Shown in pieces: positions 1 through 64,000 of a stretch of 64,000 bases of DNA; the stretch's first letter is position 1, and every line of letters begins with the position of its first letter. The notes under the pieces are model-generated. The model did no database searches. It was not told the origin of the DNA and saw nothing but the letters and a program-made list of their open reading frames with translations. A program made the position numbers and the translations under genes. Source of the DNA: Anaerolineales bacterium (GTDB taxonomy: Bacteria > Chloroflexota > Anaerolineae > Anaerolineales > Anaerolineaceae); NCBI GenBank assembly GCA_020060485.1, contig JAGVAB010000070.1:1-64000 (forward strand), read 5' to 3'.

Positions 1-22
1 ATGATATCTTCTGTTTGGTTGG

Positions 23-55
23 CCTCGACCACCCATTTGTGGTCGGGGTTTTGTT
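23..55 (+). terminator. Rho-independent terminator of an upstream gene
   Basis: A GC-rich hairpin (arms about 23-32 and 39-48, one G-T wobble, loop of about six bases) is followed by TTTTGTTT. The gene it ends lies to the left of the window. It separates that gene from typA. Confidence 0.7.
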
Positions 56-103
56 TCGAAATTTGATCAGTGTTGTTATTCTTGCAGTCATTAGGTGATT
101 TTG

Positions 104-1957
104 ATGTATGTAGAACGTAAAGACCTTAGAAATATTGCTATCATTGCCCATGTTGACCATGGAAAAACCACTTTGGTGGATGGCCTCCTCAAGCAGGCTC
201 GCATCTTTCGTGAAAATCAGTTGGTGGCCGAGCGCATTATGGATTCCAATGATCTGGAACGCGAGCGGGGTATTACTATTCTTTCAAAAAACACGGCCAT
301 TTCCATCCCGGATCCAGAAACAGGCGAGATGGTGAAGATCAATATTGTTGATACGCCTGGTCATGCGGATTTCGGCGGTGAAGTCGAACGGGTGATGAAT
401 ATGGTGGACGGTGTCCTGCTCTTGGTGGACGCGGTTGAAGGGCCTATGCCCCAGACACGCTTTGTCTTGAAGAAAGCCCTTGAGATTGGACACAAAGCCA
501 TTGTTGTGATCAATAAAATGGACCGCAGGGACGCAGACCCGGAACAAGCTTTGAACAATACTTTTGACTTGTTCATCGAGCTGGGCGCAACAGATGAGCA
601 GGCAAATTTTTCGGTGGTTTATGCCAATGCCATCACTGGCCAATCCAGTGCCTCTGAAACTCTGGGGGCCAGCTTGCAGCCGCTTTTCGAAACAATTTTG
701 CGCGAGATTCCTGCCCCGCGGGTTGACCTGGATGCGCCGTTTCAGATGTTGGTTACTAATATTCGTTATGATGATTACCTGGGCGTTACTGCAATCGGAC
801 GCATTTCGGCCGGCCATGTTCACGACGGCCAACGGTTGGCCCGTATTCAGATCAATGGCGGGATCGTCTACGAACACGCCAAATACCTGCATGTCTATCA
901 AGGGTTGGATCGTGTTCAGGTTGACCAGGCAGATGCCGGAGACATTGTGGCCATTGCCGGCCTGACAGATATTGCCATTGGCGAGACACTGGCAGACGCT
1001 GAAACCCCGATTGCCTTGCCTCCCATCCATGTGGAAGAACCGACAGTGCGGATGACATTTGGGGTGAACAAATCGCCATTAGCCGGGAAAGAGGGGAAAT
1101 GGGGAACATCGCGGAAACTGCGAGAGCGGCTTTTTGATGAACTGCGCAATAATGTTGCTCTGCGCGTCGAGGAAACAGACGATGCAGACACGTTTATGGT
1201 ATCGGGGCGAGGCGAATTACACCTGGCAATCCTGATCGAAACAATGCGGCGCGAAGGTTATGAGTTTCAGGTATCGCGCCCGGAAGCTATCTTCATCCGC
1301 GGCGAAGACGGCGAATTGCTGGAACCGTATGAGGAAGTTGAGATCGATACCAGCCCCGAAACAGTCGGTTCTGTTGTGGAAATGCTTGGCCTGCGGCGGG
1401 GACAAATGTCCAATATGACCAATAACCCAGATGGCACCGTTCACCTGCGTTATATTATTCCAACCCGTGGACTGCTTGGTTTCCGCTATCAATTCCTTAC
1501 TGCCACTCGCGGAACGGGCATCCTGAACACATTCTTTCATGGATACATGCAGCTGGCGCCAGCCATTAGTTCCCGAGCCAACAGCTCAATTGTGGCCTGG
1601 GAAACCGGGGTTGCTACGACTTATGGACTGAAAAACGCCGAAGAAAGAGGTATTCTTTTCATTGATGCCGGCACAGAAGTCTATGAAGGCATGGTGGTAG
1701 GAGAAACGCCCAAGGCCAACGAAATAACAGTCAATGTGTGCAAAAAGAAGCATCTGACGAATATGCGTCAGGCAAACAAGGATATTGAAATCCGATTGAA
1801 GACACCACGCGGCATGTCTTTGGATGAAGCCATTGAATATCTGGCTGAAGACGAATTGCTGGAAGTGACCCCATTATCCTTCCGCATCCGCAAGCGCGTC
1901 CTCAATACTGAAGAGCGCGGCCGTATAGAAAAACGTGCAAAAGAAGTCCTGGCTTGA
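104..1957 (+). CDS. typA: GTP-binding protein TypA/BipA
   Basis: Ribosome-associated translational GTPase of the EF-G/LepA group, involved in ribosome assembly and stress adaptation. The protein has about 617 residues, the usual family length. The G domain shows [10 protein letters not shown] near residue 16, DTPGH, and NKMD for guanine recognition, followed by the EF-G-like domains and the TypA C-terminal domain. An in-frame GTG at 95 would add three residues. The ATG at 104 is preferred because AGGTGA (93-98) sits 5 nt before it and the family begins close to this residue. It stands alone between two terminators. The last codons form one arm of its own terminator. Confidence 0.95.
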
Positions 1958-1974
1958 CCAGGACTTCTTTTTTT
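1941..1974 (+). terminator. typA terminator overlapping the coding end
   Basis: A perfect 12-bp stem (1941-1952 with 1958-1969) has a 5-nt loop and a run of T. The stop codon 1955-1957 lies in the loop and the left arm is typA coding sequence, so termination is built into the gene end. Confidence 0.85.
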
Positions 1975-1985
1975 CCAAACCCGGA

Positions 1986-2702
1986 TTAGATATCCCTGTA
2001 TAGCAGCCAGAGATCGTTCAAGGCTTCTTCAAGGCGTTCACCAAGGGCAGCGCCTTGCGCTGTCGTTACATCGTCTGTATTGTCAAAAACAACATACGGC
2101 ACATCCGCACCCTGTATCTGAATAAAATCTGGATCAGATGCTGTGAGTTCTTCCCAATCGATCTCTTTATACAATTTTTCCAGGCGTTTGTCTGGTAAAC
2201 CATGTTCCAGAACGCTGTCAGGGCGATCTGGGTTAAATCTGCGCCGGTTCTTGCGCAGCGACTCTTCCCAAGGGACATCAACATAAAGAATTGCCAACCG
2301 TTCCAGTACATCCTGACTGAGATGTTCAAAAGCAGATTTATAGCCGCCGTGTTCCTTGCCTCTGGAAAATTCAATCAGAATGGTTTGCGGTCCGGTTGCA
2401 TCTCTCAGCAATTTCTGGTGTTCAAGACAAATACGGCGGACCAGGACATTCCAGAGGTTGTGGTCATTAAATTCCTCGTTGTCAGTGGAATGCAGGCGAG
2501 GCAGGCCCATTTCGCTGAGAATGTGGTCCTCCTCAAACCAGGCCCACAACATTGGAAAATCGTCAATCTCCACAAATTCGCCAATATGAAAGCGGCGGCG
2601 TCTTTCTTCGATAGGCGTATTGTGCAAGTAAGCGATAATCTCGCTTTTACCGGCAGCCGGCCGGGCCAGCAGCATCAGGGTATCAAAAGTATCTTTTGCC
2701 AT
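1986..2702 (-). CDS. P-loop NTPase-like protein of unknown function
   Basis: The protein has 238 residues. Near the N-terminus (about residues 13-20) ARPAAGKSE fits a Walker A/nucleotide-kinase loop. Later come acidic and aromatic stretches and an LYVDVPWEESLRKNRRR segment that resembles the lid region of small-molecule kinases. No specific substrate can be named. AGGAGA precedes the ATG by a suitable distance. It is transcribed toward typA and ends against the typA terminator. Deoxynucleoside-kinase-like or adenylate-kinase-like folds are possible, but this is inference from the loop and the length only. Confidence 0.6.
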   Translation of the reverse strand: MAKDTFDTLMLLARPAAGKSEIIAYLHNTPIEERRRRFHIGEFVEIDDFPMLWAWFEEDHILSEMGLPRLHSTDNEEFNDHNLWNVLVRRICLEHQKLLRDATGPQTILIEFSRGKEHGGYKSAFEHLSQDVLERLAILYVDVPWEESLRKNRRRFNPDRPDSVLEHGLPDKRLEKLYKEIDWEELTASDPDFIQIQGADVPYVVFDNTDDVTTAQGAALGERLEEALNDLWLLYRDI

Positions 2703-3089
2703 AAATTTTTCTGTCTCCTCTTACGCATTCGGTGTCTTCACGTATTTTACTTCAAAATTCTGCGTCATAAAAGCAGAAAAATATCCTATTATTATCGGAA
2801 ATATAGTATATATAACGGCATTCAAACTGCATGAATCGTTTTGCCTCATCACCACATGGCTTCAATAGCGGAACGATTTAACGACGCACAGGAGGATTTG
2901 TCTGACGCGGGGGAGGGTGGTTCTTGCTGAAATCGTATGTTACCGAGCGCATCAAAAACACACTTTACTATACTTAACTTTCATTTCAATCTCAATAATT
3001 TATTTTGCAGTCTGTTGTTTGACCGGCATAAGGATCTTGCAGCCTCTGGCAATGGGGGGGGGGAAGGGTTTGAATCCCTGAAATGAATT

Positions 3090-3121
3090 ATGTTTTTGAT
3101 AAGTATTATTATCAAAAACAT
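3090..3121. other. Perfect palindrome with dif/Xer-site geometry
   Basis: Two perfect 13-bp arms (3090-3102 and 3109-3121) flank a 6-bp centre, GTATTA. Counting 11 bases from the centre gives half-sites ending in ATAA and starting with TTAT around a 6-bp spacer. That is the layout of bacterial dif sites bound by Xer recombinases. It sits 57 bp before the Xer-type gene and touches its -10 box. Alternatives are an autoregulatory operator or a plain AT-rich stem. No U-run follows, so a terminator is unlikely. Confidence 0.5.
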
Positions 3122-3123
3122 GA

Positions 3124-3129
3124 TATAAT
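3124..3129 (+). promoter_or_regulatory. -10 box of the Xer recombinase gene
   Basis: A consensus TATAAT directly follows the palindrome. No good -35 lies at 16-18 bp, so part of the palindrome would occupy the -35 region and could regulate the promoter. Confidence 0.5.
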
Positions 3130-3177
3130 CAGGTAAACACTCAATTATGAAATACTTCTGGTCCAAAGGAGTGAAGA

Positions 3178-4161
3178 ATGGATAACAACGATTTGACCAT
3201 ACAACAAGCCGCCAACGCTTATTTGGATGCAGTGCATCTCGCCAGAAGCCAGAACACGACGCGCACCTATGGAAATGCACTGAATATCTTTCTGGAATCG
3301 CTGCGACAACATGGTGTGCAACCAGATGCCCGTCAAATTATTGATTTCCCACAAGAGGCGTTGATCTGGTTGATTGGTGACTTGAAAGCCTACGCACCAG
3401 GCACGGAGCGCCTGTACTTGCAGGCTGTGATTGGTTTCTTCGAATTTGTGTCTGCGGAATCACTGGCGCCGGTCAACCTTACTCGTATGCGTCTGCTCAT
3501 TCGGCAAAGAGCGCGCCGGCCAGGTCAACGGCTGCCGCAATTTCCCGAAGAAGAAATCGAAAAAATATTAACCTATACGCAATCTCTTGTTGCCAAGCCT
3601 TCTGATGACAGGGACGAACATTGGCGCAACTTGCGCGACCGCGCCTTCTTATTGACACTGGCAGACACAGGCCTGCGGGTACACGAAGCCTGTGGTCTGC
3701 GCCGCGGTGACTTGGATTGGAACAATGGCCAGGCACTGGTGATCGGAAAAGGCAATCAGGAAGCTGTTGTACGCTTTTCAAAACGTGCGCTTGCAGCCCT
3801 AAAGGATTATCTGGCGGTACGCGCAACCCTGGATGGTGCATCTGGCAAGCCGCTTGGGTCTTTACCCATTTTTGCCCGGCATGACCGCGGGACGGGCAAC
3901 AAGGTACAGATGATCACCACAGCCACTGGCCGCAACATCGTAAAACAGGTGGTCAGGGATGCAATTGGCCCGCAGGCAATTGGCACGATCACCCCCCACT
4001 CTTTCCGCCATTATTTTGTGACCAAAATCCTCAAAGGCTCTGGCAATTTAAAACTTGCGCAAGCCCTGGCCCGTCACAAGAATATCTCTGTAACCCAACG
4101 CTATGCACATCTTGCGGATGATGAGTTGGACCGCGGCTATTGGGATATTTTCGAAGGTTAG
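3178..4161 (+). CDS. Tyrosine recombinase, XerC/XerD family
   Basis: The protein has 327 residues: an N-terminal SAM-like core-binding domain (about 1-95) and a C-terminal catalytic domain. The whole catalytic set is visible: R167 in TGLRVHE, K191 in the GKG turn, H274 and R277 in PHSFRH, H300 in ARHKN and Y309 in TQRYAHL. The family resolves chromosome dimers or integrates mobile DNA. AAAGGAG lies just before the ATG. No phage or integron genes adjoin it, and the dif-like palindrome upstream favours a chromosomal Xer role. Whether it is XerC, XerD or a single-recombinase type cannot be decided here. Confidence 0.88.
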   Translation: MDNNDLTIQQAANAYLDAVHLARSQNTTRTYGNALNIFLESLRQHGVQPDARQIIDFPQEALIWLIGDLKAYAPGTERLYLQAVIGFFEFVSAESLAPVNLTRMRLLIRQRARRPGQRLPQFPEEEIEKILTYTQSLVAKPSDDRDEHWRNLRDRAFLLTLADTGLRVHEACGLRRGDLDWNNGQALVIGKGNQEAVVRFSKRALAALKDYLAVRATLDGASGKPLGSLPIFARHDRGTGNKVQMITTATGRNIVKQVVRDAIGPQAIGTITPHSFRHYFVTKILKGSGNLKLAQALARHKNISVTQRYAHLADDELDRGYWDIFEG

Positions 4162-4177
4162 CGTCGTCATTTCCTTG

Positions 4178-4183
4178 TATAAT
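4178..4183 (+). promoter_or_regulatory. -10 box placed for leaderless transcription of the U32 gene
   Basis: TATAAT ends 8 nt before the ATG at 4192. Transcription would start at or next to the start codon, and no Shine-Dalgarno sequence is visible. The -35 region is weak. Confidence 0.5.
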
Positions 4184-4191
4184 TCGATAGC

Positions 4192-6051
4192 ATGGAGCAA
4201 GTGGAACTTCTTTCACCCGCCAAAGACTTGGAAACCGGTATAGCTGCAATTAATTGCGGCGCTGACGCGGTGTATATCGGCGCCTCTCAGTTTGGGGCAC
4301 GGGAAGCCGCTGGCAACACCCTGGGCGCCATTGAGCAGCTTTCTACTTATGCGCACCGGTATTGGGCCAGAATTTATGTCACCGTCAATACCCTGCTCTA
4401 TGACAATGAACTGACGCAGGCAGAAGCACTGATCTGGCAGCTTTACCAACTTGGTGCGGATGCAGTAATCATTCAGGATGCTGGCCTGCTGGAACTTGAC
4501 CTTCCCCCCATTCCCCTGTTTGCCAGCACGCAAATGCATAATCATTCGCCTGAACGGGTGGCATTTTTGGAAAAGATCGGCGTGCAGCGCGTGATCCTGG
4601 CGCGCGAATTGACCATTGACCAAATCCACAACATACGAAAGGCAACCCGTATTGAATTAGAAACTTTTGTCCATGGTGCTTTATGTGTCAGCTATAGCGG
4701 TCAATGCTATCTCAGTTACGCCATTGGTGGACGAAGTGGTAACCGCGGTCAATGCGCACAGCCTTGCCGCCGGCCGTACAAACTGGTTGATGGCAAAGGC
4801 AACACGCTGATTTCAAGCCAGCACTTGCTTTCTCTGCGGGATCTCAATCTGAGCCAGGCATTGGGAGATTTGGTGGATGCGGGAATATGTTCATTCAAGA
4901 TCGAAGGCCGCCTGAAAGATAAAGCTTACGTGATGAATGTGGTGGGTCATTATCGCAAGCTTCTTGATCGTATCCTTGCCGAACGCAGTAAATGCGCCAG
5001 TTCTTCCGGTACTACCACCCTCAATTTCGTGCCAGACCCGCATAAAACCTTCAATCGAGGGTTTACTACTTATTTTTTGCATGGCCGTCATGATCCTGTG
5101 ACATCACCTCATTCCCCAAAATCCATTGGTGAGCCCTTGGGCAGGATTTCCGACATTGGCCCGGATTTCATTCGTCTTGAGGCCGGCGCGCCGGAAATTG
5201 CAGCAGGCGATGGCCTGTGCTTTTACGACCATGCGGGTGAGCTTCTCGGGACACGCGTCAACCGGGTGCAAGATGGATGCGTCTTTCCGGACAAAATGCA
5301 AACCCTGAAAACCGGCCTTTTCCTTTTCCGGAACCATGGCCATGCCTTTCTCGCCAGTCTGGAGAAAAGCCGCACGCGAAGGAAGATACAGATCCATTTT
5401 CGATTGACAACTTCCGCGGATCATATCTGCCTGGATATCACAGACGAGGATAACAACCGGGCTATGGCGCAATTGCCATTCACAACTCTGCCGGCAAATT
5501 CCCCAAAACAGGCTCTGGAAATAATCCATCGCCAGTTATCAAAACTGGGCGATACGATTTATGCGTGTTCCCGAATTGAGTGTGACCTGGATTCGACCCC
5601 GTTTATTCCTGTCTCTGTTTTGAATGCTTTACGCCGGGCAGCAGTGGAGGAATTGACTGTGATCCGTCTGCAAAATCGCCCGCGCGTAGAAACTGCGATT
5701 CTCAAAAATAACGAACCTTTTCCAGATGAAACGCTCGATTTTCACGGAAATGTATTGAACAAAAAAGCCGGAGAATTTTTTCGTCGTCACGGTGTGCAAA
5801 CGATAGAGCCAGCTGCAGAATCAGGCCTGGACATGACCGGCCGAAAAGTAATGACAACCAAGCTCTGCCTGCGGTATGAATTGAACCTTTGCCCACTTCA
5901 AAAGGATGCGGATCCTGTTGTTGAACCCTTGACACTGGTCGATGAGGAAGGGTTGCAATACCCCATCCAATTTGACTGCGCCGCCTGTCAGATGGAAGTT
6001 TATTTCCGCCGGTTACCAGGTAAAAAGGCCGGCGGCAGCCGGATTACCTGA
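4192..6051 (+). CDS. U32 family peptidase / RNA hydroxylase (RlhA/TrhP-like)
   Basis: The protein has 619 residues. The U32 signature ETFVHGALCVSYSGQC lies near residues 158-173 and RGQCAQPCRR follows, giving the cysteine cluster of this family. A TIM-barrel start (LLSPAKDLETGIAAINCGADAVYIG) and a long C-terminal half with further cysteines match the size of E. coli RlhA (23S rRNA C2501 hydroxylation) better than the shorter TrhP. Many family members are labelled collagenase-like peptidases, but RNA hydroxylation is the known role of the studied members. The start is the ATG right after a TATAAT box. The recombinase gene ends 30 bp upstream. Confidence 0.8.
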   Translation: MEQVELLSPAKDLETGIAAINCGADAVYIGASQFGAREAAGNTLGAIEQLSTYAHRYWARIYVTVNTLLYDNELTQAEALIWQLYQLGADAVIIQDAGLLELDLPPIPLFASTQMHNHSPERVAFLEKIGVQRVILARELTIDQIHNIRKATRIELETFVHGALCVSYSGQCYLSYAIGGRSGNRGQCAQPCRRPYKLVDGKGNTLISSQHLLSLRDLNLSQALGDLVDAGICSFKIEGRLKDKAYVMNVVGHYRKLLDRILAERSKCASSSGTTTLNFVPDPHKTFNRGFTTYFLHGRHDPVTSPHSPKSIGEPLGRISDIGPDFIRLEAGAPEIAAGDGLCFYDHAGELLGTRVNRVQDGCVFPDKMQTLKTGLFLFRNHGHAFLASLEKSRTRRKIQIHFRLTTSADHICLDITDEDNNRAMAQLPFTTLPANSPKQALEIIHRQLSKLGDTIYACSRIECDLDSTPFIPVSVLNALRRAAVEELTVIRLQNRPRVETAILKNNEPFPDETLDFHGNVLNKKAGEFFRRHGVQTIEPAAESGLDMTGRKVMTTKLCLRYELNLCPLQKDADPVVEPLTLVDEEGLQYPIQFDCAACQMEVYFRRLPGKKAGGSRIT

Positions 6052-6121
6052 GTTCCTTGGAATTCAATTTCTTCATAACCCCCTACCCTGCCAAGTGTTT
6101 CGTTTCACAAACAGGACAATG

Positions 6122-6985
6122 TTAATCTATACGCAATGCCTTCGCTTGATTGGCGCGGCTGTTGATTTCTGTTGTCCGCAGCCAGGCAAAGATTGCTTTG
6201 GCCACGCCGTTCTCATCATTGGAGCCTACCACAATGTCTGCATGCTGTTTCACGGTCAGGCTGGCATTATCAACAGCAACCCCGCAGCCAGCATAAGCGA
6301 GCATTTTTGAATCGTTTTCACCATCGCCAGCCGCGATGATCTGGGTATGCGGGATGTTCAAATGCTCACCCAAAAATTGCAGCGCCCTGTCTTTGGTGGC
6401 CAACAGGTTCGTTATCTCAATCACATGCGGGATGGAACGCTGAACAGCTGCCATACCGCTCAGTGTTTCCGACATTCCGCGTTCGATCTTTGCCAGCAGA
6501 GTATCGGATTGCCGGGAGATAAACAGTATCTTTACAATCTGTTCGATTCGCTCATTTAGCCGCCACCACTCACCCACTTCCTCTGCTTTTGGTTCCCAGT
6601 ATTTCGTCAACAATTGCAAATTGTAGTTGTATTCTTTGGCTAAAATTGCATTCTGCATATAAACAGCCAAATCACAGCCATACAGTTCACTGGCCTTGAA
6701 AACGATTTCTGCAACTTCGGGCGGCAGCCCGCGCCACAGCAACACATTTCGGTCTTTATCCTGGATGATAGCACCTTGTCCCAGGATCACGGGCGAGGAA
6801 ATACCCAACTGAAACACCAAATCACTGACAGAAGAGAAAATCTTGCCTGTGGCGATTGTGGTATCAATCCCAAATGATCGTAATGCTTGAAAAGCCTGAA
6901 TTGTATCAGGATGCAGTTCGTGATTTGAATTTAACAACGTTCCATCGACATCCGATATGAAAAGACGATAATTCCGAAGATCCAT
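6122..6985 (-). CDS. Cof-type HAD-superfamily phosphatase
   Basis: The protein has 287 residues. HAD motif I is DVDGTLL near residue 13, and motif IV is AAGDGENDSKMLAYAG near residue 217, with the type IIB cap domain between them as in the Cof/YidA group. Such enzymes dephosphorylate sugar phosphates or cofactor phosphates, and the substrate is unknown here. GTG-ATG occurs at the start and the ATG at 6985 is chosen. The gene is convergent with the U32 gene and divergent from the EIIB gene. Confidence 0.85.
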   Translation of the reverse strand: MDLRNYRLFISDVDGTLLNSNHELHPDTIQAFQALRSFGIDTTIATGKIFSSVSDLVFQLGISSPVILGQGAIIQDKDRNVLLWRGLPPEVAEIVFKASELYGCDLAVYMQNAILAKEYNYNLQLLTKYWEPKAEEVGEWWRLNERIEQIVKILFISRQSDTLLAKIERGMSETLSGMAAVQRSIPHVIEITNLLATKDRALQFLGEHLNIPHTQIIAAGDGENDSKMLAYAGCGVAVDNASLTVKQHADIVVGSNDENGVAKAIFAWLRTTEINSRANQAKALRID

Positions 6986-7190
6986 CACTTACCCAATTCA
7001 TTTCCTGAAAATATTATGCTTGCGCAGCAATTATACCGAAACAATCAATTTCCCGATTGATATAGTGATCGGGACTCTGGAATTTGCTATTGAAACGGAG
7101 CTTGGCGGGGAAATTGTTTTGACCCTGCTCACCTTCCTCCTACCTATCACGCTACTTCCGCCAGGCCATGAAACTGGGCTCAATTTCGTA

Positions 7191-7196
7191 TATAAT
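7191..7196 (+). promoter_or_regulatory. -10 box of the EIIB gene
   Basis: TATAAT lies 32 bp before the ATG at 7229. The leader contains AAGGAG. No clear -35 is seen. Confidence 0.45.
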
Positions 7197-7228
7197 TGGT
7201 GAGGCTTATTGCGAGAAGGAGTTATTCT

Positions 7229-7729
7229 ATGGCAGAAATTGTAATGCACCGGGTGGACGACCGCCTGGTCCATGGACAGGTGATCGTTGGCTGGGTTGGC
7301 TTGCACAACATCAATGCAATTTGGATTGTCGATGATGAAGTGGCAAACAACCCCATGATGGTGAATATCTACAAGTTTGCTGCCCCGGCAGGTGTTGACC
7401 TTGCTGCCATGACGATCAAGGAAGCAGGCGACCGTTTGTTGGCAGGCAAGGAAAGCCGATATCGTGTTCTTTTGCTGGCGAAAATTCCCCAAACCTTCGT
7501 TCAATTAATGGAATTGGGATATCAGCCCCAGGATATCAATTTTGGCGCGATGGCGCACAAACCAGACGGGATCAAGGTTGGCCCGCAAACCGAATTAACC
7601 AGGGAAGAAGCAGATGCTGTTGAAAGACTTTACCGGACTGGCGTGCGTATCTGGATCCAGCTTGTGCCACAAGGCGGCCAAAAACCAATTGAATGGGAAG
7701 ACATTCGTCAAAAATGCGGTTATCAATGA
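7229..7729 (+). CDS. PTS system mannose/fructose/sorbose-family EIIB
   Basis: The protein has 166 residues and matches the full mannose-class EIIB domain. The N-terminal RVDDRLVHGQV carries H15, the phosphorylated histidine of this class. AAGGAG sits upstream of the ATG. An in-frame GTG further upstream at 7196 lies inside the TATAAT/leader region and is unlikely. No EIIA, EIIC, EIID, HPr or EI gene is nearby, so this is an orphan component. It may serve a distant transporter or act as a regulator. A HAD phosphatase follows after 112 bp. Confidence 0.88.
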   Translation: MAEIVMHRVDDRLVHGQVIVGWVGLHNINAIWIVDDEVANNPMMVNIYKFAAPAGVDLAAMTIKEAGDRLLAGKESRYRVLLLAKIPQTFVQLMELGYQPQDINFGAMAHKPDGIKVGPQTELTREEADAVERLYRTGVRIWIQLVPQGGQKPIEWEDIRQKCGYQ

Positions 7730-7841
7730 TCTGTGATGATCAAAAAGGGGTGAATAAATCGGCGCGCCTGGCTTTTGTCTGGAAATTTCAAACCGCATAT
7801 ATTTGATCCGCGAGAATGAAGCGTAAAGGGAAGACAATTTT

Positions 7842-8507
7842 ATGATGCGTAGCGGTCATATTAAGGGGATCATTTTTGATCTGGATGGCGTCATGCTGGA
7901 TAGTGAAGTAATCAGCATGCGCGTCTGGCAAAACATTTTGGAACACCACAACTTTAATCTGGACCATGAACAGTACGCGCAGACAATCGGCATGGCAAGT
8001 ATCCCGGCCGCCGAACTGCTGATCGGGATCACTGGAATTGCAATGCCAGTGGAAGAACTCCTGCAGTTGCATTGGCAGGAATTGATCGCGGCTATCCAGA
8101 ATGATGCTGAAGCGGAACCAGGGCTGACAGAAGCACTGGACTTCTTTGCTGATCTCGGTCTGCCATTGGCAGTTGCTTCAAACAGCCCATCCATTTACGT
8201 GAATTGTGTACTGGATGCTTTGGGAGTCAGGCAAAGATTCAGGTCAGTGGTTTGCGCCGACCAAATCAAACACGCCAAACCTCACCCGGAAATCTACCTT
8301 TCGGCAGCTGCAGCGATTTCGGTTGACCCTGGACATTGCCTGGCAATCGAGGACTCGCCCATCGGTTTGCAAGCCGCGCTTATGGCCGGCATGCGCTGTA
8401 TTGTGATTCCAAACCCCCATATTCGTTCTGCAAATTATGAAGGAGCCTATGCCCAATACCCATCCATGGCGACATTCTTTCAGAACATCTCAACAGTGGT
8501 GAATTGA
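7842..8507 (+). CDS. HAD hydrolase, beta-phosphoglucomutase-like
   Basis: The protein has 221 residues. Motif I is FDLDGVMLDSE, motif II lies around VASNSPS, motif III is KPHPE and motif IV is EDSPIG. A small helical cap lies after motif I, as in the PGMB/phosphatase subfamily. The substrate is unknown; sugar phosphates are the usual targets. AAGGGAAG lies before the start. ATG occurs twice (7842, 7845). It may form a sugar-phosphate unit with the upstream EIIB. Confidence 0.82.
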   Translation: MMRSGHIKGIIFDLDGVMLDSEVISMRVWQNILEHHNFNLDHEQYAQTIGMASIPAAELLIGITGIAMPVEELLQLHWQELIAAIQNDAEAEPGLTEALDFFADLGLPLAVASNSPSIYVNCVLDALGVRQRFRSVVCADQIKHAKPHPEIYLSAAAAISVDPGHCLAIEDSPIGLQAALMAGMRCIVIPNPHIRSANYEGAYAQYPSMATFFQNISTVVN

Positions 8508-8702
8508 TATTTGGCATGCCTAACAAAGATGAACAGGAATGACAAATAGTGTAGACAACCATTAAAATGAGGATATGGATAACAATAATCCTGTTTCGGT
8601 TGATGAAAATCAGGTGAAATCCGGGTCATATAGTACTGGCACGCTTTGCATGCCTTATGTATATTTAGAGTTGGTCTGACTGGCTGAAAAGGATCCAGCA
8701 AG

Positions 8703-8990
8703 ATGACAGAAATCGCAGTTGAATTTCAGGGAATCTCCAGAGTATTGACGAAATCCAAATCCGCAATACTCTATTTGGATTCAACAGTTACTTACCGGGA
8801 GATAATTCGCCGCCTGGCAGAAATGTACCCAGACCTGATAGGCCAGGTTATCAACAAAGACCTGATGACTTTTCTGGGCTCAAACATGCTGAGTGTCAAC
8901 GGAAAGCGAATGATCCGCCCGTCTGATCTGGATTGCTTTCCGCAAGCAGGAGAGAAACTCATCTTGATGTCCATTCTTGCAGGCGGATGA
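8703..8990 (+). CDS. MoaD/ThiS-like sulfur carrier protein
   Basis: The protein has 95 residues with a ubiquitin-like beta-grasp pattern and the C-terminal Gly-Gly (residues 94-95) that is adenylated and thiocarboxylated in MoaD and ThiS. AAAGGA lies before the ATG. It is 55 bp upstream of the AOR gene. MoaD-like genes next to tungsten AORs are common and would supply the dithiolene sulfur of the pterin cofactor. A role in tungstopterin synthesis for the next gene is therefore inferred. Confidence 0.82.
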   Translation: MTEIAVEFQGISRVLTKSKSAILYLDSTVTYREIIRRLAEMYPDLIGQVINKDLMTFLGSNMLSVNGKRMIRPSDLDCFPQAGEKLILMSILAGG

Positions 8991-9045
8991 CCTTCAAAAA
9001 CAATTACTCTTGTCAATTTTTTATACCCAATAAGGAGCGTTTTTT

Positions 9046-10932
9046 ATGTATGGCTATAGTGGAAAGATACTGCATGTTGATCTGAAGGAAAAAAAGAATT
9101 GGGTAGAGGAGAAACCAGAGTCATGGTACAAGATTTATATTGGTGGCGTTTCCATGGCCACCCGCCTTTGCTGGGAGAACATTGAACCTGGTTGTGATCC
9201 TCTTGGCCCGGGCAATCCAATTTGCATTGCCAATGGGATTTTTGCCGGCACACCAGTTCCTGTTGGGGGAAAATACGGTTTGGCCTCAAAATCACCGCTC
9301 ACCGGTTTGATCGGAGACAGTCTTTCGGGCAGCTGGTTTAGCGTTGCCCTTAAACGCGCCGGTTGGGATGGGATCGTGGTACATAACAGCAGCGATGAAT
9401 GGGTTTACCTCTTCATTGATGATAACCGCGTGCAATTTCGCAGTGCAAAAAAATTGATAGGAATGGGCACTTTCGAGACGGAAGAAGCGATCCGGGAAGA
9501 GCTTGGGGATGACCAGGTGCGTTCGGCCACTATTGGCGCATGTGGTGAAAACCTTGTCCTGTTTGCCAATGTGACCAATGATGGCCGGCAGGCAGGGCGA
9601 ACTGGTCACGGTGCGGTCTGGGGCTCAAAAAAGATTAAGGCTATTTCAGTGCGCGGCACACATGGGGTGAGCGTGGCAGATCCGCAGACGCTGCTTAAAC
9701 TCTCTTTTGATATCACTGAGGCCGCACAAGGGCCGCACACCTCCAAGTACCGCTTACTGGGCACATCCACCAATGTACTGAACATGAACCAGCTTGGCCT
9801 GCTGCCAACCCGCAACTATCAGGAGGGTTGGTTTGAAGATGCCGAATTGGTCAGCGGGGAATACCTTGACGAACATCATAAAGTAAAGGTTGTAGCATGC
9901 GCACAATGCCCAATCGCCTGTGAGCAAATGTCTGTTGTTCGTGATGGGCCTTATGAAGGAGCAATGACGGGCATTGAGTATGAATGCCTGTTCGCTATGA
10001 GTTCCAATTGCGGCATCAGCGACATGCGAGCAGCAATTAAAATGATTTCTATTTGCGATGAAAATGGTATGGATGCCATGAGCGGCGGCGTGACGGTATC
10101 CTGGACAATGGAATCCTTTGAACGCGGCGTCTTCAAAAAAGAAGATTTCAAGTGCAAGAAATACCCTGAAGGTTTTGAACCCAATTTTGGCAACGGCGAA
10201 GCCGGTGTAACTTTACTGGAAATGATCCGCGATCGAGAAGGAATTGGCGACAGGCTGGCATTGGGCACGAAACGCGCCAGCGCCATAACAGACAAGGAAC
10301 GCGGCAGTGAGACCTACAAGTGGGCAATGAACTCAAAAGGTCTGGAAGCTCCCGGTTATGATGCCCGAGGCCTGAAAACCTTTGCTGTCGGTCTGGCTGC
10401 CGGTACACGTGGTGGCTGCCACAATCGCTCAGCAGCTTACGATGCAGATATCAAGGGCGATGTTGACCGATTTACAATCGACAACACCCGCGGCGAGGTT
10501 GCCAAAGAAGCAGAAGAATATGCGGCAGTTTATGATACTCTGCCGCTGTGCAAGTTTATTCGCCGCTGTTTCACTGGAAAAGCCGACCGTTCAGGAGCAT
10601 GGCCCACGATTGCCAGCCTGATCAATGCTACAACTGGTTGGGAATTCGGCTATGATGATATCGATCTGATTGGGGCGCGTGCTCACACCATTAAAAAGGC
10701 CTTCAATATTCGTGAAGGCTGGAAGCGCTCTGATGATGACCTGCCCTACCGTTGGAAGCATGATCCCATGACCAAAGGCGCATCCGCAGGGCATGTGGTT
10801 TCAGACGAAGAATTGGTTCAGCTCCTTGATATGTATTATGAAGCCAAAGGCTGGACAAAAGAAGGGTTGATCCCCAAAGAGCAATTGGTTTCCTTGGGAA
10901 TGCCAGACGTAGCAGAAGCGATCGGCGTTTAG
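9046..10932 (+). CDS. Tungsten-dependent aldehyde:ferredoxin oxidoreductase family protein
   Basis: The protein has 628 residues, AOR family length. The N-terminal domain (about 1-205) begins MYGYSGKILHVDL and contains the GKYGLASKSPLTG and GRTGHGAVWGSKK pterin-binding stretches. The 4Fe-4S cluster ligands are C285, C288 and C292 (CAQCPIAC) and C502 (TLPLCKF), nearly the numbering of the Pyrococcus enzyme. It should oxidise an aldehyde to an acid or run in reverse with low-potential electrons. The substrate is not evident. BamB, the benzoyl-CoA reductase subunit, belongs to the same family and cannot be fully excluded. AAGGAG precedes the ATG. Downstream electron-transfer genes suggest the electrons go to an Hdr/hydrogenase complex. 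Confidence 0.88.
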   Translation: MYGYSGKILHVDLKEKKNWVEEKPESWYKIYIGGVSMATRLCWENIEPGCDPLGPGNPICIANGIFAGTPVPVGGKYGLASKSPLTGLIGDSLSGSWFSVALKRAGWDGIVVHNSSDEWVYLFIDDNRVQFRSAKKLIGMGTFETEEAIREELGDDQVRSATIGACGENLVLFANVTNDGRQAGRTGHGAVWGSKKIKAISVRGTHGVSVADPQTLLKLSFDITEAAQGPHTSKYRLLGTSTNVLNMNQLGLLPTRNYQEGWFEDAELVSGEYLDEHHKVKVVACAQCPIACEQMSVVRDGPYEGAMTGIEYECLFAMSSNCGISDMRAAIKMISICDENGMDAMSGGVTVSWTMESFERGVFKKEDFKCKKYPEGFEPNFGNGEAGVTLLEMIRDREGIGDRLALGTKRASAITDKERGSETYKWAMNSKGLEAPGYDARGLKTFAVGLAAGTRGGCHNRSAAYDADIKGDVDRFTIDNTRGEVAKEAEEYAAVYDTLPLCKFIRRCFTGKADRSGAWPTIASLINATTGWEFGYDDIDLIGARAHTIKKAFNIREGWKRSDDDLPYRWKHDPMTKGASAGHVVSDEELVQLLDMYYEAKGWTKEGLIPKEQLVSLGMPDVAEAIGV

Positions 10933-10959
10933 TGTTGGTAATAGACGAAGGAGAAAATC

Positions 10960-11448
10960 ATGGCAACCTCAACTTCCAAATATAAGTATATTGCCTGCGA
11001 CCCACAAAAATGTGTTGGCTGTCAGTTGTGCGAATACATTTGTTCTTACACAAAAACGGGGGAATTCAATACATATCGCAGCCGCATTCGCACAGTGCGC
11101 GCAGAAGAAGTGTTGATCACTGCGATCGCCTGCCGCACCTGCGAAGATGCGCCCTGTGTCATTGCCTGCACCCGGGATGCCCTTACCCAGGATCCTGAGA
11201 CAGGCATCATTCGGATCGACCCAAGCCGTTGTGATGGCTGTGCCTGGTGCATTGAGGCATGTGATTTCGGCGCAATTTCCATCAATCCGGCTTCCAAGCT
11301 GGCTGAAATGTGTGACCAGTGCGAAGACGTGGAAGGCGGCCCGCAGTGTGTGATCTGGTGCCCGAAGGATGCACTGGAATTAACCACGCCAGATCAGCGC
11401 GCCCAGAAAGCGCGTCACAAACTTGCAACGGAAGATACACTCAAATAG
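10960..11448 (+). CDS. 4Fe-4S electron-transfer protein (HycB/CooF/BamC type)
   Basis: The protein has 162 residues with four cysteine clusters for cubane centres: CVGCQLCEYIC, CRTCEDAPCVIAC, CDGCAWCIEAC and CDQCEDVEGGPQCVIWC. This is the DMSO reductase beta-subunit/HycB arrangement. It probably wires the AOR to the Hdr subunits encoded next. It lies 27 bp after the AOR gene with its own GGAG. Confidence 0.88.
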   Translation: MATSTSKYKYIACDPQKCVGCQLCEYICSYTKTGEFNTYRSRIRTVRAEEVLITAIACRTCEDAPCVIACTRDALTQDPETGIIRIDPSRCDGCAWCIEACDFGAISINPASKLAEMCDQCEDVEGGPQCVIWCPKDALELTTPDQRAQKARHKLATEDTLK

Positions 11449-11506
11449 CTGGGTACGTGAACCCACAAAGAATCTGTCAAACCGTCTTAGAACCAAGAGG
11501 AGCCAG

Positions 11507-14020
11507 ATGACCGAAAACATAGGCAATGAAGAGCTCCGCATCGGCGTATATATCTGTCACTGCGGCAGCAATATTGCAGGGGTAATTGACCCCAAGGCAG
11601 TGGTGGAATTTAGCGAAGGGCTTCCTGGTGTGGTGCGTGCCACCGACACGCTCTACGCCTGTGCCGACAGCGGGCAACGTTTGATCAAGGAAGATATCCA
11701 GAAATATGGACTGAACCGGGTGGTGGTTTCAGCCTGTTCCGTGCGTATGCATGAGCCAACATTCCGCGCTGCGGTTTCTGAAGCGGGATTGAATCCTTTC
11801 CTGATGGAAATGGCAAATATTCGTGAGCAATGCACCTGGGCGCATGGACATGACCCGGAAGGCGCACTGAAGAAGGCCAAAGACCTGACTGCTGCGGCCA
11901 TAGCCAAATCCAGCTTCCTCACTCCCCTGGACATGATCAAGGTGCCCGTGACCAAGAGGGCTATGGTGATCGGCGGCGGTGTAGCCGGTATCAGCGCTGC
12001 CCTCGACCTTGCCGACCAGGGCATCAAGACCATCCTTGTTGAAAAAGAACCGACCATTGGCGGGGTGATGGCTCAGCTCAACAAGACCTTCCCCACCATG
12101 GATTGCAGTATATGAATTCTTGCACCAAAAATGGTTGACGCGGCGCGTCACCCCAACGTAGAAATTCGAGCATATACTGAGGTTGAGCGGATTGATGGCT
12201 TTGTAGGCAATTTCAAGGTCCAACTCCGCGAGAAAGCAAAATACGTACTGGCTGACCGCTGTAACGGCTGCGGTGACTGCGCTAAAGCCTGTCCCATCGA
12301 AGTGCCTAATTACTTCGAAATGGACCTGGCACCGCGCAAGGCTGCCTATGTGCCCATGAGCCAGTCGGTTCCCTTGATTTACAATATCGATATGGACGCC
12401 TGCATCCACTGTTACAAGTGTGTGGATGCCTGTGGCAAGCTGGAAGCCATCGATTTTGCAATGGAAGACAAACTGGTATGGGAAGATATTGGGGCAATTA
12501 TCCTGGCAACCGGGTATACACATTTTGATGCTACGCTGATCCCGGAATATGGATATGGGCGTTTTCCAAATGTAATCACTTCCATGGAAATGGAGCGACT
12601 GAACAATTCGGCCGGCCCGACCGCCGGTGATCTGGTGCGTCCCAGCGACAACACCAACCCCAAGCGCATGGCTTTCATCAATTGTGTGGGATCGCGGGAT
12701 AAACGATTCTACCCGTGGTGCTCCAACTTCTGCTGCATGTACTCGATCAAGAATGCAGTACTGCTCAAGCAGATGTACCCGGACAGCGATATCACCATCT
12801 ATTACATGGACATTCGCACCCCCTCAAAGGGCTATGAAGAATTCTACGACCGGGCGCGTGAAATGGGAGTTCATTTCATTCAGGGACGTCCCAGCCTGAT
12901 CACAGAAGACGAAGTCACCCATAATCTGTATGTGCATTCGGAAGATGTGTCCCTTGGAAAAGTGATCGAGCATGAATACGATATGGTCATGCTGAACCAG
13001 GCAGCCATCCCGCAGCTCGATCAGAATTTAATGAGTTCTTTAACGAACGCATCACAGAGCCCTGGCGGCTGGTTCATGGAATACCATCCCAAGCTGCGTC
13101 CGATGGACAGTCCTACCGATGGTGTTTTCCTGGCGGGTGCCTGCCAGGGACCTAAAGATATCCCCAGCAGTGTTGCCCAGGGCTCAGCCGCTGCTTCACG
13201 GGCTGGCCGCATTCTCCATTCTGATGAATGGGAGATCGAGCCTATTGTAGCTTTTGTGTGGGAAGATCGTTGTGTCAGTGCCGATGGAAAGAAGTGCGGG
13301 ATTTGTTCCCAAGCATGCCCTTATGGTGCCATTGAATATCAGCAGGGGCAGGCGGCTGAGGTTATCACTGCCAAATGCCATGGATGTGGCGGCTGTGTGG
13401 CAGAATGCCCGCATAACGCCATAACCCAACTTCACTTTACCGATGCCCAGGTACTGGCGCAAATCCATGCCTTGTTGGCTGAAAAGCCGGAAGAAAAGAT
13501 ACTTGCCTTCCGCTGTCACTGGTGCTCCTATGGTGGAGCCGACCTGGCAGGAACCAGCCACTTTGAATATACAGCCAATGAACGCGGCTTGCGGGTGATG
13601 TGTTCTGCCCGTATGGATAACGACTTCATCTACGAAGCATTCAAGCTGGGCGCTGGCGCGGTTTTATACTCCGGCTGTCATCCGCAAGACTGCCATTACA
13701 TCACAGGCCAAATCGTTGGCGCAACTCGCGCGGACCGCTTGCAAAAAGCTTTCGAGAAAATGGAGATGACCCCCGGACGCTTCCGGGTGGAATGGATTAG
13801 CGCGGCCGAGGGTGATAAATACGCTCGCGTGCTGAATGAAATGCAGGCCGTTTTGGACGATTTGCCAAAAGAAAAATTGATGGCAGAAATTGAAAGTTTG
13901 CGCCCAACCATGGAGAAGCGCGCCCACCGTCTGCGGGACGTGCCTGGCGTAGAAGCAGCCTATGATTTCTCCGAAAAGATTGAGAAGATCATGATCCAGG
14001 AGGACGCACATGAGTCATAG
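11507..14020 (+). CDS. hdrA: HdrA-MvhD fusion, selenocysteine-containing (UGA at 12113)
   Basis: Read through an in-frame TGA at 12113-12115, this is one gene of 837 residues. The reading frame continues unbroken, and the flanking residues (TMDCSI, then ILAPKMV) match the HdrA block that normally reads CSxCILAPKM, so TGA replaces a cysteine codon as Sec203. Order of parts: N-terminal HdrA domain, FAD-binding GGGVAGISAAL near 155-165, Sec203, ferredoxin CNGCGDCAKACP and CIHCYKCVDAC, the HdrA cluster motif C-x11-C-x3-CC starting at C393, further ferredoxin clusters near 590-630, then an MvhD domain (FRCHWCSYGGAD) from about 660. HdrA is the flavin that bifurcates electrons. HdrA selenoproteins are known from Methanococcus. 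The start is chosen at ATG 11507 after AAGAGGAG. Confidence 0.9.
12113..12155 (+). promoter_or_regulatory. Selenocysteine UGA codon with bacterial SECIS-like hairpin
   Basis: TGA at 12113-12115 is followed by a hairpin with a 6-bp perfect stem (12136-12141 with 12145-12150), extended below by a mismatch and two G-C pairs. Its apical loop is GGC. The loop begins 26 nt after the UGA with G in the first position. Both features meet the usual description of bacterial SECIS elements, which sit directly downstream in the coding region. The structure was folded by eye. Confidence 0.7.
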
Positions 14021-14972
14021 CCTCCACGCTCCAGAAACCTTTGCTGACCGGGTGCGCAGTATTCCCGGTGGAGAACATCTTGAACTTTGCTATTCATGTG
14101 GCACATGTGTATCCAAATGCCTGATCCAGCAAAAAATGGAGCCTGAATATAACCCCCGCCGCCTGCTGCGAATGGTCATGATGGGCATGGAGCAGGAAGC
14201 TTTTGAAAGCCCAACCACCTGGCTATGCTCCGCCTGCGATCTGTGTTACCCGGCCTGTCCACAGCAGATCCACATCTCCGGTGTGATTGGGGCTGTGAAA
14301 AGCCTGGCGGTTGAGAAGGGCCTCTCCTCGCCACTGGATACAGTGGTGGTGGACGAAGTTCTATGCTCTGGCTGCGGCATATGCGTGATGGCCTGCCCCT
14401 ATGAGGCTCCACATCTGATCGAAAAAGCGGTTGACGGCAAAATGGACCGTTTCTCCGAAGTGGATGTTAATCGTTGTATGGGCTGCGGCATTTGCGTGGC
14501 CGCCTGCCCGATGGGTGCCATCGCCCGTGAGGGCGTCAGTAATACCGAGATCGCCCAGCAAATCCCTTACCAGGTTGCTGAAACCAGCACCCCCTCAATG
14601 GTGGTCTTTATCTGTGATTGGTGTTTGCGGGCAGACACTGATCTGGAATTACTTGAAAGCTATCCTGACAATGTAAGCATCATTCATATCCCTTGTTCGG
14701 GACGCATTGATCCTCAAATGGCTTTGCTGGCGCTGCGTTCAGGCATCTCGGGGGTGCTGGTATGCGGTTGCCAACCCGGTGAATGTCATTACCAACGCGG
14801 AACAGATGTAGCAACCTGCAAGATCAGTCTTTTGGACCGTATGTTCGGGCAGATGGATTTAGCGGACGGCAGGGTACGCTTTGTGCAAATTGGTACCCAG
14901 GACCGCGGCCGCATTCGCAAGGAAGTGGACCAAATGCTCAGCCATCTGACAGCAATCCAGGAGGTACACTAA
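14010..14972 (+). CDS. HdrC-ferredoxin-MvhD fusion protein
   Basis: The protein has 320 residues. Residues 1-110 resemble HdrC, with two cysteine clusters (CYSCGTCVSKC and CSACDLCYPAC). Residues 110-175 carry two ferredoxin clusters (CSGCGICVMACP and CMGCGICVAACP). From about 195 an MvhD-like domain begins (VVFICDWC), with CQPGECHY near residue 255. It would link the hydrogenase to HdrA. The start overlaps the end of hdrA by 11 bp and AGGAGG precedes it. No CCG-type HdrB domain is present here or next door, so the classic HdrB catalytic subunit is missing. Confidence 0.82.
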   Translation: MSHSLHAPETFADRVRSIPGGEHLELCYSCGTCVSKCLIQQKMEPEYNPRRLLRMVMMGMEQEAFESPTTWLCSACDLCYPACPQQIHISGVIGAVKSLAVEKGLSSPLDTVVVDEVLCSGCGICVMACPYEAPHLIEKAVDGKMDRFSEVDVNRCMGCGICVAACPMGAIAREGVSNTEIAQQIPYQVAETSTPSMVVFICDWCLRADTDLELLESYPDNVSIIHIPCSGRIDPQMALLALRSGISGVLVCGCQPGECHYQRGTDVATCKISLLDRMFGQMDLADGRVRFVQIGTQDRGRIRKEVDQMLSHLTAIQEVH

Positions 14973-15946
14973 TGGCAGACAAACCAAAAATCGCCTTCTA
15001 CTGGGCTGCAAGTTGTGGCGGCTGCGAAATTACGATCACCGAGCTTGGTATGCGTTTGATCGATATCGGCGACCAGGTGGACATTGTATTTTGGCCTTGT
15101 GCCATGGATTTTAAATACGACGATGTGCGCGCCTTGCAAGACAAAGAAATCGATATTTGTTTTTTCAATGGTGCTATTCGCAATACCGAGAACGAAGAAA
15201 TAGCACATTTGCTGCGACAGAAATCAAAAGTAATGGTGGCCTTCGGTGCCTGCTCACACCTGGGCGGAATTCCGGGACTGGCCAATTTGGCTGATACTGA
15301 ATCGATCATCCAGCGCGTGTATTGCACCACACCTTCGCTGGACGAGACGCGCGGCACCCTGCCACAAATTTCCTGTGAAGTACCAGAAGGCCGGATAACC
15401 ATCCCTGAGATGTATGACCATGTGAAAACCTTGGCGCAAACCGTTGAGGTGGATTACTTTATGCCCGGCTGCCCGCCTGTTGTTGACCAGGTTTGGACTG
15501 TAATGCAAATTGTACTGGCTGGCGAACTTCCCGAGGCGGGCGCCACGATTGGCGTGGACGAGAAGACCAATTGTGATGTCTGCCCCCGTCAAAAAGGGCG
15601 TAGCGGTCTGCGCATCAAAGAATTCAAACGCCCGCACGAAGTAGAATTGGATCCTGAGACCTGTTTTTTGGCGCAAGGGATCATCTGCTGTGGCCCCGCC
15701 ACACGCTCTGGTTGCGGTTTGCCATGTCTTACTGCCAATATGCCCTGCAGAGGCTGCTACGGGCCTCCTGAGGGCGTTACAGACCAGGGTAGCAAGCTGC
15801 TCAGCGCCGTGGCAGCCTTGATCGACACCGATGACCCGGCTGAACTACAGCGAATCCTGGATACGGTCGTTGATCCTGTCGGCACTTTTTACCGGTTCAG
15901 TCTGGCAGATTCCATCCTGAGTGAGCTGAAACACAACCGCTCATGA
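14972..15946 (+). CDS. mvhG: [NiFe] hydrogenase small subunit, MvhG type
   Basis: The protein has 324 residues. The N-terminal WAASCGGCEI motif binds the proximal 4Fe-4S cluster. Other cysteines (FGACSH, MPGCPP, and a C-terminal cysteine-rich part with CCGPATRSGC and CRGC) suit the F420-non-reducing, group 3 MvhG family. There is no Tat signal or membrane segment, so it is cytoplasmic. The ATG shares one base with the stop of the preceding gene. GGAGG lies upstream. The reading frame is open further upstream but that part overlaps the HdrC gene. Confidence 0.88.
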   Translation: MADKPKIAFYWAASCGGCEITITELGMRLIDIGDQVDIVFWPCAMDFKYDDVRALQDKEIDICFFNGAIRNTENEEIAHLLRQKSKVMVAFGACSHLGGIPGLANLADTESIIQRVYCTTPSLDETRGTLPQISCEVPEGRITIPEMYDHVKTLAQTVEVDYFMPGCPPVVDQVWTVMQIVLAGELPEAGATIGVDEKTNCDVCPRQKGRSGLRIKEFKRPHEVELDPETCFLAQGIICCGPATRSGCGLPCLTANMPCRGCYGPPEGVTDQGSKLLSAVAALIDTDDPAELQRILDTVVDPVGTFYRFSLADSILSELKHNRS

Positions 15947-15982
15947 AGAATGACGGCTGACCAGAAAGACAGGTGTAAATTT

Positions 15983-17449
15983 ATGAAAACGAAGATATCT
16001 GTAGATCCGATCACTCGCCTGGAAGGGCATGGGCGCATTGACCTTTTTCTGAATGACGAGGGCGGCTTGGAAAACGCCTACATGATCGTGCCGGAGTTAC
16101 GCGGATTCGAGAAATTCTGTGAAAACCGCCCGGTGGAAGAAATGCCGCGCATTACCCAGCGGATTTGCGGTGTGTGCCCAGTGGCTCACCATCTTGCCGC
16201 CGCCAAAGCTGGCGACGCAGTTTATCATGTTGACCCCCCGCCCGCTGCCAAAAAGATACGCGAACTGATGAACTCCGCCTTTTTTGTGGCCGACCACGCC
16301 ACCCATTTTTATGTGTTGGGCGGCCCCGACTTTATCGTAGGGCCAGACGCCCCCAAAAGCGAACGCAATATTTTGGGGGTGGTGCGCAAGGTGGGCCGAG
16401 AGATTGGCGCCCGTGTCATGGAATTGTTGAAGGACAATCACGAGATATGCGCCATTATTGGGGGCAGGTACATCCACTCTGTGGGGGCCATTGTAGGCGG
16501 CGTGAGCAAACCGCTGACCAAAGAAAATCAAGCCAGGATTCTGGAACTGGCAAAGAAGTCAGTTGAAACTGCCAAATTCACCCTGGAACTATTCAACAAG
16601 ATCGTTCTGGAAAACAAAGAATATCTTGACCTGATCCTGAGTGATGCTTTTCTGCACCGTACTTATTACATGGGACTGGTGGATGAAAACAACAAGGTTA
16701 ATTTCTATGACGGCAAAGTGCGCGTGGTTGGACCGGATGGCACAGAGCTGCTAAAATATGGCCCCAGCGAATATCTGGATGTCATTGCAGAACATATTGA
16801 ACCCTGGACCTACTTGAAATTCCCCTATCTGAAGAAAGTGGGCTGGAAAGGTCTGGTGGATGGCCCCGATAGCGGCGTTTATCGCGCCTCGCCGCTTGGC
16901 CGTCTGAATGTTTCTGATGGCATGGCTACTCCTTTTGCCCAGGCTGAGTATGAACGCTTCTTCGCTACCCTGGGTGGGAAGCCGGTGCATTCCACACTGG
17001 CAACTCACTGGGCGCGTCTGGTTGAACTGCTATACGCAGCTGAGCGGTCTGTGGAGCTTGCCCTGGATGACGAGATCACTAGTGACAATTACAGAACCAT
17101 CCCCACCGAAACACCGGATGAAGGCGTCGGTATCATCGAGGCACCGCGCGGCACGCTGACCCACCATTACACTACAGATGATCGTGGTCTGCTTAAGAGT
17201 GTGAACTTGATCGTGGGCACAACCAACAACTATGCGGCCATTGATATGTCGATCAAGAAAGCAGCGCAAAGTTTGATCGTTGCCGGCCAACCGGTTAGTG
17301 ATACTGTGCTCAACAAGATCGAAATGGCCTTTCGCACCTACGACCCATGCCTGGGGTGCGCCACGCACCCTACCACAGGAGAATCGCCGCTGCTGGTCAA
17401 GGTTTTTGATCACAACCGCACTCTTGTTCAAGAGATCCGGCGAGACTAG
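15983..17449 (+). CDS. mvhA: [NiFe] hydrogenase large subunit, MvhA type
   Basis: The protein has 488 residues. The four nickel ligands are present: RICGVCP near residues 60-66 and DPCLGCATH near 454-462. The N-terminal ITRLEGHG is also typical. It should oxidise H2 or make it in the cytoplasm, with MvhG passing electrons to MvhD and HdrA. After the second CxxC and its histidine, about 26 further residues may be removed in maturation. The ATG at 15983 is chosen because AGGTG lies before it and the family starts here. An upstream ATG at 15950 lacks support. Confidence 0.9.
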   Translation: MKTKISVDPITRLEGHGRIDLFLNDEGGLENAYMIVPELRGFEKFCENRPVEEMPRITQRICGVCPVAHHLAAAKAGDAVYHVDPPPAAKKIRELMNSAFFVADHATHFYVLGGPDFIVGPDAPKSERNILGVVRKVGREIGARVMELLKDNHEICAIIGGRYIHSVGAIVGGVSKPLTKENQARILELAKKSVETAKFTLELFNKIVLENKEYLDLILSDAFLHRTYYMGLVDENNKVNFYDGKVRVVGPDGTELLKYGPSEYLDVIAEHIEPWTYLKFPYLKKVGWKGLVDGPDSGVYRASPLGRLNVSDGMATPFAQAEYERFFATLGGKPVHSTLATHWARLVELLYAAERSVELALDDEITSDNYRTIPTETPDEGVGIIEAPRGTLTHHYTTDDRGLLKSVNLIVGTTNNYAAIDMSIKKAAQSLIVAGQPVSDTVLNKIEMAFRTYDPCLGCATHPTTGESPLLVKVFDHNRTLVQEIRRD

Positions 17450-17457
17450 GAGATATC

Positions 17458-18423
17458 ATGAGCGCGCGAGGAATGACACAGAAAACACGGACTGAACATA
17501 AGATTGTACTGGAAAGGCCAATGGTCACCCGCCATTATGTGATGACGTGGAATCTCGATTATTGCGTTGGCTGCGAAATTGGTCCCCTTGCTTGTCCCAA
17601 GGATGCCATCACCCATGTGGATGGCGAACTGCTGGATGGCCGGCTGGTCAGCAAGCAAAGCGTGGATATTGACCCGGAAAAATGTGTGCTATGCGGGATA
17701 TGTGAAGTCATGTGCCCCAAGAACGCCATTTCGATGACGATCAATGGCGTGGAAGAGAATCCGGCCCTCAAATACGGAGCATTTCCTGAATTGATCCAGT
17801 CCACGATCTTTGAAAAAGACGGTTTCAATTGGGAACTGAAAGATTTTGTCATCTCCAATTGTCCAACCCAGGTCATCAGCTACAGCGAGGAAGAGAACAC
17901 CCTGCTGGTGGACGATGCGCACTGCATACGCTGTCGGCAGTGTGAAATTGCCAGTGATGGCGCCTTTACTGTACAGCAGCCCTGGCAGGGCAAGGTTGAA
18001 TTGCACAGGGAGCTTTGTGTTGAGGGCTGCAAAGCATGCGCCGACATTTGCCCAACCCGTGCCTTGCACATCGGTGAAGATAATCAACTTGTGTTGGCCG
18101 ATTATTATTGCATCAAATGTGGAGCATGTATGCAGGTATGTCCAGTTAAAAGGGAGTATGAAGAGACAGAAGTGACCTACCAGGCATCCGGGATGGAGAT
18201 TAAACGCCAGCACAAGAAGGTCACCAACCAGGACCAACTTCCCATTTGGGTGGAACGCTGGCGCATTGGCCATGAGCCGGTGGAGAGCGGGTCATGGATT
18301 GAGGCATTGAGAAAGCTGGCAGATGACAAAGCCGGTATGCTCGAGCTGGATAAAAAGCGCGCCCTGCGCCGCCGCGACTTGCTCAAGGCCTTGCCAGGGA
18401 GCAAGGCTTTACTGGAGAAGTAA
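17458..18423 (+). CDS. Polyferredoxin of the Hdr-hydrogenase operon
   Basis: The protein has 321 residues with several cysteine groups: CVGCEIGPLACP near residue 36, CVLCGICEVMCP near 77, CIRCRQC near 157, CVEGCKACADICP and CIKCGACMQVCP in the 185-230 range. Some clusters have irregular spacing, so not all may bind 4Fe-4S. The C-terminal 80 residues are charged and helical. It is the last gene of the operon, 8 bp after mvhA, and a terminator follows. It may pass electrons to or from free ferredoxin. Confidence 0.8.
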   Translation: MSARGMTQKTRTEHKIVLERPMVTRHYVMTWNLDYCVGCEIGPLACPKDAITHVDGELLDGRLVSKQSVDIDPEKCVLCGICEVMCPKNAISMTINGVEENPALKYGAFPELIQSTIFEKDGFNWELKDFVISNCPTQVISYSEEENTLLVDDAHCIRCRQCEIASDGAFTVQQPWQGKVELHRELCVEGCKACADICPTRALHIGEDNQLVLADYYCIKCGACMQVCPVKREYEETEVTYQASGMEIKRQHKKVTNQDQLPIWVERWRIGHEPVESGSWIEALRKLADDKAGMLELDKKRALRRRDLLKALPGSKALLEK

Positions 18424-18459
18424 TACACAATATTACCTGAACGTGCAAATCAGGAAAGT

Positions 18460-18492
18460 AAAGCAGCGATGGTATCCGTCGCTGCTTTTATG
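18460..18492 (+). terminator. Terminator of the AOR-Hdr-Mvh operon
   Basis: A perfect 10-bp stem (18460-18469 with 18479-18488) has a 9-nt loop and is followed by a T-rich stretch. It lies 36 bp after the polyferredoxin stop. Confidence 0.8.
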
Positions 18493-18555
18493 TTTACGCC
18501 AATTGTTTCTTGACTTACAATTAAGAACAATCACTTGATCACTAGAGGCCGTTTA

Positions 18556-19329
18556 ATGACACCATACGATCAAAACCCAAACTTGCATAACCCGCATCTG
18601 GATGGTAGTCCAATTTACAAACCCAATGGTAAGACAGGCGTGGTGCTTTTGCACGGATTCACAGCCACTCCGGTGGAGGTTAGAAACCTGGCGGAGTACT
18701 TCCATCAGAAAGGGCTTTCAGTTGCCGCCCCCACCCTGGCGGGACACGGAACATCGCCACAGGATTTGTATACTGTTCACTGGCAGGATTGGATCGCCAC
18801 GGCAGAGGAAAGCTATGCGCAGCTTTCGGCGGTTTGTGACCAGGTTTTCATGGCCGGTGAGTCAACCGGCGCAGTAGTTTCTCTCTATGTGGCCGCTATT
18901 CACCCTGAACTAGCCGGGGTGCTGGCCTTTGCGCCAGCCATGCGCCTTCCGCTGGGTTGGATGGACAGATTTGTTATTCAGTTTTTATATAAATTCATCA
19001 AGGAAAAACCAAAAATGGACCTTGAACAGGACACCACCTGGCAGGGATACCGCGTCAACCCGTTGAACGGCGTCAGACAATTGCTCGCTCTCCAAAATGC
19101 GACCATTGCAAAGCTGAAGGATGTTGTTCAACCTGTCGTTGTAGTCATGGGAGGCCGGGATAAAACCATTGACCCGATCAGTGGCGATCTTGTTTACCAA
19201 GGCATTTCTTCCGCCATCAAGGAAACCCACTTCTTTCCAGAATCACCGCATTGCATTCTGTTGGGTAAGGATTTTGAAGAGGCTGCAAGTCTTGCCTGGC
19301 AATTCATTCAAAAAACAACAACCATATGA
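18556..19329 (+). CDS. Alpha/beta hydrolase, carboxylesterase/monoacylglycerol lipase-like
   Basis: The protein has about 257 residues. The nucleophile elbow is GESTG (Ser near residue 103), an oxyanion stretch HGFTATP lies near the start, the acid is probably in GGRDKTID, and the histidine is in ESPHCI near residue 232. This pattern is that of the Est30/EstD esterase group. The substrate is unknown. GAGG lies 7 nt before the ATG at 18556. An upstream TTG start at 18535 is less likely. Confidence 0.82.
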   Translation: MTPYDQNPNLHNPHLDGSPIYKPNGKTGVVLLHGFTATPVEVRNLAEYFHQKGLSVAAPTLAGHGTSPQDLYTVHWQDWIATAEESYAQLSAVCDQVFMAGESTGAVVSLYVAAIHPELAGVLAFAPAMRLPLGWMDRFVIQFLYKFIKEKPKMDLEQDTTWQGYRVNPLNGVRQLLALQNATIAKLKDVVQPVVVVMGGRDKTIDPISGDLVYQGISSAIKETHFFPESPHCILLGKDFEEAASLAWQFIQKTTTI

Positions 19330-19453
19330 GTTCAGAATCAACCACTTCCTTCGACGGCAAGTTTTTCAGATTATAATCCTGCATGATTTCCAGTAAAATG
19401 AATCTACCCTATCTATACTGGTATGAAAGGCTATCATCAAAAGAGTGTTCACA

Positions 19454-20563
19454 ATGAACTATCATAGAGTCATCATCAAGATCGGAACCTCTACACTAAC
19501 TTCTGGAACACACAACCTGTCGCTTCCCCGGCTGGTACAGATTGTCCAGCAAATCGCAGAAATCCACTCAAGCGGCAGTCAGTTGATTTTGGTAACATCG
19601 GGTGGGATTGCAGCAGGCCGCGAGGCTCTGAACTTCCCCGAATTTCCAAAGTTTGTGCCTGCCAAGCAGATGCTTTCCTCGATTGGTCAACCGCGCTTGA
19701 TGAATATCTATACACAACTTTTTCAACTTTACGGAAAAACAGTGTCGCAAATCCTGCTGACCCGGGCAGACCTCTCTGATCGCCAGCGATACCTCAATGC
19801 GCGTAACACCCTGCATTCCTTGCTATCTTATGGTGTCATCCCGATCATCAATGAAAATGATACCGTGGCCACAGAAGAGATCCGTTTTGGCGACAACGAC
19901 AATCTGTCAGCTCTAGTGGCAAATTTGATCGATGCCGATCTTCTAATACTTTTGACCGATCAGGATGGCATTTACTCCAGCGATCCGCGCAGTACGGCAG
20001 ACGCCAAATTGATCCCGTTGATCTCTTCACCTGACATCCCGCCTGCATTATGGGAAGCTGCCGGAGGCAGCGGAACCCGCCTGGGAACTGGCGGTATGAT
20101 AACCAAGCTGCAAGCGGCTGACCTGGCTAGGCGTTCAGGTACTACTGTGGTGGTGGCTAACGGTGAAACACCTGATGTCTTGCTGAAAATCGCCTCCGGA
20201 AAAACAATGGGCACAAAATTTGAAGCTCTGGTCAGCACGGTGGAAAGCCGTAAGCGATACATTCTGGCAGGTGCACAATCCGCCGTTGGCCGTATCCAGA
20301 TTGATCAGGGCGCAGCCAAAGCCTTGCTGCGTGGCGGCAGTCTTTTGCCGGTAGGCGTTACGGAAACACACGGGCAATTTGAGCGCGGTGACACAGTTCA
20401 CATTGCCGGTCCAAATCAAAAAGATCTTGCCCTGGGTATGACTAATTATGCATCACCCGATTTGCAGCGCATTCACGGGCGGCAATCGGATGAGATAGAG
20501 GCGATCCTGGGCTACACGTTTGGCGAGGAAGTTGTCCACCACAACAACATGCTTTTGCTGTGA
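19454..20563 (+). CDS. proB: Glutamate 5-kinase
   Basis: First step of proline synthesis, glutamate to gamma-glutamyl phosphate. The protein has about 369 residues: an amino acid kinase domain (IKIGTSTLTSG at the start, later TSGGIAAGR, NENDTVA, GDNDNLSALVA and GTGGMITKLQAA) followed by a C-terminal PUA domain from about residue 275. The ATG at 19454 is preferred over a GTG at 19445. proA follows 25 bp later, so the two form the usual proBA unit. Confidence 0.95.
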   Translation: MNYHRVIIKIGTSTLTSGTHNLSLPRLVQIVQQIAEIHSSGSQLILVTSGGIAAGREALNFPEFPKFVPAKQMLSSIGQPRLMNIYTQLFQLYGKTVSQILLTRADLSDRQRYLNARNTLHSLLSYGVIPIINENDTVATEEIRFGDNDNLSALVANLIDADLLILLTDQDGIYSSDPRSTADAKLIPLISSPDIPPALWEAAGGSGTRLGTGGMITKLQAADLARRSGTTVVVANGETPDVLLKIASGKTMGTKFEALVSTVESRKRYILAGAQSAVGRIQIDQGAAKALLRGGSLLPVGVTETHGQFERGDTVHIAGPNQKDLALGMTNYASPDLQRIHGRQSDEIEAILGYTFGEEVVHHNNMLLL

Positions 20564-20588
20564 GTTTCGAGAAAAGGGTGTGTACAAG

Positions 20589-21842
20589 ATGATCAAAAAA
20601 AAGTGTCAAATGGCTCGCGAGGCCTCAAAAACATTGGCGTTAGCCTCTCCGGAATCTAAACAAGCAGCATTGCTCTTGATCGCCGAGCTTCTGTGGAGCA
20701 AACGAGACGAAATCCTTGATGCCAATGCAGAGGATGTGCAAAACGCCAAAGCTTCCGGGATCAGCGGTTCAATGCTGGACAGGCTGACATTGGATGAAAA
20801 CAGAATTGCTGATGTGGTGAACGACTTGCGCTCTGTCGCGAAATTGCCAGACCCCGTGGGAGAAACTTACGATGAATCCATTTTGCCCAACGGGTTGCGC
20901 ATTCACAAGCGGCGTGTGCCGCTGGGTGTGTTGGCGGTGATCTATGAAGCCCGTCCCAACGTAACCGTTGATATCACCGGTCTTGCTTTGAAATCTGGCA
21001 ATGCGGTTATTCTGCGTGGGGGCAGTGAAACCATGGCGACAAATTCAATTCTGGTGGCTGTCATTCACGAAGCATTATGCGCCTTTGGTTTACCGGACAA
21101 TGTTGTTCAGTTCATTGACAGTCCAGACCGGGCTCTGGTTGCAGAACTGCTCAAAATGTACGAATATGTGGACATGCTCATCCCTCGCGGCGGCGCTGCT
21201 TTGCACAAGTTTTGCCGTGAGAACAGCATGATCCCGGTCATCACTGGCGGTATCGGCATCTGCCACCTTTATGTTGCCAAATCTGCCGACCTTGCTGCTG
21301 CTCTCAGCGTTATCCAGAATGCCAAAGTACAACGTCCCACTGTCTGCAATGCTCTCGATACGGTATTGCTGGATCGTGCAGTTGCCGTACAGGTGATACC
21401 TCCGCTGGTTGAAAAACTGTCTGGCGACGGTGTCACCTTCCGCATGGATGATGGATCTCTGGCCATCTATGGGACGGAAGACGAACACGTGAAAAAAGCC
21501 AGCTCTCAGGATTTCGACCAGGAATGGCTCTCGCTGATTTTGGGCATTAAAGTGGTGGCTGGTCTGGATGAAGCTATCCAACATATTTCTGATCACAGCA
21601 CCGGGCATTCGGACGGTATCCTGACCGAAGACGAAGACGAGGCCAGGCAGTTCTTGCAGCGGGTCGACTCTGCTGCTGTATATGTTAATGCCAGTACGCG
21701 GTTCACGGATGGGGCACAATTAGGAATGGGAGCTGAAGTTGCCATTTCCACCCAACGTTTGCATGCACGCGGGCCAATGGCGCTTAAAGAATTGACTACC
21801 TATAAATGGATCATTGAGGGAAATTATCATGTTCGCCCGTAG
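20589..21842 (+). CDS. proA: Gamma-glutamyl phosphate reductase
   Basis: Second step of proline synthesis, NADPH reduction of gamma-glutamyl phosphate to glutamate semialdehyde. The protein has about 417 residues, standard length. It shows the ALDH-like NADP domain with IYEARPNVTVD and RGGSE, the catalytic cysteine in RPTVCNALDT, and the C-terminal QLGMGAEVAISTQRLHARGPM signature. The ATG at 20589 follows AAAAGGGTG. The frame is open further upstream into proB, but that extension has no family match. Confidence 0.95.
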   Translation: MIKKKCQMAREASKTLALASPESKQAALLLIAELLWSKRDEILDANAEDVQNAKASGISGSMLDRLTLDENRIADVVNDLRSVAKLPDPVGETYDESILPNGLRIHKRRVPLGVLAVIYEARPNVTVDITGLALKSGNAVILRGGSETMATNSILVAVIHEALCAFGLPDNVVQFIDSPDRALVAELLKMYEYVDMLIPRGGAALHKFCRENSMIPVITGGIGICHLYVAKSADLAAALSVIQNAKVQRPTVCNALDTVLLDRAVAVQVIPPLVEKLSGDGVTFRMDDGSLAIYGTEDEHVKKASSQDFDQEWLSLILGIKVVAGLDEAIQHISDHSTGHSDGILTEDEDEARQFLQRVDSAAVYVNASTRFTDGAQLGMGAEVAISTQRLHARGPMALKELTTYKWIIEGNYHVRP

Positions 21843-21862
21843 TTGGGTGGCATGAAAAAACC

Positions 21863-23077
21863 ATGAATAGACTAGGGATCATTGGCGCCGGGCCGGCCGG
21901 CATGCTTGCAGCCCTTGAAGCACTCAAAGCAGGAATAGAGGTCTTGCTTTTCGATGCCAACGACGCAGTCGGAAAAAAATTGCTGGTCACCGGCAGTGGA
22001 CGCTGCAATCTGAGCAACGCAAAAGCTGTGCCGAGAGCATATCATTCAACCGATGAAGATGTTCTTAATAGCGTGTTCGAACAATGTGACCAAAAAGACC
22101 TGATTCGTCACCTTCACCAGCTCGGCATCCTGACATGCAGCACGGACGATGGGTGGTTCTACCCCGTCTCCTACTCTGCTGCCAATGTGGTCAATATCCT
22201 GCACGCCCACCTTGTCGAAAGCGGAGCTAAACTTCATCTGGCGCATAAGATCAATCGCATCATCCCCCAATCAAAAGGCTTCTTGCTAAAATTTAAAACC
22301 GGACAGTCAGCTCTGTTTGTTGACAAGCTAATCGTTGCAACTGGGGGAAAAGCGTATCCTGTGCTTGGGTCTGATGGCAGCGTTTTTCCGCTTTTGCAGC
22401 AGATAGGTCATGAAATATTACCAGTTCGCCCGGCATTGGCACCGTTGCTGGTTTCAGCAGACTCCCTGCATGGACTTCAAGGGGTTCGGTTGGATGCCGG
22501 TCTCCGCCTATTAAAGGATGGCAAAACCCTGGGCGAAGCTACGGGCAATATTATCTTTACCAAGGATGGGATCAATGGCCCGGGGGCCATGGACTTGAGC
22601 TATCTGGTCAGCCAATTTGTCGGGCGAAAACTGGGTCTGGAGATCAATTTCCTCTTGTCTCGGGAAGCTGCATTAAGAGATTTGCTGCGATCCTATGCAA
22701 ATACCAAAATCCCCTTACAAATATTGCTGGGAGCAGTGGTGGCTCCCAAAGTCGTGCATTACACCATCAATAAAATGCATCTACCTGCTTCTGTCACACT
22801 TTCTGACCTACAGCAAGAGATGATCGCCAGAGTGGTTACGAGTCTGAAAATTCTAAAATTTGCGGTTTCAGGTGTTGGTGGATTTGCCCAAAGCCAGCTT
22901 TCAACAGGCGGCGTCCCGCTGACAGAAATCAAGTCACGAACGCTGGAATCAAAATTGATTGAGGGTCTGTTCTTTGCTGGTGAGGTGTTGGATGTCAATG
23001 GGCCATGTGGAGGCTACAACTTGCAGTGGGCGTTTTCCAGCGGCATTGTTGCCGGTCGGTGGGCAGCCCAATGCTGA
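21863..23077 (+). CDS. FAD-dependent oxidoreductase, BaiN/YhiN (HI0933) family
   Basis: The protein has 404 residues. The N-terminal dinucleotide fold is IGAGPAGM, followed by VTGSGRCNLSN, which marks this family. The C-terminal GEVLDVNGPCGGYNLQWAFSSG closes the FAD site. BaiN of gut clostridia acts in bile acid dehydroxylation, but most members have no assigned role. It starts 20 bp after proA. Its stop lies only 7 bp from the stop of the convergent atpG gene, leaving no room for a separate terminator. Confidence 0.85.
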   Translation: MNRLGIIGAGPAGMLAALEALKAGIEVLLFDANDAVGKKLLVTGSGRCNLSNAKAVPRAYHSTDEDVLNSVFEQCDQKDLIRHLHQLGILTCSTDDGWFYPVSYSAANVVNILHAHLVESGAKLHLAHKINRIIPQSKGFLLKFKTGQSALFVDKLIVATGGKAYPVLGSDGSVFPLLQQIGHEILPVRPALAPLLVSADSLHGLQGVRLDAGLRLLKDGKTLGEATGNIIFTKDGINGPGAMDLSYLVSQFVGRKLGLEINFLLSREAALRDLLRSYANTKIPLQILLGAVVAPKVVHYTINKMHLPASVTLSDLQQEMIARVVTSLKILKFAVSGVGGFAQSQLSTGGVPLTEIKSRTLESKLIEGLFFAGEVLDVNGPCGGYNLQWAFSSGIVAGRWAAQC

Positions 23078-23084
23078 CCAATAC

Positions 23085-23960
23085 TCAGGTCTCAAGGAGT
23101 CCTGCGCCAATTGCCAGTTCCTGCATTTCACGGGTAATGCTCTGGCGGCGTTCCATTTGTAACAGGATTTCCAATTCTTCCAGAATTCGATCGGCATTTT
23201 TGGTTGATTCTTCCATCAATTGATAACGATTCGAGTGGATGGATGCTTTGCTATGTAACAGGGCTTCATACAGGCGCATGGCAACAATATGTTCATAGGT
23301 ACGCAAAAACAAGTGCGCCGGGTCGGTTTCAATGATTGGCGGCGGCCAATCCATTTGCGTCTCTGTGTCATACAAATCAATTTCATAGGGCAGGATTTGC
23401 ATCAGCGCCGGTGATCTGCTGGATAGACTGTGATAAGCTGTATAGAATACGAGCACACGGTCAATATTGCCTGCAGAAATTTCAACGAGCCACTCTTTGG
23501 CCAATTTCAACATTGCTTCATATGACGGCATCGAAGTTGAAGATGCAGCATGGATATTTGTCGGCTGCATGATCTGCTGGGCAACATTTTTTCCCAGTCT
23601 CCCACCAAATATGATGAGTTGGGCGATTTCATCCTGCATATCTGCCAGACCAGCCTGCATGAAATCGATCAAATCCTGATCCACCCGGCCACACAGGCCG
23701 CGTTCGCTGCCTGCGGCAACAATAACGGTTTTCCTGGGCATCGCATTGGGGGTTGGCGTGATTTTCTTTGGCAAATACTCAACTAAATACGGAGATAAGG
23801 CCGCGAGGACGTATTGATAATCCTTTCCAACGATTTCCAGGTTGGAAAGATGGCGCAATGCAATTTGCCAGGCACCTAAAGAAATGGTGCGCAGTGCTCC
23901 AAGTAATGGTTCAACCGACTGAACATTGCTTAAACGGTTTTGGACGCGTTCAATATCCAT
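23085..23960 (-). CDS. atpG: F-type (N-ATPase) ATP synthase gamma subunit
   Basis: The protein has 291 residues and is the central rotor stalk. Long N- and C-terminal helices (residues 1-60 and 225-285) surround a Rossmann-like core with the divergent SERGLCG in place of the usual SDRGLCGG. Divergent gamma sequences are typical of N-ATPases. It is the last gene of the operon, and its start meets the stop of the DarA-like gene. Confidence 0.88.
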   Translation of the reverse strand: MDIERVQNRLSNVQSVEPLLGALRTISLGAWQIALRHLSNLEIVGKDYQYVLAALSPYLVEYLPKKITPTPNAMPRKTVIVAAGSERGLCGRVDQDLIDFMQAGLADMQDEIAQLIIFGGRLGKNVAQQIMQPTNIHAASSTSMPSYEAMLKLAKEWLVEISAGNIDRVLVFYTAYHSLSSRSPALMQILPYEIDLYDTETQMDWPPPIIETDPAHLFLRTYEHIVAMRLYEALLHSKASIHSNRYQLMEESTKNADRILEELEILLQMERRQSITREMQELAIGAGLLET

Positions 23961-24280
23961 TAGAACGTTTCAATTGCTTCAATACGCCAAATAAAAACAA
24001 CCGCTCCACCTACTCCCGTCGTCAAGCTGGTCTGACCAAAAGAATACTCGCTGGCGTCTTGTGAGTCAACATAAACTTCGGAGCTGCAATTATTACGAAT
24101 AATGGACAGCACTATATCCAGTTCTTCTGTGTCAACAGCAGTGAACAAAGACATTTGTGACTGGCGCAGCATACCTCCTCTGGATTCCATGAAGGTGGCT
24201 GTATATCCTGCATTGACCAGCGCTCCCAACAGTGACTCGGCGGCATCCCGCGGCATAACTGTCATAAGCATTCTCTTCAT
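23960..24280 (-). CDS. DarA/PstA-like PII-family protein (putative cyclic-di-AMP receptor)
   Basis: The protein has 106 residues, the length of the DUF970 cyclic-di-AMP receptors DarA/PstA. Shared features are the N-terminal beta-alpha-beta start, a GGMLR turn at residues 35-39 where DarA has GGFL, the IIRNN helix, and the C-terminal VGGAVVFIWRIEAIETF, which closely parallels the DarA ending. The gene overlaps atpA by 4 bp (ATGA) and touches atpG, so it is translationally coupled inside the ATPase operon. A role in tuning the ATPase or signalling Na+/K+ status is inference. Ligand binding cannot be judged from sequence alone. Confidence 0.72.
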   Translation of the reverse strand: MKRMLMTVMPRDAAESLLGALVNAGYTATFMESRGGMLRQSQMSLFTAVDTEELDIVLSIIRNNCSSEVYVDSQDASEYSFGQTSLTTGVGGAVVFIWRIEAIETF

Positions 24281-25965
24281 ATTTTTGCCTCATTGTCTAT
24301 CCAGTAGGTGCGAAATTCATCAATGATCTCGCGTAAACTATTGATCACATCTTCACTCAAATCTTCTTCACGCGATATTTGAAGCAGAAGGGATAAGTGG
24401 CTAGTGTGCATCTTCTTCAATAATTCCTTCTGAAATTGCTGCACATCCGAAAAATCAATACGATCCAGATACCCTTCCACCGCGCAAAACAAAACGATGA
24501 TTTGTTCCACCAGCGAAAAAGGATCATGAGCCTTCTGTGTAAGGATTAATTGCAGACGCTTGCCGCGTTCAATTTGATTCTTGGTTGCCTGATCCACTTC
24601 AGTGCCAAACTTTGCAAATCGAGCAACTTCATTATATTGGGATAATTCAAGGCGCAGTTCCCCGGAAACCCTACGCATCGCCTTGGTCTGGGCCGCCCCA
24701 CCCACCCGTGAAACAGACCGGCCAATATCAATGGCAGGTTTGATGCCCAGGTTAAACAGATCGGTATTCAGGATAATTTGCCCATCTGTAATGGAGATTA
24801 AATTGGTTGGAATATACGCTGAAATATTGCCGCGTTGCACGCTGACGATGGGCAAAGCGGTGATCGAGCCTCCGCCATGCTCTTGATCCAACTTGCAGGC
24901 CCGTTCCAGAAGACGTGAATGCAAATAGAAAATATCGCCCGGGTATGCTTCACGGCCAGGCGGCCGTCGCAGCAACAGGCTCAGCTCGCGGTAAGCGTCT
25001 GCATGCTTGCTTAAATCATCATAGACGATCAGGACATCGCGGCCAAGCTTAAGAAAATGTTCTGCCATAGAGCAGCCCGCATACGGTGCCAGATAACGCA
25101 AAGCTGGCGGATCATTTGGGCTGGCCATGACGATGGTGGTGTACTCCAAGGCCCCTTCATCGCGCAGCTTTTGGATCACGGCCAGCGTGGAGGACTTCTT
25201 CTGTCCGATCGCCACATAAATACATTCCACATCAGTATTCTTCTGGTTGAGGATTGCGTCCACAGCCAGGGTGGTCTTGCCAGTCTGGCGGTCACCAATG
25301 ATCAATTCTCGCTGACCCCGGCCCAAAGGGATGAGGGCGTCAATCGTCTTCGTTCCGGTTTGCAAAGGTTGGTTCACCGGTGTGCGTTCAACAATGCCAG
25401 GCGCGTCATGCTCCAGATAAGAATATTCAGCAGCTCGGATCACACCAAGATCATCAAGCGGCAATCCCAGCGCATTCACCACACGCCCCAATAGTTTTGG
25501 CCCTACGGGAATTTGTAACCTGCTTCCGGTAGAAGTGACCAGATCGCCGCCGCGAATACCCTCAGTTGGCCCCAGTAAGATGACATCAACCTGGTCTTCT
25601 TTGAGATTAAGAACCAACCCTTTGACCCCATTTGGAAATACAACCAGTTCATCTGTACCCACATTATGAAGGCCAGAAAGTGTGGCAACACCATTCCCAA
25701 TGTGTTGTACGGTGCCCACGTCACGAAACTGGACCTGGGGCGTAAAATCAATCGTCTCTTGCTTTATCAGCTCGAGAAGAATATCCATTTGTTCAAACGG
25801 CTCTGGAGCACTTTGCTTGAGTTCAACTTGTTTTTCGGATATCCGATTGCGTAATTTCTCCAGCTCGTGGTCTGCAAAGGCAACAAAACGAGAACGGTCT
25901 TTGAAACCGTTCAGCAATTTTTCTTCGATTGCCGGTACAGCCGCACGAATAACAGGTTCATGCAT
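24277..25965 (-). CDS. atpA: F-type (N-ATPase) ATP synthase alpha subunit
   Basis: The protein has about 562 residues, longer than the usual 500 because of an N-terminal extension of roughly 60 residues. Walker A is GDRQTGKT. The TGTKTIDALIPLGRGQRELI block and the C-terminal SVSRVGGAAQTKAMR are standard for alpha. The ATG at 25965 overlaps the end of atpF by 8 bp and has AGGAG upstream. The frame is open further upstream within atpF, but that is not used. Confidence 0.93.
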   Translation of the reverse strand: MHEPVIRAAVPAIEEKLLNGFKDRSRFVAFADHELEKLRNRISEKQVELKQSAPEPFEQMDILLELIKQETIDFTPQVQFRDVGTVQHIGNGVATLSGLHNVGTDELVVFPNGVKGLVLNLKEDQVDVILLGPTEGIRGGDLVTSTGSRLQIPVGPKLLGRVVNALGLPLDDLGVIRAAEYSYLEHDAPGIVERTPVNQPLQTGTKTIDALIPLGRGQRELIIGDRQTGKTTLAVDAILNQKNTDVECIYVAIGQKKSSTLAVIQKLRDEGALEYTTIVMASPNDPPALRYLAPYAGCSMAEHFLKLGRDVLIVYDDLSKHADAYRELSLLLRRPPGREAYPGDIFYLHSRLLERACKLDQEHGGGSITALPIVSVQRGNISAYIPTNLISITDGQIILNTDLFNLGIKPAIDIGRSVSRVGGAAQTKAMRRVSGELRLELSQYNEVARFAKFGTEVDQATKNQIERGKRLQLILTQKAHDPFSLVEQIIVLFCAVEGYLDRIDFSDVQQFQKELLKKMHTSHLSLLLQISREEDLSEDVINSLREIIDEFRTYWIDNEAKI

Positions 25966-26740
25966 CGGCCATTTTCTCCTTGAGTGCTCGAACGGCATAG
26001 CCTTCCAATTCGGCCAGCTGGGCTGCAACGGTATTGTCAATGATCAAATCACCAATTCTCACCCGTATTCCAGCCGATAAACCTGGATACTCTTTCAACT
26101 CTACATTAACATTGCGATCTGCAAGGGCAGAAAAAGTTTTGATCAATGTGCGTTGTTGTTCGGTATTCAATGGATACGCAGTCTCAACAGTGATCACTGG
26201 CTCACGTTCTCCAAGTGATCTGCGTAAAACGCTAACCTGTTGCATATCACTGCGTCCCATTTCCCATACTTTTTCAAACAAACCTGTGACCAACTTTGTA
26301 TGCATTTCCAGCGGCCCCACCTGGTGGATCAAGGCAACAGAAATCTCGATGATCGTTGATACGATTTTTTCCTGAAACTCTGTCAGTGTTTCATTTTTTA
26401 ATTGGTCAGCCTCCTCCAATGCCTGATTGAGGATGCGTTCTGCTTCGATCTGGGTTTTCTTGATGGCAGATTCTCTTTCCTGCTCAATTTGTAACTGCGC
26501 CTCGGATACAATCACTTCTGCCTCTGTTTCCAGGCGGGCAAGGCGGGACTCAATTTCCTGGCGAATCTGAGCGGTTTCGATGCGGTCATGCTGTATCTCA
26601 TCAAGCATCCGTTCTTTTTCCTTGGTGCGTTCCTCTACTTTCTTGATCACCTTTTTAAACAGGAAGAAATAGAGCAACGCACTTAAGGCCAGGAAATTGA
26701 GAATTTCCCATACAATGGTCGGAATGTCGATCTCAATCAT
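25958..26740 (-). CDS. atpF: N-ATPase b subunit with delta-like C-terminus
   Basis: The protein has 260 residues, too long for a normal b subunit. A membrane helix (about residues 8-28) is followed by a long charged coiled coil to about residue 140. The C-terminal part then ends in ELKEYPGLSAGIRVRIGDLIIDNTVAAQL, which is the delta-subunit signature. N-ATPases lack atpH and carry exactly this b-delta arrangement. AAGGAT precedes the start. Confidence 0.88.
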   Translation of the reverse strand: MIEIDIPTIVWEILNFLALSALLYFFLFKKVIKKVEERTKEKERMLDEIQHDRIETAQIRQEIESRLARLETEAEVIVSEAQLQIEQERESAIKKTQIEAERILNQALEEADQLKNETLTEFQEKIVSTIIEISVALIHQVGPLEMHTKLVTGLFEKVWEMGRSDMQQVSVLRRSLGEREPVITVETAYPLNTEQQRTLIKTFSALADRNVNVELKEYPGLSAGIRVRIGDLIIDNTVAAQLAELEGYAVRALKEKMADA

Positions 26741-26752
26741 TGGATATCCTTA

Positions 26753-27034
26753 TCAAGGCAAAAAGAAACGATCCAGCAAAGGATTGGCAAAGATGATAAT
26801 CAGGATGATCAGCAGAACATAGATGGCCGTCGATTCGAGCAGAGCCATTGAAATCAAAAGGGTCGTACGCAAATCGCTGGCTGCATCTGGCTGGCGTGCC
26901 ATGCCTTCAAGAGCCTTTTGTGCGGCTTTTCCTTCAGCCAAAGCAGGAACAGCTGTTCCCAGCACAATGCCAGCTATTGATGCGATAATCGTTACGATTG
27001 TGATGATTAATTCAGGGCTTGCATTTTGAAACAT
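26753..27034 (-). CDS. atpE: N-ATPase c subunit with Na+-binding residues
   Basis: The protein has 93 residues with two membrane helices. Helix 1 has P30 and E34. Helix 2 has E67, S68, T69 and Y72. Shifted by two, these match P28, position 32, E65, S66, T67 and Y70 of the Ilyobacter Na+ ring, with glutamate instead of glutamine at position 32. This two-carboxylate pattern is known in Na+-type rings such as Fusobacterium. Na+ translocation is therefore predicted. AAAGGAAAA lies before the ATG. Confidence 0.92.
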   Translation of the reverse strand: MFQNASPELIITIVTIIASIAGIVLGTAVPALAEGKAAQKALEGMARQPDAASDLRTTLLISMALLESTAIYVLLIILIIIFANPLLDRFFLP

Positions 27035-27080
27035 AATTGTTTTCCTTTCTTGTGAACAGTTAAAGGCCAGTATGATTGCC

Positions 27081-27746
27081 TTATCTCGATTGCGCTGCCT
27101 CGGTTCTCTTTGTGGTTGTCGATTCTATTCCAGCCCCAATATAGGTAGAGGCTAAAACTGTAAAGATATATGCTTGTAACAACCCGGTAAAGATGCTTAA
27201 TCCGGCCAATGGCAACGGGACAAATAGAGGCACAAGAGCAAAAATGATCGCCACGATCAGTTCGCTGCTGATCACATTGCCAAACAAACGCAAGGTGAGC
27301 GAAAGTGTACGACTCACCTGGCCGATAATCTCCAGGGGAAGCATGAAGACAGGTGAAGCCAACTCCTTTAGATACAGGCCTAGTCCTTTTTGACGTATCC
27401 CATAATAATGCACCGAGAAGAAAACCACCAATGCCAGGGCCAATGGGGTATTGATATCCTTGGTTGGCGAAATGATCCAGGGAATGATGCCGATGATATT
27501 GGCAAAGGCGATGAAAATTGCCAAAGAACCTAACAAGGGCAAAAAAGGCTGGGCCGGTGTACCCATAACGTTTGTGAATGTGTCTGACAAAAAGTCCACC
27601 AACATTTCCAACAGGGCGGGCTGGCGTTTGCCAACAATAATGGCAATAAGCAGAATTATGGCCATCATGACCCAGGTGGAGACGACTGTATCTCGTACTG
27701 GTATGCCAAAAATGGTAAATACTACTTCCGGGAAGAAGGATTGCAT
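27081..27746 (-). CDS. atpB: ATP synthase a subunit
   Basis: The protein has about 221 residues with five to six membrane helices. The essential arginine is in LSLTLRLFGNVISSE. The start is MQSFFPEVVFTIFGIPV at 27746, overlapping the end of atpR by 25 bp. The frame stays open to 28118, but the upstream part is out-of-frame sequence of atpQ and atpR. Confidence 0.9.
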   Translation of the reverse strand: MQSFFPEVVFTIFGIPVRDTVVSTWVMMAIILLIAIIVGKRQPALLEMLVDFLSDTFTNVMGTPAQPFLPLLGSLAIFIAFANIIGIIPWIISPTKDINTPLALALVVFFSVHYYGIRQKGLGLYLKELASPVFMLPLEIIGQVSRTLSLTLRLFGNVISSELIVAIIFALVPLFVPLPLAGLSIFTGLLQAYIFTVLASTYIGAGIESTTTKRTEAAQSR

Positions 27747-28033
27747 TGATTTTTCTCCATGGATAACCCCTTTTGATGCATGACACCAAAGCGCACCAAC
27801 GCCAGTGATCGAACCAGCCAGAAACCTGCGAAGAATATCAATGCGTGGGTTGCATGTTGAAGCAGGGCAAAAATGAAAAGGCCGGCAAAGATGCTCAAAC
27901 GAACAAGAAAATGAATGGCTATACTCCAACCGGAATAATTTCTCGATGGGCACAATCGTTTGACTTGCATATATTGCATACCAAACAGTAACATTGCAAT
28001 TGCCCCGCCGGCAGCCGCCCAAAAAACAATCAT
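27722..28033 (-). CDS. atpR: N-ATPase AtpR subunit
   Basis: The protein has 103 residues with three predicted membrane helices (about 3-20, 40-60 and 65-80) and a basic tail. Its place between atpQ and atpB and its size identify it as AtpR, a membrane protein specific to N-ATPases that is thought to help c-ring assembly or Mg2+/Ca2+ handling. It overlaps atpQ by 4 bp. Confidence 0.78.
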   Translation of the reverse strand: MIVFWAAAGGAIAMLLFGMQYMQVKRLCPSRNYSGWSIAIHFLVRLSIFAGLFIFALLQHATHALIFFAGFWLVRSLALVRFGVMHQKGLSMEKNQCNPSSRK

Positions 28034-28344
28034 TCTCGGTCCTCTTTGCCCTCTTCTTTTTCTTTCTTGTAAAGATAATCCTGGTCAAGTTTCCGCATTC
28101 TGGCAATGAATTTGCCAAGGTTGTAATAACTAATGAAAATACCCATAAAGATGAGGCCTATCGTAAAAATGTGACCGGTTCCTAATAACCTGTCCAGAAA
28201 ATTTCCCAGCAAGGTACCGCCGAATATTGGAATAGCCAGGTCCCAACCCAGTGACATCGCCCGAAGTGACTCCCGCCAGAGACTGGCCAGCCATTCCGGC
28301 GTTTTCCTTTTCTCAGGTTTCCGCTGAGTCATTTTCCGGGTCAT
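28030..28344 (-). CDS. atpQ: N-ATPase AtpQ subunit (AtpI/AtpZ-like)
   Basis: The protein has 104 residues with a basic N-terminus and two membrane helices (about 34-55 and 60-78). FGGTLLGNFLDRLLGTGH is typical of the ATPase gene-1/AtpZ group. The tail is highly charged. A second ATG at 28332 would shorten the overlap with atpC and may be the real start. GGAAA precedes both. Confidence 0.78.
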   Translation of the reverse strand: MTRKMTQRKPEKRKTPEWLASLWRESLRAMSLGWDLAIPIFGGTLLGNFLDRLLGTGHIFTIGLIFMGIFISYYNLGKFIARMRKLDQDYLYKKEKEEGKEDRE

Positions 28345-28710
28345 TTTCCAAAGTAATGCTGGTTAAGGTTTTCATCACTGCATCAACAAGCCGATCTACC
28401 TCATCTTCTGGTTGTGTAAATGCGGCAATCTTCTCATTTACTTGTTGAGTTTGTGCGTGAGTGAATATCTGGACCAAGTTGTTCCTCACCACCATGATAC
28501 CAGCCTGAACAAAAATTTCTGAGTTTGACTGCGCATCATTCATCTTAATCTTCCCGGCAGCCACCTCAGCGACCAACGGGGCATGTCCGGGATGAATGCC
28601 AATCTTGCCGTCAGGCAGGTTGATCTGTACTGCCATAAATCCCGAGCCTTCAAAGATCTGCCCTTCCGGGGATTGAACCAGCAGGCGCAGCGTATTTTCC
28701 CCGGGCTCCA

Positions 28711-28711
<1 letters not shown>
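28313..28711 (-). CDS. atpC: ATP synthase epsilon subunit
   Basis: The protein has 132 residues. The N-terminal beta-sandwich includes LPDGKIGIHPGHAPLVAEV, the classical epsilon signature, followed by a helical C-terminus. The start shares one base with the atpD stop. The second position in the operon, after atpD, is characteristic of N-ATPases. Confidence 0.9.
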
Positions 28712-30173
<1,462 letters not shown>

Positions 30174-30175
<2 letters not shown>

Positions 30176-30218
30176 AAGCCAAAGCTGCGACACGGATGAA
30201 ACCCCTTCGCAGCTTTGG
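30174..30218 (-). terminator. Terminator of the first molybdenum hydroxylase operon
   Basis: A perfect 12-bp stem (30207-30218 with 30179-30190) has a 16-nt loop. On the minus strand it is followed by CTTTTG. The T-run is shared with the -35 box of the ATPase promoter. Confidence 0.72.
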
Positions 30219-30251
30219 AAAAAGACGCATCACGAAATGCTACACGAAATC

Positions 30252-32507
30252 TCACTGCGCGCGGGATAAGCCTTGCAATATCCTTTCGGCGTTGATAGGC
30301 AGCGATCTGACCCGTACCCCGGTGGCGCTGAATACAGCATTGGCAATTGCCGGTGCAGTGGGCACCAATACGATCTCGCCAACTCCTTTTGCGCCATGTG
30401 GCCCACTGGCTTCTGGTATCTCAAGGATGGTGCTTTCGATTTGGGGCATGTCTTTGGTGGTGGCAAGCAAATATTCGGTGAAGCTATCCACCCATTGCCC
30501 GTTTTGCTTTAAGGCAACATCTTCCAGGATGGCATAGCCCAAACCAGTAGCAGCTCCTCCCTCAATTTGCCCTTCAACGCCCAGTCGGTTGATTACTTTT
30601 CCTACGTCGTTAATCGTGACCAGATGCGTTACCTGAATTGTGCCCAAATCCTGATTGACTTCCACTCGGGCAACGTTGGACGCAAAAACGAACATGACGT
30701 GCGGTAAGCCAATCGGCAAATGATCCGGTGTTTTTTCTTTTGGATATGGAAAACTGAAAGACCCTTCCTGTTTGATAAACTGTCCTTCCTCTGCCAGGCG
30801 GCTGGTGATCTCGCCCACCGCGACAGAGGCTCCATTCTTTTGCAGGATTTTTCCCTCTGCATAATCCAGCAGCTCAATCGATGTGTTCAATAACCGGGCA
30901 GCTTCATTCAGTAGTTGCTGTTTGATTCCTTCTGCCGCCTGAATGATCGCATTACCAGCCATGTATGTCATTCGCGAGGCGCAGGCTACGCCGCCATTCG
31001 GAGTAACGCTGGTATCAACAAACACTGTTTCAATGTGTTCGTATGGGATTTCCAGTGCCTCGGCGGCGATCTGTTCTGCAGCAACTGCCAGCCCCTGACC
31101 CAAATCCGGTGCGCCAAGGTATAGCCTCACCCTTCCATCCAGCAGCCACTCCAATGTATGGCTTATCGTATCCGGCACCCCCGCCCCCAGGCCCATACTT
31201 TGCATGGCAAGCGCCATTCCCACACCAGCCGTCTTGCCCGGTCTTGCAGGAATGTTTTCCAGTTGTTTTCGGGCTTCGCGTGCTTTTTCGATGCATGCCG
31301 GCAAGGCGGATGCAGTCGCATCAAGCGGAACACGGGTGAAGAGATGATCACCAGGCTTCAGGATGTTCTGCTGTCGCAAATCGATGGGATCCATGCCGAT
31401 TTTCTCAGCAATGATGTCGATCAGGCTCTCAATGGCAAAGTGGGATTGCGGAGCCCCAAAACCGCGCATTGCCCCCGAAAGCGGGCTGTTGGTCAAGACC
31501 ACATAGGTATCCACTTGGACATTAGGTATTTGATATGAGCCGGCCAAAGTTTCAGTGAGAATTGAAGCTACAGCCGGTCCGTAGGAAGCATAAGCCCCGG
31601 TATCCATCACTGCCTTTGCTTTGAGGGCTGTGATTTTGCCATTCTTCTTTACGCCAACTTTATAAAAAAATTGAGCTGGGTGTCTTTTGGGATGGGCCAC
31701 AAAAGATTCGTGCCGCGCATTCACCAATTGAACGGTCGAGCGGGTCATCCAGGCACCCAGGGCGGCCAGCACCTGTAATTCAGGGTCTTCCTTTCCTCCA
31801 AACGCTCCACCTACCACTGCACTTTTGACCCTCACCAGGTGTTCATCGATGCCCAGGACACGGGCAATGGTTTTACGGTCTTCAAAAGGTTCTTGCGAAC
31901 TAACCCATACTGTCAGTGTGCCATCCGGATTGTAGACCGCCAGGGAACTTTCGGGTTCCATATATCCTGGTGAAACACGCTGGACACTGAACTGCTCCTC
32001 AATGATCAGGTCGGCTTGAGCAAATCCTTCCTGTATATCTCCATTGCAAATATCGTATTTGGTGATCAGATTCCCTGATGGCTGCACTTTCGGCGATTCA
32101 GGCTGCAAAGCTAGAACGGGGTCAAAGACCGGGGTCAGCGTTTCGTAGGTTACCCGAATTTTCTCGGCGGCTTTTTTTGCAGCGGCGCGTGTGTTAGCTA
32201 TGATCAAAGCTACAGGTTCACCGATATGCCGTACCACTTGATGTGCAAGCGCCGGCTGATCCTGGATCAAGGCGCCATGTGTAATTTCACCGGGTATATC
32301 GGCAGATGTCAATACGGCCACAACATCGGGCATTTCTTTGGCCGCCTGGGAATTGACAGCAAGAAGTCTGGCCGAATGTTCGTTTGACCGCAAAACATAG
32401 CCATACAGCATGTTCTGGGTCTTAATGTCCGCAACATATTTTGCTTTACCTGTAGCTTTATCATAAGCGTCTTTTCGAATGACACGTTCTCCAAGGTTAC
32501 CGGCCAT
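30252..32507 (-). CDS. Xanthine dehydrogenase-family molybdopterin-binding subunit
   Basis: The protein has about 751 residues. It is the large subunit of a molybdenum hydroxylase that oxidises an N-heterocycle or aldehyde. GGAFGGKED near residue 235 and the active-site glutamate in GAKGVGE near 709 are present. The substrate is unknown. ATG at 32507 (MAGNLGERV) is chosen because GGAGG lies 8 nt before it. The gene overlaps the 2Fe-2S subunit gene and ends the operon. The protein is similar in layout to the other two large subunits in the window. Confidence 0.9.
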   Translation of the reverse strand: MAGNLGERVIRKDAYDKATGKAKYVADIKTQNMLYGYVLRSNEHSARLLAVNSQAAKEMPDVVAVLTSADIPGEITHGALIQDQPALAHQVVRHIGEPVALIIANTRAAAKKAAEKIRVTYETLTPVFDPVLALQPESPKVQPSGNLITKYDICNGDIQEGFAQADLIIEEQFSVQRVSPGYMEPESSLAVYNPDGTLTVWVSSQEPFEDRKTIARVLGIDEHLVRVKSAVVGGAFGGKEDPELQVLAALGAWMTRSTVQLVNARHESFVAHPKRHPAQFFYKVGVKKNGKITALKAKAVMDTGAYASYGPAVASILTETLAGSYQIPNVQVDTYVVLTNSPLSGAMRGFGAPQSHFAIESLIDIIAEKIGMDPIDLRQQNILKPGDHLFTRVPLDATASALPACIEKAREARKQLENIPARPGKTAGVGMALAMQSMGLGAGVPDTISHTLEWLLDGRVRLYLGAPDLGQGLAVAAEQIAAEALEIPYEHIETVFVDTSVTPNGGVACASRMTYMAGNAIIQAAEGIKQQLLNEAARLLNTSIELLDYAEGKILQKNGASVAVGEITSRLAEEGQFIKQEGSFSFPYPKEKTPDHLPIGLPHVMFVFASNVARVEVNQDLGTIQVTHLVTINDVGKVINRLGVEGQIEGGAATGLGYAILEDVALKQNGQWVDSFTEYLLATTKDMPQIESTILEIPEASGPHGAKGVGEIVLVPTAPAIANAVFSATGVRVRSLPINAERILQGLSRAQ

Positions 32508-32982
32508 CGCCATCACCTCCGTTGGATGCAAGACTGACCGCCTCGATCATTTTCTTGTATCCGGTACAGCGACACAAGTTGCCGGATAAAGCTTCCTTGA
32601 TCTCCGCTTCCACGGGGTAAGGGTTCTCATCCAATAAAGCTTTTGCTGCCATGATGGCGCCTGGGGTGCAGTAGCCACATTGAATGGCTCCGGTTTCAAT
32701 GAAAGCTTGCTGCAAGGGGTGCAAACGATCCCCCTGATCCAAACCTTCAATGGTCTCGATGGTAGCCTGGTCTGCCTGCCCGGCAAGCACCATACAGGCA
32801 TTAACCGCTTTTCCATTCATGATGACCGTACACGCACCGCATTCACCCTCCCCGCCGCACGCATCTTTTACCCCGGTTAGATCTAGCTCATCTCGCAAAA
32901 TATCCAGCAAGGTCAGATTGGCTGCGCAATTCAAGGCCACCAGGCTCCCATTAACCGTTAGTTCAATGGAAATCACATTCAT
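32497..32982 (-). CDS. Molybdenum hydroxylase 2Fe-2S subunit
   Basis: The protein has 161 residues. The first cluster motif is CGGEGECGACTV with the following cysteine near residue 62. The second cluster comes from CGYCTPG and CRCTGY in the helical C-terminal domain. It carries electrons from the molybdenum site to FAD. It overlaps the FAD subunit gene by 4 bp. Confidence 0.92.
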   Translation of the reverse strand: MNVISIELTVNGSLVALNCAANLTLLDILRDELDLTGVKDACGGEGECGACTVIMNGKAVNACMVLAGQADQATIETIEGLDQGDRLHPLQQAFIETGAIQCGYCTPGAIMAAKALLDENPYPVEAEIKEALSGNLCRCTGYKKMIEAVSLASNGGDGDGR

Positions 32983-33839
32983 TTTTCAACCCTCCGCAAC
33001 GCCAGTCTCAATGCTTCCACCAATAAAGTCGCGGCAGCAGTGCGCCTGTAATCGGCACTGGAGCGCACATCATCAATAGGCGAAATGTCCAACTGCACAG
33101 CCTTTTGGGCTGCAGCGAACAAGTCTTCTCCCGGCGCTTCACCGGCCAGTATCTGCTCGGCATGAGGACTGCGCACCGCAGTAGGAGCCACCGATCCCAG
33201 GGCAATGCGCACATCACTGAACCGGCCTTCGCTGTCCAGGGTACACGCCACAGCGGCACTGGCAACAGAAATGGCCATCCCGTTGCGTTTGCCCAGTTTT
33301 ACAAATGCAGACCCGTAGCAGGGCAGTTTTTGGAGTGAAAGATACAGGATCAACTCTCCAATTTCCAACCCGGTCTTTCCTGGGCCTTGCAAAAATTGAG
33401 ATAAGGGCAGTGTCCTCTCCCCATGCATAGATCCCAGATGGACAACCGCATCATGGATAAGCAAGGGCGGTAAGGTGTCCGCAGCAGGCGAGGCATTGGC
33501 AATATTTCCGCCCAATGTTCCCCGATTGCGCGTTTGCGGGCAACCAATACTGGCTGCTGCCTCGGTCAACGAGACGGCCAGATTTTGCAATAATCCTGCT
33601 TCAATCACGTTGCGATGGGTAGCCAATGCTCCGATCTGTATCACACCATCAACTTCACGAATAAAGTCCAGCCCGGCCAAACGGCTGATATCCACCAGCG
33701 TATCGACCGGCTGTTTGCTGCGTCGCAGCCTGGGAATAATGTCAGTTGCACCTGCAAGAGGTTTGTGATTTTCGTTCTGCAACTGGGTATAAACATCATT
33801 TAGGCTGTCAGGGAGGTAGTAATTAAGTTCCTGGATCAC
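32979..33839 (-). CDS. Molybdenum hydroxylase FAD-binding subunit
   Basis: The protein has about 286 residues of the CoxM/XdhB type. The FAD motifs are PLAGATDIIPRLR and TRNRGTLGGNIANASPAAD. A GTG start at 33839 is preferred: AAAGGA lies 7 nt before it, and the family begins with this YYLPDSL block. The frame stays open to a TTG at 33869. It is the first gene of the three-gene operon, divergent from the LarA-like gene. Confidence 0.88.
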   Translation of the reverse strand: MIQELNYYLPDSLNDVYTQLQNENHKPLAGATDIIPRLRRSKQPVDTLVDISRLAGLDFIREVDGVIQIGALATHRNVIEAGLLQNLAVSLTEAAASIGCPQTRNRGTLGGNIANASPAADTLPPLLIHDAVVHLGSMHGERTLPLSQFLQGPGKTGLEIGELILYLSLQKLPCYGSAFVKLGKRNGMAISVASAAVACTLDSEGRFSDVRIALGSVAPTAVRSPHAEQILAGEAPGEDLFAAAQKAVQLDISPIDDVRSSADYRRTAAATLLVEALRLALRRVEK

Positions 33840-33890
33840 GGTACCGTCCTTTCGCACGAAAGATGTCAATCATAAGATTGCCTTAATCGC

Positions 33891-33900
33891 TATAATTATA
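33891..33900. promoter_or_regulatory. Palindromic TATAATTATA, possible two-way -10 element
   Basis: The ten bases read the same on both strands and contain TATAAT each way. They lie in the 104-bp gap between the divergent hydroxylase FAD gene and the LarA-like gene, so both could use it. No strong -35 is visible for either. Confidence 0.45.
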
Positions 33901-33943
33901 CATGGCGTTATTCCAGCGTGCAAAGGAGATTGATGAGTCGCCA

Positions 33944-35218
33944 ATGAACATTTACCGGTTACCATACGGTCAACGCGAGGTTAGCCTGGAAATCCCCACT
34001 GGCCTCAAGACTGATGTGATTGCCCAGGTAAATCCTGTCCCCCACCCCGACCCGCTGCAAGCGGTTGGCGATGCCCTTAACCAGCCATGCGCCGGAAAAC
34101 GGCTTGAAGACTTTCCCGCACCCCGGCGAGTGTCTATTGCCATTAATGATAAAACCCGTCCAGTGCCGCACCGAGCTTTGTTGCTGCCAATTTTACAGCG
34201 GCTGGAGCAGTTGGATGTGCCAAAATCAATGATCCAATTGGTGATTGCGTCTGGCACACATGACCCCATGAGGGTGGATGAATTTCCTCTGATCCTGCCC
34301 CAAGAAATGATTGCCAATCATCCTATCGCCGTCCATGACTGCGACCAGGGTGAGAACCTGGTTCACTTGGGGACAAGTCCGGCAGGGACACCTGTGTTTG
34401 TGAACAGGGATTTTTATGAAGCAGATCTAAAAATTGTGGTTGGCAACATTGAACCACATCACTTCATGGGATTTTCAGGTGGTGTCAAAACCGCCGCAGT
34501 CGGCCTTGGTGGCCGTGAAACCATTCGCCGTAATCACGCATTTATCACTCACCCGGAAGCCAGACTGGGGATATACGAACAGAACCCCATGCGCCAGGAT
34601 GTGGAAGAAATCGGAAAGATGATGGGAGTGGATTATGCGGTCAACGCAATTCTCAATGAAAATCTGGAACTGGTGCATGCCGTAGCCGGTTTGCCATTGG
34701 CAGTGATGGCGGCTGGCATTCCTCTTTCGCGAGCAGTTTGCCAGGTGCCAGTATCAGGCAAATACGATATTGTTGTCGCGTCTTGTGGCGGCTATCCCAA
34801 AGATATTAATCTCTATCAGGCGCAGAAGGCACAATCCAATGCTGCCATGCTCGTAAAACCTGGTGGCACAATCATACTCATTGCTGAGTGTGCCGAGGGC
34901 ATTGGCAGTACAGGATATGAAGAATTCATGCGTGGCGTTCAATCTTCCCAGCAAGCAATACAAAAATTCCGCCAACAGGATTTTCAACTGGGTCCCCACA
35001 AAGCCTATCTTTTTGCCAGGATAGCCCAGAAGTGTGAGACTGTTCTGGTTTCCAGCATCCCGGCCGATGTGGTTCACACATATTTGCTCAAGCCTGCGCC
35101 AGATGTACATGTAGCGCTGCAATATGCCCTGGGGCGCGCCTCTGGAACTGCAAGTATCGCTCTTATGCCTCATGCCGTAGCCACTGCGCCATTGGTTGCA
35201 ACCAGTTCTGTGGCGTAA
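33944..35218 (+). CDS. LarA-like nickel-pincer lactate racemase family protein
   Basis: The protein has about 424 residues. Catalytic residues of LarA are all present with a constant offset of two from the Lactiplantibacillus enzyme: H106 (GTHDP), H172 (NIEPHH), K182 (GGVKTAA), which carries the nickel-pincer nucleotide, and H198 (RRNH). The protein probably racemises or epimerises a 2-hydroxyacid. The lactate substrate is not certain. The ATG at 33944 is chosen from this alignment. An in-frame ATG at 33902 lies too close to the TATAAT. The LarB, LarC and LarE maturation genes are not in the window. Confidence 0.85.
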   Translation: MNIYRLPYGQREVSLEIPTGLKTDVIAQVNPVPHPDPLQAVGDALNQPCAGKRLEDFPAPRRVSIAINDKTRPVPHRALLLPILQRLEQLDVPKSMIQLVIASGTHDPMRVDEFPLILPQEMIANHPIAVHDCDQGENLVHLGTSPAGTPVFVNRDFYEADLKIVVGNIEPHHFMGFSGGVKTAAVGLGGRETIRRNHAFITHPEARLGIYEQNPMRQDVEEIGKMMGVDYAVNAILNENLELVHAVAGLPLAVMAAGIPLSRAVCQVPVSGKYDIVVASCGGYPKDINLYQAQKAQSNAAMLVKPGGTIILIAECAEGIGSTGYEEFMRGVQSSQQAIQKFRQQDFQLGPHKAYLFARIAQKCETVLVSSIPADVVHTYLLKPAPDVHVALQYALGRASGTASIALMPHAVATAPLVATSSVA

Positions 35219-35249
35219 AATTCCGCTGGAAGGGCATAGTGTTTCGAGT

Positions 35250-35255
35250 TATAAT
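35250..35255 (+). promoter_or_regulatory. -10 box of the Asp23-nusB pair
   Basis: TATAAT lies 36 bp before the ATG at 35292, after the LarA-like gene. The -35 is weak. Confidence 0.4.
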
Positions 35256-35291
35256 TACTGAAAGTTACCTTTTTACTGAATTGGAGAAACC

Positions 35292-35654
35292 ATGACAGAT
35301 TCCTCGCGACCACCAGGAAAAACAACAATCTCGCCAGATGTGCTGGTTACGATTGTGCGCCTGACTGCATTGGGTGTGCCCGGCGTCAGCCGCCTGGCTA
35401 AAATTCCTGTGGGTGTAAATTTGATCTTTAAGAGTCGCGCCGAAGATGGCGTTTGCATTACAGTTGATGAAAACACTGTTGGGGCCGACCTCTATCTGCA
35501 TTTTGAGCGCGATGTAAATGTACGCAACGTGAGCCGCGACGTGCAACAGCGCGTTACGCGTGCCATTTCCGAAATGGTTGATATGCAAGTGAAAGAGATC
35601 AATGTTCACGTTGAAGATATCGACTATGAAACGGAAGCAGCAGCCACTAAATGA
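35292..35654 (+). CDS. Asp23/Gls24 family envelope stress protein
   Basis: The protein has 120 residues of the DUF322 family: [24 protein letters not shown] at the start and the [29 protein letters not shown] helix-strand at the end. The role is linked to envelope stress in Firmicutes and unclear elsewhere. GGAG precedes the ATG. It overlaps nusB by 4 bp, a pairing seen in many bacteria. Confidence 0.85.
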
Positions 35655-36085
35655 AATCCAGAACCAAGGCACGCAGCATTGCATTGCAAGTCCTGTTTGA
35701 AATGGATATCGCAACAGGCCATAAACCAGGTGAAGCTTTGGTTGCACGTCTGGCTGAAGAAGAATTGGATGACGGGCTGGCTGAGTTTTCCAGGACAATC
35801 ATCTTTGGTGTGATCCCTTTGGAGAAAGCTTTAGACGATTTTATTGCACAGCATGCACCTGAGTGGCCTGTCGACCAGGTCGCTATTATTGACCGCAACA
35901 TCCTGCGTATTGCCCTTTGGGAATTTGCTGTTGAAAAGTGCACGCCGGTCAAGGTTGCCATCAACGAAGCTGTTGAACTTGCCAAAGTCTATGGATCAGA
36001 CAGTTCACCGCGATTTGTCAATGGCGTTTTGGGCAGCCTCGCAGACCACCAATCCGAAATCGTAAAATTTTTTGGCAAAACATAA
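35651..36085 (+). CDS. nusB: Transcription antitermination factor NusB
   Basis: The protein has 144 residues, all-helical. It begins [16 protein letters not shown] and contains [12 protein letters not shown] and [18 protein letters not shown], then [10 protein letters not shown], the full NusB pattern. It binds boxA RNA with S10 in rRNA antitermination. The start overlaps the Asp23 stop (ATGA). Confidence 0.93.
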
Positions 36086-36252
36086 CGCCAATAATCTGAT
36101 CTTTAATGATCGGGCAGTTAAGACGGCCAATATCCCCCACCTCCTTTTCGATCCATCAAATATTCCCAACTGCCAGTCTTCGCTTTGTGCTGCGGTTTGA
36201 ATAGTGGGTTGATCCAGCAGCCCGGATGATGTACGCCCCCAAACCTCTTTGC

Positions 36253-37011
36253 TTACCGCACAGGCATGATGAAAATTAAATAAGCCGCCCCCAGGATCAG
36301 GAACGGGGCATAAGGGATGGCGGTGAAGGACTTGTAGGTCTTGAAAAGCCTGCCAATCAATAAATAAATTCCGCTTCCCAGACCCCCTGCCAGAATGGCA
36401 AAGAGTAATCCGGCCGTAACCCCCGGCCAACCTAACAGTAATCCCAGTATAAAACTCAGGATCACATCACCAAATCCCAGGGCGATCTCCTCAATTTCTT
36501 CTCCGCGCCATCTGGACACCAAATTGGTGAATAAAATACCCAGAAAATACAGGGTGAGCATGATGCCAAATCCGGCCAATGCACCCCAGGCTGTTGACAC
36601 GAAGCCGTGCATTTTCCATCCCAAATAACCGCAAAGCAATACACCAGCCAGACTTGTAGGGTGCAGAATCAATTTGTGTTCCAGATCAATCACAAACACG
36701 ACCCCGAAATAAACTGCTAAAACCATTCCCCACCAAATGCCCACCCGCTGAGGAGGGAAGAACAGGAACACAATCGGGAGCAATAAAAAGACAACCAAAA
36801 CCAGCAAGGTACGTAGCGACCGGCCTTGCTGGCAATTCGTGCATACCCTGAAAAGGAAATAATCTCGGAAGGATAGGGCATGTTGGCAATGAACACATAC
36901 CGGGAGCCCCAGTTTTCTGGTCATCGGCAAGGTGTCCGAAAGGTAATTAATCAACAAACCTGACAAGAGGCCAAGTATAATGGGAACAATGACGGAAAGT
37001 CCTTGTGGCAT
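36253..37011 (-). CDS. Prepilin peptidase (type IV leader peptidase)
   Basis: The protein has about 252 residues, a polytopic membrane aspartic protease. The zinc-type cysteine pairs CVHC and CTNC follow the first helix. The two catalytic aspartates are in FVIDLEH and GFGDV. Usually it cleaves type IV pilin or pseudopilin leaders. No pilin genes are nearby. Start ATG at 37011 has GGAG 6 nt upstream. The longer frame to 37083 has no support. The upstream neighbour is divergent mrfA. Confidence 0.85.
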   Translation of the reverse strand: MPQGLSVIVPIILGLLSGLLINYLSDTLPMTRKLGLPVCVHCQHALSFRDYFLFRVCTNCQQGRSLRTLLVLVVFLLLPIVFLFFPPQRVGIWWGMVLAVYFGVVFVIDLEHKLILHPTSLAGVLLCGYLGWKMHGFVSTAWGALAGFGIMLTLYFLGILFTNLVSRWRGEEIEEIALGFGDVILSFILGLLLGWPGVTAGLLFAILAGGLGSGIYLLIGRLFKTYKSFTAIPYAPFLILGAAYLIFIMPVR

Positions 37012-37070
37012 CCTTCTCTCCAGCATGGTAACTATTGGCGAATGCGATGACCAAAGTATAACCCGGAACG

Positions 37071-39638
37071 ATGGTAATGACAAAACCGCTTACTGACCGC
37101 ATCACACGCCTGATCGAAGATTGGCGCAGAGATCCAAATATCGCAGGCAACATCGCCTTCTGGCAGAACCTGCCTGCACGCGCTGCGCAGTATGCAGAGC
37201 TGCCGCTTGATTTGGACCCCAGACTGAGGGAATTTCTGCTTTCAGAAAATATCGAAGCCTTGTACAGTCACCAGGCAGAAAGCTGGCAAGCGATTGGCGC
37301 CGGCAAGAATGTAGTCATCGTTACAGGCACGGCAAGCGGAAAAACGCTATGTTACAACCTGCCCATTTTACAGACTGCCCTCCAGAACTCACATGCGACA
37401 GCGCTCTATCTTTTTCCCACCAAGGCGCTGGCGCAGGATCAAAAAACGAATATCGACAAATTCCTGGAATTTGATGCCGCGCGTTTTCCTCAAGATGAAA
37501 AGATCCACAGCGGAATTTATGATGGTGATACACCTTCGAACCAGCGAACCCGCATCCGTACTGCCGCCCGGCTGGTGCTGAGCAACCCGGATATGCTCCA
37601 CCTTTCCATCCTTCCGCATCATACTCTCTGGGCGCCATTTCTTGAGAACCTGCGCTTTGTCGTTCTGGACGAAATGCATATCTACCGCGGCATATTTGGC
37701 TCTCATGTTGCAAATGTGATTCGCAGGCTGAAGCGCATCTTCCTTTTTTACGGTGTCTCCCCACAATTTGTGATGACCTCGGCTACTATCGCCAACCCGC
37801 AAGAATTGGCACAAAATCTGGTGGAAGAGGATGTCGAGGTGATCTCCAGAGATGGCTCTCCATTTGGCGGTCGCCATTTTATCATCTACAACCCGCCCAT
37901 TGTGCAGGAAGTGCTAGGCGTCCGGGCAAGCGTCCGCGAGGAAGCAGTGCGCCTGCTGAAGACTTTGGCGGCAAGAGATGTGCAGACACTCCTCTTTGCC
38001 AGATCACGAAGACAGGTAGAGATGGTTCTGCGTGAACTGCGGGAAAAATTACCCGAATCCCGCCAGACCATTCGCGGCTATCGCAGTGGGTATCTCAAAC
38101 AGGAACGCCGCGAGATTGAGAGCGACTTGCGTCAAGGAAAAGCTCGAATTGTGGTTGCAACCAATGCACTTGAATTGGGTATTGACATCGGTTCTGCAGA
38201 TGCTGTGGTCATGGCAGGCTATCCCGGCTCAATTGCCTCAACCACTCAACAGGCAGGCCGTGCGGGACGCCGGACGGAAGTCTCTTTGGCTGCCCTCATT
38301 GCGGCTGCCTCTCCGCTGGATCAATTTTTGGTAACCCACCCAGAATACCTTACCGATAATTCTCCAGAAAAGGCTTTGATCAACCCCAACAATCTTCTCA
38401 TTCTCTTGAATCACCTTAAATGCAGCCTCTTTGAGCTGCCCTTTGGAAAACAGGAAGGGTACGGCAAAGTACCTCTGGAATTGATCCGGGAGCTTGTTGA
38501 GCTTCTCCTGGCGGCCAATCTTTCCTATGCATCAGGTGATAAATACTTCTGGGTGGCAGATCAATACCCGTCGGCTGCCATTTCGCTGCGCAGCACTTCA
38601 GCATCGACCATCCAACTGCAAGTGCGGTCAGGCGGGCAAACATTGCTGGTTGGAGAAGTAGACCAAAACAGCGCTTTCTGGTTAGTACATCCCGATGCGA
38701 TCTATTTGCATGAAGGCCAATCCTATAAAGTGGATGAATTGAATATTGCCGAAAACCAGGCATTGCTTTCCCCGGTCAATGTGGAATATTTCACCATTCC
38801 TCAAACCGAGGTATCGATCAAAGAGATTGAGAAAAAGCAAAGCGTTGATGTGCCCGGCGGGGTAAAGAATTATGGAGAGATACTGGTCACTTCACAGGTA
38901 ACCGGGTTCAAGAAGATCAGTTGGAATACCTATGAAATATTGGAAAAATTACCTCTGGAAATGCCCGCTCAGGAATTGCGTACCGTTGCCTACTGGCTAA
39001 CCCTCAACGCTGAACATGTGGCAGACCTGCAATCTGCCGGGCTATGGAAAAATGACACCAATGACTATGGGCCAAGCTGGCCCAGGATACGCCGCCTGGT
39101 GAGAAGCCGAGACCAACACACTTGCCAGGTTTGTGGAGGGGTGGAACATGACCAGGAACACCATGTGCATCACATTACCCCTTTCAGAAATTTTACCAAC
39201 CCTGATCTTGCCAATCAATTGGATAATCTGATCGCCTTGTGTCCTGGCTGCCACCAGCGCGCTGAAGCAAGCGTACGCATGCGAAGTGGTTTGTCCGGCC
39301 TGGGATATGTGCTGCATCATCTGGCGCCTTTGTACCTCATGTGCGACATCAATGACTTGGGCAGCCATGTGGATCCCGCATCACCATTGGCAGAAGGCAA
39401 TCCTGCGATCGTTTTGTATGATATGATCCCGGACGGGATTGGGCTTGCTGAAGCCATTTTTGAAATCGACAGCGTACTGCTGGAAAGTGCCCTGGATTTG
39501 GTCTCCGTCTGTCAGTGTCTGGAAGGCTGCCCTGCCTGCGTCGGCCCGGCAGGTGAAAATGGCTCCGGCGGCAAGGTCGAAACGCTTGCCCTGCTGCGAG
39601 TCTATTTGGGAAAGAGCCATGTCACAGCTATCCGATAA
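37071..39638 (+). CDS. mrfA: MrfA/YprA-type DEAD/DEAH helicase with DUF1998 and an inserted HNH domain
   Basis: The protein has 855 residues. The helicase core has TGTASGKT (motif I), DEMH (motif II), TSATI (motif III) and a C-terminal RecA part with QQAGRAGRR (motif VI). A DUF1998 region follows, with the zinc cysteines CQCLEGCPAC near the end. Between them, near residues 684-725, lies an HNH nuclease module: CQVC, HHVHH, N-L-I-A-L and CPGCHQRAE. B. subtilis MrfA works with MrfB in repair of mitomycin-type DNA damage. TATAAC at 37057-37062 is 8 nt before the ATG, suggesting a leaderless start. ATG at 37077 is an alternative. Confidence 0.88.
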   Translation: MVMTKPLTDRITRLIEDWRRDPNIAGNIAFWQNLPARAAQYAELPLDLDPRLREFLLSENIEALYSHQAESWQAIGAGKNVVIVTGTASGKTLCYNLPILQTALQNSHATALYLFPTKALAQDQKTNIDKFLEFDAARFPQDEKIHSGIYDGDTPSNQRTRIRTAARLVLSNPDMLHLSILPHHTLWAPFLENLRFVVLDEMHIYRGIFGSHVANVIRRLKRIFLFYGVSPQFVMTSATIANPQELAQNLVEEDVEVISRDGSPFGGRHFIIYNPPIVQEVLGVRASVREEAVRLLKTLAARDVQTLLFARSRRQVEMVLRELREKLPESRQTIRGYRSGYLKQERREIESDLRQGKARIVVATNALELGIDIGSADAVVMAGYPGSIASTTQQAGRAGRRTEVSLAALIAAASPLDQFLVTHPEYLTDNSPEKALINPNNLLILLNHLKCSLFELPFGKQEGYGKVPLELIRELVELLLAANLSYASGDKYFWVADQYPSAAISLRSTSASTIQLQVRSGGQTLLVGEVDQNSAFWLVHPDAIYLHEGQSYKVDELNIAENQALLSPVNVEYFTIPQTEVSIKEIEKKQSVDVPGGVKNYGEILVTSQVTGFKKISWNTYEILEKLPLEMPAQELRTVAYWLTLNAEHVADLQSAGLWKNDTNDYGPSWPRIRRLVRSRDQHTCQVCGGVEHDQEHHVHHITPFRNFTNPDLANQLDNLIALCPGCHQRAEASVRMRSGLSGLGYVLHHLAPLYLMCDINDLGSHVDPASPLAEGNPAIVLYDMIPDGIGLAEAIFEIDSVLLESALDLVSVCQCLEGCPACVGPAGENGSGGKVETLALLRVYLGKSHVTAIR

Positions 39639-40839
39639 ACTAAAAGCCCTTGGTGTCAGCCTGGGAACCTCTGGCCTGCCTGCCCGATCTGAGCAGAAAG
39701 TTGGCAGGGGTACGCTTCTGGAAATACTGCCGGGTGACTTTACCCACCTGGGAACGTTGTTTGAAACTGAGCAGGTATATGCGATGGACTACCAGCATGG
39801 CCTACACCAGCTATGGCAGCCGGCTCACAACGCGATAACCCGCCTGACAGGTCTGGATTTCAAGCTGCAAGACCTCGTTTTTCTGGATGCAGAGACCACC
39901 GGTCTTTCTGGCGGCACAGGCACGTTTGCCTTTATGATCGGACTGGGTTGGCTTGATGGGCATAATAATTTCAAAGTCAGGCAGATCTTCCTGCCTGAAC
40001 CTGGCTCGGAACTGGCCTTTCTGACAGCATTAATGGAGGAGCTGTCTCCCTTTACTACAGTCGTTTCCTTCAATGGGAAATCATTTGATATTCCGCTGCT
40101 CAATTCCCGTTATGTGCTGCACGCCATGCCTTCGCCTTTCAGCCAGATGGCCCACATTGATCTTCTGCACTTGGCGCGGTCCATCTGGCGTTACCGCTTG
40201 TCTAGTCGCACATTAGGCGATCTGGAAACGCATATCCTGCATTTCGAGCGCGGAGAGGAAGAATTACCTGGCTGGATGGCTCCCAAGCTTTACCTGGAGT
40301 ATTTGCACTCTGGAGACGCCTTCCCGTTGAAAGGCATGTTTTACCATAATCAAATTGATATCGTCTCCCTGGCTGCGCTATTGTCAGCCATCGAACATAC
40401 ATTATCCTTTAATGTCAAGAACTCGTTGGAGCTATTCGCTTTGGCTGAGCTATTCGAAAAAAGCGCAGATCCGCAACAAGCTGGCAGGGCGTATGCAGAA
40501 ACCATCCTTATGGCTGAGGGTTCAACTTTGGCTGCACAGGCCCGCTTTCGGCTGGGTTTGATGGCGCGCCGGCAAGAGAATTGGCAAAGTGCCATCGCAT
40601 ACTGGCAAGAAGCCGCTGACCTGCATCCAGGCGCATGTGTTGAACTGGCGAAGTACTTTGAACACCAGGCCCGAGATTATGAAACAGCCACACTATGGTG
40701 TCGCAAGGCTATAACTCTGTTCACCAGAGACTTTGCGCCAGCTGCTGCAAAGAATGAAATCATTCGATGCGATTTGGAACACCGTCTGGAGAGGCTCACC
40801 AGGAAAATGGAAAGAAAAGAGGAACATGATGGACAGTGA
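39619..40839 (+). CDS. mrfB: MrfB/YprB-type RNase H-like exonuclease with TPR-like tail
   Basis: The protein has about 406 residues. The DEDD exonuclease fold shows FLDAETTGL near residue 90, SFNGKSFDIPLLNSR near 155 and HNQIDIVSL near 243. The C-terminal third (about 275-395) looks like tetratricopeptide helices. The start overlaps the mrfA end by 20 bp, so the two are co-expressed, as in the known MrfAB repair pair. Confidence 0.85.
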   Translation: MSQLSDKLKALGVSLGTSGLPARSEQKVGRGTLLEILPGDFTHLGTLFETEQVYAMDYQHGLHQLWQPAHNAITRLTGLDFKLQDLVFLDAETTGLSGGTGTFAFMIGLGWLDGHNNFKVRQIFLPEPGSELAFLTALMEELSPFTTVVSFNGKSFDIPLLNSRYVLHAMPSPFSQMAHIDLLHLARSIWRYRLSSRTLGDLETHILHFERGEEELPGWMAPKLYLEYLHSGDAFPLKGMFYHNQIDIVSLAALLSAIEHTLSFNVKNSLELFALAELFEKSADPQQAGRAYAETILMAEGSTLAAQARFRLGLMARRQENWQSAIAYWQEAADLHPGACVELAKYFEHQARDYETATLWCRKAITLFTRDFAPAAAKNEIIRCDLEHRLERLTRKMERKEEHDGQ

Positions 40840-41140
40840 GAAATATGTAGCAGTCTATGCCACCATTGGGTTGAGTAACGCTCTTTTGATCAAGGGCCTG
40901 CTCAATTCCTTCAATATTCCCGCAGAAACATCGCAAGAAAGCGCAGGTATTGCCATGGGTCTCGTGCTTGGCCCGTTGGGCGAAGCTCATGTATATGTCC
41001 CAGAATCCATGTTAACAGACGCCAGATCCATCATCCGTGCCTACGAAAACAACGAATTGAGCCTGTCTGGAAATGAGGAGACCATTGAGGAAGATGAATC
41101 TGACACCGGCAATTCAGATGGCGTCAATCTCGTCAGCTAA
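40826..41140 (+). CDS. DUF2007 family protein
   Basis: The protein has about 104 residues. The pattern YVAVYATIGLSNALLIKGLLNSFNIPAETS, with a later VYVPESMLTDARSII, fits DUF2007, a small putative signal-transducing domain. The tail is acidic. AGAGGA lies before the two ATG codons (40826 and 40829). It overlaps the end of mrfB and converges with the next gene by 27 bp. Confidence 0.72.
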   Translation: MMDSEKYVAVYATIGLSNALLIKGLLNSFNIPAETSQESAGIAMGLVLGPLGEAHVYVPESMLTDARSIIRAYENNELSLSGNEETIEEDESDTGNSDGVNLVS

Positions 41141-41962
41141 CCTCAGCTGGTAGGCTTTCATCAGAGTTCGGGTCATCTGCCCTACCCGTCCATCCCCAAT
41201 TGATTCATTGTCGATGCGGGTAACCGGCAGTATGGCCCGGCTGGCGCTGGTGATAAAGGCTTCGGATACCCCGCCAAGATCGTGAATGCTTATGCCTTTT
41301 TTTTGATAAGCGATCTTCAATCTGTCCGCCTCTTCCAGCACCAGCTTCATGGTCAAACCGGACAAAGCGCCATCATCTGCCACCCATAGTCGTTTGCCTT
41401 TCACGGCAAAAAAATTGCTGCTCAAGCCCTCAAGGATTTGGCCGCCGCCATTCACAATCAACGCTTCTTCAATATCGGCTGGCAATTGATGGCGAATATT
41501 TTCTGCACGTGTGATGAAATTTGTCAATTTTGCTTTGGGATTTTCCCGCTTCTCAATATTACAGGTAATCACATGCACCCCGTTTTGGTAGGCCATTGCA
41601 CCAGGCGTGACCAGTGGTACCAAAGCAATGTAAATATCGCCCACGTGAGATGATAGATCCACAGTCAACCGCACCCGGGAATCTTCACCTACACGCAATA
41701 ACAGCAATTTTCGCAATGCGGCGCTGATACGGTTCGTGTCCAGCCGCACAGGCCGGTCTGCCAGGGAGGCGGTTTCTTCCAATCTCTGGTAATGCTTGGT
41801 CAACCACAAAGCCTTGACATGCTCATAGGTGCGAAATGTAGTATACGCCCCTTCTGGCAGCCATTGTGAAATCTTGTTCAGGTCTGTTACCCCATCGGGT
41901 ACATCCAGGTTTTCAATTCCGCCGGCTTCATTCAGGCGCGCAACGATCATATCAATGGGCAT
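41114..41962 (-). CDS. Class IV aminotransferase-like PLP enzyme
   Basis: The protein has 282 residues with the fold-type IV layout of branched-chain aminotransferase, D-amino acid transaminase and aminodeoxychorismate lyase. KLTNFITR holds the likely PLP lysine, and EGLSSNFFAVKG and ALSGLTMKLVLE follow. The substrate is not clear. It is transcribed convergently to the DUF2007 gene, overlapping it. Confidence 0.78.
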   Translation of the reverse strand: MPIDMIVARLNEAGGIENLDVPDGVTDLNKISQWLPEGAYTTFRTYEHVKALWLTKHYQRLEETASLADRPVRLDTNRISAALRKLLLLRVGEDSRVRLTVDLSSHVGDIYIALVPLVTPGAMAYQNGVHVITCNIEKRENPKAKLTNFITRAENIRHQLPADIEEALIVNGGGQILEGLSSNFFAVKGKRLWVADDGALSGLTMKLVLEEADRLKIAYQKKGISIHDLGGVSEAFITSASRAILPVTRIDNESIGDGRVGQMTRTLMKAYQLRLADEIDAI

Positions 41963-42011
41963 GGCATCCTCAGTGCATGGAAATTTGATTCATTATACCG
42001 TCAAAAAAAGC

Positions 42012-43352
42012 TTATTCACCTATCTTCAGGAATTTCTGATAGTCCTCTGGGGTGTCGATGTCCAGCAAGTCCTCGGAGCGGTTCCACGCCAGCCATTTGA
42101 GCGGATACCTGGCCAGGATCGCCCTTCCACCCTGGTCCCCCTCGATTTCCATCAAAGCGGTGAAATATTTGCGATCAAAAAGAACCGGGGAGGAAGGATG
42201 CGCATCCACCCTTGGAACAATATTATACAATTTGTTTCTGGAGTGAAGGTCAATTTCAGCTTCAATAAGGCCAACCGGTACCCTCGGCTGATCTGCTTGC
42301 AAGATGATACACCCGCCGCAGTTTGTCGGAAGGATGTTCTGCATGCCAACGCGCAAGGAACTGCTCTGCCCGCTTTCCCAATTCTGGTTCTCCACAAACT
42401 GTACCTCCAGCCCTTTGAGAGACTCCCGGATTGGTTGCACGGTTGCCCCTAAAACCACAACCAGGGGTTCAAGCCCGGCAGCCAGTGAGGTTTTGGCTAC
42501 ATGACGGATAAACGACTCCCCATTCCATTCCAGCAAACTCTTGGGCTGACCAAATCGGGTCGCACCTCCCGCTGCCAGAATAATGCCCGCTGTGCGTTCA
42601 GCACAATACAAAGTGTCATCCTGCCCGGATGCCTGATGAAACGAGGTCACCAGGGCCATATCATACACGCCTACCAGGTGCTTGGCGAGAGAAATAGCCT
42701 GTGCAAGCCGCTCCGCATCGTCTGCCTGGTTTAGCAATGCGATGCGCCGCGCTCCGCGCGGTATCCCCTTTAATCCCCCATCGGGATGAACAAACATATT
42801 TGCCAAAACCTGCTGCGTCAAGGGTTGATTTTCTTCCACGCCGGTGATCTGGGCAAAAACTGGAAAACGATGCACGCTTGTGTCATTGGCGGGCAAGCCC
42901 AGGCAGGACAAACCAACCGAAACCGCAACTGCTATTGTCCATTCAGGGATAACCGGCTCATTTGTTGCTGGTGCTTTTATCGGCAATTTCCGTGAGCCGT
43001 CGGCTTCGATTAACAAAGGCATGCCTGCCTGATCAGCGAATTGCTTGAGGCCACTCAGTACCTTGTTTGTGACCGAGCCCAGGCGGCCATCCGCATGAGC
43101 CAGACCAGTTACCAGAACAACCCGACAAGAACGAAAAGCAGCTTTCAGGTCTGGCAGCGAATCATGCGGCCCAAGCGCAAAATGGACGTCCGCCAGTTCG
43201 CCTTCTTCCACTGCCAGATGCGTGGTGGTGGTTAGCAGAACGGATGCGTCATACTGCCGCGCAAGCCGGAACATGGCAGTAGTTTTTCCGCCGCTGCCCA
43301 CCAGAGCAAGGCGGTCATTTTTCTTTAAACGAATTGCATCAATAATTCTCAT
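42012..43352 (-). CDS. YqeC-MocA fusion: selenium-dependent hydroxylase accessory protein and molybdenum cofactor cytidylyl/nucleotidyltransferase
   Basis: The protein has about 446 residues. The N-terminal half (1-230) is a YqeC-like GTPase/ATPase-type domain with VGSGGKTTAMF near residue 20 and LIEADGSRKLPIKAP. The C-terminal half (about 255-446) is a MocA/MobA-type nucleotidyltransferase starting GIILAAGGATRFGQPK, with ILQADQPRV and DIDTPEDY. YqeC marks selenium-dependent molybdenum hydroxylases, and MocA makes the cytosine-dinucleotide cofactor. The fusion suggests a combined maturation step for the hydroxylases here. The start is probably at 43352. Upstream in-frame codons to 43412 fall in a repeat region. 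Confidence 0.85.
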   Translation of the reverse strand: MRIIDAIRLKKNDRLALVGSGGKTTAMFRLARQYDASVLLTTTTHLAVEEGELADVHFALGPHDSLPDLKAAFRSCRVVLVTGLAHADGRLGSVTNKVLSGLKQFADQAGMPLLIEADGSRKLPIKAPATNEPVIPEWTIAVAVSVGLSCLGLPANDTSVHRFPVFAQITGVEENQPLTQQVLANMFVHPDGGLKGIPRGARRIALLNQADDAERLAQAISLAKHLVGVYDMALVTSFHQASGQDDTLYCAERTAGIILAAGGATRFGQPKSLLEWNGESFIRHVAKTSLAAGLEPLVVVLGATVQPIRESLKGLEVQFVENQNWESGQSSSLRVGMQNILPTNCGGCIILQADQPRVPVGLIEAEIDLHSRNKLYNIVPRVDAHPSSPVLFDRKYFTALMEIEGDQGGRAILARYPLKWLAWNRSEDLLDIDTPEDYQKFLKIGE

Positions 43353-43363
43353 AGATAACGTTT

Positions 43364-43387
43364 CGGGGATGCTTTCATGCATCCCCG
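43364..43387. repeat. 9-bp perfect hairpin
   Basis: CGGGGATGC (43364-43372) and its complement (43379-43387) surround TTTCAT. It lies between the hydroxylase large subunit gene and the YqeC-MocA gene. No T-run follows on the minus strand, so it is not a clear terminator there. Confidence 0.6.
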
Positions 43388-43400
43388 ATTTGATTTTCAT

Positions 43401-43436
43401 CAAACTGCACACCGAGCTTGTCGAGGTGACAGTTTG
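43401..43436. repeat. REP-like palindrome with CGAGCTTGTCGAGG core
   Basis: A 7-bp outer stem (43401-43407 with 43430-43436) encloses an inner CACC/GGTG stem around GAGCTTGTCGA. This kind of core resembles dispersed palindromic repeats found in many genomes. No second copy was noticed in this window. Confidence 0.5.
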
Positions 43437-43442
43437 GGTTTC

Positions 43443-45662
43443 CTATATCTTCCCAAGACCTCTGAGCACTCGCTCTGGCGTGAGTGGAAATTCATCGAAC
43501 CAGACACCCGTGGCATTATACAATGCGTGGGTAACAGCTGCGGCAAATGGCAGGAAGGGCATTTCTGACATACCGCGCGCTCCCCAGGGGCCTATGGGGT
43601 CTGGATATTCGAGGATCAAGGACTCCACATGATCAGGAATGTCAAGCACCGTTGGGATGAGATAGGTGGATAATTTTTTGGTCAACACCTGTCCATCCTT
43701 CTGAATCAAATTCTCCATTAACGCATGGCCAGCCACCTGCACAACACAGCCCTCGATCTGTCCCTGCACCTGTTGAGGATTGATCGCCTTGCCAACATCA
43801 TTGGCGCAAATCACATTCAGGAGTTTGATTTGGCCGGTATCTGTATCAACTTCCAGGTCAATAACTTCAGCCACGTATCCATAGGTGAAATTCGGGAAGG
43901 AATGCCCCGTTTCAGGGTCAAAGGGTGTTGTACGCGGCGGCTCGTATTTGTAAGTTGCAATCGCCGGGCGTTCCTCGCTGCGCCATTTTTCCAGAGCTGC
44001 TTCGGCTGCACCTTTGATGGAATTCCCCGCCATGAAGGTCAGGCGGGAAGCAGATGCGCTGCCGGAATTTTCCGAGGTGGCAGTATCAGAATAGAGAACT
44101 GTGATTTTATCCTGCGGCAAATTCAACGCTTCCGCTGCCATTTGCAGAAATACGGTGTGCGCTCCCTGACCTACATCGGCTCCGGCATGGTGTAAAACAG
44201 CCTTCTCAATTTCGGCGCCGCCAGAAAGTTCTATGGTGGCTGAACATTCTTCCGGGAAGCCAAAAGAAAAGCCGACATTTTTCAGGGCGCAGGCAAAACC
44301 CTTACCGCGTTTCAGGTACCTCTTATCATTTGCGATCGCGGATAATTTTTCTTGCAATTTCCAGCCATCACTGGTTTTTTGCCAGCCGCCAGCATTTGCG
44401 CAATCTCTGATGACTTCAGGCATACTGACGCCAGGAGGTAAGGGCGTGCCTGTGTTAATTAAAGAGCCCTCTTTGACCACATTCCGCATTCGCAACTCGA
44501 CTGGATCCATCCCCAAAGCTTCGGCCAGCTTGTTGATTTGCATCTCAGCAGAAAAGGCGCCCTGCGGACCACCGAACCCGCGGAAAGCGCCATTCGGGAT
44601 AGTGTTGGTATAAATTGCATACCCGTCAATTTTTACGTTGGGTATTTCATAAGGAGCAGTACACATGACCACTGCGTTACCCAAAACCGTGGAAGACGTG
44701 TAAGCATAGGCACCCCCATCGGCATACAGAGAAACATCAGCCGCGATGATCTTGCCTTCTTTGGTTGCTCCCCAGCGAGCCTTGATATGATACGGGTGGC
44801 GTTTGCCATGCCCAATGATCGATTCTTCCCGGCTCCAGACAATCTTCACCGGACGATTAATGCCCTTCTGGTGTAAACGCCAGGCAGCAAGCGCAAGCAC
44901 GATTTGAATCGACATGTCTTCGCGCCCGCCAAAAGCGCCGCCAATAGCCGGATAAATGACCCGCACTTGATCGACGGAAAGTCCCAGTGCATGTGCGATC
45001 TCTTTTTGTTCCTCATGCACCCACTGGCCAGCTACAACCACAGTAACACGGCCTTCTTCGTCAATATACGAAACGCCAGCCTCAGGTTGCAAATAGGCAT
45101 GTTCCTGGGCAGGGGTGTGATAATCGCCTTCAATGATCACATCTGCTTCCTTGAAAGCTTCTTCTACATCACCTGTGCGAACTTTAATATGCTCCAAAAC
45201 ATTTGAACCGCGGTCTGGATGCAAAAGTTCTGTGCCAGCTTCCATAGCCTTGTGAACATCGGTTACCACCGGTAAATCTTCATAAACAACAATAATCTTG
45301 TCTCGTGCTTCAGCAGCGATCTTCTCGCTTTCTGCGACAATTAAAGCCACCTGGTCACCCACAAACCGTACCCGGTCTGCAAATTGCTTGTCTGAACCTG
45401 GGCCGCACAACACCGGCTGGTCCAGAACAATTTGACCATATTCATTAACTGGAACATCCTTGGCCGTGTAAACAGCAACCACCCCTTCGGTAGCCTCTGC
45501 AGCTGAAGTGTCAATACTTTTAATGATCGCATGCGGTCTTTCGGCAAACAGGATCTTCATATACAACTGGTTGGGAAAATCAAAATCGCCGGGGTAATAT
45601 GCTGTCCCGCTGACCTTGCCTGCTGCATCGATTCGTAGACTGGAATTGCCAATATAAGCCAT
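43443..45662 (-). CDS. Xanthine dehydrogenase-family molybdopterin-binding subunit
   Basis: The protein has about 739 residues. GGAFGGRED near residue 244 has arginine where most members have lysine. GARGMSE near 696 keeps the active-site glutamate. The substrate is unknown. ATG at 45662 has GGAGG 5 nt before it; the longer frame to 45689 is not needed. It follows the FAD/2Fe-2S gene and the small membrane protein, and the YqeC-MocA gene comes next. That context makes a selenium-dependent hydroxylase likely but does not prove it. Confidence 0.88.
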   Translation of the reverse strand: MAYIGNSSLRIDAAGKVSGTAYYPGDFDFPNQLYMKILFAERPHAIIKSIDTSAAEATEGVVAVYTAKDVPVNEYGQIVLDQPVLCGPGSDKQFADRVRFVGDQVALIVAESEKIAAEARDKIIVVYEDLPVVTDVHKAMEAGTELLHPDRGSNVLEHIKVRTGDVEEAFKEADVIIEGDYHTPAQEHAYLQPEAGVSYIDEEGRVTVVVAGQWVHEEQKEIAHALGLSVDQVRVIYPAIGGAFGGREDMSIQIVLALAAWRLHQKGINRPVKIVWSREESIIGHGKRHPYHIKARWGATKEGKIIAADVSLYADGGAYAYTSSTVLGNAVVMCTAPYEIPNVKIDGYAIYTNTIPNGAFRGFGGPQGAFSAEMQINKLAEALGMDPVELRMRNVVKEGSLINTGTPLPPGVSMPEVIRDCANAGGWQKTSDGWKLQEKLSAIANDKRYLKRGKGFACALKNVGFSFGFPEECSATIELSGGAEIEKAVLHHAGADVGQGAHTVFLQMAAEALNLPQDKITVLYSDTATSENSGSASASRLTFMAGNSIKGAAEAALEKWRSEERPAIATYKYEPPRTTPFDPETGHSFPNFTYGYVAEVIDLEVDTDTGQIKLLNVICANDVGKAINPQQVQGQIEGCVVQVAGHALMENLIQKDGQVLTKKLSTYLIPTVLDIPDHVESLILEYPDPIGPWGARGMSEMPFLPFAAAVTHALYNATGVWFDEFPLTPERVLRGLGKI

Positions 45663-45703
45663 TACTGCCTCCAATGGGTGAATATTCAATGATCACAACT
45701 GGT

Positions 45704-46066
45704 TTAGCGCTTATACCGCTTGCCGCGATAGGCCGCTGGCGGGACATCCTGTGGCCCATACCGGGGAGGGGATATCAGGCTCATTACAAAGAATGTAAGC
45801 AAAGAAAGAACCATATAGATCAGAAAGGACACCACCACTGTGAGCAAGATTAAAACATACAGGTCAGGGTTTTTACCCTCGGCGATGAGCTCCGTCGGGA
45901 TTGCCACCCATCTTTGTATTTTGTTTGCATCCACAATGAGCGTGGCCACAGCATATCCCATGAGTGGCGTAATGATGATCAATAGAAACCCGATCCCCCT
46001 CCATACAGGGTGTATCGTTCTTTCCTTGGGCTGCATTGCAGATGTGTCACGCGTACTAAAACCCAT
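45704..46066 (-). CDS. Small protein with two membrane helices, unknown function
   Basis: The protein has 120 residues. Helix 1 lies near residues 24-46 (GIGFLLIIITPLMGYAVATLIV) and helix 2 near 70-95. The tail is proline- and arginine-rich. It is not a recognised family. It sits between the two hydroxylase genes with a 6-bp gap upstream, so it belongs to that operon and might anchor the enzyme or pass electrons to the membrane. Confidence 0.65.
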   Translation of the reverse strand: MGFSTRDTSAMQPKERTIHPVWRGIGFLLIIITPLMGYAVATLIVDANKIQRWVAIPTELIAEGKNPDLYVLILLTVVVSFLIYMVLSLLTFFVMSLISPPRYGPQDVPPAAYRGKRYKR

Positions 46067-46072
46067 AATAGC

Positions 46073-47482
46073 TCACCTTTCTGACGCCAGTTCAATCGCG
46101 CTGATGATCTTGTAATATCCAGTGCAACGACACAGATTGCCGGTTATGGCCTGCTTGATTTCATCCTGAGTCGGTCGGTGTCGTTCCTCCAGTAATTTGG
46201 TGGCCGACATGAGAAAGCCTGGTGTACAGTACCCGCATTGCACAGCTGCTTCATCTACAAAAGCCTGCTGCACATTGCTTAGCTCCCCTTCCTTGGCCAA
46301 TCCTTCAACAGTGACAATTTCTGCGCCATGCGCTCGCGGGGCCGGGACCAGGCAGCTCATCACGGCAATCCCGTCCAGAAAAACAGTGCAGGCACCGCAC
46401 TCGCCCTCTGCGCAGCCTTCTTTTGTGCCAATCAAACCAGCGTCTTCGCGAAGCAAGCGCAGCAAGGTTTTATCCTGTCCCGACCGCAGTTCATACCGTT
46501 TACCGTTGATGGTTGTTTCAATGATCCGGGTGTCATCATGTGAGATCGTTTTTTCCAGAGCATTGGGGCTTGGCTGCACACTACCCCATAGCAACACAGG
46601 GTTGTCTGGTAAATTCTCGGCCACTTTTCCTTCTGCAATAGCCATCAAACAACGCAGCGCAACAACTCGTACGATCTCTTTGCGATATGCAGCAGATCCG
46701 CGAATATCATCGATTGGCCTGGCGGTTTCCGACGCCAGCCGGGCAGCCTGATCATACACATCTGAAGTCAAGGCTTTTCCCATAAGGAATTTTTCAGCAG
46801 CCTCGGCATGGATGATGGTTGTGGCGACCGATCCAAGCGTAATGGCAGCCTGGCTGACCGTTTCTCCATCAAATGTCAGCACAACGGCTGCATTGACCAG
46901 CGATATTGCTTGAGCCCTGCGTAGGGCGAACTTCATATATGTTCCCCTCTGGTTATCCTTCATGGCAGGAAAGCGGATATCAACCACCATCTCATCTGGC
47001 CGAAGAACGGTTTTGCGCACACCTGTATAAAACTCACTTAACGGTACAACCCGGTCGCTGGTTGCAGAACGCAGTACCAATTCTGCTCCCAGGGCAATTA
47101 ATGGCGAAATCGTATCATTGGCTGGAGAAGCAGTGACCAAATTTCCGCTAATCGTTCCCCGGTTTCGGATCTGAGGCGAACCAACTTCCCAGGCTGCCTG
47201 CAACAATGGCATGGCCCGTTCGCGCACCAATTTGGATGCAACGCAGTGGTTGTGGGTTACCATTGGTCCGAGATGGATCACATCGTCTTCGTCCAGGGTG
47301 ATCTCGTCCAAAGCGGGGATGCGGCTTACATCAACCAGAGTATCAATTCCTTTATGGGCGCCATTTTCCATCTCCAGTATCAGATCCGTTGCACCAGCAA
47401 CGATTTTGGCGGTTCCCTTTTTTTCTGCAAGTGTTTGCAACACTTCGTCTATCGATGATGCATTGATATACTCACGCCACAT
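46073..47482 (-). CDS. Molybdenum hydroxylase FAD and 2Fe-2S subunits fused
   Basis: The protein has 469 residues. The N-terminal part (1-285) is the FAD domain with IVAGATDLILEM and RNRGTISGNLVTASPANDT. The C-terminal part (about 315-469) is the 2Fe-2S domain with CAEGECGACTV, CGYCTPG and CRCTGY. The order FAD then 2Fe-2S is reversed compared with classical xanthine dehydrogenase and reduces the usual three subunits to two. First gene of its operon; a terminator for the other operon lies upstream. Confidence 0.9.
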   Translation of the reverse strand: MWREYINASSIDEVLQTLAEKKGTAKIVAGATDLILEMENGAHKGIDTLVDVSRIPALDEITLDEDDVIHLGPMVTHNHCVASKLVRERAMPLLQAAWEVGSPQIRNRGTISGNLVTASPANDTISPLIALGAELVLRSATSDRVVPLSEFYTGVRKTVLRPDEMVVDIRFPAMKDNQRGTYMKFALRRAQAISLVNAAVVLTFDGETVSQAAITLGSVATTIIHAEAAEKFLMGKALTSDVYDQAARLASETARPIDDIRGSAAYRKEIVRVVALRCLMAIAEGKVAENLPDNPVLLWGSVQPSPNALEKTISHDDTRIIETTINGKRYELRSGQDKTLLRLLREDAGLIGTKEGCAEGECGACTVFLDGIAVMSCLVPAPRAHGAEIVTVEGLAKEGELSNVQQAFVDEAAVQCGYCTPGFLMSATKLLEERHRPTQDEIKQAITGNLCRCTGYYKIISAIELASER

Positions 47483-47605
47483 AGCTCCTCCGAAGTATCA
47501 TCAAAAATGACCTTTAATTTCCAGCACAGAGACGAATGCCCCGCTCTGCTTATTGATACCTTCCCGAAAATGATAACACGAGTAAAGATAAAAATAAACA
47601 TATTC

Positions 47606-47643
47606 CTGATCCGGGAAGGCAGTTGAAGACCTCCCCGGATCAG
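47606..47643 (-). terminator. Terminator of the F420-hydroxylase operon
   Basis: A 10-bp perfect stem (47634-47643 with 47606-47615), extended inward with one mismatch, is followed on the minus strand by a T-rich stretch. It lies just after the stop of the LLM gene at 47655. Confidence 0.7.
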
Positions 47644-47654
47644 ATCAGTGACTT

Positions 47655-48653
47655 TTACTTCTGGGCAAAAGTATCGATCAGCAGTTTGATGTCAGCACCG
47701 GCAGAGTAAAGGATCGGGCAGGTGCAGCCATACTTTCGATACTCTTCCACCTTCTTGAGCGCTTCTTCGGGCGTTCCGGAAGCGGTAACGCGTTCGATCA
47801 CGTCATCCGTAACCAGATATTTGGCCTGCTGTACCTGTTCATGCGTTGCAGGCCACCCCATAATGGACTGGATCTCTCGGACAGTATCCATCGATACGCC
47901 AGAGGCTTTGGCGATATGCGGCTGCTGGGCCAGATACTGGGTCAACAACTCACGGGTGGCATCAAAGGCTTTATCGTGGTCATGGTCAACCGAGCAGACA
48001 ACAAGCTGCGGTCGATCAATATCATCGACAGTTCGCCCTGTCCGGCGGGCGCCCTTGTCCAACAGATCAAGCGACTCAATGTTGTATGTCGGCGGCACGC
48101 AGTAATTCATCACCACACCATCACAAATCTCACCAGTCAATTCCATCATCTTGGGACCGGTTGCGCCAATGAAAATGGGTACATTGCGGGCTTCGCGGCG
48201 GCCATGGACCACGTCCAGCTCAATATCATCCACGTGGATAAACTCGCCATGAAATGTTACCCTTTCCAGGGCCAGCAATCGCCGCATGACCAAAACGGTT
48301 TCTTTCATCGCCAATAGAGGATTGCGACGGTCAATGCCGACATTCTTGGCGAGCGGATCCCACCAGGCACCAATGCCACAGATTACCCGGTCAGGAGCCA
48401 GATCATCCAGCGTTAGAAATGTGGAAGCCAGCAAACCGATGTTGCGTGTCCAGTTGTTGATTACCCCAGATCCCACTTTGATCTTTTCGGTAACCGCTGC
48501 GTATGCAGCCATGGGGACAATTGCATCCCGCACCAGGCGGCTTTCTGCCTGCCACACTGCTTCAAATCCGCGCTCTTCTGCGTATTTCACAAAATCAAGC
48601 CCTTCACGCAGATCATGAGCATCCTGTAAATATAAAGCTACTCTTTCCGTCAT
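47655..48653 (-). CDS. LLM-class F420-dependent oxidoreductase (methylene-H4MPT reductase-like)
   Basis: The protein has about 332 residues of the bacterial luciferase-like TIM barrel family. [17 protein letters not shown]-type [10 protein letters not shown] and [22 protein letters not shown] are typical of the F420-using Mer group. The actual substrate is unknown. ATG at 48653 follows GGAGG. Its place at the end of the cofC-cofD-cofE run supports F420 as the cofactor. Confidence 0.82.
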
Positions 48654-48702
48654 CTTTTCCTCCATTGTGTTAAGATAGGTCTTCTCGAATTTCTGGGCTG
48701 GG

Positions 48703-49317
48703 TCACTCCAAGCCCATTGGCACTGCAAGCAAATCCTTTACTTCAAGAAAATCCTCTGGAAGATCGATGTCAAATTCCAGAGAAGACAAACAACAGACCC
48801 TGACAGGGAGTTTTCTCGCCAATGCTTGATGGTAGTGCAGATTAAATGAATCTACACCAAATTGATAATCCAGCGCTCCCGGCGGGCTTACCATAAGCGC
48901 ATTGGTACCAGTTTTCTTGCGATCTGGAGCAATCACCACACCCGGTTTCCCTTCCAGCATATGCAGAAAAATTTCAGCATCGCTTTGTTTCAAGAACGGT
49001 AGATCAACCGGCAGGATGAACAACTGCTGGACTTTCTCGACAATTGCGGCTAGCGTCACCTGTGTCAAGGCTTCATTCAAACCAGATCCGTTTTCCACCA
49101 TGGTTTTCAAGCCAAGCGATTTCGCATGATCCAGCACATCAGGATCGGTGCTGATCACGCATATTTCGTCAATGGCTGCCACATGAGAAAGGACGTTCAA
49201 GGTATGTTGGAAAAGCTGGTTATTTAATAGACGGCGGTCTTCTTTGTTCAAGACTTGCGCCAGCCTGGATTTACCCTCGCCCAGCGATTTTACAGGTACG
49301 ACCGCCCACAAACTCAT
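48703..49317 (-). CDS. cofC: CofC-type phospholactate/PEP guanylyltransferase
   Basis: The protein has about 204 residues. It begins [20 protein letters not shown], the nucleotidyltransferase start of CofC/FbiD, and has LPVDLPFL and [14 protein letters not shown]. It activates 2-phospholactate, PEP or 3-phosphoglycerate with GTP for F420 side chain attachment; which one is used cannot be told. ATG at 49317 is one base after the cofD stop. Confidence 0.85.
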
Positions 49318-49318
49318 T

Positions 49319-50251
49319 TCACAACCTGGCCTTATCAACCATCTCAAGAAGCTCTTGCGCCAACCTTTGCCTGTCAGTCACATCCCGCATCATAATATCT
49401 GTGGTGTATGTCTGGATGCCCAGGGTTTCTATTTCTTTTACTTGCCCTGCGTCAACATGATCCAGCACAAAAGCCTGGATCACTCCTTTATATTGGCTGG
49501 CAACAGCCAACGCAGATGGTGTAATTCCCATCTCGGTAAACATCTTCGCTGCCGGACCTTTTACTGCTTGGCCACCAATAATTGGCGATACAGCCACCAC
49601 CAGTTTCTTGGCAAGCAAATCTTTTAATCCCGGTAGAGCCAGGATCGGGCCAATGCTCACCCAGGGATTGGATGGCGCCAAAATCACACAATCAGCCTGC
49701 TCAATGGCTGTGCGCACAAGGTTGGTTGTGCGGGCAGTTTCAACGCCGTCAAATCGAAATCCTTTTACCACTGGCTGCCAGCGATGTTTCACAAAATATT
49801 CCTGAAAGCCTAACTCACCTCCTTCTGTGATCACCATGGTCGCCACTGGATCATCTGTCATCGGCAAAACTTTGGTCGAAATTCCCCATATTCTGCAGAT
49901 CTCGTTTGTGGTCTCCGTCAAGGTTTTTGCTTCAGTCAGCATCCCTGTCCGAAAAAGATGCATAGCAATATCACGATCGCCCAATTGAAACCAGTCAGAA
50001 TGACTAAAGTATTTTAATTCCGCCAGAACATTCCAGGTCTCATCTGCGCGTCCCCAGCCTGTTTCCTTGTTAGCCAGGTCGGCCAGGGTATAACAAACCG
50101 TGTCCAGATCAGGGCAGATGCGAAGTCCCAGGTGCCAGAAATCATCCCCGGTATTTACAACCACTTTCAGTGCCCGCGGTTCAAGCACCTGAGCCAGCCC
50201 GGAAACGAGCTTTGCTCCGCCAACACCACCAGCCAATGCAACCACATTCAT
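49319..50251 (-). CDS. cofD: CofD, F420 precursor transferase
   Basis: The protein has about 310 residues. It begins MNVVALAGGVGGAKL, and includes VVNTGDDFWHLGL, LAPSNPWVSIGPIL and SPIIGGQAVKGPAAKM, the CofD/FbiA pattern. It transfers the activated 3-carbon phosphate to FO, giving F420-0 or its dehydro form. An in-frame GTG precedes the ATG. The FO synthase genes (cofG, cofH) are not in the window. Confidence 0.92.
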   Translation of the reverse strand: MNVVALAGGVGGAKLVSGLAQVLEPRALKVVVNTGDDFWHLGLRICPDLDTVCYTLADLANKETGWGRADETWNVLAELKYFSHSDWFQLGDRDIAMHLFRTGMLTEAKTLTETTNEICRIWGISTKVLPMTDDPVATMVITEGGELGFQEYFVKHRWQPVVKGFRFDGVETARTTNLVRTAIEQADCVILAPSNPWVSIGPILALPGLKDLLAKKLVVAVSPIIGGQAVKGPAAKMFTEMGITPSALAVASQYKGVIQAFVLDHVDAGQVKEIETLGIQTYTTDIMMRDVTDRQRLAQELLEMVDKARL

Positions 50252-50268
50252 CACAAATCGCCCTTGCC

Positions 50269-51039
50269 CTACCGGAACAGATCCTGTGCTTCTGGCCGGA
50301 TCAATTCTGCAAGTTCTCCCTCACGCAATTCGTAGGGAAAACCACGCACATGAACAACCGGTGAACCTTCTGCGGCCTGCCCCATCATCAACGAAGCGGC
50401 TGCAGCCAATTCGTCCGCTGTTGCCACCTGCGTGATTCGCAGAGTACGTCCAAACAAGTCCATTCTGCCGCGCATATCAAGCAGGGCAGGAATGCCCGAA
50501 ACGCCAATGGTAACGCCCACTGTTCCATTCCTCCACGGACGGCCATGTGAATCGATGACCAGGACAGCCAACTGTTTGCCGCTATGCTGCTCCAAATCGA
50601 TACGAATCCTTTCCGCAGATTTGTCAGAATCCTCAGGCAAAAGCAAAATCCACTCTTCGGCTTCATCGCCCTCGCCTGCGCAAACATTGGAATGATCGAT
50701 GCCCGCGTTGGCACAAATGAATCCCTTTTTGTGCTCAGCAATGATCGTACCTGGAATGACTCTCAGTATGGCCTTGCTTTCTTCAAGAACAGCCTGAATG
50801 AATCTGGCATCCTTTCCTGAAATCCCAGCCAGACGCACTGCTTCGTCTGAAGGGTGAAAATCCTTTAGATTCTTTCGTCTTCCCTCAGCCTTGGAAACGA
50901 TCTTTTGTGCCAAAACGAGCACATCGCCATTCTGCAAATTGATCTCGTCCAATTGCAAGGAATGGCGGATAAATTCGGCCAGGTCATTCCCTTCTTCAAC
51001 AAGGGGAATTCCCTGTAATGGAGTCAGTACCAATTGCAT
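50269..51039 (-). CDS. cofE: CofE, F420-0:gamma-glutamyl ligase
   Basis: The protein has about 256 residues, the length of the archaeal single-domain CofE, not the longer FbiB with a nitroreductase-like domain. QKIVSKAEGR, ICANAGIDHSNV and DSHGRPWRNGTVGVTIG are family hallmarks. It adds glutamate residues to F420-0. ATG at 51039 is 10 bp after the previous stop. Confidence 0.93.
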   Translation of the reverse strand: MQLVLTPLQGIPLVEEGNDLAEFIRHSLQLDEINLQNGDVLVLAQKIVSKAEGRRKNLKDFHPSDEAVRLAGISGKDARFIQAVLEESKAILRVIPGTIIAEHKKGFICANAGIDHSNVCAGEGDEAEEWILLLPEDSDKSAERIRIDLEQHSGKQLAVLVIDSHGRPWRNGTVGVTIGVSGIPALLDMRGRMDLFGRTLRITQVATADELAAAASLMMGQAAEGSPVVHVRGFPYELREGELAELIRPEAQDLFR

Positions 51040-51049
51040 AAATGTAGAT

Positions 51050-51742
51050 TCACGCCTCAAACTCTGGACGCGGCACCCCAGTGATGCGGATACCCGAAGA
51101 GGTCACGCCATATTTTTTGTTAAGGCCGATCAGAATGGAGGTCATGCCCTCCACAACAACAGAATTCTCAATCGGGCCGGCATCCCAGCCTACCAGGCCA
51201 GCGTTTTTAACCAGCTCCAAAACCACGTCCCGCGCTGCCTGGCCTTTTCCGGTAACCAAAATATCGCAATTCGCGTCCCCATCCTTGAGAAGATTTTCAT
51301 AAGAGATGCTCTGGAAAGCCGCAACAACCTGAACGTCCTCACCCAGAATTTCTTGAGCTTCCTGTGCAGCGCTGCCGGCTGGTGGCATTTGAACCTTGGT
51401 TACCTTGGGTGGTACCAGAGGGACAGTCACATCGATCAGGATCTTGCCCTGCAAAACATCTTTAAGTGATTCGAGTGTCGCCCGGTGTGCAGCATAAGGT
51501 ACAGTAAGCACCACAATATCTGCTTTGGCTGCCGCAATATCATTGACCATGCCTTCAACTCTGACATCAGCGGACGAAAGCAATTCCTTCAAATCGCTCA
51601 CTGCCGCCAGTGCCTTTTCCTCGCTGCGCGAGCCGATCAATACACGGTATCCCGCCAATGCCCAGCGGTAAGCCAAACCCTTGCCCTCCTTTCCTGTACC
51701 TCCCAGAATTGCAATTGTCTGAACATCATTGTTCTCGGCCAT
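51050..51742 (-). CDS. npdG: NADPH:F420 oxidoreductase
   Basis: The protein has 230 residues. The NADP fold is ILGGTGKEGKGLA, with SRSEEKA binding the 2'-phosphate. The later pattern VPLVPPKVTKVQMPPAGSAAQEAQEILG and the C-terminal GVTSSGIRITG match the F420-dependent NADP reductase family. It would exchange hydride between NADPH and F420. AGGAG is upstream. Confidence 0.88.
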   Translation of the reverse strand: MAENNDVQTIAILGGTGKEGKGLAYRWALAGYRVLIGSRSEEKALAAVSDLKELLSSADVRVEGMVNDIAAAKADIVVLTVPYAAHRATLESLKDVLQGKILIDVTVPLVPPKVTKVQMPPAGSAAQEAQEILGEDVQVVAAFQSISYENLLKDGDANCDILVTGKGQAARDVVLELVKNAGLVGWDAGPIENSVVVEGMTSILIGLNKKYGVTSSGIRITGVPRPEFEA

Positions 51743-51751
51743 GTTTTTCTC

Positions 51752-53104
51752 CTATGCAAATTTCTTTTGGTAGCGGTTCCAGGCTTCTGGCACCAGTTTT
51801 TCGCGTGCGTAGGCTGTTATGGCTTCTTCATCCAGAGTCAGCAGCTTGCGGTCACGCATCAATACTTCACCCGCCACAATTGTGGTAGTGATCATGCTCT
51901 CGTGAAAACCAAAGATGATCTGCCAGGGCAGATTACCAGCGTTCAGCGGTGTATAGGGGTGGTAATCAACGAAGATCATGTCGGCGGCTGCACCTTCGGC
52001 AATTTTGCCAATCGGTGCGCCTTCAAATACAGTGTTAACCAGTGCCTGATTGTTGTATACAGCCATTTGCACCACATCCGTCCCCGACATATGTCGAGGG
52101 TCCAGATATTTCAACTTATGTACAAAATAAGCTGCCTTCCATTCTTCCCACATGGCATTGCCCATGCCGTCATTTCCCAGGCAAACCTTCACTCCGGCCC
52201 GCATTTGAGATTCAACTTCGCCGATTCCTACGCCATTGTTCATGTTCGAGCGTGGCTGATGTGTCAGCCAGGTCTGGGTCTCTGCCAGAATGTTGATCTC
52301 TTTTGCATCCAGGTGAACGCCATGCGCCAAAACCGAACGCGGCCCAAGCAAGCCATGTTTTTGGAAGCGGTCAATGACTCGCAGGCCGCTCTTTTTCAGG
52401 CTGTCAAACTCATCCGAAAAATGCTCTGCCACATGCACGTGAAATCCCACATCATCCGGCGCTGCCTTACGGCAGGCATCCAATGTTTCCTCCGAAAGGG
52501 TCAGGCTGGCATGCAGGCCAAACAGGGCCGCCACCCGTCCATCAACAGGTTTTTCTTTTTTGACCCTGTTAATGAAGCGCACATTTTCTTCAATCGCAGC
52601 CCTGGTCTTTTCTGCGCCGCCTCGGTCAGAGACTTCATAGCAAAGTGCAACTCGCAACCCGGACTCATCCACTGCATCCGAGATTTCATCAAGTGAGCCT
52701 TCAATGGCGCTATATGAAGCGTGATGATCCAGCATGGTGGTTGTGCCGTGGCGAATGGCATCAATCAAGCCTACATAAGCCGAATATTTTACATCTTCCA
52801 GTGACAGTGAATCATCCAGCGGGAACCACAGATTTGCCAGTATCTCTGGAAAAACCTTGGCTGGCTCACCTGGTATGCCCATGCCACGGGCAAATGCGCC
52901 ATAAAAATGTGTGTGAGCACAAATGTTACCTGGCATGACATATTGTCCATTGGCATCCAGCGTTTCTTCACCAGGATATTGCTGCTTCAGTTCTTTTTCA
53001 AGGCCAATCTTTATGATCTTCCCATCCCGGATCAAGAGCGCCTGTCCTTCCAGGATTTGATTTGGCTCGTCCCAGGTAATTATTTTCCCATTTAATATCA
53101 GCAT
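51752..53104 (-). CDS. SsnA-like amidohydrolase
   Basis: The protein has 450 residues of the amidohydrolase superfamily. The metal site includes HTHFYGAF near residue 66, HVHVAEH near 228, HGVHLDAKE and GNDGMGNAM. It resembles SsnA, an aminohydrolase found with selenium-dependent molybdenum hydroxylases in E. coli and clostridia, acting on purine-like or related N-heterocycles. The exact substrate is not known. AAAGGAG precedes the ATG. It adjoins the hydroxylase gene by 11 bp. Confidence 0.8.
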   Translation of the reverse strand: MLILNGKIITWDEPNQILEGQALLIRDGKIIKIGLEKELKQQYPGEETLDANGQYVMPGNICAHTHFYGAFARGMGIPGEPAKVFPEILANLWFPLDDSLSLEDVKYSAYVGLIDAIRHGTTTMLDHHASYSAIEGSLDEISDAVDESGLRVALCYEVSDRGGAEKTRAAIEENVRFINRVKKEKPVDGRVAALFGLHASLTLSEETLDACRKAAPDDVGFHVHVAEHFSDEFDSLKKSGLRVIDRFQKHGLLGPRSVLAHGVHLDAKEINILAETQTWLTHQPRSNMNNGVGIGEVESQMRAGVKVCLGNDGMGNAMWEEWKAAYFVHKLKYLDPRHMSGTDVVQMAVYNNQALVNTVFEGAPIGKIAEGAAADMIFVDYHPYTPLNAGNLPWQIIFGFHESMITTTIVAGEVLMRDRKLLTLDEEAITAYAREKLVPEAWNRYQKKFA

Positions 53105-53115
53105 GTAAAACTCCT

Positions 53116-55914
53116 TTAGGATTCTGATGCCAATTGCCGCGCAATGATTTCCTGATCGACAGGAATTTCGAAGAAACGCACGCCTACCGCATTGTAAATC
53201 GCATTGGTAATGGCCGGGGAAGTTGGCACAAGTACCACCTCTCCCACGCCTTTGGCGCCAAAAGGACCTTCGGAGACCTTTTCTTCTACCACGATGGAAA
53301 TGATTTCCGGTGTTTGCGAAATGTTTGGCATTCGATACATCGCCAGGCGGTCAGTAACAACGCGACCTTCTTCCATGATGAATTTCTCGGTCAAAGCATG
53401 GCCGACGCCCATCACAACACCGCCTTCCACCTGCACCTGCAAACCCAGCGGGTTGATTGCCGTCCCAACGTCATTGGCAGCAATGATGTTCAATACCTTC
53501 ACCTCGCCGGTCAATGTGTCGACTTCCACTTCGGCTGCTTGCACGGCAAATGAGAAGGCGAAGTGCATATCGCCGCCTTCGCCTAGTGGGCGGGTTTCGG
53601 GCGCTGAATACAAATATTTTGCACGCAGATCAAGGCCTTTTTTCTTCATTTCCCTGGCAAGATCGCTCAATTCGATTGTGTTCCCATTGGCACGCACCTT
53701 TCCGCCTTCCATGCGAATCAAATCCGGGGCAACATCATATTTCTCAGCCACTTCACTGACCAGGGCGTCTCGCAGCACCCGGGCTGCGTGGCGCACCGCG
53801 TTGCCAGACATGAACGTCTGACGGGATGCAGTTGTCGGACCGCCGTTTGGGGTGAGGTCGGTGTCAGATAACAAGACCCGCACCTTTTCAATTGGCATGT
53901 TCAGTTCTTCGGCTGTGATCATTTGCAAAACCGTGACCAGACCTTGTCCAATTTCCGCTGATGAAGTGCGAGATTCAACCGTACCATCTTCAAAAAGTTC
54001 CACTGTGGCGCCAGCTTCATCCGGAATTCCGCCACCCAGGCCGGTGTTTTTATACCCAGCCGCAATGCCCCAGGAACGCCGTTTATGCGGCTGGCCTGGT
54101 ACTGGGCGCGCTACAAACGGGTGATCACCTGCCAGCCGTTTTAGCTCCTCCTCAACCCGATCAATACACTCTAACAAGCCAACACTTTCATTGAGTAACT
54201 GGCCAGTGTTGGTCACACTGCCAATCCGCAGGGCATTTTTCCGGCGGATTTCAACCGGGCCCATCTGTAATTCTTCTGCCAGCATATCCATCATCGTTTC
54301 AATGGCAAATGCAGATTGCATCACGCCAAAACCCCGGTACGCACCAGCGGGAACATTGTTGGTATACATGGCATAACAGTCGCCTTTGACATGCGGCATT
54401 TCATACGGGCCGGAAGAATGTGTTGTTGCCCGTGTCATCACTGCCTCACCCAGCGAAGCATAAGCCCCGGTGTCGCCATAGAGCTCAGTTTCCACTGCTA
54501 CCAGTTCGCCAGTGCGTTTTGCGCCCATCTTGACCCGTATCTGGGTGGCATGCCGCTTGACGTCATAAGTGATTGATTCGTGGCGGTCATATAGGATCTT
54601 GACTGGTCGCTTGGTGGCATTACACAGTAATGCCGCATGCACCTGACCGGTTATATCCTCTTTCCCGCCAAATCCGCCGCCAATCAACATGCCAATTACA
54701 TGCACGCGTTCTTCCGGCCAACCCAAAGCCAGGGCAACCATTTCGCGGTCTTCATAGGCAATCTGCGAGCCCACAAAGATTTCCATCCGGCCTTCTGGAG
54801 TCAACTGGGCAATGCTGCACTCAGGCTCCAGAAAAGCGTGATCATAGGTAGCGGTATGGAAAGTGTAATCCAGGATCAGGTCGGCTTCCTCAAATCCTTT
54901 TTCCACGTCTCCTTTGCGTACTTTGATATGCTTTAGCAGGTTTCCTTTGTCATGTACCATCGGCGCTCCTGCCTGATGGGCTGAAACAGGATCGCTGACA
55001 ACGGGCAAGGTTTCATATTTTACATAGATCAAGTCAAGCGCCTGGGCAGCGATGTCGTCTGTCTCTGCGGCTACAATGGCCACGGTATCGCCTACATAAC
55101 GAATTTTCTCGCCTACGCCGACAATGCTTGGCCAGTCACGAATGATCGTTCCATGATAATGATCACCGGGAATATCTTCAGCGGTTAGCACGGCCAAAAC
55201 ACCGGGCAATGACTTGGCATCGGAAATATCCACACTCTTTACAATGGCATGCGGCACATCCGCCCGCTTGGCGCGGCCATAGATCATACCGGGAAGTTGA
55301 AGATCATCCGTGAACTGTGCCCGCCCAGTCACCTTGGCTACGGCCTCTGGACGCACATGTACCTTGCCAACAACATGTTCGGCCCATTTTGACTCGGGCA
55401 GGTTTGGAAGCTCAACTGCTTCGCCAGTGCGCATGGCTTTCGCAGCCGCCAGCACAGCTTTTTCAATACTTGGGTAACCCGCACAACGGCAAAATGTATG
55501 TTTCAACGCACTGCGCACTTCATCCCGTGACGGGTCTGGATTGCGCTTTAGCAAGGCATAAGCGGTGAGCAGCATGCCAGGGATGCAAAATCCACATTGA
55601 ACCGCACCATACAGGACGAAAGCCTCCTGCAATGGATGCAGCGTATCAGGATTGCCATCCAGTTTGCTCAAACCTTCAATTGTCAATACATCCCTGCCAT
55701 GAACTCGCTGTGCCGGGTACGTGCAAGAAAGGATTGGCTTGTCGTCAATCACAACCGTGCAGGAGCCACATTCAGCCTCATTACACCCGATTTTCGTACC
55801 TGTCAAACGCAGCCGCTCGCGCAGCAAACTGGACAGGGTCTCGCCCGGTTTGGCAGGCAAGGAAATTCTTTCGCCATTAACAGTAAACTCAACCAGTGAA
55901 TTGCCGTTCATCAT
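53116..55914 (-). CDS. Xanthine dehydrogenase-family fusion of 2Fe-2S and molybdopterin domains (XdhD-like)
   Basis: The protein has 932 residues. Residues 1-160 carry two 2Fe-2S clusters (CNEAECGSCTV, CGFCIPG, CRCAGY). The molybdopterin part follows from about 185, with GGGFGGKED near 415 and GAKGVGE near 888, keeping the active-site glutamate. The layout is that of XdhD-type enzymes and aldehyde oxidases of purine or nicotinate catabolism; the substrate is not known. The start overlaps the FAD gene by 4 bp (ATGA), with AAGGTGG before it. Confidence 0.88.
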   Translation of the reverse strand: MMNGNSLVEFTVNGERISLPAKPGETLSSLLRERLRLTGTKIGCNEAECGSCTVVIDDKPILSCTYPAQRVHGRDVLTIEGLSKLDGNPDTLHPLQEAFVLYGAVQCGFCIPGMLLTAYALLKRNPDPSRDEVRSALKHTFCRCAGYPSIEKAVLAAAKAMRTGEAVELPNLPESKWAEHVVGKVHVRPEAVAKVTGRAQFTDDLQLPGMIYGRAKRADVPHAIVKSVDISDAKSLPGVLAVLTAEDIPGDHYHGTIIRDWPSIVGVGEKIRYVGDTVAIVAAETDDIAAQALDLIYVKYETLPVVSDPVSAHQAGAPMVHDKGNLLKHIKVRKGDVEKGFEEADLILDYTFHTATYDHAFLEPECSIAQLTPEGRMEIFVGSQIAYEDREMVALALGWPEERVHVIGMLIGGGFGGKEDITGQVHAALLCNATKRPVKILYDRHESITYDVKRHATQIRVKMGAKRTGELVAVETELYGDTGAYASLGEAVMTRATTHSSGPYEMPHVKGDCYAMYTNNVPAGAYRGFGVMQSAFAIETMMDMLAEELQMGPVEIRRKNALRIGSVTNTGQLLNESVGLLECIDRVEEELKRLAGDHPFVARPVPGQPHKRRSWGIAAGYKNTGLGGGIPDEAGATVELFEDGTVESRTSSAEIGQGLVTVLQMITAEELNMPIEKVRVLLSDTDLTPNGGPTTASRQTFMSGNAVRHAARVLRDALVSEVAEKYDVAPDLIRMEGGKVRANGNTIELSDLAREMKKKGLDLRAKYLYSAPETRPLGEGGDMHFAFSFAVQAAEVEVDTLTGEVKVLNIIAANDVGTAINPLGLQVQVEGGVVMGVGHALTEKFIMEEGRVVTDRLAMYRMPNISQTPEIISIVVEEKVSEGPFGAKGVGEVVLVPTSPAITNAIYNAVGVRFFEIPVDQEIIARQLASES

Positions 55915-56807
55915 TTCACCACCTTTAAATTGTCACCACAACGCTGCCAGGCGCACTGCAGCACATCTCTCAAGAGTACGCCAGCCAGATGCGTTCGATA
56001 TTCCTTTGTTGCCCGCAATTTGCTGGTGCGCAAAGAGATGCTCTGGAGCAATGCCTCCAAAGCAGCATCCATTAAGTCGTCCGAGAGTGGATGGCCGCGC
56101 AATACATCTTCAGCTGCGCTGCCGCGTTGAGGTGTGCGTCCCGCCGGGCCGACTGCCAGGCGGATATCTTCCATACGATCATCAACTCGTTTAATCCATG
56201 CAGACATGTTCAGTATGGGTAGCGCCACCCCTTGGGGCCGCATCACCCGCTTGAACGAAGAAGCCTCACCTGGTTTGCATGCTGGAATAACAAATCCTAC
56301 GATCAGCTCTCCGCAAGGATCCAATGTAGACTGGCCAGGGCCATTAAAGAGTTGGCCTAGTGGGATCCGGCGGATGCCTTCTTTGCTGGCGATATCGGCC
56401 TGTGCATTCAGCGAGAGCATTGAAATCGTGCCATCGCCAGCTGGCAATGCGTGAGCAACATTGCCCCCCAAAGTCGCCGTATTGCGCACCTGTGGTCCTC
56501 CGATCAAACCAGTTGCTTCAGACAACGCCTGGGCATACTGGATGACAAGAGGAGATTCTGTGATCTGGTTTAGAGGAACAGCCGCACCAATATATAGATT
56601 GTCGCCTTCAAGCTGGAAACGTTGCAGCTCAGGAATATGGTTAACATCAACCAGAGCATCAACTACACAATGCCTGCCTTGTCTGAGATCTAAAAGCAGG
56701 TCAGTGCCGCCGGCCACGAGAGAAACCGAACCGGGTGCATAATCCGAAAGCACCCTCAATGCATCCTCAATTGAGTTTGGAATGAAATACTGATTATATG
56801 TGGGCAT
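55911..56807 (-). CDS. Molybdenum hydroxylase FAD-binding subunit
   Basis: The protein has about 298 residues with LVAGGTDLLLDLRQG and VRNTATLGGNVAHALPAGD for FAD. It probably partners the 932-residue protein that follows. The start MPTYNQYFIPNSIEDALRVL at 56807 fits the family. A longer frame begins at 56918 but lacks support. It is the first gene of the long F420-linked run. Confidence 0.85.
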   Translation of the reverse strand: MPTYNQYFIPNSIEDALRVLSDYAPGSVSLVAGGTDLLLDLRQGRHCVVDALVDVNHIPELQRFQLEGDNLYIGAAVPLNQITESPLVIQYAQALSEATGLIGGPQVRNTATLGGNVAHALPAGDGTISMLSLNAQADIASKEGIRRIPLGQLFNGPGQSTLDPCGELIVGFVIPACKPGEASSFKRVMRPQGVALPILNMSAWIKRVDDRMEDIRLAVGPAGRTPQRGSAAEDVLRGHPLSDDLMDAALEALLQSISLRTSKLRATKEYRTHLAGVLLRDVLQCAWQRCGDNLKVVK

Positions 56808-57060
56808 AGGATCGGTGGCGCAGAGGAAGGCGGTACTTTTCGACGGGCCTTTTCTACACTGGTCCGACGCCGGCTCAAATTTTGGGATTTTTTGAGTCGA
56901 CCACCGAACCCTGCTCATATATCATTTTAGCACATTACGTAGCAAAACAGAAATCTTTTTAAAAATATCCCCCAAAAGCACTTTCACATTTCTTCAAAGC
57001 CAATGAATTTTATTGTATACTTTTCAAGTCTGTATGGCGAAATCTAAATTTGAGGGTATC

Positions 57061-57285
57061 ATGCCAATTTACGAATATCATTGCGATGATTGTCAAATTA
57101 AATTTGAGGCGATGCGATCAATAGCAGACGCAGATCGCACCATCCAGTGCCGTTTGTGCCAAAGTCCCAACACCCATCGCATGATTTCTTCTTTTTTCTC
57201 ACATTCGTCCAGCGGGACTGGTTCGTCTTCCACACATTCCGGGTGCAGCGGTTGCAACGGAGGCTCATGCGAGCACTGCCATTAG
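57061..57285 (+). CDS. FmdB family zinc-ribbon protein
   Basis: The protein has 74 residues. MPIYEYHCDDCQIKFE at the start and CRLC give the zinc ribbon, and the tail is rich in Ser, Gly and Cys. The family is often near formamidase or fmd genes, with a putative regulatory role. ATG at 57061 has GAGGGT upstream; an earlier in-frame ATG at 57034 is less likely. A TATACT box lies at 57016-57021. Confidence 0.85.
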   Translation: MPIYEYHCDDCQIKFEAMRSIADADRTIQCRLCQSPNTHRMISSFFSHSSSGTGSSSTHSGCSGCNGGSCEHCH

Positions 57286-57304
57286 AACCATTAGAGGTGG
57301 AATA

Positions 57305-58141
57305 ATGCAAACGTTCTCGAATAAAAAAATACTCATTACTGGTGGATCTTCAGGTATTGGATTGGCTCTCGCCAGCCAATTGGCTGAGCAAGGGGCTTCT
57401 GTCTGGATATTGGCTCGCAAGGAACAACAACTAAAGCAAGCACTGAAAATTATTGAATCTCACCGCAACTCTTCTTTACAGCTTTTTGGCACAATCCAGG
57501 CTGATGTCGCCAACCTCGAAACCCTGAAACCGGTTTTGAACAACTTTGTTGCTGAAAACGGTGCGCCAGATGTTTTGATCAATTCAGCTGGCGTTGCCCA
57601 TCCTGGTGAATTTATAGACATTGAGATGGACATCTTTCACTGGATGATGGATGTAAATTATTTTGGCACCGTCAATGTCATCCACCTCGTTCTGCCAGCA
57701 ATGCTTGAACGTGGACAAGGCAAGATCATCAATTTCTCTTCGATGGCTGGCTATCTTGGTGTGTATGGTTACACAGCTTACGGGGCTTCAAAATTTGCAG
57801 TCCGCGGCTTTTCAGACGCTTTACGTGCCGAATTAAAACCCAAGGGGATCACTGTTTCAATCGTCTTTCCTCCTGATACGGATACGCCCCAGCTTGCATA
57901 TGAAGAGCCTTTCAAACCCCCGGTAACCCACTTTCTTTCCGGTAATGCGAAAATAATGTCACCAGAGGCTGTCGCTTCGATCACCTTACGACAAGCGGCC
58001 AGGAACAGATATATCATCACCCCCGGGTTTGAAAGCACATTATTCTTCACCATAAGCAACTTGCTTGGCAAGGGGATATATCGGATTATGGATATTCAGG
58101 TTTCTCAAGCACTTATGAGATTTTCTTTTCTGGATAAGTGA
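57305..58141 (+). CDS. SDR oxidoreductase, 3-ketodihydrosphingosine reductase-like
   Basis: The protein has 278 residues. TGGSSGIG near residue 13 binds the nucleotide, SSMAGYLGVYGYTAYGASK holds the catalytic Ser, Tyr and Lys. The FPPDTDTPQLAYEE segment is typical of 3-ketodihydrosphingosine reductases. The hydrophobic C-terminus could touch the membrane. A role in sphingoid-like lipid synthesis is inference; no serine palmitoyltransferase is nearby. It lies 19 bp after the FmdB gene. Confidence 0.8.
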   Translation: MQTFSNKKILITGGSSGIGLALASQLAEQGASVWILARKEQQLKQALKIIESHRNSSLQLFGTIQADVANLETLKPVLNNFVAENGAPDVLINSAGVAHPGEFIDIEMDIFHWMMDVNYFGTVNVIHLVLPAMLERGQGKIINFSSMAGYLGVYGYTAYGASKFAVRGFSDALRAELKPKGITVSIVFPPDTDTPQLAYEEPFKPPVTHFLSGNAKIMSPEAVASITLRQAARNRYIITPGFESTLFFTISNLLGKGIYRIMDIQVSQALMRFSFLDK

Positions 58142-58419
58142 ATGGCTATGCGAAATATGGGCTATCCCTCTGTACGGATTTTAAGCTTCGTATTCAATAC
58201 CAATGTGATATACTATAAATAGTTAAGGTTGGGTCGTTTCAAAAAAGAAGCCAATGAGAGATTTTCATTAACCTCTCTCCAAATTGCGCCGATCAAAGCA
58301 TCTTTTATTTTTATTAAAAGAGCATTGCTCGGCGTTTTGTGACGATTCGGCCAGTTGCATTTGAGGTCGCTTGTTGGACGGTTCGCTCAATCAATATTCA
58401 CCATTTTCAAGGAGTTTCC

Positions 58420-59349
58420 ATGAAGAAAGATTTTATTGCAATTGCAGACTATTCAGCTCAAGAGATACAGGATATCCTCTCTCTGGCCATCCGATTGAAG
58501 AAAGAATGGAAAGCCGGTGGCAATCAGCCCTTGCTCAAGGGCAAAACGCTGGCAATGGTCTTTCAAAAACCCAGCTTGCGTACCCGCGTCAGTTTTGACA
58601 TGGCCATGCGGCACCTGGGCGGAGATGCACTTTACCTTTCTCCCAACGAAATCGGTCTGGGCCAGCGCGAGGCCATTGCAGATGTAGCCCGTGTTCTTTC
58701 AGGCTACGTGGATGTCATTATGGCTCGGGTTTTTGCCCACGACCATATCCTTCAACTTTCCCAGTGGGCCAGCGTACCTGTCATCAATGGCCTCACAGAT
58801 TATAACCATCCCTGCCAGGGCATGGCCGATGCACAGACGATCATCGAAGAATTTGGTACCATCAAGGATTTGAATATTGTCTTTATCGGCGATGGCAACA
58901 ATGTTGCTGTCTCCCTCCTGCATGTCTGTGCCAAACTTGGCGCAGCAAAATTCACCCTGGCCTGCCCTGAAGGCTACGAACTTCCTCAGGCTGCTCTGGA
59001 AGTTGCTAACCGCATCATGGCTGAATCAGGTACTGTATTTAATGTCGCACGAGATCCCCGGGATGCAGTCAACAACGCCCACGTTATTTACACAGACACC
59101 TGGGTGAGCATGGGCCAAGAGGCCGAGGCCGAGGAGCGGGAGAAACATTTCGCACGCTATCAGGTCAACCAATCCCTTGTTGACGCAGCAGATCCCAAGG
59201 CGATCGTCATGCACTGTTTACCTGCCCATCGCGGCCATGAGATTACGGATGAAATTGCGGACGGCAGCCATTCCCGCCTCTTCCCACAGGCCGAAAATCG
59301 AATGCATGCCCAAAAAGCCATCCTTGTGTCCCTTTTTCAGAAAGGATGA
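58420..59349 (+). CDS. argF: Ornithine carbamoyltransferase
   Basis: The protein has about 309 residues. It forms citrulline from ornithine and carbamoyl phosphate, or the reverse. [11 protein letters not shown] binds carbamoyl phosphate, HPCQGMAD follows, and MHCLPAHRG is the ornithine site. ATG at 58420 has AAGGAG before it. The upstream 278 bases contain TATACTATAAA-type promoter sequence near 58210. The ornithine aminotransferase follows directly. Confidence 0.93.
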
Positions 59350-59351
59350 TC

Positions 59352-60554
59352 ATGCTCACCAGTGAATATATCGCCATGGAAGACCACTACGGCGCCCATA
59401 ATTATCACCCGTTGGATGTTGTCTTGGAACGTGGTGAGGGGGTTTGGGTGACGGATGTGGAAGGAAATCGGTATCTGGATTGTCTGAGCGCCTATTCAGC
59501 CGTCAATCAGGGTCATGTACACCCCCGAATCCTGGAAGCGATGATCCAGCAAGCCAAAAAAATGACACTCACTTCACGCGCCTTCCGCAACAATCAACTC
59601 CCCCTGCTATACAAAGAACTCTCCGAACTGAGCGGATATGATATCTCGCTGCCGATGAATAGCGGCGCCGAGGCTGTGGAAACTGCCCTGAAGATCGCCC
59701 GCAAATGGGGATATCGCACCAAGGGCATCCCTCGCCCACAAGCAGAGATCATTGTCGCCTCTGGAAATTTCCATGGCCGCACCCTCGCAATCGTATCGGC
59801 CTCAACTGAGCCTGCCTATCGAGATGATTTTCCGCCCTTCACACCTGGTTTCATCACTGTACCTTACGGTGATGCTGCGGCGTTGAGTGCCGCTGTCACC
59901 TCCAACACAGCTGCCGTTATGCTGGAGCCAATCCAGGGTGAGGCCGGTGTGATTATTCCACCCAAGGGTTATCTGACCGAAGTCCGGCGTATCTGTGATG
60001 AAAACAACGTCCTCTTTATGGCCGATGAAATTCAAAGCGGGTTGGGGCGCACGGGAAAATTGTTCGCCTGCGATCATGAGAATGTGCGCGCAGACGTAAT
60101 GATCATCGGAAAGGCGCTTTCTGGTGGTTTTTATCCAGTCTCCGCCGTTCTTTCCGATGAACCAATCCTGGGGCTTTTTGAACCAGGTGAACACGGCTCT
60201 ACCTTTGGCGGCAATCCGCTTGCAGCAGCAATTGCAAGAGAAGCCCTTAAAGTGATTGTTGAAGAAGGCCTGATCGAAAATTCCGCAAAACTGGGACAAT
60301 ATATGCTGGACAAATTAAGGCAAATCCAAAGCCCGCATATCGAGCTTGTGCGCGGTAAAGGACTGTTTATAGGCATTGTCCTGAAGCCGGAGGCCGGTGG
60401 CGCCCGTCGTTTTTGTGAAGCTTTGCAGGCAGAAGGAATTTTGGCGAAAGAAACCCACCAACACGTCATCCGCTTCGCCCCGCCGCTGGTCATTGACCAG
60501 GAAACAATTGATTGGGCACTTCCCAAAATCAAAAAAATCTTGCTGATGCCCTGA
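59352..60554 (+). CDS. rocD: Ornithine--oxo-acid aminotransferase
   Basis: The protein has about 400 residues, PLP class [47 protein letters not shown], the lysine in [15 protein letters not shown] and [13 protein letters not shown] are RocD-type. It converts ornithine to glutamate semialdehyde, which links to proline made by proBA at 19-22 kb. ATG at 59352 has AAAGGA at 59340-59345. Confidence 0.93.
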
Positions 60555-60582
60555 TCCCAAAATACCCAATTGCATCCTCCCT

Positions 60583-60615
60583 CCGCCTGCCTGTCAAGTT
60601 ATTACAGGCAGGCGG
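60583..60615. repeat. 12-bp perfect hairpin after rocD
   Basis: Arms 60583-60594 and 60604-60615 pair perfectly around a 9-nt loop. No T-run follows on the + strand (GAAACTT), so it may be a repeat or a weak terminator of the argF-rocD unit. Confidence 0.6.
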
Positions 60616-60699
60616 AAACTTAAACCCAATGAATAGCGTTGAAAGATCGCCTGCGGTATACTTATTCCATCTGGAATTTTGGTGCAACCGAGGTCGAAT

Positions 60700-62154
60700 A
60701 TGAATAAAAACGCAAAGATAGTCGCCACCCTGGGGCCAAGCAGCAATGACATCGCAACCATCCGGGCCATGATTGAGGCCGGTATGGATGTGGCCCGGTT
60801 GAATTTCTCGCATGGGACCCACGAAGAGCATGCAGCAAGAATCGCACTTATTCGAGAATTGTCCGAGGAAATACAGAAACCGATCAGCATCCTTCAGGAC
60901 TTGCAAGGCCCCAAGCTTCGGGTGGGTAACCTTTCTGAAGGTATCCTTCTTAAGCCCGGACAAACTGTCATCCTGTCTCCAGCAGGATCTTCTGCCCAAA
61001 GCGCCGCCGGTAGTGGCAGGATCGCCATCCCCATGGACATACCCAATTTGGTCGAATCAGTTGCCGAAGGCGACCGCATACTATTGGATGATGGTTTGCT
61101 GGAATTGGTGGCAAAGAAAATCGGTGATGGTTTCCTCGAGGCTGACGTCATATTAGGCGGTGTTTTGAAGTCGCACAAGGGGGTGAATTTGCCGGGCGCC
61201 GCCCTGGGAATTGAATCATTGACCGAAAAAGACATCATTGACCTGGAATTCGGTCTCAAATCAAATATTGACGCCGTTGCCATTTCATTTGTTCAAACCG
61301 CTGAGGATGTCCTTAGGGTACGTGAGGCGATGCATCGCATTGATCCCGCCAAAGAAAATATCCCGATCATCGCTAAACTGGAGCGGCCCAAAGCAATTGA
61401 CAATCTGGAAGAAATTCTTGAGGTGTCTGATGGCGTAATGGTGGCCCGTGGCGACTTGGCAGTTGAAACCTCGCCCTCCCAGGTACCCATTATGCAGAAG
61501 AAAATCATTCAGGCCGCAAACAAGCAATCAAAAATTGTCATCACAGCCACACAAATGCTCGACTCCATGATTAATAATCCCCGGCCAACCAGGGCAGAAG
61601 CATCCGATGTTGCCAATGCCATATTCGATGGAACAGATGCGGTCATGCTCTCAGGTGAAACCGCGGCCGGCGTTTACCCTGTTGAAAGTATTGCGATGAT
61701 GAGTCGCATCATTCAGGAAGCAGAGAATAATTTCACAGAATGGGGGCAGCACCACCTGGCCAGCGAAAGTTCCCTCGATGATGCAGTTTCCATCACCCGC
61801 GCAGCTCGTGAACTGGCACAAGACAGGAATGTAGCCGCATTGGCAGTCTTCACCCAAAGCGGCCGCACCGCTCTACTGATGTCCAAAGCCCGGCCAACCG
61901 TACCGATCATTGCCCTCACCCCAGACATGAATACCTATAATCGGCTCGGTATGTATTGGGGTATCACCCCATTTCTGGTGCCCTATGCCAATAGCGTTGA
62001 AAGCATGCTGGCACACATCGAGACCGCTTTAATTGCCAACACCACCGTGTCTCCCGGTCAGCAAGTGGTCGTCATCTCAGGCCTTCCCGTGGGTGCCTGG
62101 CGGCCACCAAATCTGGCCCTACTCCACACCGTTGGGGAATCGTTACACACCTGA
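60700..62154 (+). CDS. pyk: Pyruvate kinase
   Basis: The protein has about 484 residues. ATLGPSSND at the start, MDVARLNFSHG, DLQGPKLR, the catalytic IIAKLERPKAIDNL lysine-glutamate block and ARGDLAVETS are all present, and a C-terminal allosteric domain follows. ATG at 60700 has GAGGT 5 nt before it. A TATACT at 60657-60662 is a possible -10 box. Confidence 0.96.
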   Translation: MNKNAKIVATLGPSSNDIATIRAMIEAGMDVARLNFSHGTHEEHAARIALIRELSEEIQKPISILQDLQGPKLRVGNLSEGILLKPGQTVILSPAGSSAQSAAGSGRIAIPMDIPNLVESVAEGDRILLDDGLLELVAKKIGDGFLEADVILGGVLKSHKGVNLPGAALGIESLTEKDIIDLEFGLKSNIDAVAISFVQTAEDVLRVREAMHRIDPAKENIPIIAKLERPKAIDNLEEILEVSDGVMVARGDLAVETSPSQVPIMQKKIIQAANKQSKIVITATQMLDSMINNPRPTRAEASDVANAIFDGTDAVMLSGETAAGVYPVESIAMMSRIIQEAENNFTEWGQHHLASESSLDDAVSITRAARELAQDRNVAALAVFTQSGRTALLMSKARPTVPIIALTPDMNTYNRLGMYWGITPFLVPYANSVESMLAHIETALIANTTVSPGQQVVVISGLPVGAWRPPNLALLHTVGESLHT

Positions 62155-62184
62155 CACAATATTGCTTACATACTTGAGGATAAG

Positions 62185-63306
62185 ATGCGGATTAAATCGA
62201 TTTCCACAAACAATCCAGTTGATGTACAAAAATTTATTAACTTTCCCTTTGACCTTTATAAAGGTTCCGATCTTTGGGTTCCCCCATTTGTTAACGAGAT
62301 GAAAACCGTTCTCGACCGCCAAAAGCACCCCTACTATCAACATTCAGATGCAGAATTCTTCCTGGCCGAAAGTGAAACTGATGTCCTCGGACGCATCGCC
62401 ATCCTTCACCAGAGAAATTACAGCGCACATCATCTAGCACAATATGGCTTTTTTTATTATTTTGATGTCGTTGATGACATTCAGGTATCCAGAGCACTGT
62501 TTGAAGCTGCCCTGGAGTGGGCTCGAAAACGTAAGATAGAAATCATCCTGGGCCCTAAGGGTTTTGCCCGTTCCTCCGGGATCGGCCTTCTGGTAGAAGG
62601 TTATGAATTTTTGCCGGCTGTAGGCATGAATTACAATTATCCCTATTATGGTAATTTCATCGAGGATGTCGGTTTTACCAAATGGACAGACCATCTCTCC
62701 GGTTATATGACCGCCGACCAAGAGCTTGACCCGCGCATCCATGAAGCCGCCGACAAAGTCAAACAACGCGGCAACTTCAAAGTAGTGTCTTTCAAAACCA
62801 GAGCTGAAATGCGCAAACTGATTCCGGAAATCAACAAGATCAACCATGAAGCATTTCAAACCAATCCGGGCTACTACCCATCCACCCAGGCTGAATTTGA
62901 AATGCTGGCCAGGAATATGATCCAGATTCTTGAACCCGGGCTACCAAAATTGATCCTCAAAGATGATGAAGTGGCTGGTTTCATCATCGCCTATCGTAAT
63001 ATTTCGCGCGCCATCCAGAGAGCAGGAGGGAAAATCTGGCCAACGGGCTGGATTGAACTGCTCAAGGAAAAAAAGCTTTCCAGGATCGTTGACCTGAATG
63101 GCGTCGGCCTGTTGCCAAAATACCAGGGCATGGGTGCCAATGCCTTACTGTACTCCGAATTGGAAAAAACGATTAGATCAGCCAATTTTGAAAAGGCAGA
63201 ATTCGTCCAAATCGACGAACTCAATTACAAGAGCAAATCAGATATGGAACGCGCCGGGGTAATCTGGAATAAACGGCACCGGACTTATCAATTATCTATT
63301 TCTTAA
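62185..63306 (+). CDS. GNAT-like acyltransferase-type protein, YghO-like
   Basis: The protein has 373 residues. It has two regions: residues 1-180 with FPFDLYKGSDLWVPPFVNEM and GRIAILH, and a C-terminal half with VDLNGVGLLPKYQGMGANALLYSELEKTI, an acetyl-CoA-binding-like loop (QGMGA). The layout resembles E. coli YghO and related proteins of unknown substrate. It follows pyk by 30 bp and precedes the transporter by 15 bp. Confidence 0.65.
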   Translation: MRIKSISTNNPVDVQKFINFPFDLYKGSDLWVPPFVNEMKTVLDRQKHPYYQHSDAEFFLAESETDVLGRIAILHQRNYSAHHLAQYGFFYYFDVVDDIQVSRALFEAALEWARKRKIEIILGPKGFARSSGIGLLVEGYEFLPAVGMNYNYPYYGNFIEDVGFTKWTDHLSGYMTADQELDPRIHEAADKVKQRGNFKVVSFKTRAEMRKLIPEINKINHEAFQTNPGYYPSTQAEFEMLARNMIQILEPGLPKLILKDDEVAGFIIAYRNISRAIQRAGGKIWPTGWIELLKEKKLSRIVDLNGVGLLPKYQGMGANALLYSELEKTIRSANFEKAEFVQIDELNYKSKSDMERAGVIWNKRHRTYQLSIS

Positions 63307-63321
63307 TAAACAGGATGGATC

Positions 63322-64000
63322 ATGGAAAACTTGCCAACCAACACCCCTCTTGATGAACAGGAACCTCCAGAACAGAATTTGTCAATCATAGCAAAACTCA
63401 TCTACGGAAGCGGTGATGGCGGACGTGCCAGTTTCAATACCCTGCGCCAGATTTTTTATGCCATCTTCCTGACCGATGTCGTCGGTATTGATCCGCGGCT
63501 GGCATCTATCGCTGCCCTGGTCAGCATCCTTTGGGATGCGATCAATGACCCCATTGTCGGTTCGTTGAGCGACAATGTGCGCACCCGCTGGGGTAGACGG
63601 CGACCTTTCCTGCTGGTCTTTGCAATTCCTTTTGCATTGGCGTTTGTCCTGCTTTGGTGGGCGCCACCTTGGCAAACACAGATCGCATTGGTGGCGCATG
63701 TGACACTGGCGTACATGCTCAGCGATACCATCCAAACGCTAATCACAGTGCCCTATCTGGCGCTCACCCCGGAAATTGCGAAGGATTATGATGAGCGTAC
63801 ATCCCTGACCAGTTTCCGTATGTTTTTTAACCTGGTTGCTTCTCTTCTGACTGCTGTATTGGCTCCTACGCTCATAGATCATTTTGTGACCTCGGGAATG
63901 ACCCTGCAGCAAAGCTACCTGACCATGGCAGCAATTTTTGGCGGTGCGGCGATTTTGCCTTTCCTGCTTATCTTTGCCCTTCTGAAGGAAAAAGAGGCCC
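63322..64000 (+). CDS. GPH-type sugar/cation symporter of the MFS, partial
   Basis: This gene runs off the right edge and shows about 226 residues. The N-terminal part is hydrophilic, followed by several membrane helices. DAINDPIVGSLSDNVRTRWGRRRPFL is the GPH family loop between helices 2 and 3. It probably imports a glycoside, pentoside or hexuronide with H+ or Na+. AGGA lies before the ATG. Confidence 0.85.
   Translation, partial: MENLPTNTPLDEQEPPEQNLSIIAKLIYGSGDGGRASFNTLRQIFYAIFLTDVVGIDPRLASIAALVSILWDAINDPIVGSLSDNVRTRWGRRRPFLLVFAIPFALAFVLLWWAPPWQTQIALVAHVTLAYMLSDTIQTLITVPYLALTPEIAKDYDERTSLTSFRMFFNLVASLLTAVLAPTLIDHFVTSGMTLQQSYLTMAAIFGGAAILPFLLIFALLKEKEA

What the first reader, a model, noticed from the sequence alone, without database searches (positions are those of the whole stretch)
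12101..12155. In-frame UGA in HdrA, read as selenocysteine, with SECIS-like hairpin
TGA at 12113 replaces the cysteine codon in the conserved CSxCILAPKM block while the frame continues for 635 codons. A hairpin with a G-first loop begins 26 nt later in the coding sequence. Archaeal HdrA selenoproteins are known. A bacterial HdrA fused to MvhD with Sec would be a less familiar case.
Basis: partly seen in the sequence, partly recalled or inferred. Interest (0 to 1): 0.82.

Follow-up and report, generated by a model that had tools for sequence, protein, structure and literature searches.

The report
Selenocysteine HdrA in Anaerolineae bacteria
A stop codon inside a bacterial electron-transfer gene is almost certainly read as the rare amino acid selenocysteine; this gene type was already known to do so, but here the signal is strongly conserved among many related bacteria and database gene calls cut the protein short.

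Summary
ORF 11507-14020 (837 aa, HdrA fused to MvhD) has one in-frame TGA, at 12113-12115, at the second Cys of CxxC (C200-S-I-U203). A bacterial SECIS hairpin follows (12133-12152, loop GGC, 26 nt after the UGA). In 63 group-1 sequences with UGA at this site (window included) the hairpin is kept and its codons GTT GAC GCG GCG CGT are nearly frozen at synonymous positions (0.97-1.00; gene mean 0.455). The five group-1 relatives with a Cys codon lack the hairpin; in their genomes no selA and no selB at cut-off were found. More distant UGA paralogues carry a different hairpin with one compensated base pair. selB passes cut-off in 43 of 44 relative genomes; a strong tRNA-Sec is in 38. No genome is held for the window, so its own machinery is inferred. 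Bacterial Sec-HdrA (CxxU) was reported in 2006, so this is a new member of a known kind. Less expected: the operon holds a tungsten-type aldehyde oxidoreductase and [NiFe] hydrogenase but no HdrB; relatives swap the hydrogenase for other electron modules; Sec203 aligns with the Cys197 described as ligand of the partner subunit's [4Fe-4S] cluster; 119 of the 120 nearest listed database proteins look truncated at the UGA.

The parts
11507..14020 (+). HdrA-MvhD fusion gene read through UGA, 837 aa
   Evidence: translation with TGA=U; NF040770 HdrA2 1037.8 bits and PF02662 FlpD at 665-785
12113..12115 (+). UGA, Sec203, second position of CxxU; aligns with residue 197 of PDB 5odc chain A
12133..12152 (+). 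bacterial SECIS hairpin GGU-U-GACGC-GGC-GCGUC-ACC, loop 12142-12144, 26 nt after the UGA
   Evidence: near-invariant core; bSECIS rule test passed by 63 of 63 UGA group-1 sequences; fold
11495..11502 (+). ribosome-binding-site-like AAGAGGAG, 4 nt before ATG 11507
   Evidence: sequence
9046..10932 (+). tungsten-type aldehyde:ferredoxin oxidoreductase (AOR) family protein
   Evidence: PF01314, PF02730; closest solved chain 1aor, 2e-105
10960..11448 (+). 4Fe-4S ferredoxin-like subunit
14010..14972 (+). HdrC-like protein fused to an MvhD (FlpD) domain; no CCG (HdrB) domain among its Pfam matches
14972..15946 (+). MvhG-like hydrogenase small subunit (searched from 14963)
   Evidence: VhuG 204.2 bits, PF01058
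15983..17449 (+). MvhA-like [NiFe] hydrogenase large subunit (searched from 15980; C-terminal DPCLGC has Cys, not Sec)
   Evidence: VhuA 375.5 bits, PF00374; sequence
17458..18423 (+). polyferredoxin
18460..18488 (+). terminator-like 13-bp hairpin after the last gene
   Evidence: 16 terminator-like sites found against a shuffled mean of 10.4 in the region

Best explanation
The gene encodes a selenoprotein HdrA fused to MvhD. A bacterial-type SECIS hairpin just downstream of UGA 12113 lets SelB bring Sec-tRNA(Sec) to the ribosome, so the UGA is read as Sec203 (supported by comparative sequence, not by protein chemistry). Sec203 occupies the place of Cys197 of solved HdrA, described as the residue that reaches across the HdrA dimer and supplies one ligand to the partner's N-terminal [4Fe-4S] cluster; here that ligand is most likely a selenolate (inferred from alignment). 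The protein probably is the flavin hub of a complex that links the AOR of the same operon to the [NiFe] hydrogenase and ferredoxin, without an HdrB disulfide site (inferred from operon content).
For: TGA is at the site in 43 of the 45 loci of the first scan; of the other two, L037 has an assembly gap (N) across the codon but keeps the hairpin and L045 starts after the site. The 43 include two named strains, Ornatilinea apprima P3M-1 and Pelolinea submarina MO-CFX1 (cultured, by recall). Synonymous freeze on the hairpin. bSECIS rules met by 63 of 63 group-1 UGA sequences (loop GGC or GUC, 26 nt) and by 24 of 25 more distant UGA sequences with loop GGUC at 27 nt; by 0 of 5 group-1 Cys sequences. 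One pair of the second hairpin goes from C-G to U-A in 6 of 21 distinct sequences. selB over cut-off in 43 of 44 relative genomes; tRNA-Sec of at least 63 bits in 38 of 44; selD in 40 of 44. The nearest relative (91%, G001) has tRNA-Sec, selB, selD and a selA fragment below cut-off. The five Cys genomes: no selA at 1e-20, no selB at cut-off, tRNA-Sec-like hits of at most 46.5 bits. Position 203 = 197 of 5odc; Cys197 as in-trans ligand from PMC9012536 (passages). Cys 17, 19, 52 and 77 are invariant in all rows with letters there (59-61 UGA rows, 5 Cys rows).
Against: No genome of the window's organism is held, so its sel genes are unseen. No proteomics. Folding energy is not unusual. Rfam gave no SECIS match. 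Only one pair of the second hairpin covaries, and the group-1 stem hardly varies, so covariation support is thin. The link with selB is not clean: G163 (group 1, UGA) has no selB at cut-off though it has selA; G054, G090 and G311 (distant UGA paralogues) have none at cut-off; and of 10 genomes with a distant Cys HdrA looked at, 6 do have selB. The five group-1 Cys genes are one clade, so one event. That 5odc is the very structure in which the paper numbers Cys197 is inferred from the equal number and complex.
Confidence: 0.96

Rival explanations
1. UGA is a real stop and the gene is split: a 202-aa N-terminal protein plus a protein re-initiated at ATG 12131.
For: An in-frame ATG lies 6 codons after the UGA in all 63 UGA group-1 sequences, and database gene calls fit a start there (119 of the 120 listed proteins, by length and coverage).
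Against: The split falls inside the FAD domain, at a cluster-ligand Cys that Cys homologues keep in one chain (P0008); a frozen SECIS-type hairpin would be unexplained.
Confidence: 0.02
2. Sequencing error or pseudogene.
For: A lone in-frame stop.
Against: The same TGA in 62 other group-1 sequences from other genome records, two of them named strains, and no other stop inside the 837-residue frame.
Confidence: 0.005
3. UGA is generally reassigned (for example to Trp) in this lineage.
For: None found.
Against: Other genes of the window end in TGA (MvhG at 15944, pyruvate kinase at 62152); relatives carry selB; aligned homologues have Cys.
Confidence: 0.005
4. Sec is inserted only when selenium is plentiful; under scarcity the product is mostly the truncated form, so the gene works as a selenium-dependent switch.
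For: UGA recoding in vivo was reported as 30-40% efficient and dependent on selenium supply (PMC4513850, start of the abstract in the listing).
Against: Not testable here; I looked for no regulatory element other than the hairpin. Compatible with the main explanation.
Confidence: 0.1

Closest known systems
Bacterial selenoprotein HdrA (motif CxxU)
   Same: Sec at the second position of CxxC in HdrA (motif table of PMC9312934, passage); bacterial SECIS; near hydrogenase mvh genes as in Desulfobacterium autotrophicum HdrA1 (PMC2702500, passages).
   Different: In the table rows of PMC1794560 seen the HdrA cases are Deltaproteobacteria and Clostridia; here Anaerolineae (Chloroflexota), fused to MvhD, next to an AOR, no HdrB in the operon.
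HdrA2 (HdrA-MvhD fusion) of Methanosarcina acetivorans
   Same: Domain order HdrA-MvhD; 1037.8 bits to NF040770 over residues 11-787.
   Different: Below the curated cut-off of 1100; HdrA2 works with HdrB2C2 (PMC5296606, passages), no HdrB here.
Class II benzoyl-CoA reductase (BamBCDEFGHI)
   Same: Tungsten oxidoreductase with subunits homologous to HdrA, B and C (PMC13328260, passage).
   Different: The AOR here is nearest to 1aor (2e-105) and far from benzoyl-CoA reductase 4z3w (1e-53); the operon carries MvhG and MvhA.
FlxABCD-HdrABC of Desulfovibrio (composition recalled; complex named in PMC5296606)
   Same: Many relatives carry AsrA/AsrB-like plus FlpD genes where the window has MvhG and MvhA.
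   Different: No HdrB in the operon, and the window has the hydrogenase instead.
E. coli fdhF SECIS (recalled)
   Same: Bulged U in the stem and a small loop with G early.
   Different: Here a longer upper stem and a triloop.

Membership tests
Bacterial HdrA selenoprotein | UGA at the second Cys of the CxxC motif (CxxU) | tested here: met
   C200-S-I-U203; 63 UGA group-1 sequences against 5 with Cys
Bacterial HdrA selenoprotein | bSECIS: stem of at least 4 bp, loop 3-9 nt with G in the first two places, loop 16-37 nt after the UGA (PMC13188914, passage) | tested here: met
   loop GGC, 26 nt
Bacterial HdrA selenoprotein | Cys at the position in homologues | tested here: met
   L078-L082, P0008, PDB 5odc
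Bacterial HdrA selenoprotein | selA, selB, selC, selD in the same genome | tested here: inconclusive
   own genome not held; selB 43, tRNA-Sec of at least 63 bits 38, selD 40 of 44 relatives; selA searched in 11 genomes only: over cut-off in 5 of the 6 with UGA, a fragment in the sixth, none in the 5 with Cys
Bacterial HdrA selenoprotein | Selenium in the protein | not testable with these tools
   needs mass spectrometry or 75Se labelling
HdrABC heterodisulfide reductase | HdrB (CCG domain) partner | tested here: not met
   no CCG domain in the seven operon proteins; no TIGR03288 match at 1e-5 in 4 of 5 relatives, Pelolinea submarina included; G002 has matches below cut-off. The rest of the window's own genome is unseen
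HdrA | FAD-domain match and conserved cluster Cys | tested here: met
HdrA2 (NF040770) | Curated score of 1100 bits | tested here: not met
   1037.8 bits
Class II benzoyl-CoA reductase | AOR subunit closest to BamB | tested here: not met

The most novel reading that the evidence does not exclude
HdrA(Sec)-MvhD is the hub of an HdrB-less tungsten/selenium electron-bifurcating (or confurcating) complex of Anaerolineae: an aldehyde:ferredoxin oxidoreductase is coupled through HdrA to an exchangeable electron module - a [NiFe] hydrogenase, an AsrAB/Flx-like NAD(P)H module or, in one relative, a second selenoprotein of the formate dehydrogenase type - and a selenolate of one HdrA ligates the [4Fe-4S] cluster of the other.
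Probability: 0.4. Interest if true: 0.65.

Novelty: new member of a known kind. Interest (0 to 1): 0.42.

Why it matters
Gene calls cut this protein in two: 119 of the 120 nearest listed database proteins look like the piece after the UGA, so a central electron-transfer protein of these anaerobes is misread (the same misreading of hdrA is described for Methanocaldococcus, PMC12054007, passage). The clade offers a natural Sec/Cys comparison and a SECIS frozen almost to the last base, and it makes the role of a selenolate cluster ligand across a subunit interface testable in named strains.

Tried and rejected
Tried: Rfam on 11000-15000 (three matches up to E 10, none a SECIS). Folding energy as evidence (not significant). 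ARAGORN on the window (no tRNA). Literature: eight searches; no paper that I saw in listings or passages reports a Sec-HdrA in Anaerolineae. PMC4959059 (passages) and PMC5736913 (12 of 15 passages) report Sec formate dehydrogenases and hdr genes in Chloroflexi, but no Sec-HdrA in what I saw; supplements and most subscription papers were not seen. Rejected: class II benzoyl-CoA reductase (AOR type), general UGA reassignment, pseudogene, split gene. Not run: structure prediction (single chains would show neither dimer nor cofactors), viral, phage or plasmid scans, a covariance model.

Dropped rows: L054-L058 and L060 are second copies of loci already held and were removed before counts. L122 and L123 gave no motif and were left out of the tree, as were group-1 rows shorter than 600 residues; the tree is the quick method and its output warns of long branches. 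Of the 28 UGA genomes in the class comparison, G282 and G094 rest on the search table (1 TGA; position not checked). In one search sites were read only for returned loci. The bSECIS test was made before the loci onward were fetched.

Full report
What is there. The frame from ATG 11507 (AAGAGGAG at 11495-11502) to TAG 14018-14020 contains one stop, TGA at 12113-12115. Read as Sec it gives 837 residues. HMM hits cover HdrA (NF040770, 1037.8 bits) and a C-terminal MvhD/FlpD domain (PF02662 at 665-785). The TGA stands at the second Cys of CSICILAPKM. A hairpin follows, GGU-U-GACGC/GCGUC-ACC around the loop GGC, the loop starting 26 nt after the UGA.

Relatives. A scan of genome contigs gave 45 relatives; every title names Chloroflexi/Chloroflexota, Anaerolineae, Anaerolineales, Anaerolineaceae, Ornatilinea, Pelolinea or Mesolinea. 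TGA is at the site in 43. L037 has Ns across the codon and the intact hairpin behind them; L045 starts after the site. A search of 249 genomes of the class of Pelolinea submarina added UGA orthologues down to 63% identity and five Cys orthologues at 58-59%. The de-duplicated group-1 set is 63 UGA sequences (window included) and 5 Cys sequences. The Cys sequences (L078-L082) have TGC or TGT and a different following sequence. In a draw of 301 genomes of the phylum, 34 had a match at 1e-180; four of these were group 1, all with TGA (these four genomes were already in the set).

The hairpin is under selection as RNA. Over the 63 UGA sequences the mean synonymous-codon identity in 7-codon windows is 0.455 (sd 0.077); the maximum, 0.952, is at codons +6 to +12; single codons +7 to +11 are GTT 62 of 63 (GTG 1), GAC 63, GCG 63, GCG 61 (TCG 2), CGT 63. 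The two TCG cases turn the loop from GGC to GUC, which keeps the G[G/U] rule. By the published bSECIS constraints (PMC13188914, passage) all 63 pass. Of 25 UGA genes among more distant HdrA paralogues, 24 show a 7-8 bp stem with loop GGUC at 27 nt and one (L095, one broken pair) only a 4-bp alternative. None of the 5 group-1 Cys genes passes. Of 13 other Cys genes 4 show nothing and 9 a 4-5 bp hairpin of varying place and loop, so a bare minimum hairpin is not rare by chance. In the 25 distant UGA genes one pair changes C-G to U-A in 6 of 21 distinct sequences (99.3% of cells paired, slid versions 16-57%; shuffles as high: 0 of 500 for cells changed on both sides, 468 of 500 for pairs changed on both sides). 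These 25 lie in three separate tree clades with Cys genes between them, and the whole tree needs at least 4 changes between Sec and Cys. Against the hairpin: the thermodynamic z-score is unremarkable and Rfam has no hit.

Machinery. No genome is held for the window. In 44 relative genomes: selB over the curated cut-off in 43; tRNA-Sec of at least 63 bits in 38. Rfam's cut-off is passed in 40, but the same search rings in all 14 control genomes (over cut-off in 5), so the 47-51-bit hits are probably other long tRNAs and only the high scores are used. selD in 40; in 31 genomes a selD match itself contains one TGA, position not checked. The five Cys genomes: no selA at 1e-20, selB best E from 1.5e-43 to 5e-27 (below cut-off), tRNA-Sec at most 46.5 bits. 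Of 28 UGA genomes in the class sample, 26 have a selB best E of 2.3e-87 or lower, G262 has 6.4e-72 (borderline), and G163 has none at cut-off though selA is there. Fisher p is 2.5e-5 (27 of 28 against 0 of 5) or 8.8e-5 (26 of 28), but the five Cys genes form one clade, so this is one event; selB is over the cut-off in 203 of the 249 genomes. Distant paralogues do not follow the rule closely: G054, G090 and G311 have UGA without selB at cut-off, and, of 12 genomes, 10 had a Cys HdrA at the site (6 with selB, 4 without) and 2 had UGA (1 with, 1 without). A Cys copy does not require loss of selB.

Selenium use inside the window. The same 64 kb carries a YqeC (selenium cofactor) protein fused to a MobA-like domain (TIGR03172, 161.5 bits against a cut-off of 73.05), SsnA (TIGR03314, 460.7 against 455.5) and three molybdenum hydroxylases that match selenium-dependent xanthine dehydrogenase below its cut-off (781, 505 and 463 bits against 830). 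So the organism very probably makes selenophosphate (inference).

Function. The operon 9046-18423 reads AOR, ferredoxin, HdrA(U)-MvhD, HdrC-MvhD, MvhG, MvhA, polyferredoxin, followed by a terminator-like hairpin. None of the seven proteins has an HdrB (CCG) domain. HdrB (TIGR03288) is absent at 1e-5 from 4 of 5 relatives searched, including the complete genome of Pelolinea submarina; G002 has four hits below the cut-off (188, 175, 142, 59 bits); the search rings in 6 of 14 control genomes. Of 69 sequences examined for the module after HdrA, 20 (window included) have Mvh genes, 26 an AsrA/AsrB-type (Flx-like) module, 1 both, 22 neither. Of these 22, 18 are loci under 8 kb. One of the 22, L007, reaches the polyferredoxin and holds instead a formate-dehydrogenase-type molybdopterin oxidoreductase with its own in-frame TGA before His (L007:6939). 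Sec203 aligns, without gaps from query residue 8 on, to residue 197 of PDB 5odc chain A. A paper describes Cys197 of one HdrA as ligand of the N-terminal [4Fe-4S] cluster of the other HdrA in the solved HdrABC-MvhADG complex (PMC9012536, passages); that its numbering is that of 5odc is inferred. The N-terminal Cys 17, 19, 52 and 77 are invariant where present. Hence the most likely role of Sec203 is a selenolate ligand in trans; that it tunes potential or speed is inference. What the AOR acts on is unknown.

Novelty. Bacterial Sec-HdrA was reported in 2006 (16 HdrA selenoproteins; PMC1794560, passages), the motif CxxU is tabulated (PMC9312934, passage), and a 2026 review discusses Sec-HdrA and hdrA operons (PMC13188914, passages). 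The words Chloroflexi and Anaerolinea do not occur in the main texts of the two reviews. It is therefore a new member of a known kind; the HdrB-less AOR setting is the less familiar part. In the protein database 7970 proteins matched at 1e-100 and 120 are listed: 119 of these cover 73-75% of the query at 620-642 aa and carry the C-terminal but not the FAD Pfam domains, as expected for a start after the UGA; only P0008 (65%, Cys at the site) is full length.

Counts and ranges were re-read from the calls; L037 and L007 were examined.

Noticed in passing
42012-43412 (-); 51752-53104 (-); 30252-32531 (-), 43443-45689 (-), 53116-55914 (-): YqeC-MobA fusion, SsnA and three xanthine-dehydrogenase-type molybdenum hydroxylases: signs of a second selenium-use trait (selenium cofactor) in the same window.
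   Followed up: partly
L084-L097, L103, L107, L109, L110, L112, L114, L116-L120: 25 more distant Sec-HdrA genes (motif CS[ITA]UILGPKM) in three tree clades share one conserved hairpin GGATG[C/T]C-GGTC-G[G/A]CATCC, although Cys genes lie between them on the tree.
   Followed up: partly
L034:12507-16355; L007:5675-8594; window 14972-17449: Module swap at one operon position: [NiFe] hydrogenase (MvhGA), AsrA/AsrB-like NAD(P)H module with FlpD, or (L007) a formate-dehydrogenase-type enzyme with its own in-frame TGA at L007:6939.
   Followed up: partly
codons +7 to +11 after the UGA, window 12134-12148: The peptide VDAAR of Sec HdrA replaces VDVGK/VDVSK of the Cys clade: the RNA hairpin seems to dictate the protein sequence.
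   Followed up: no
48703-51742 (-); 47655-48728 (-): Coenzyme F420 genes cofC, cofD, cofE and npdG in a row, with a luciferase-like monooxygenase beside them.
   Followed up: no
G001, G003, G011, G015, G017, G019, G020, G029: Two SelD forms in one genome: a TGA-free one in a frame of about 735-796 aa (possibly a fusion) and a short one with an internal TGA.
   Followed up: no
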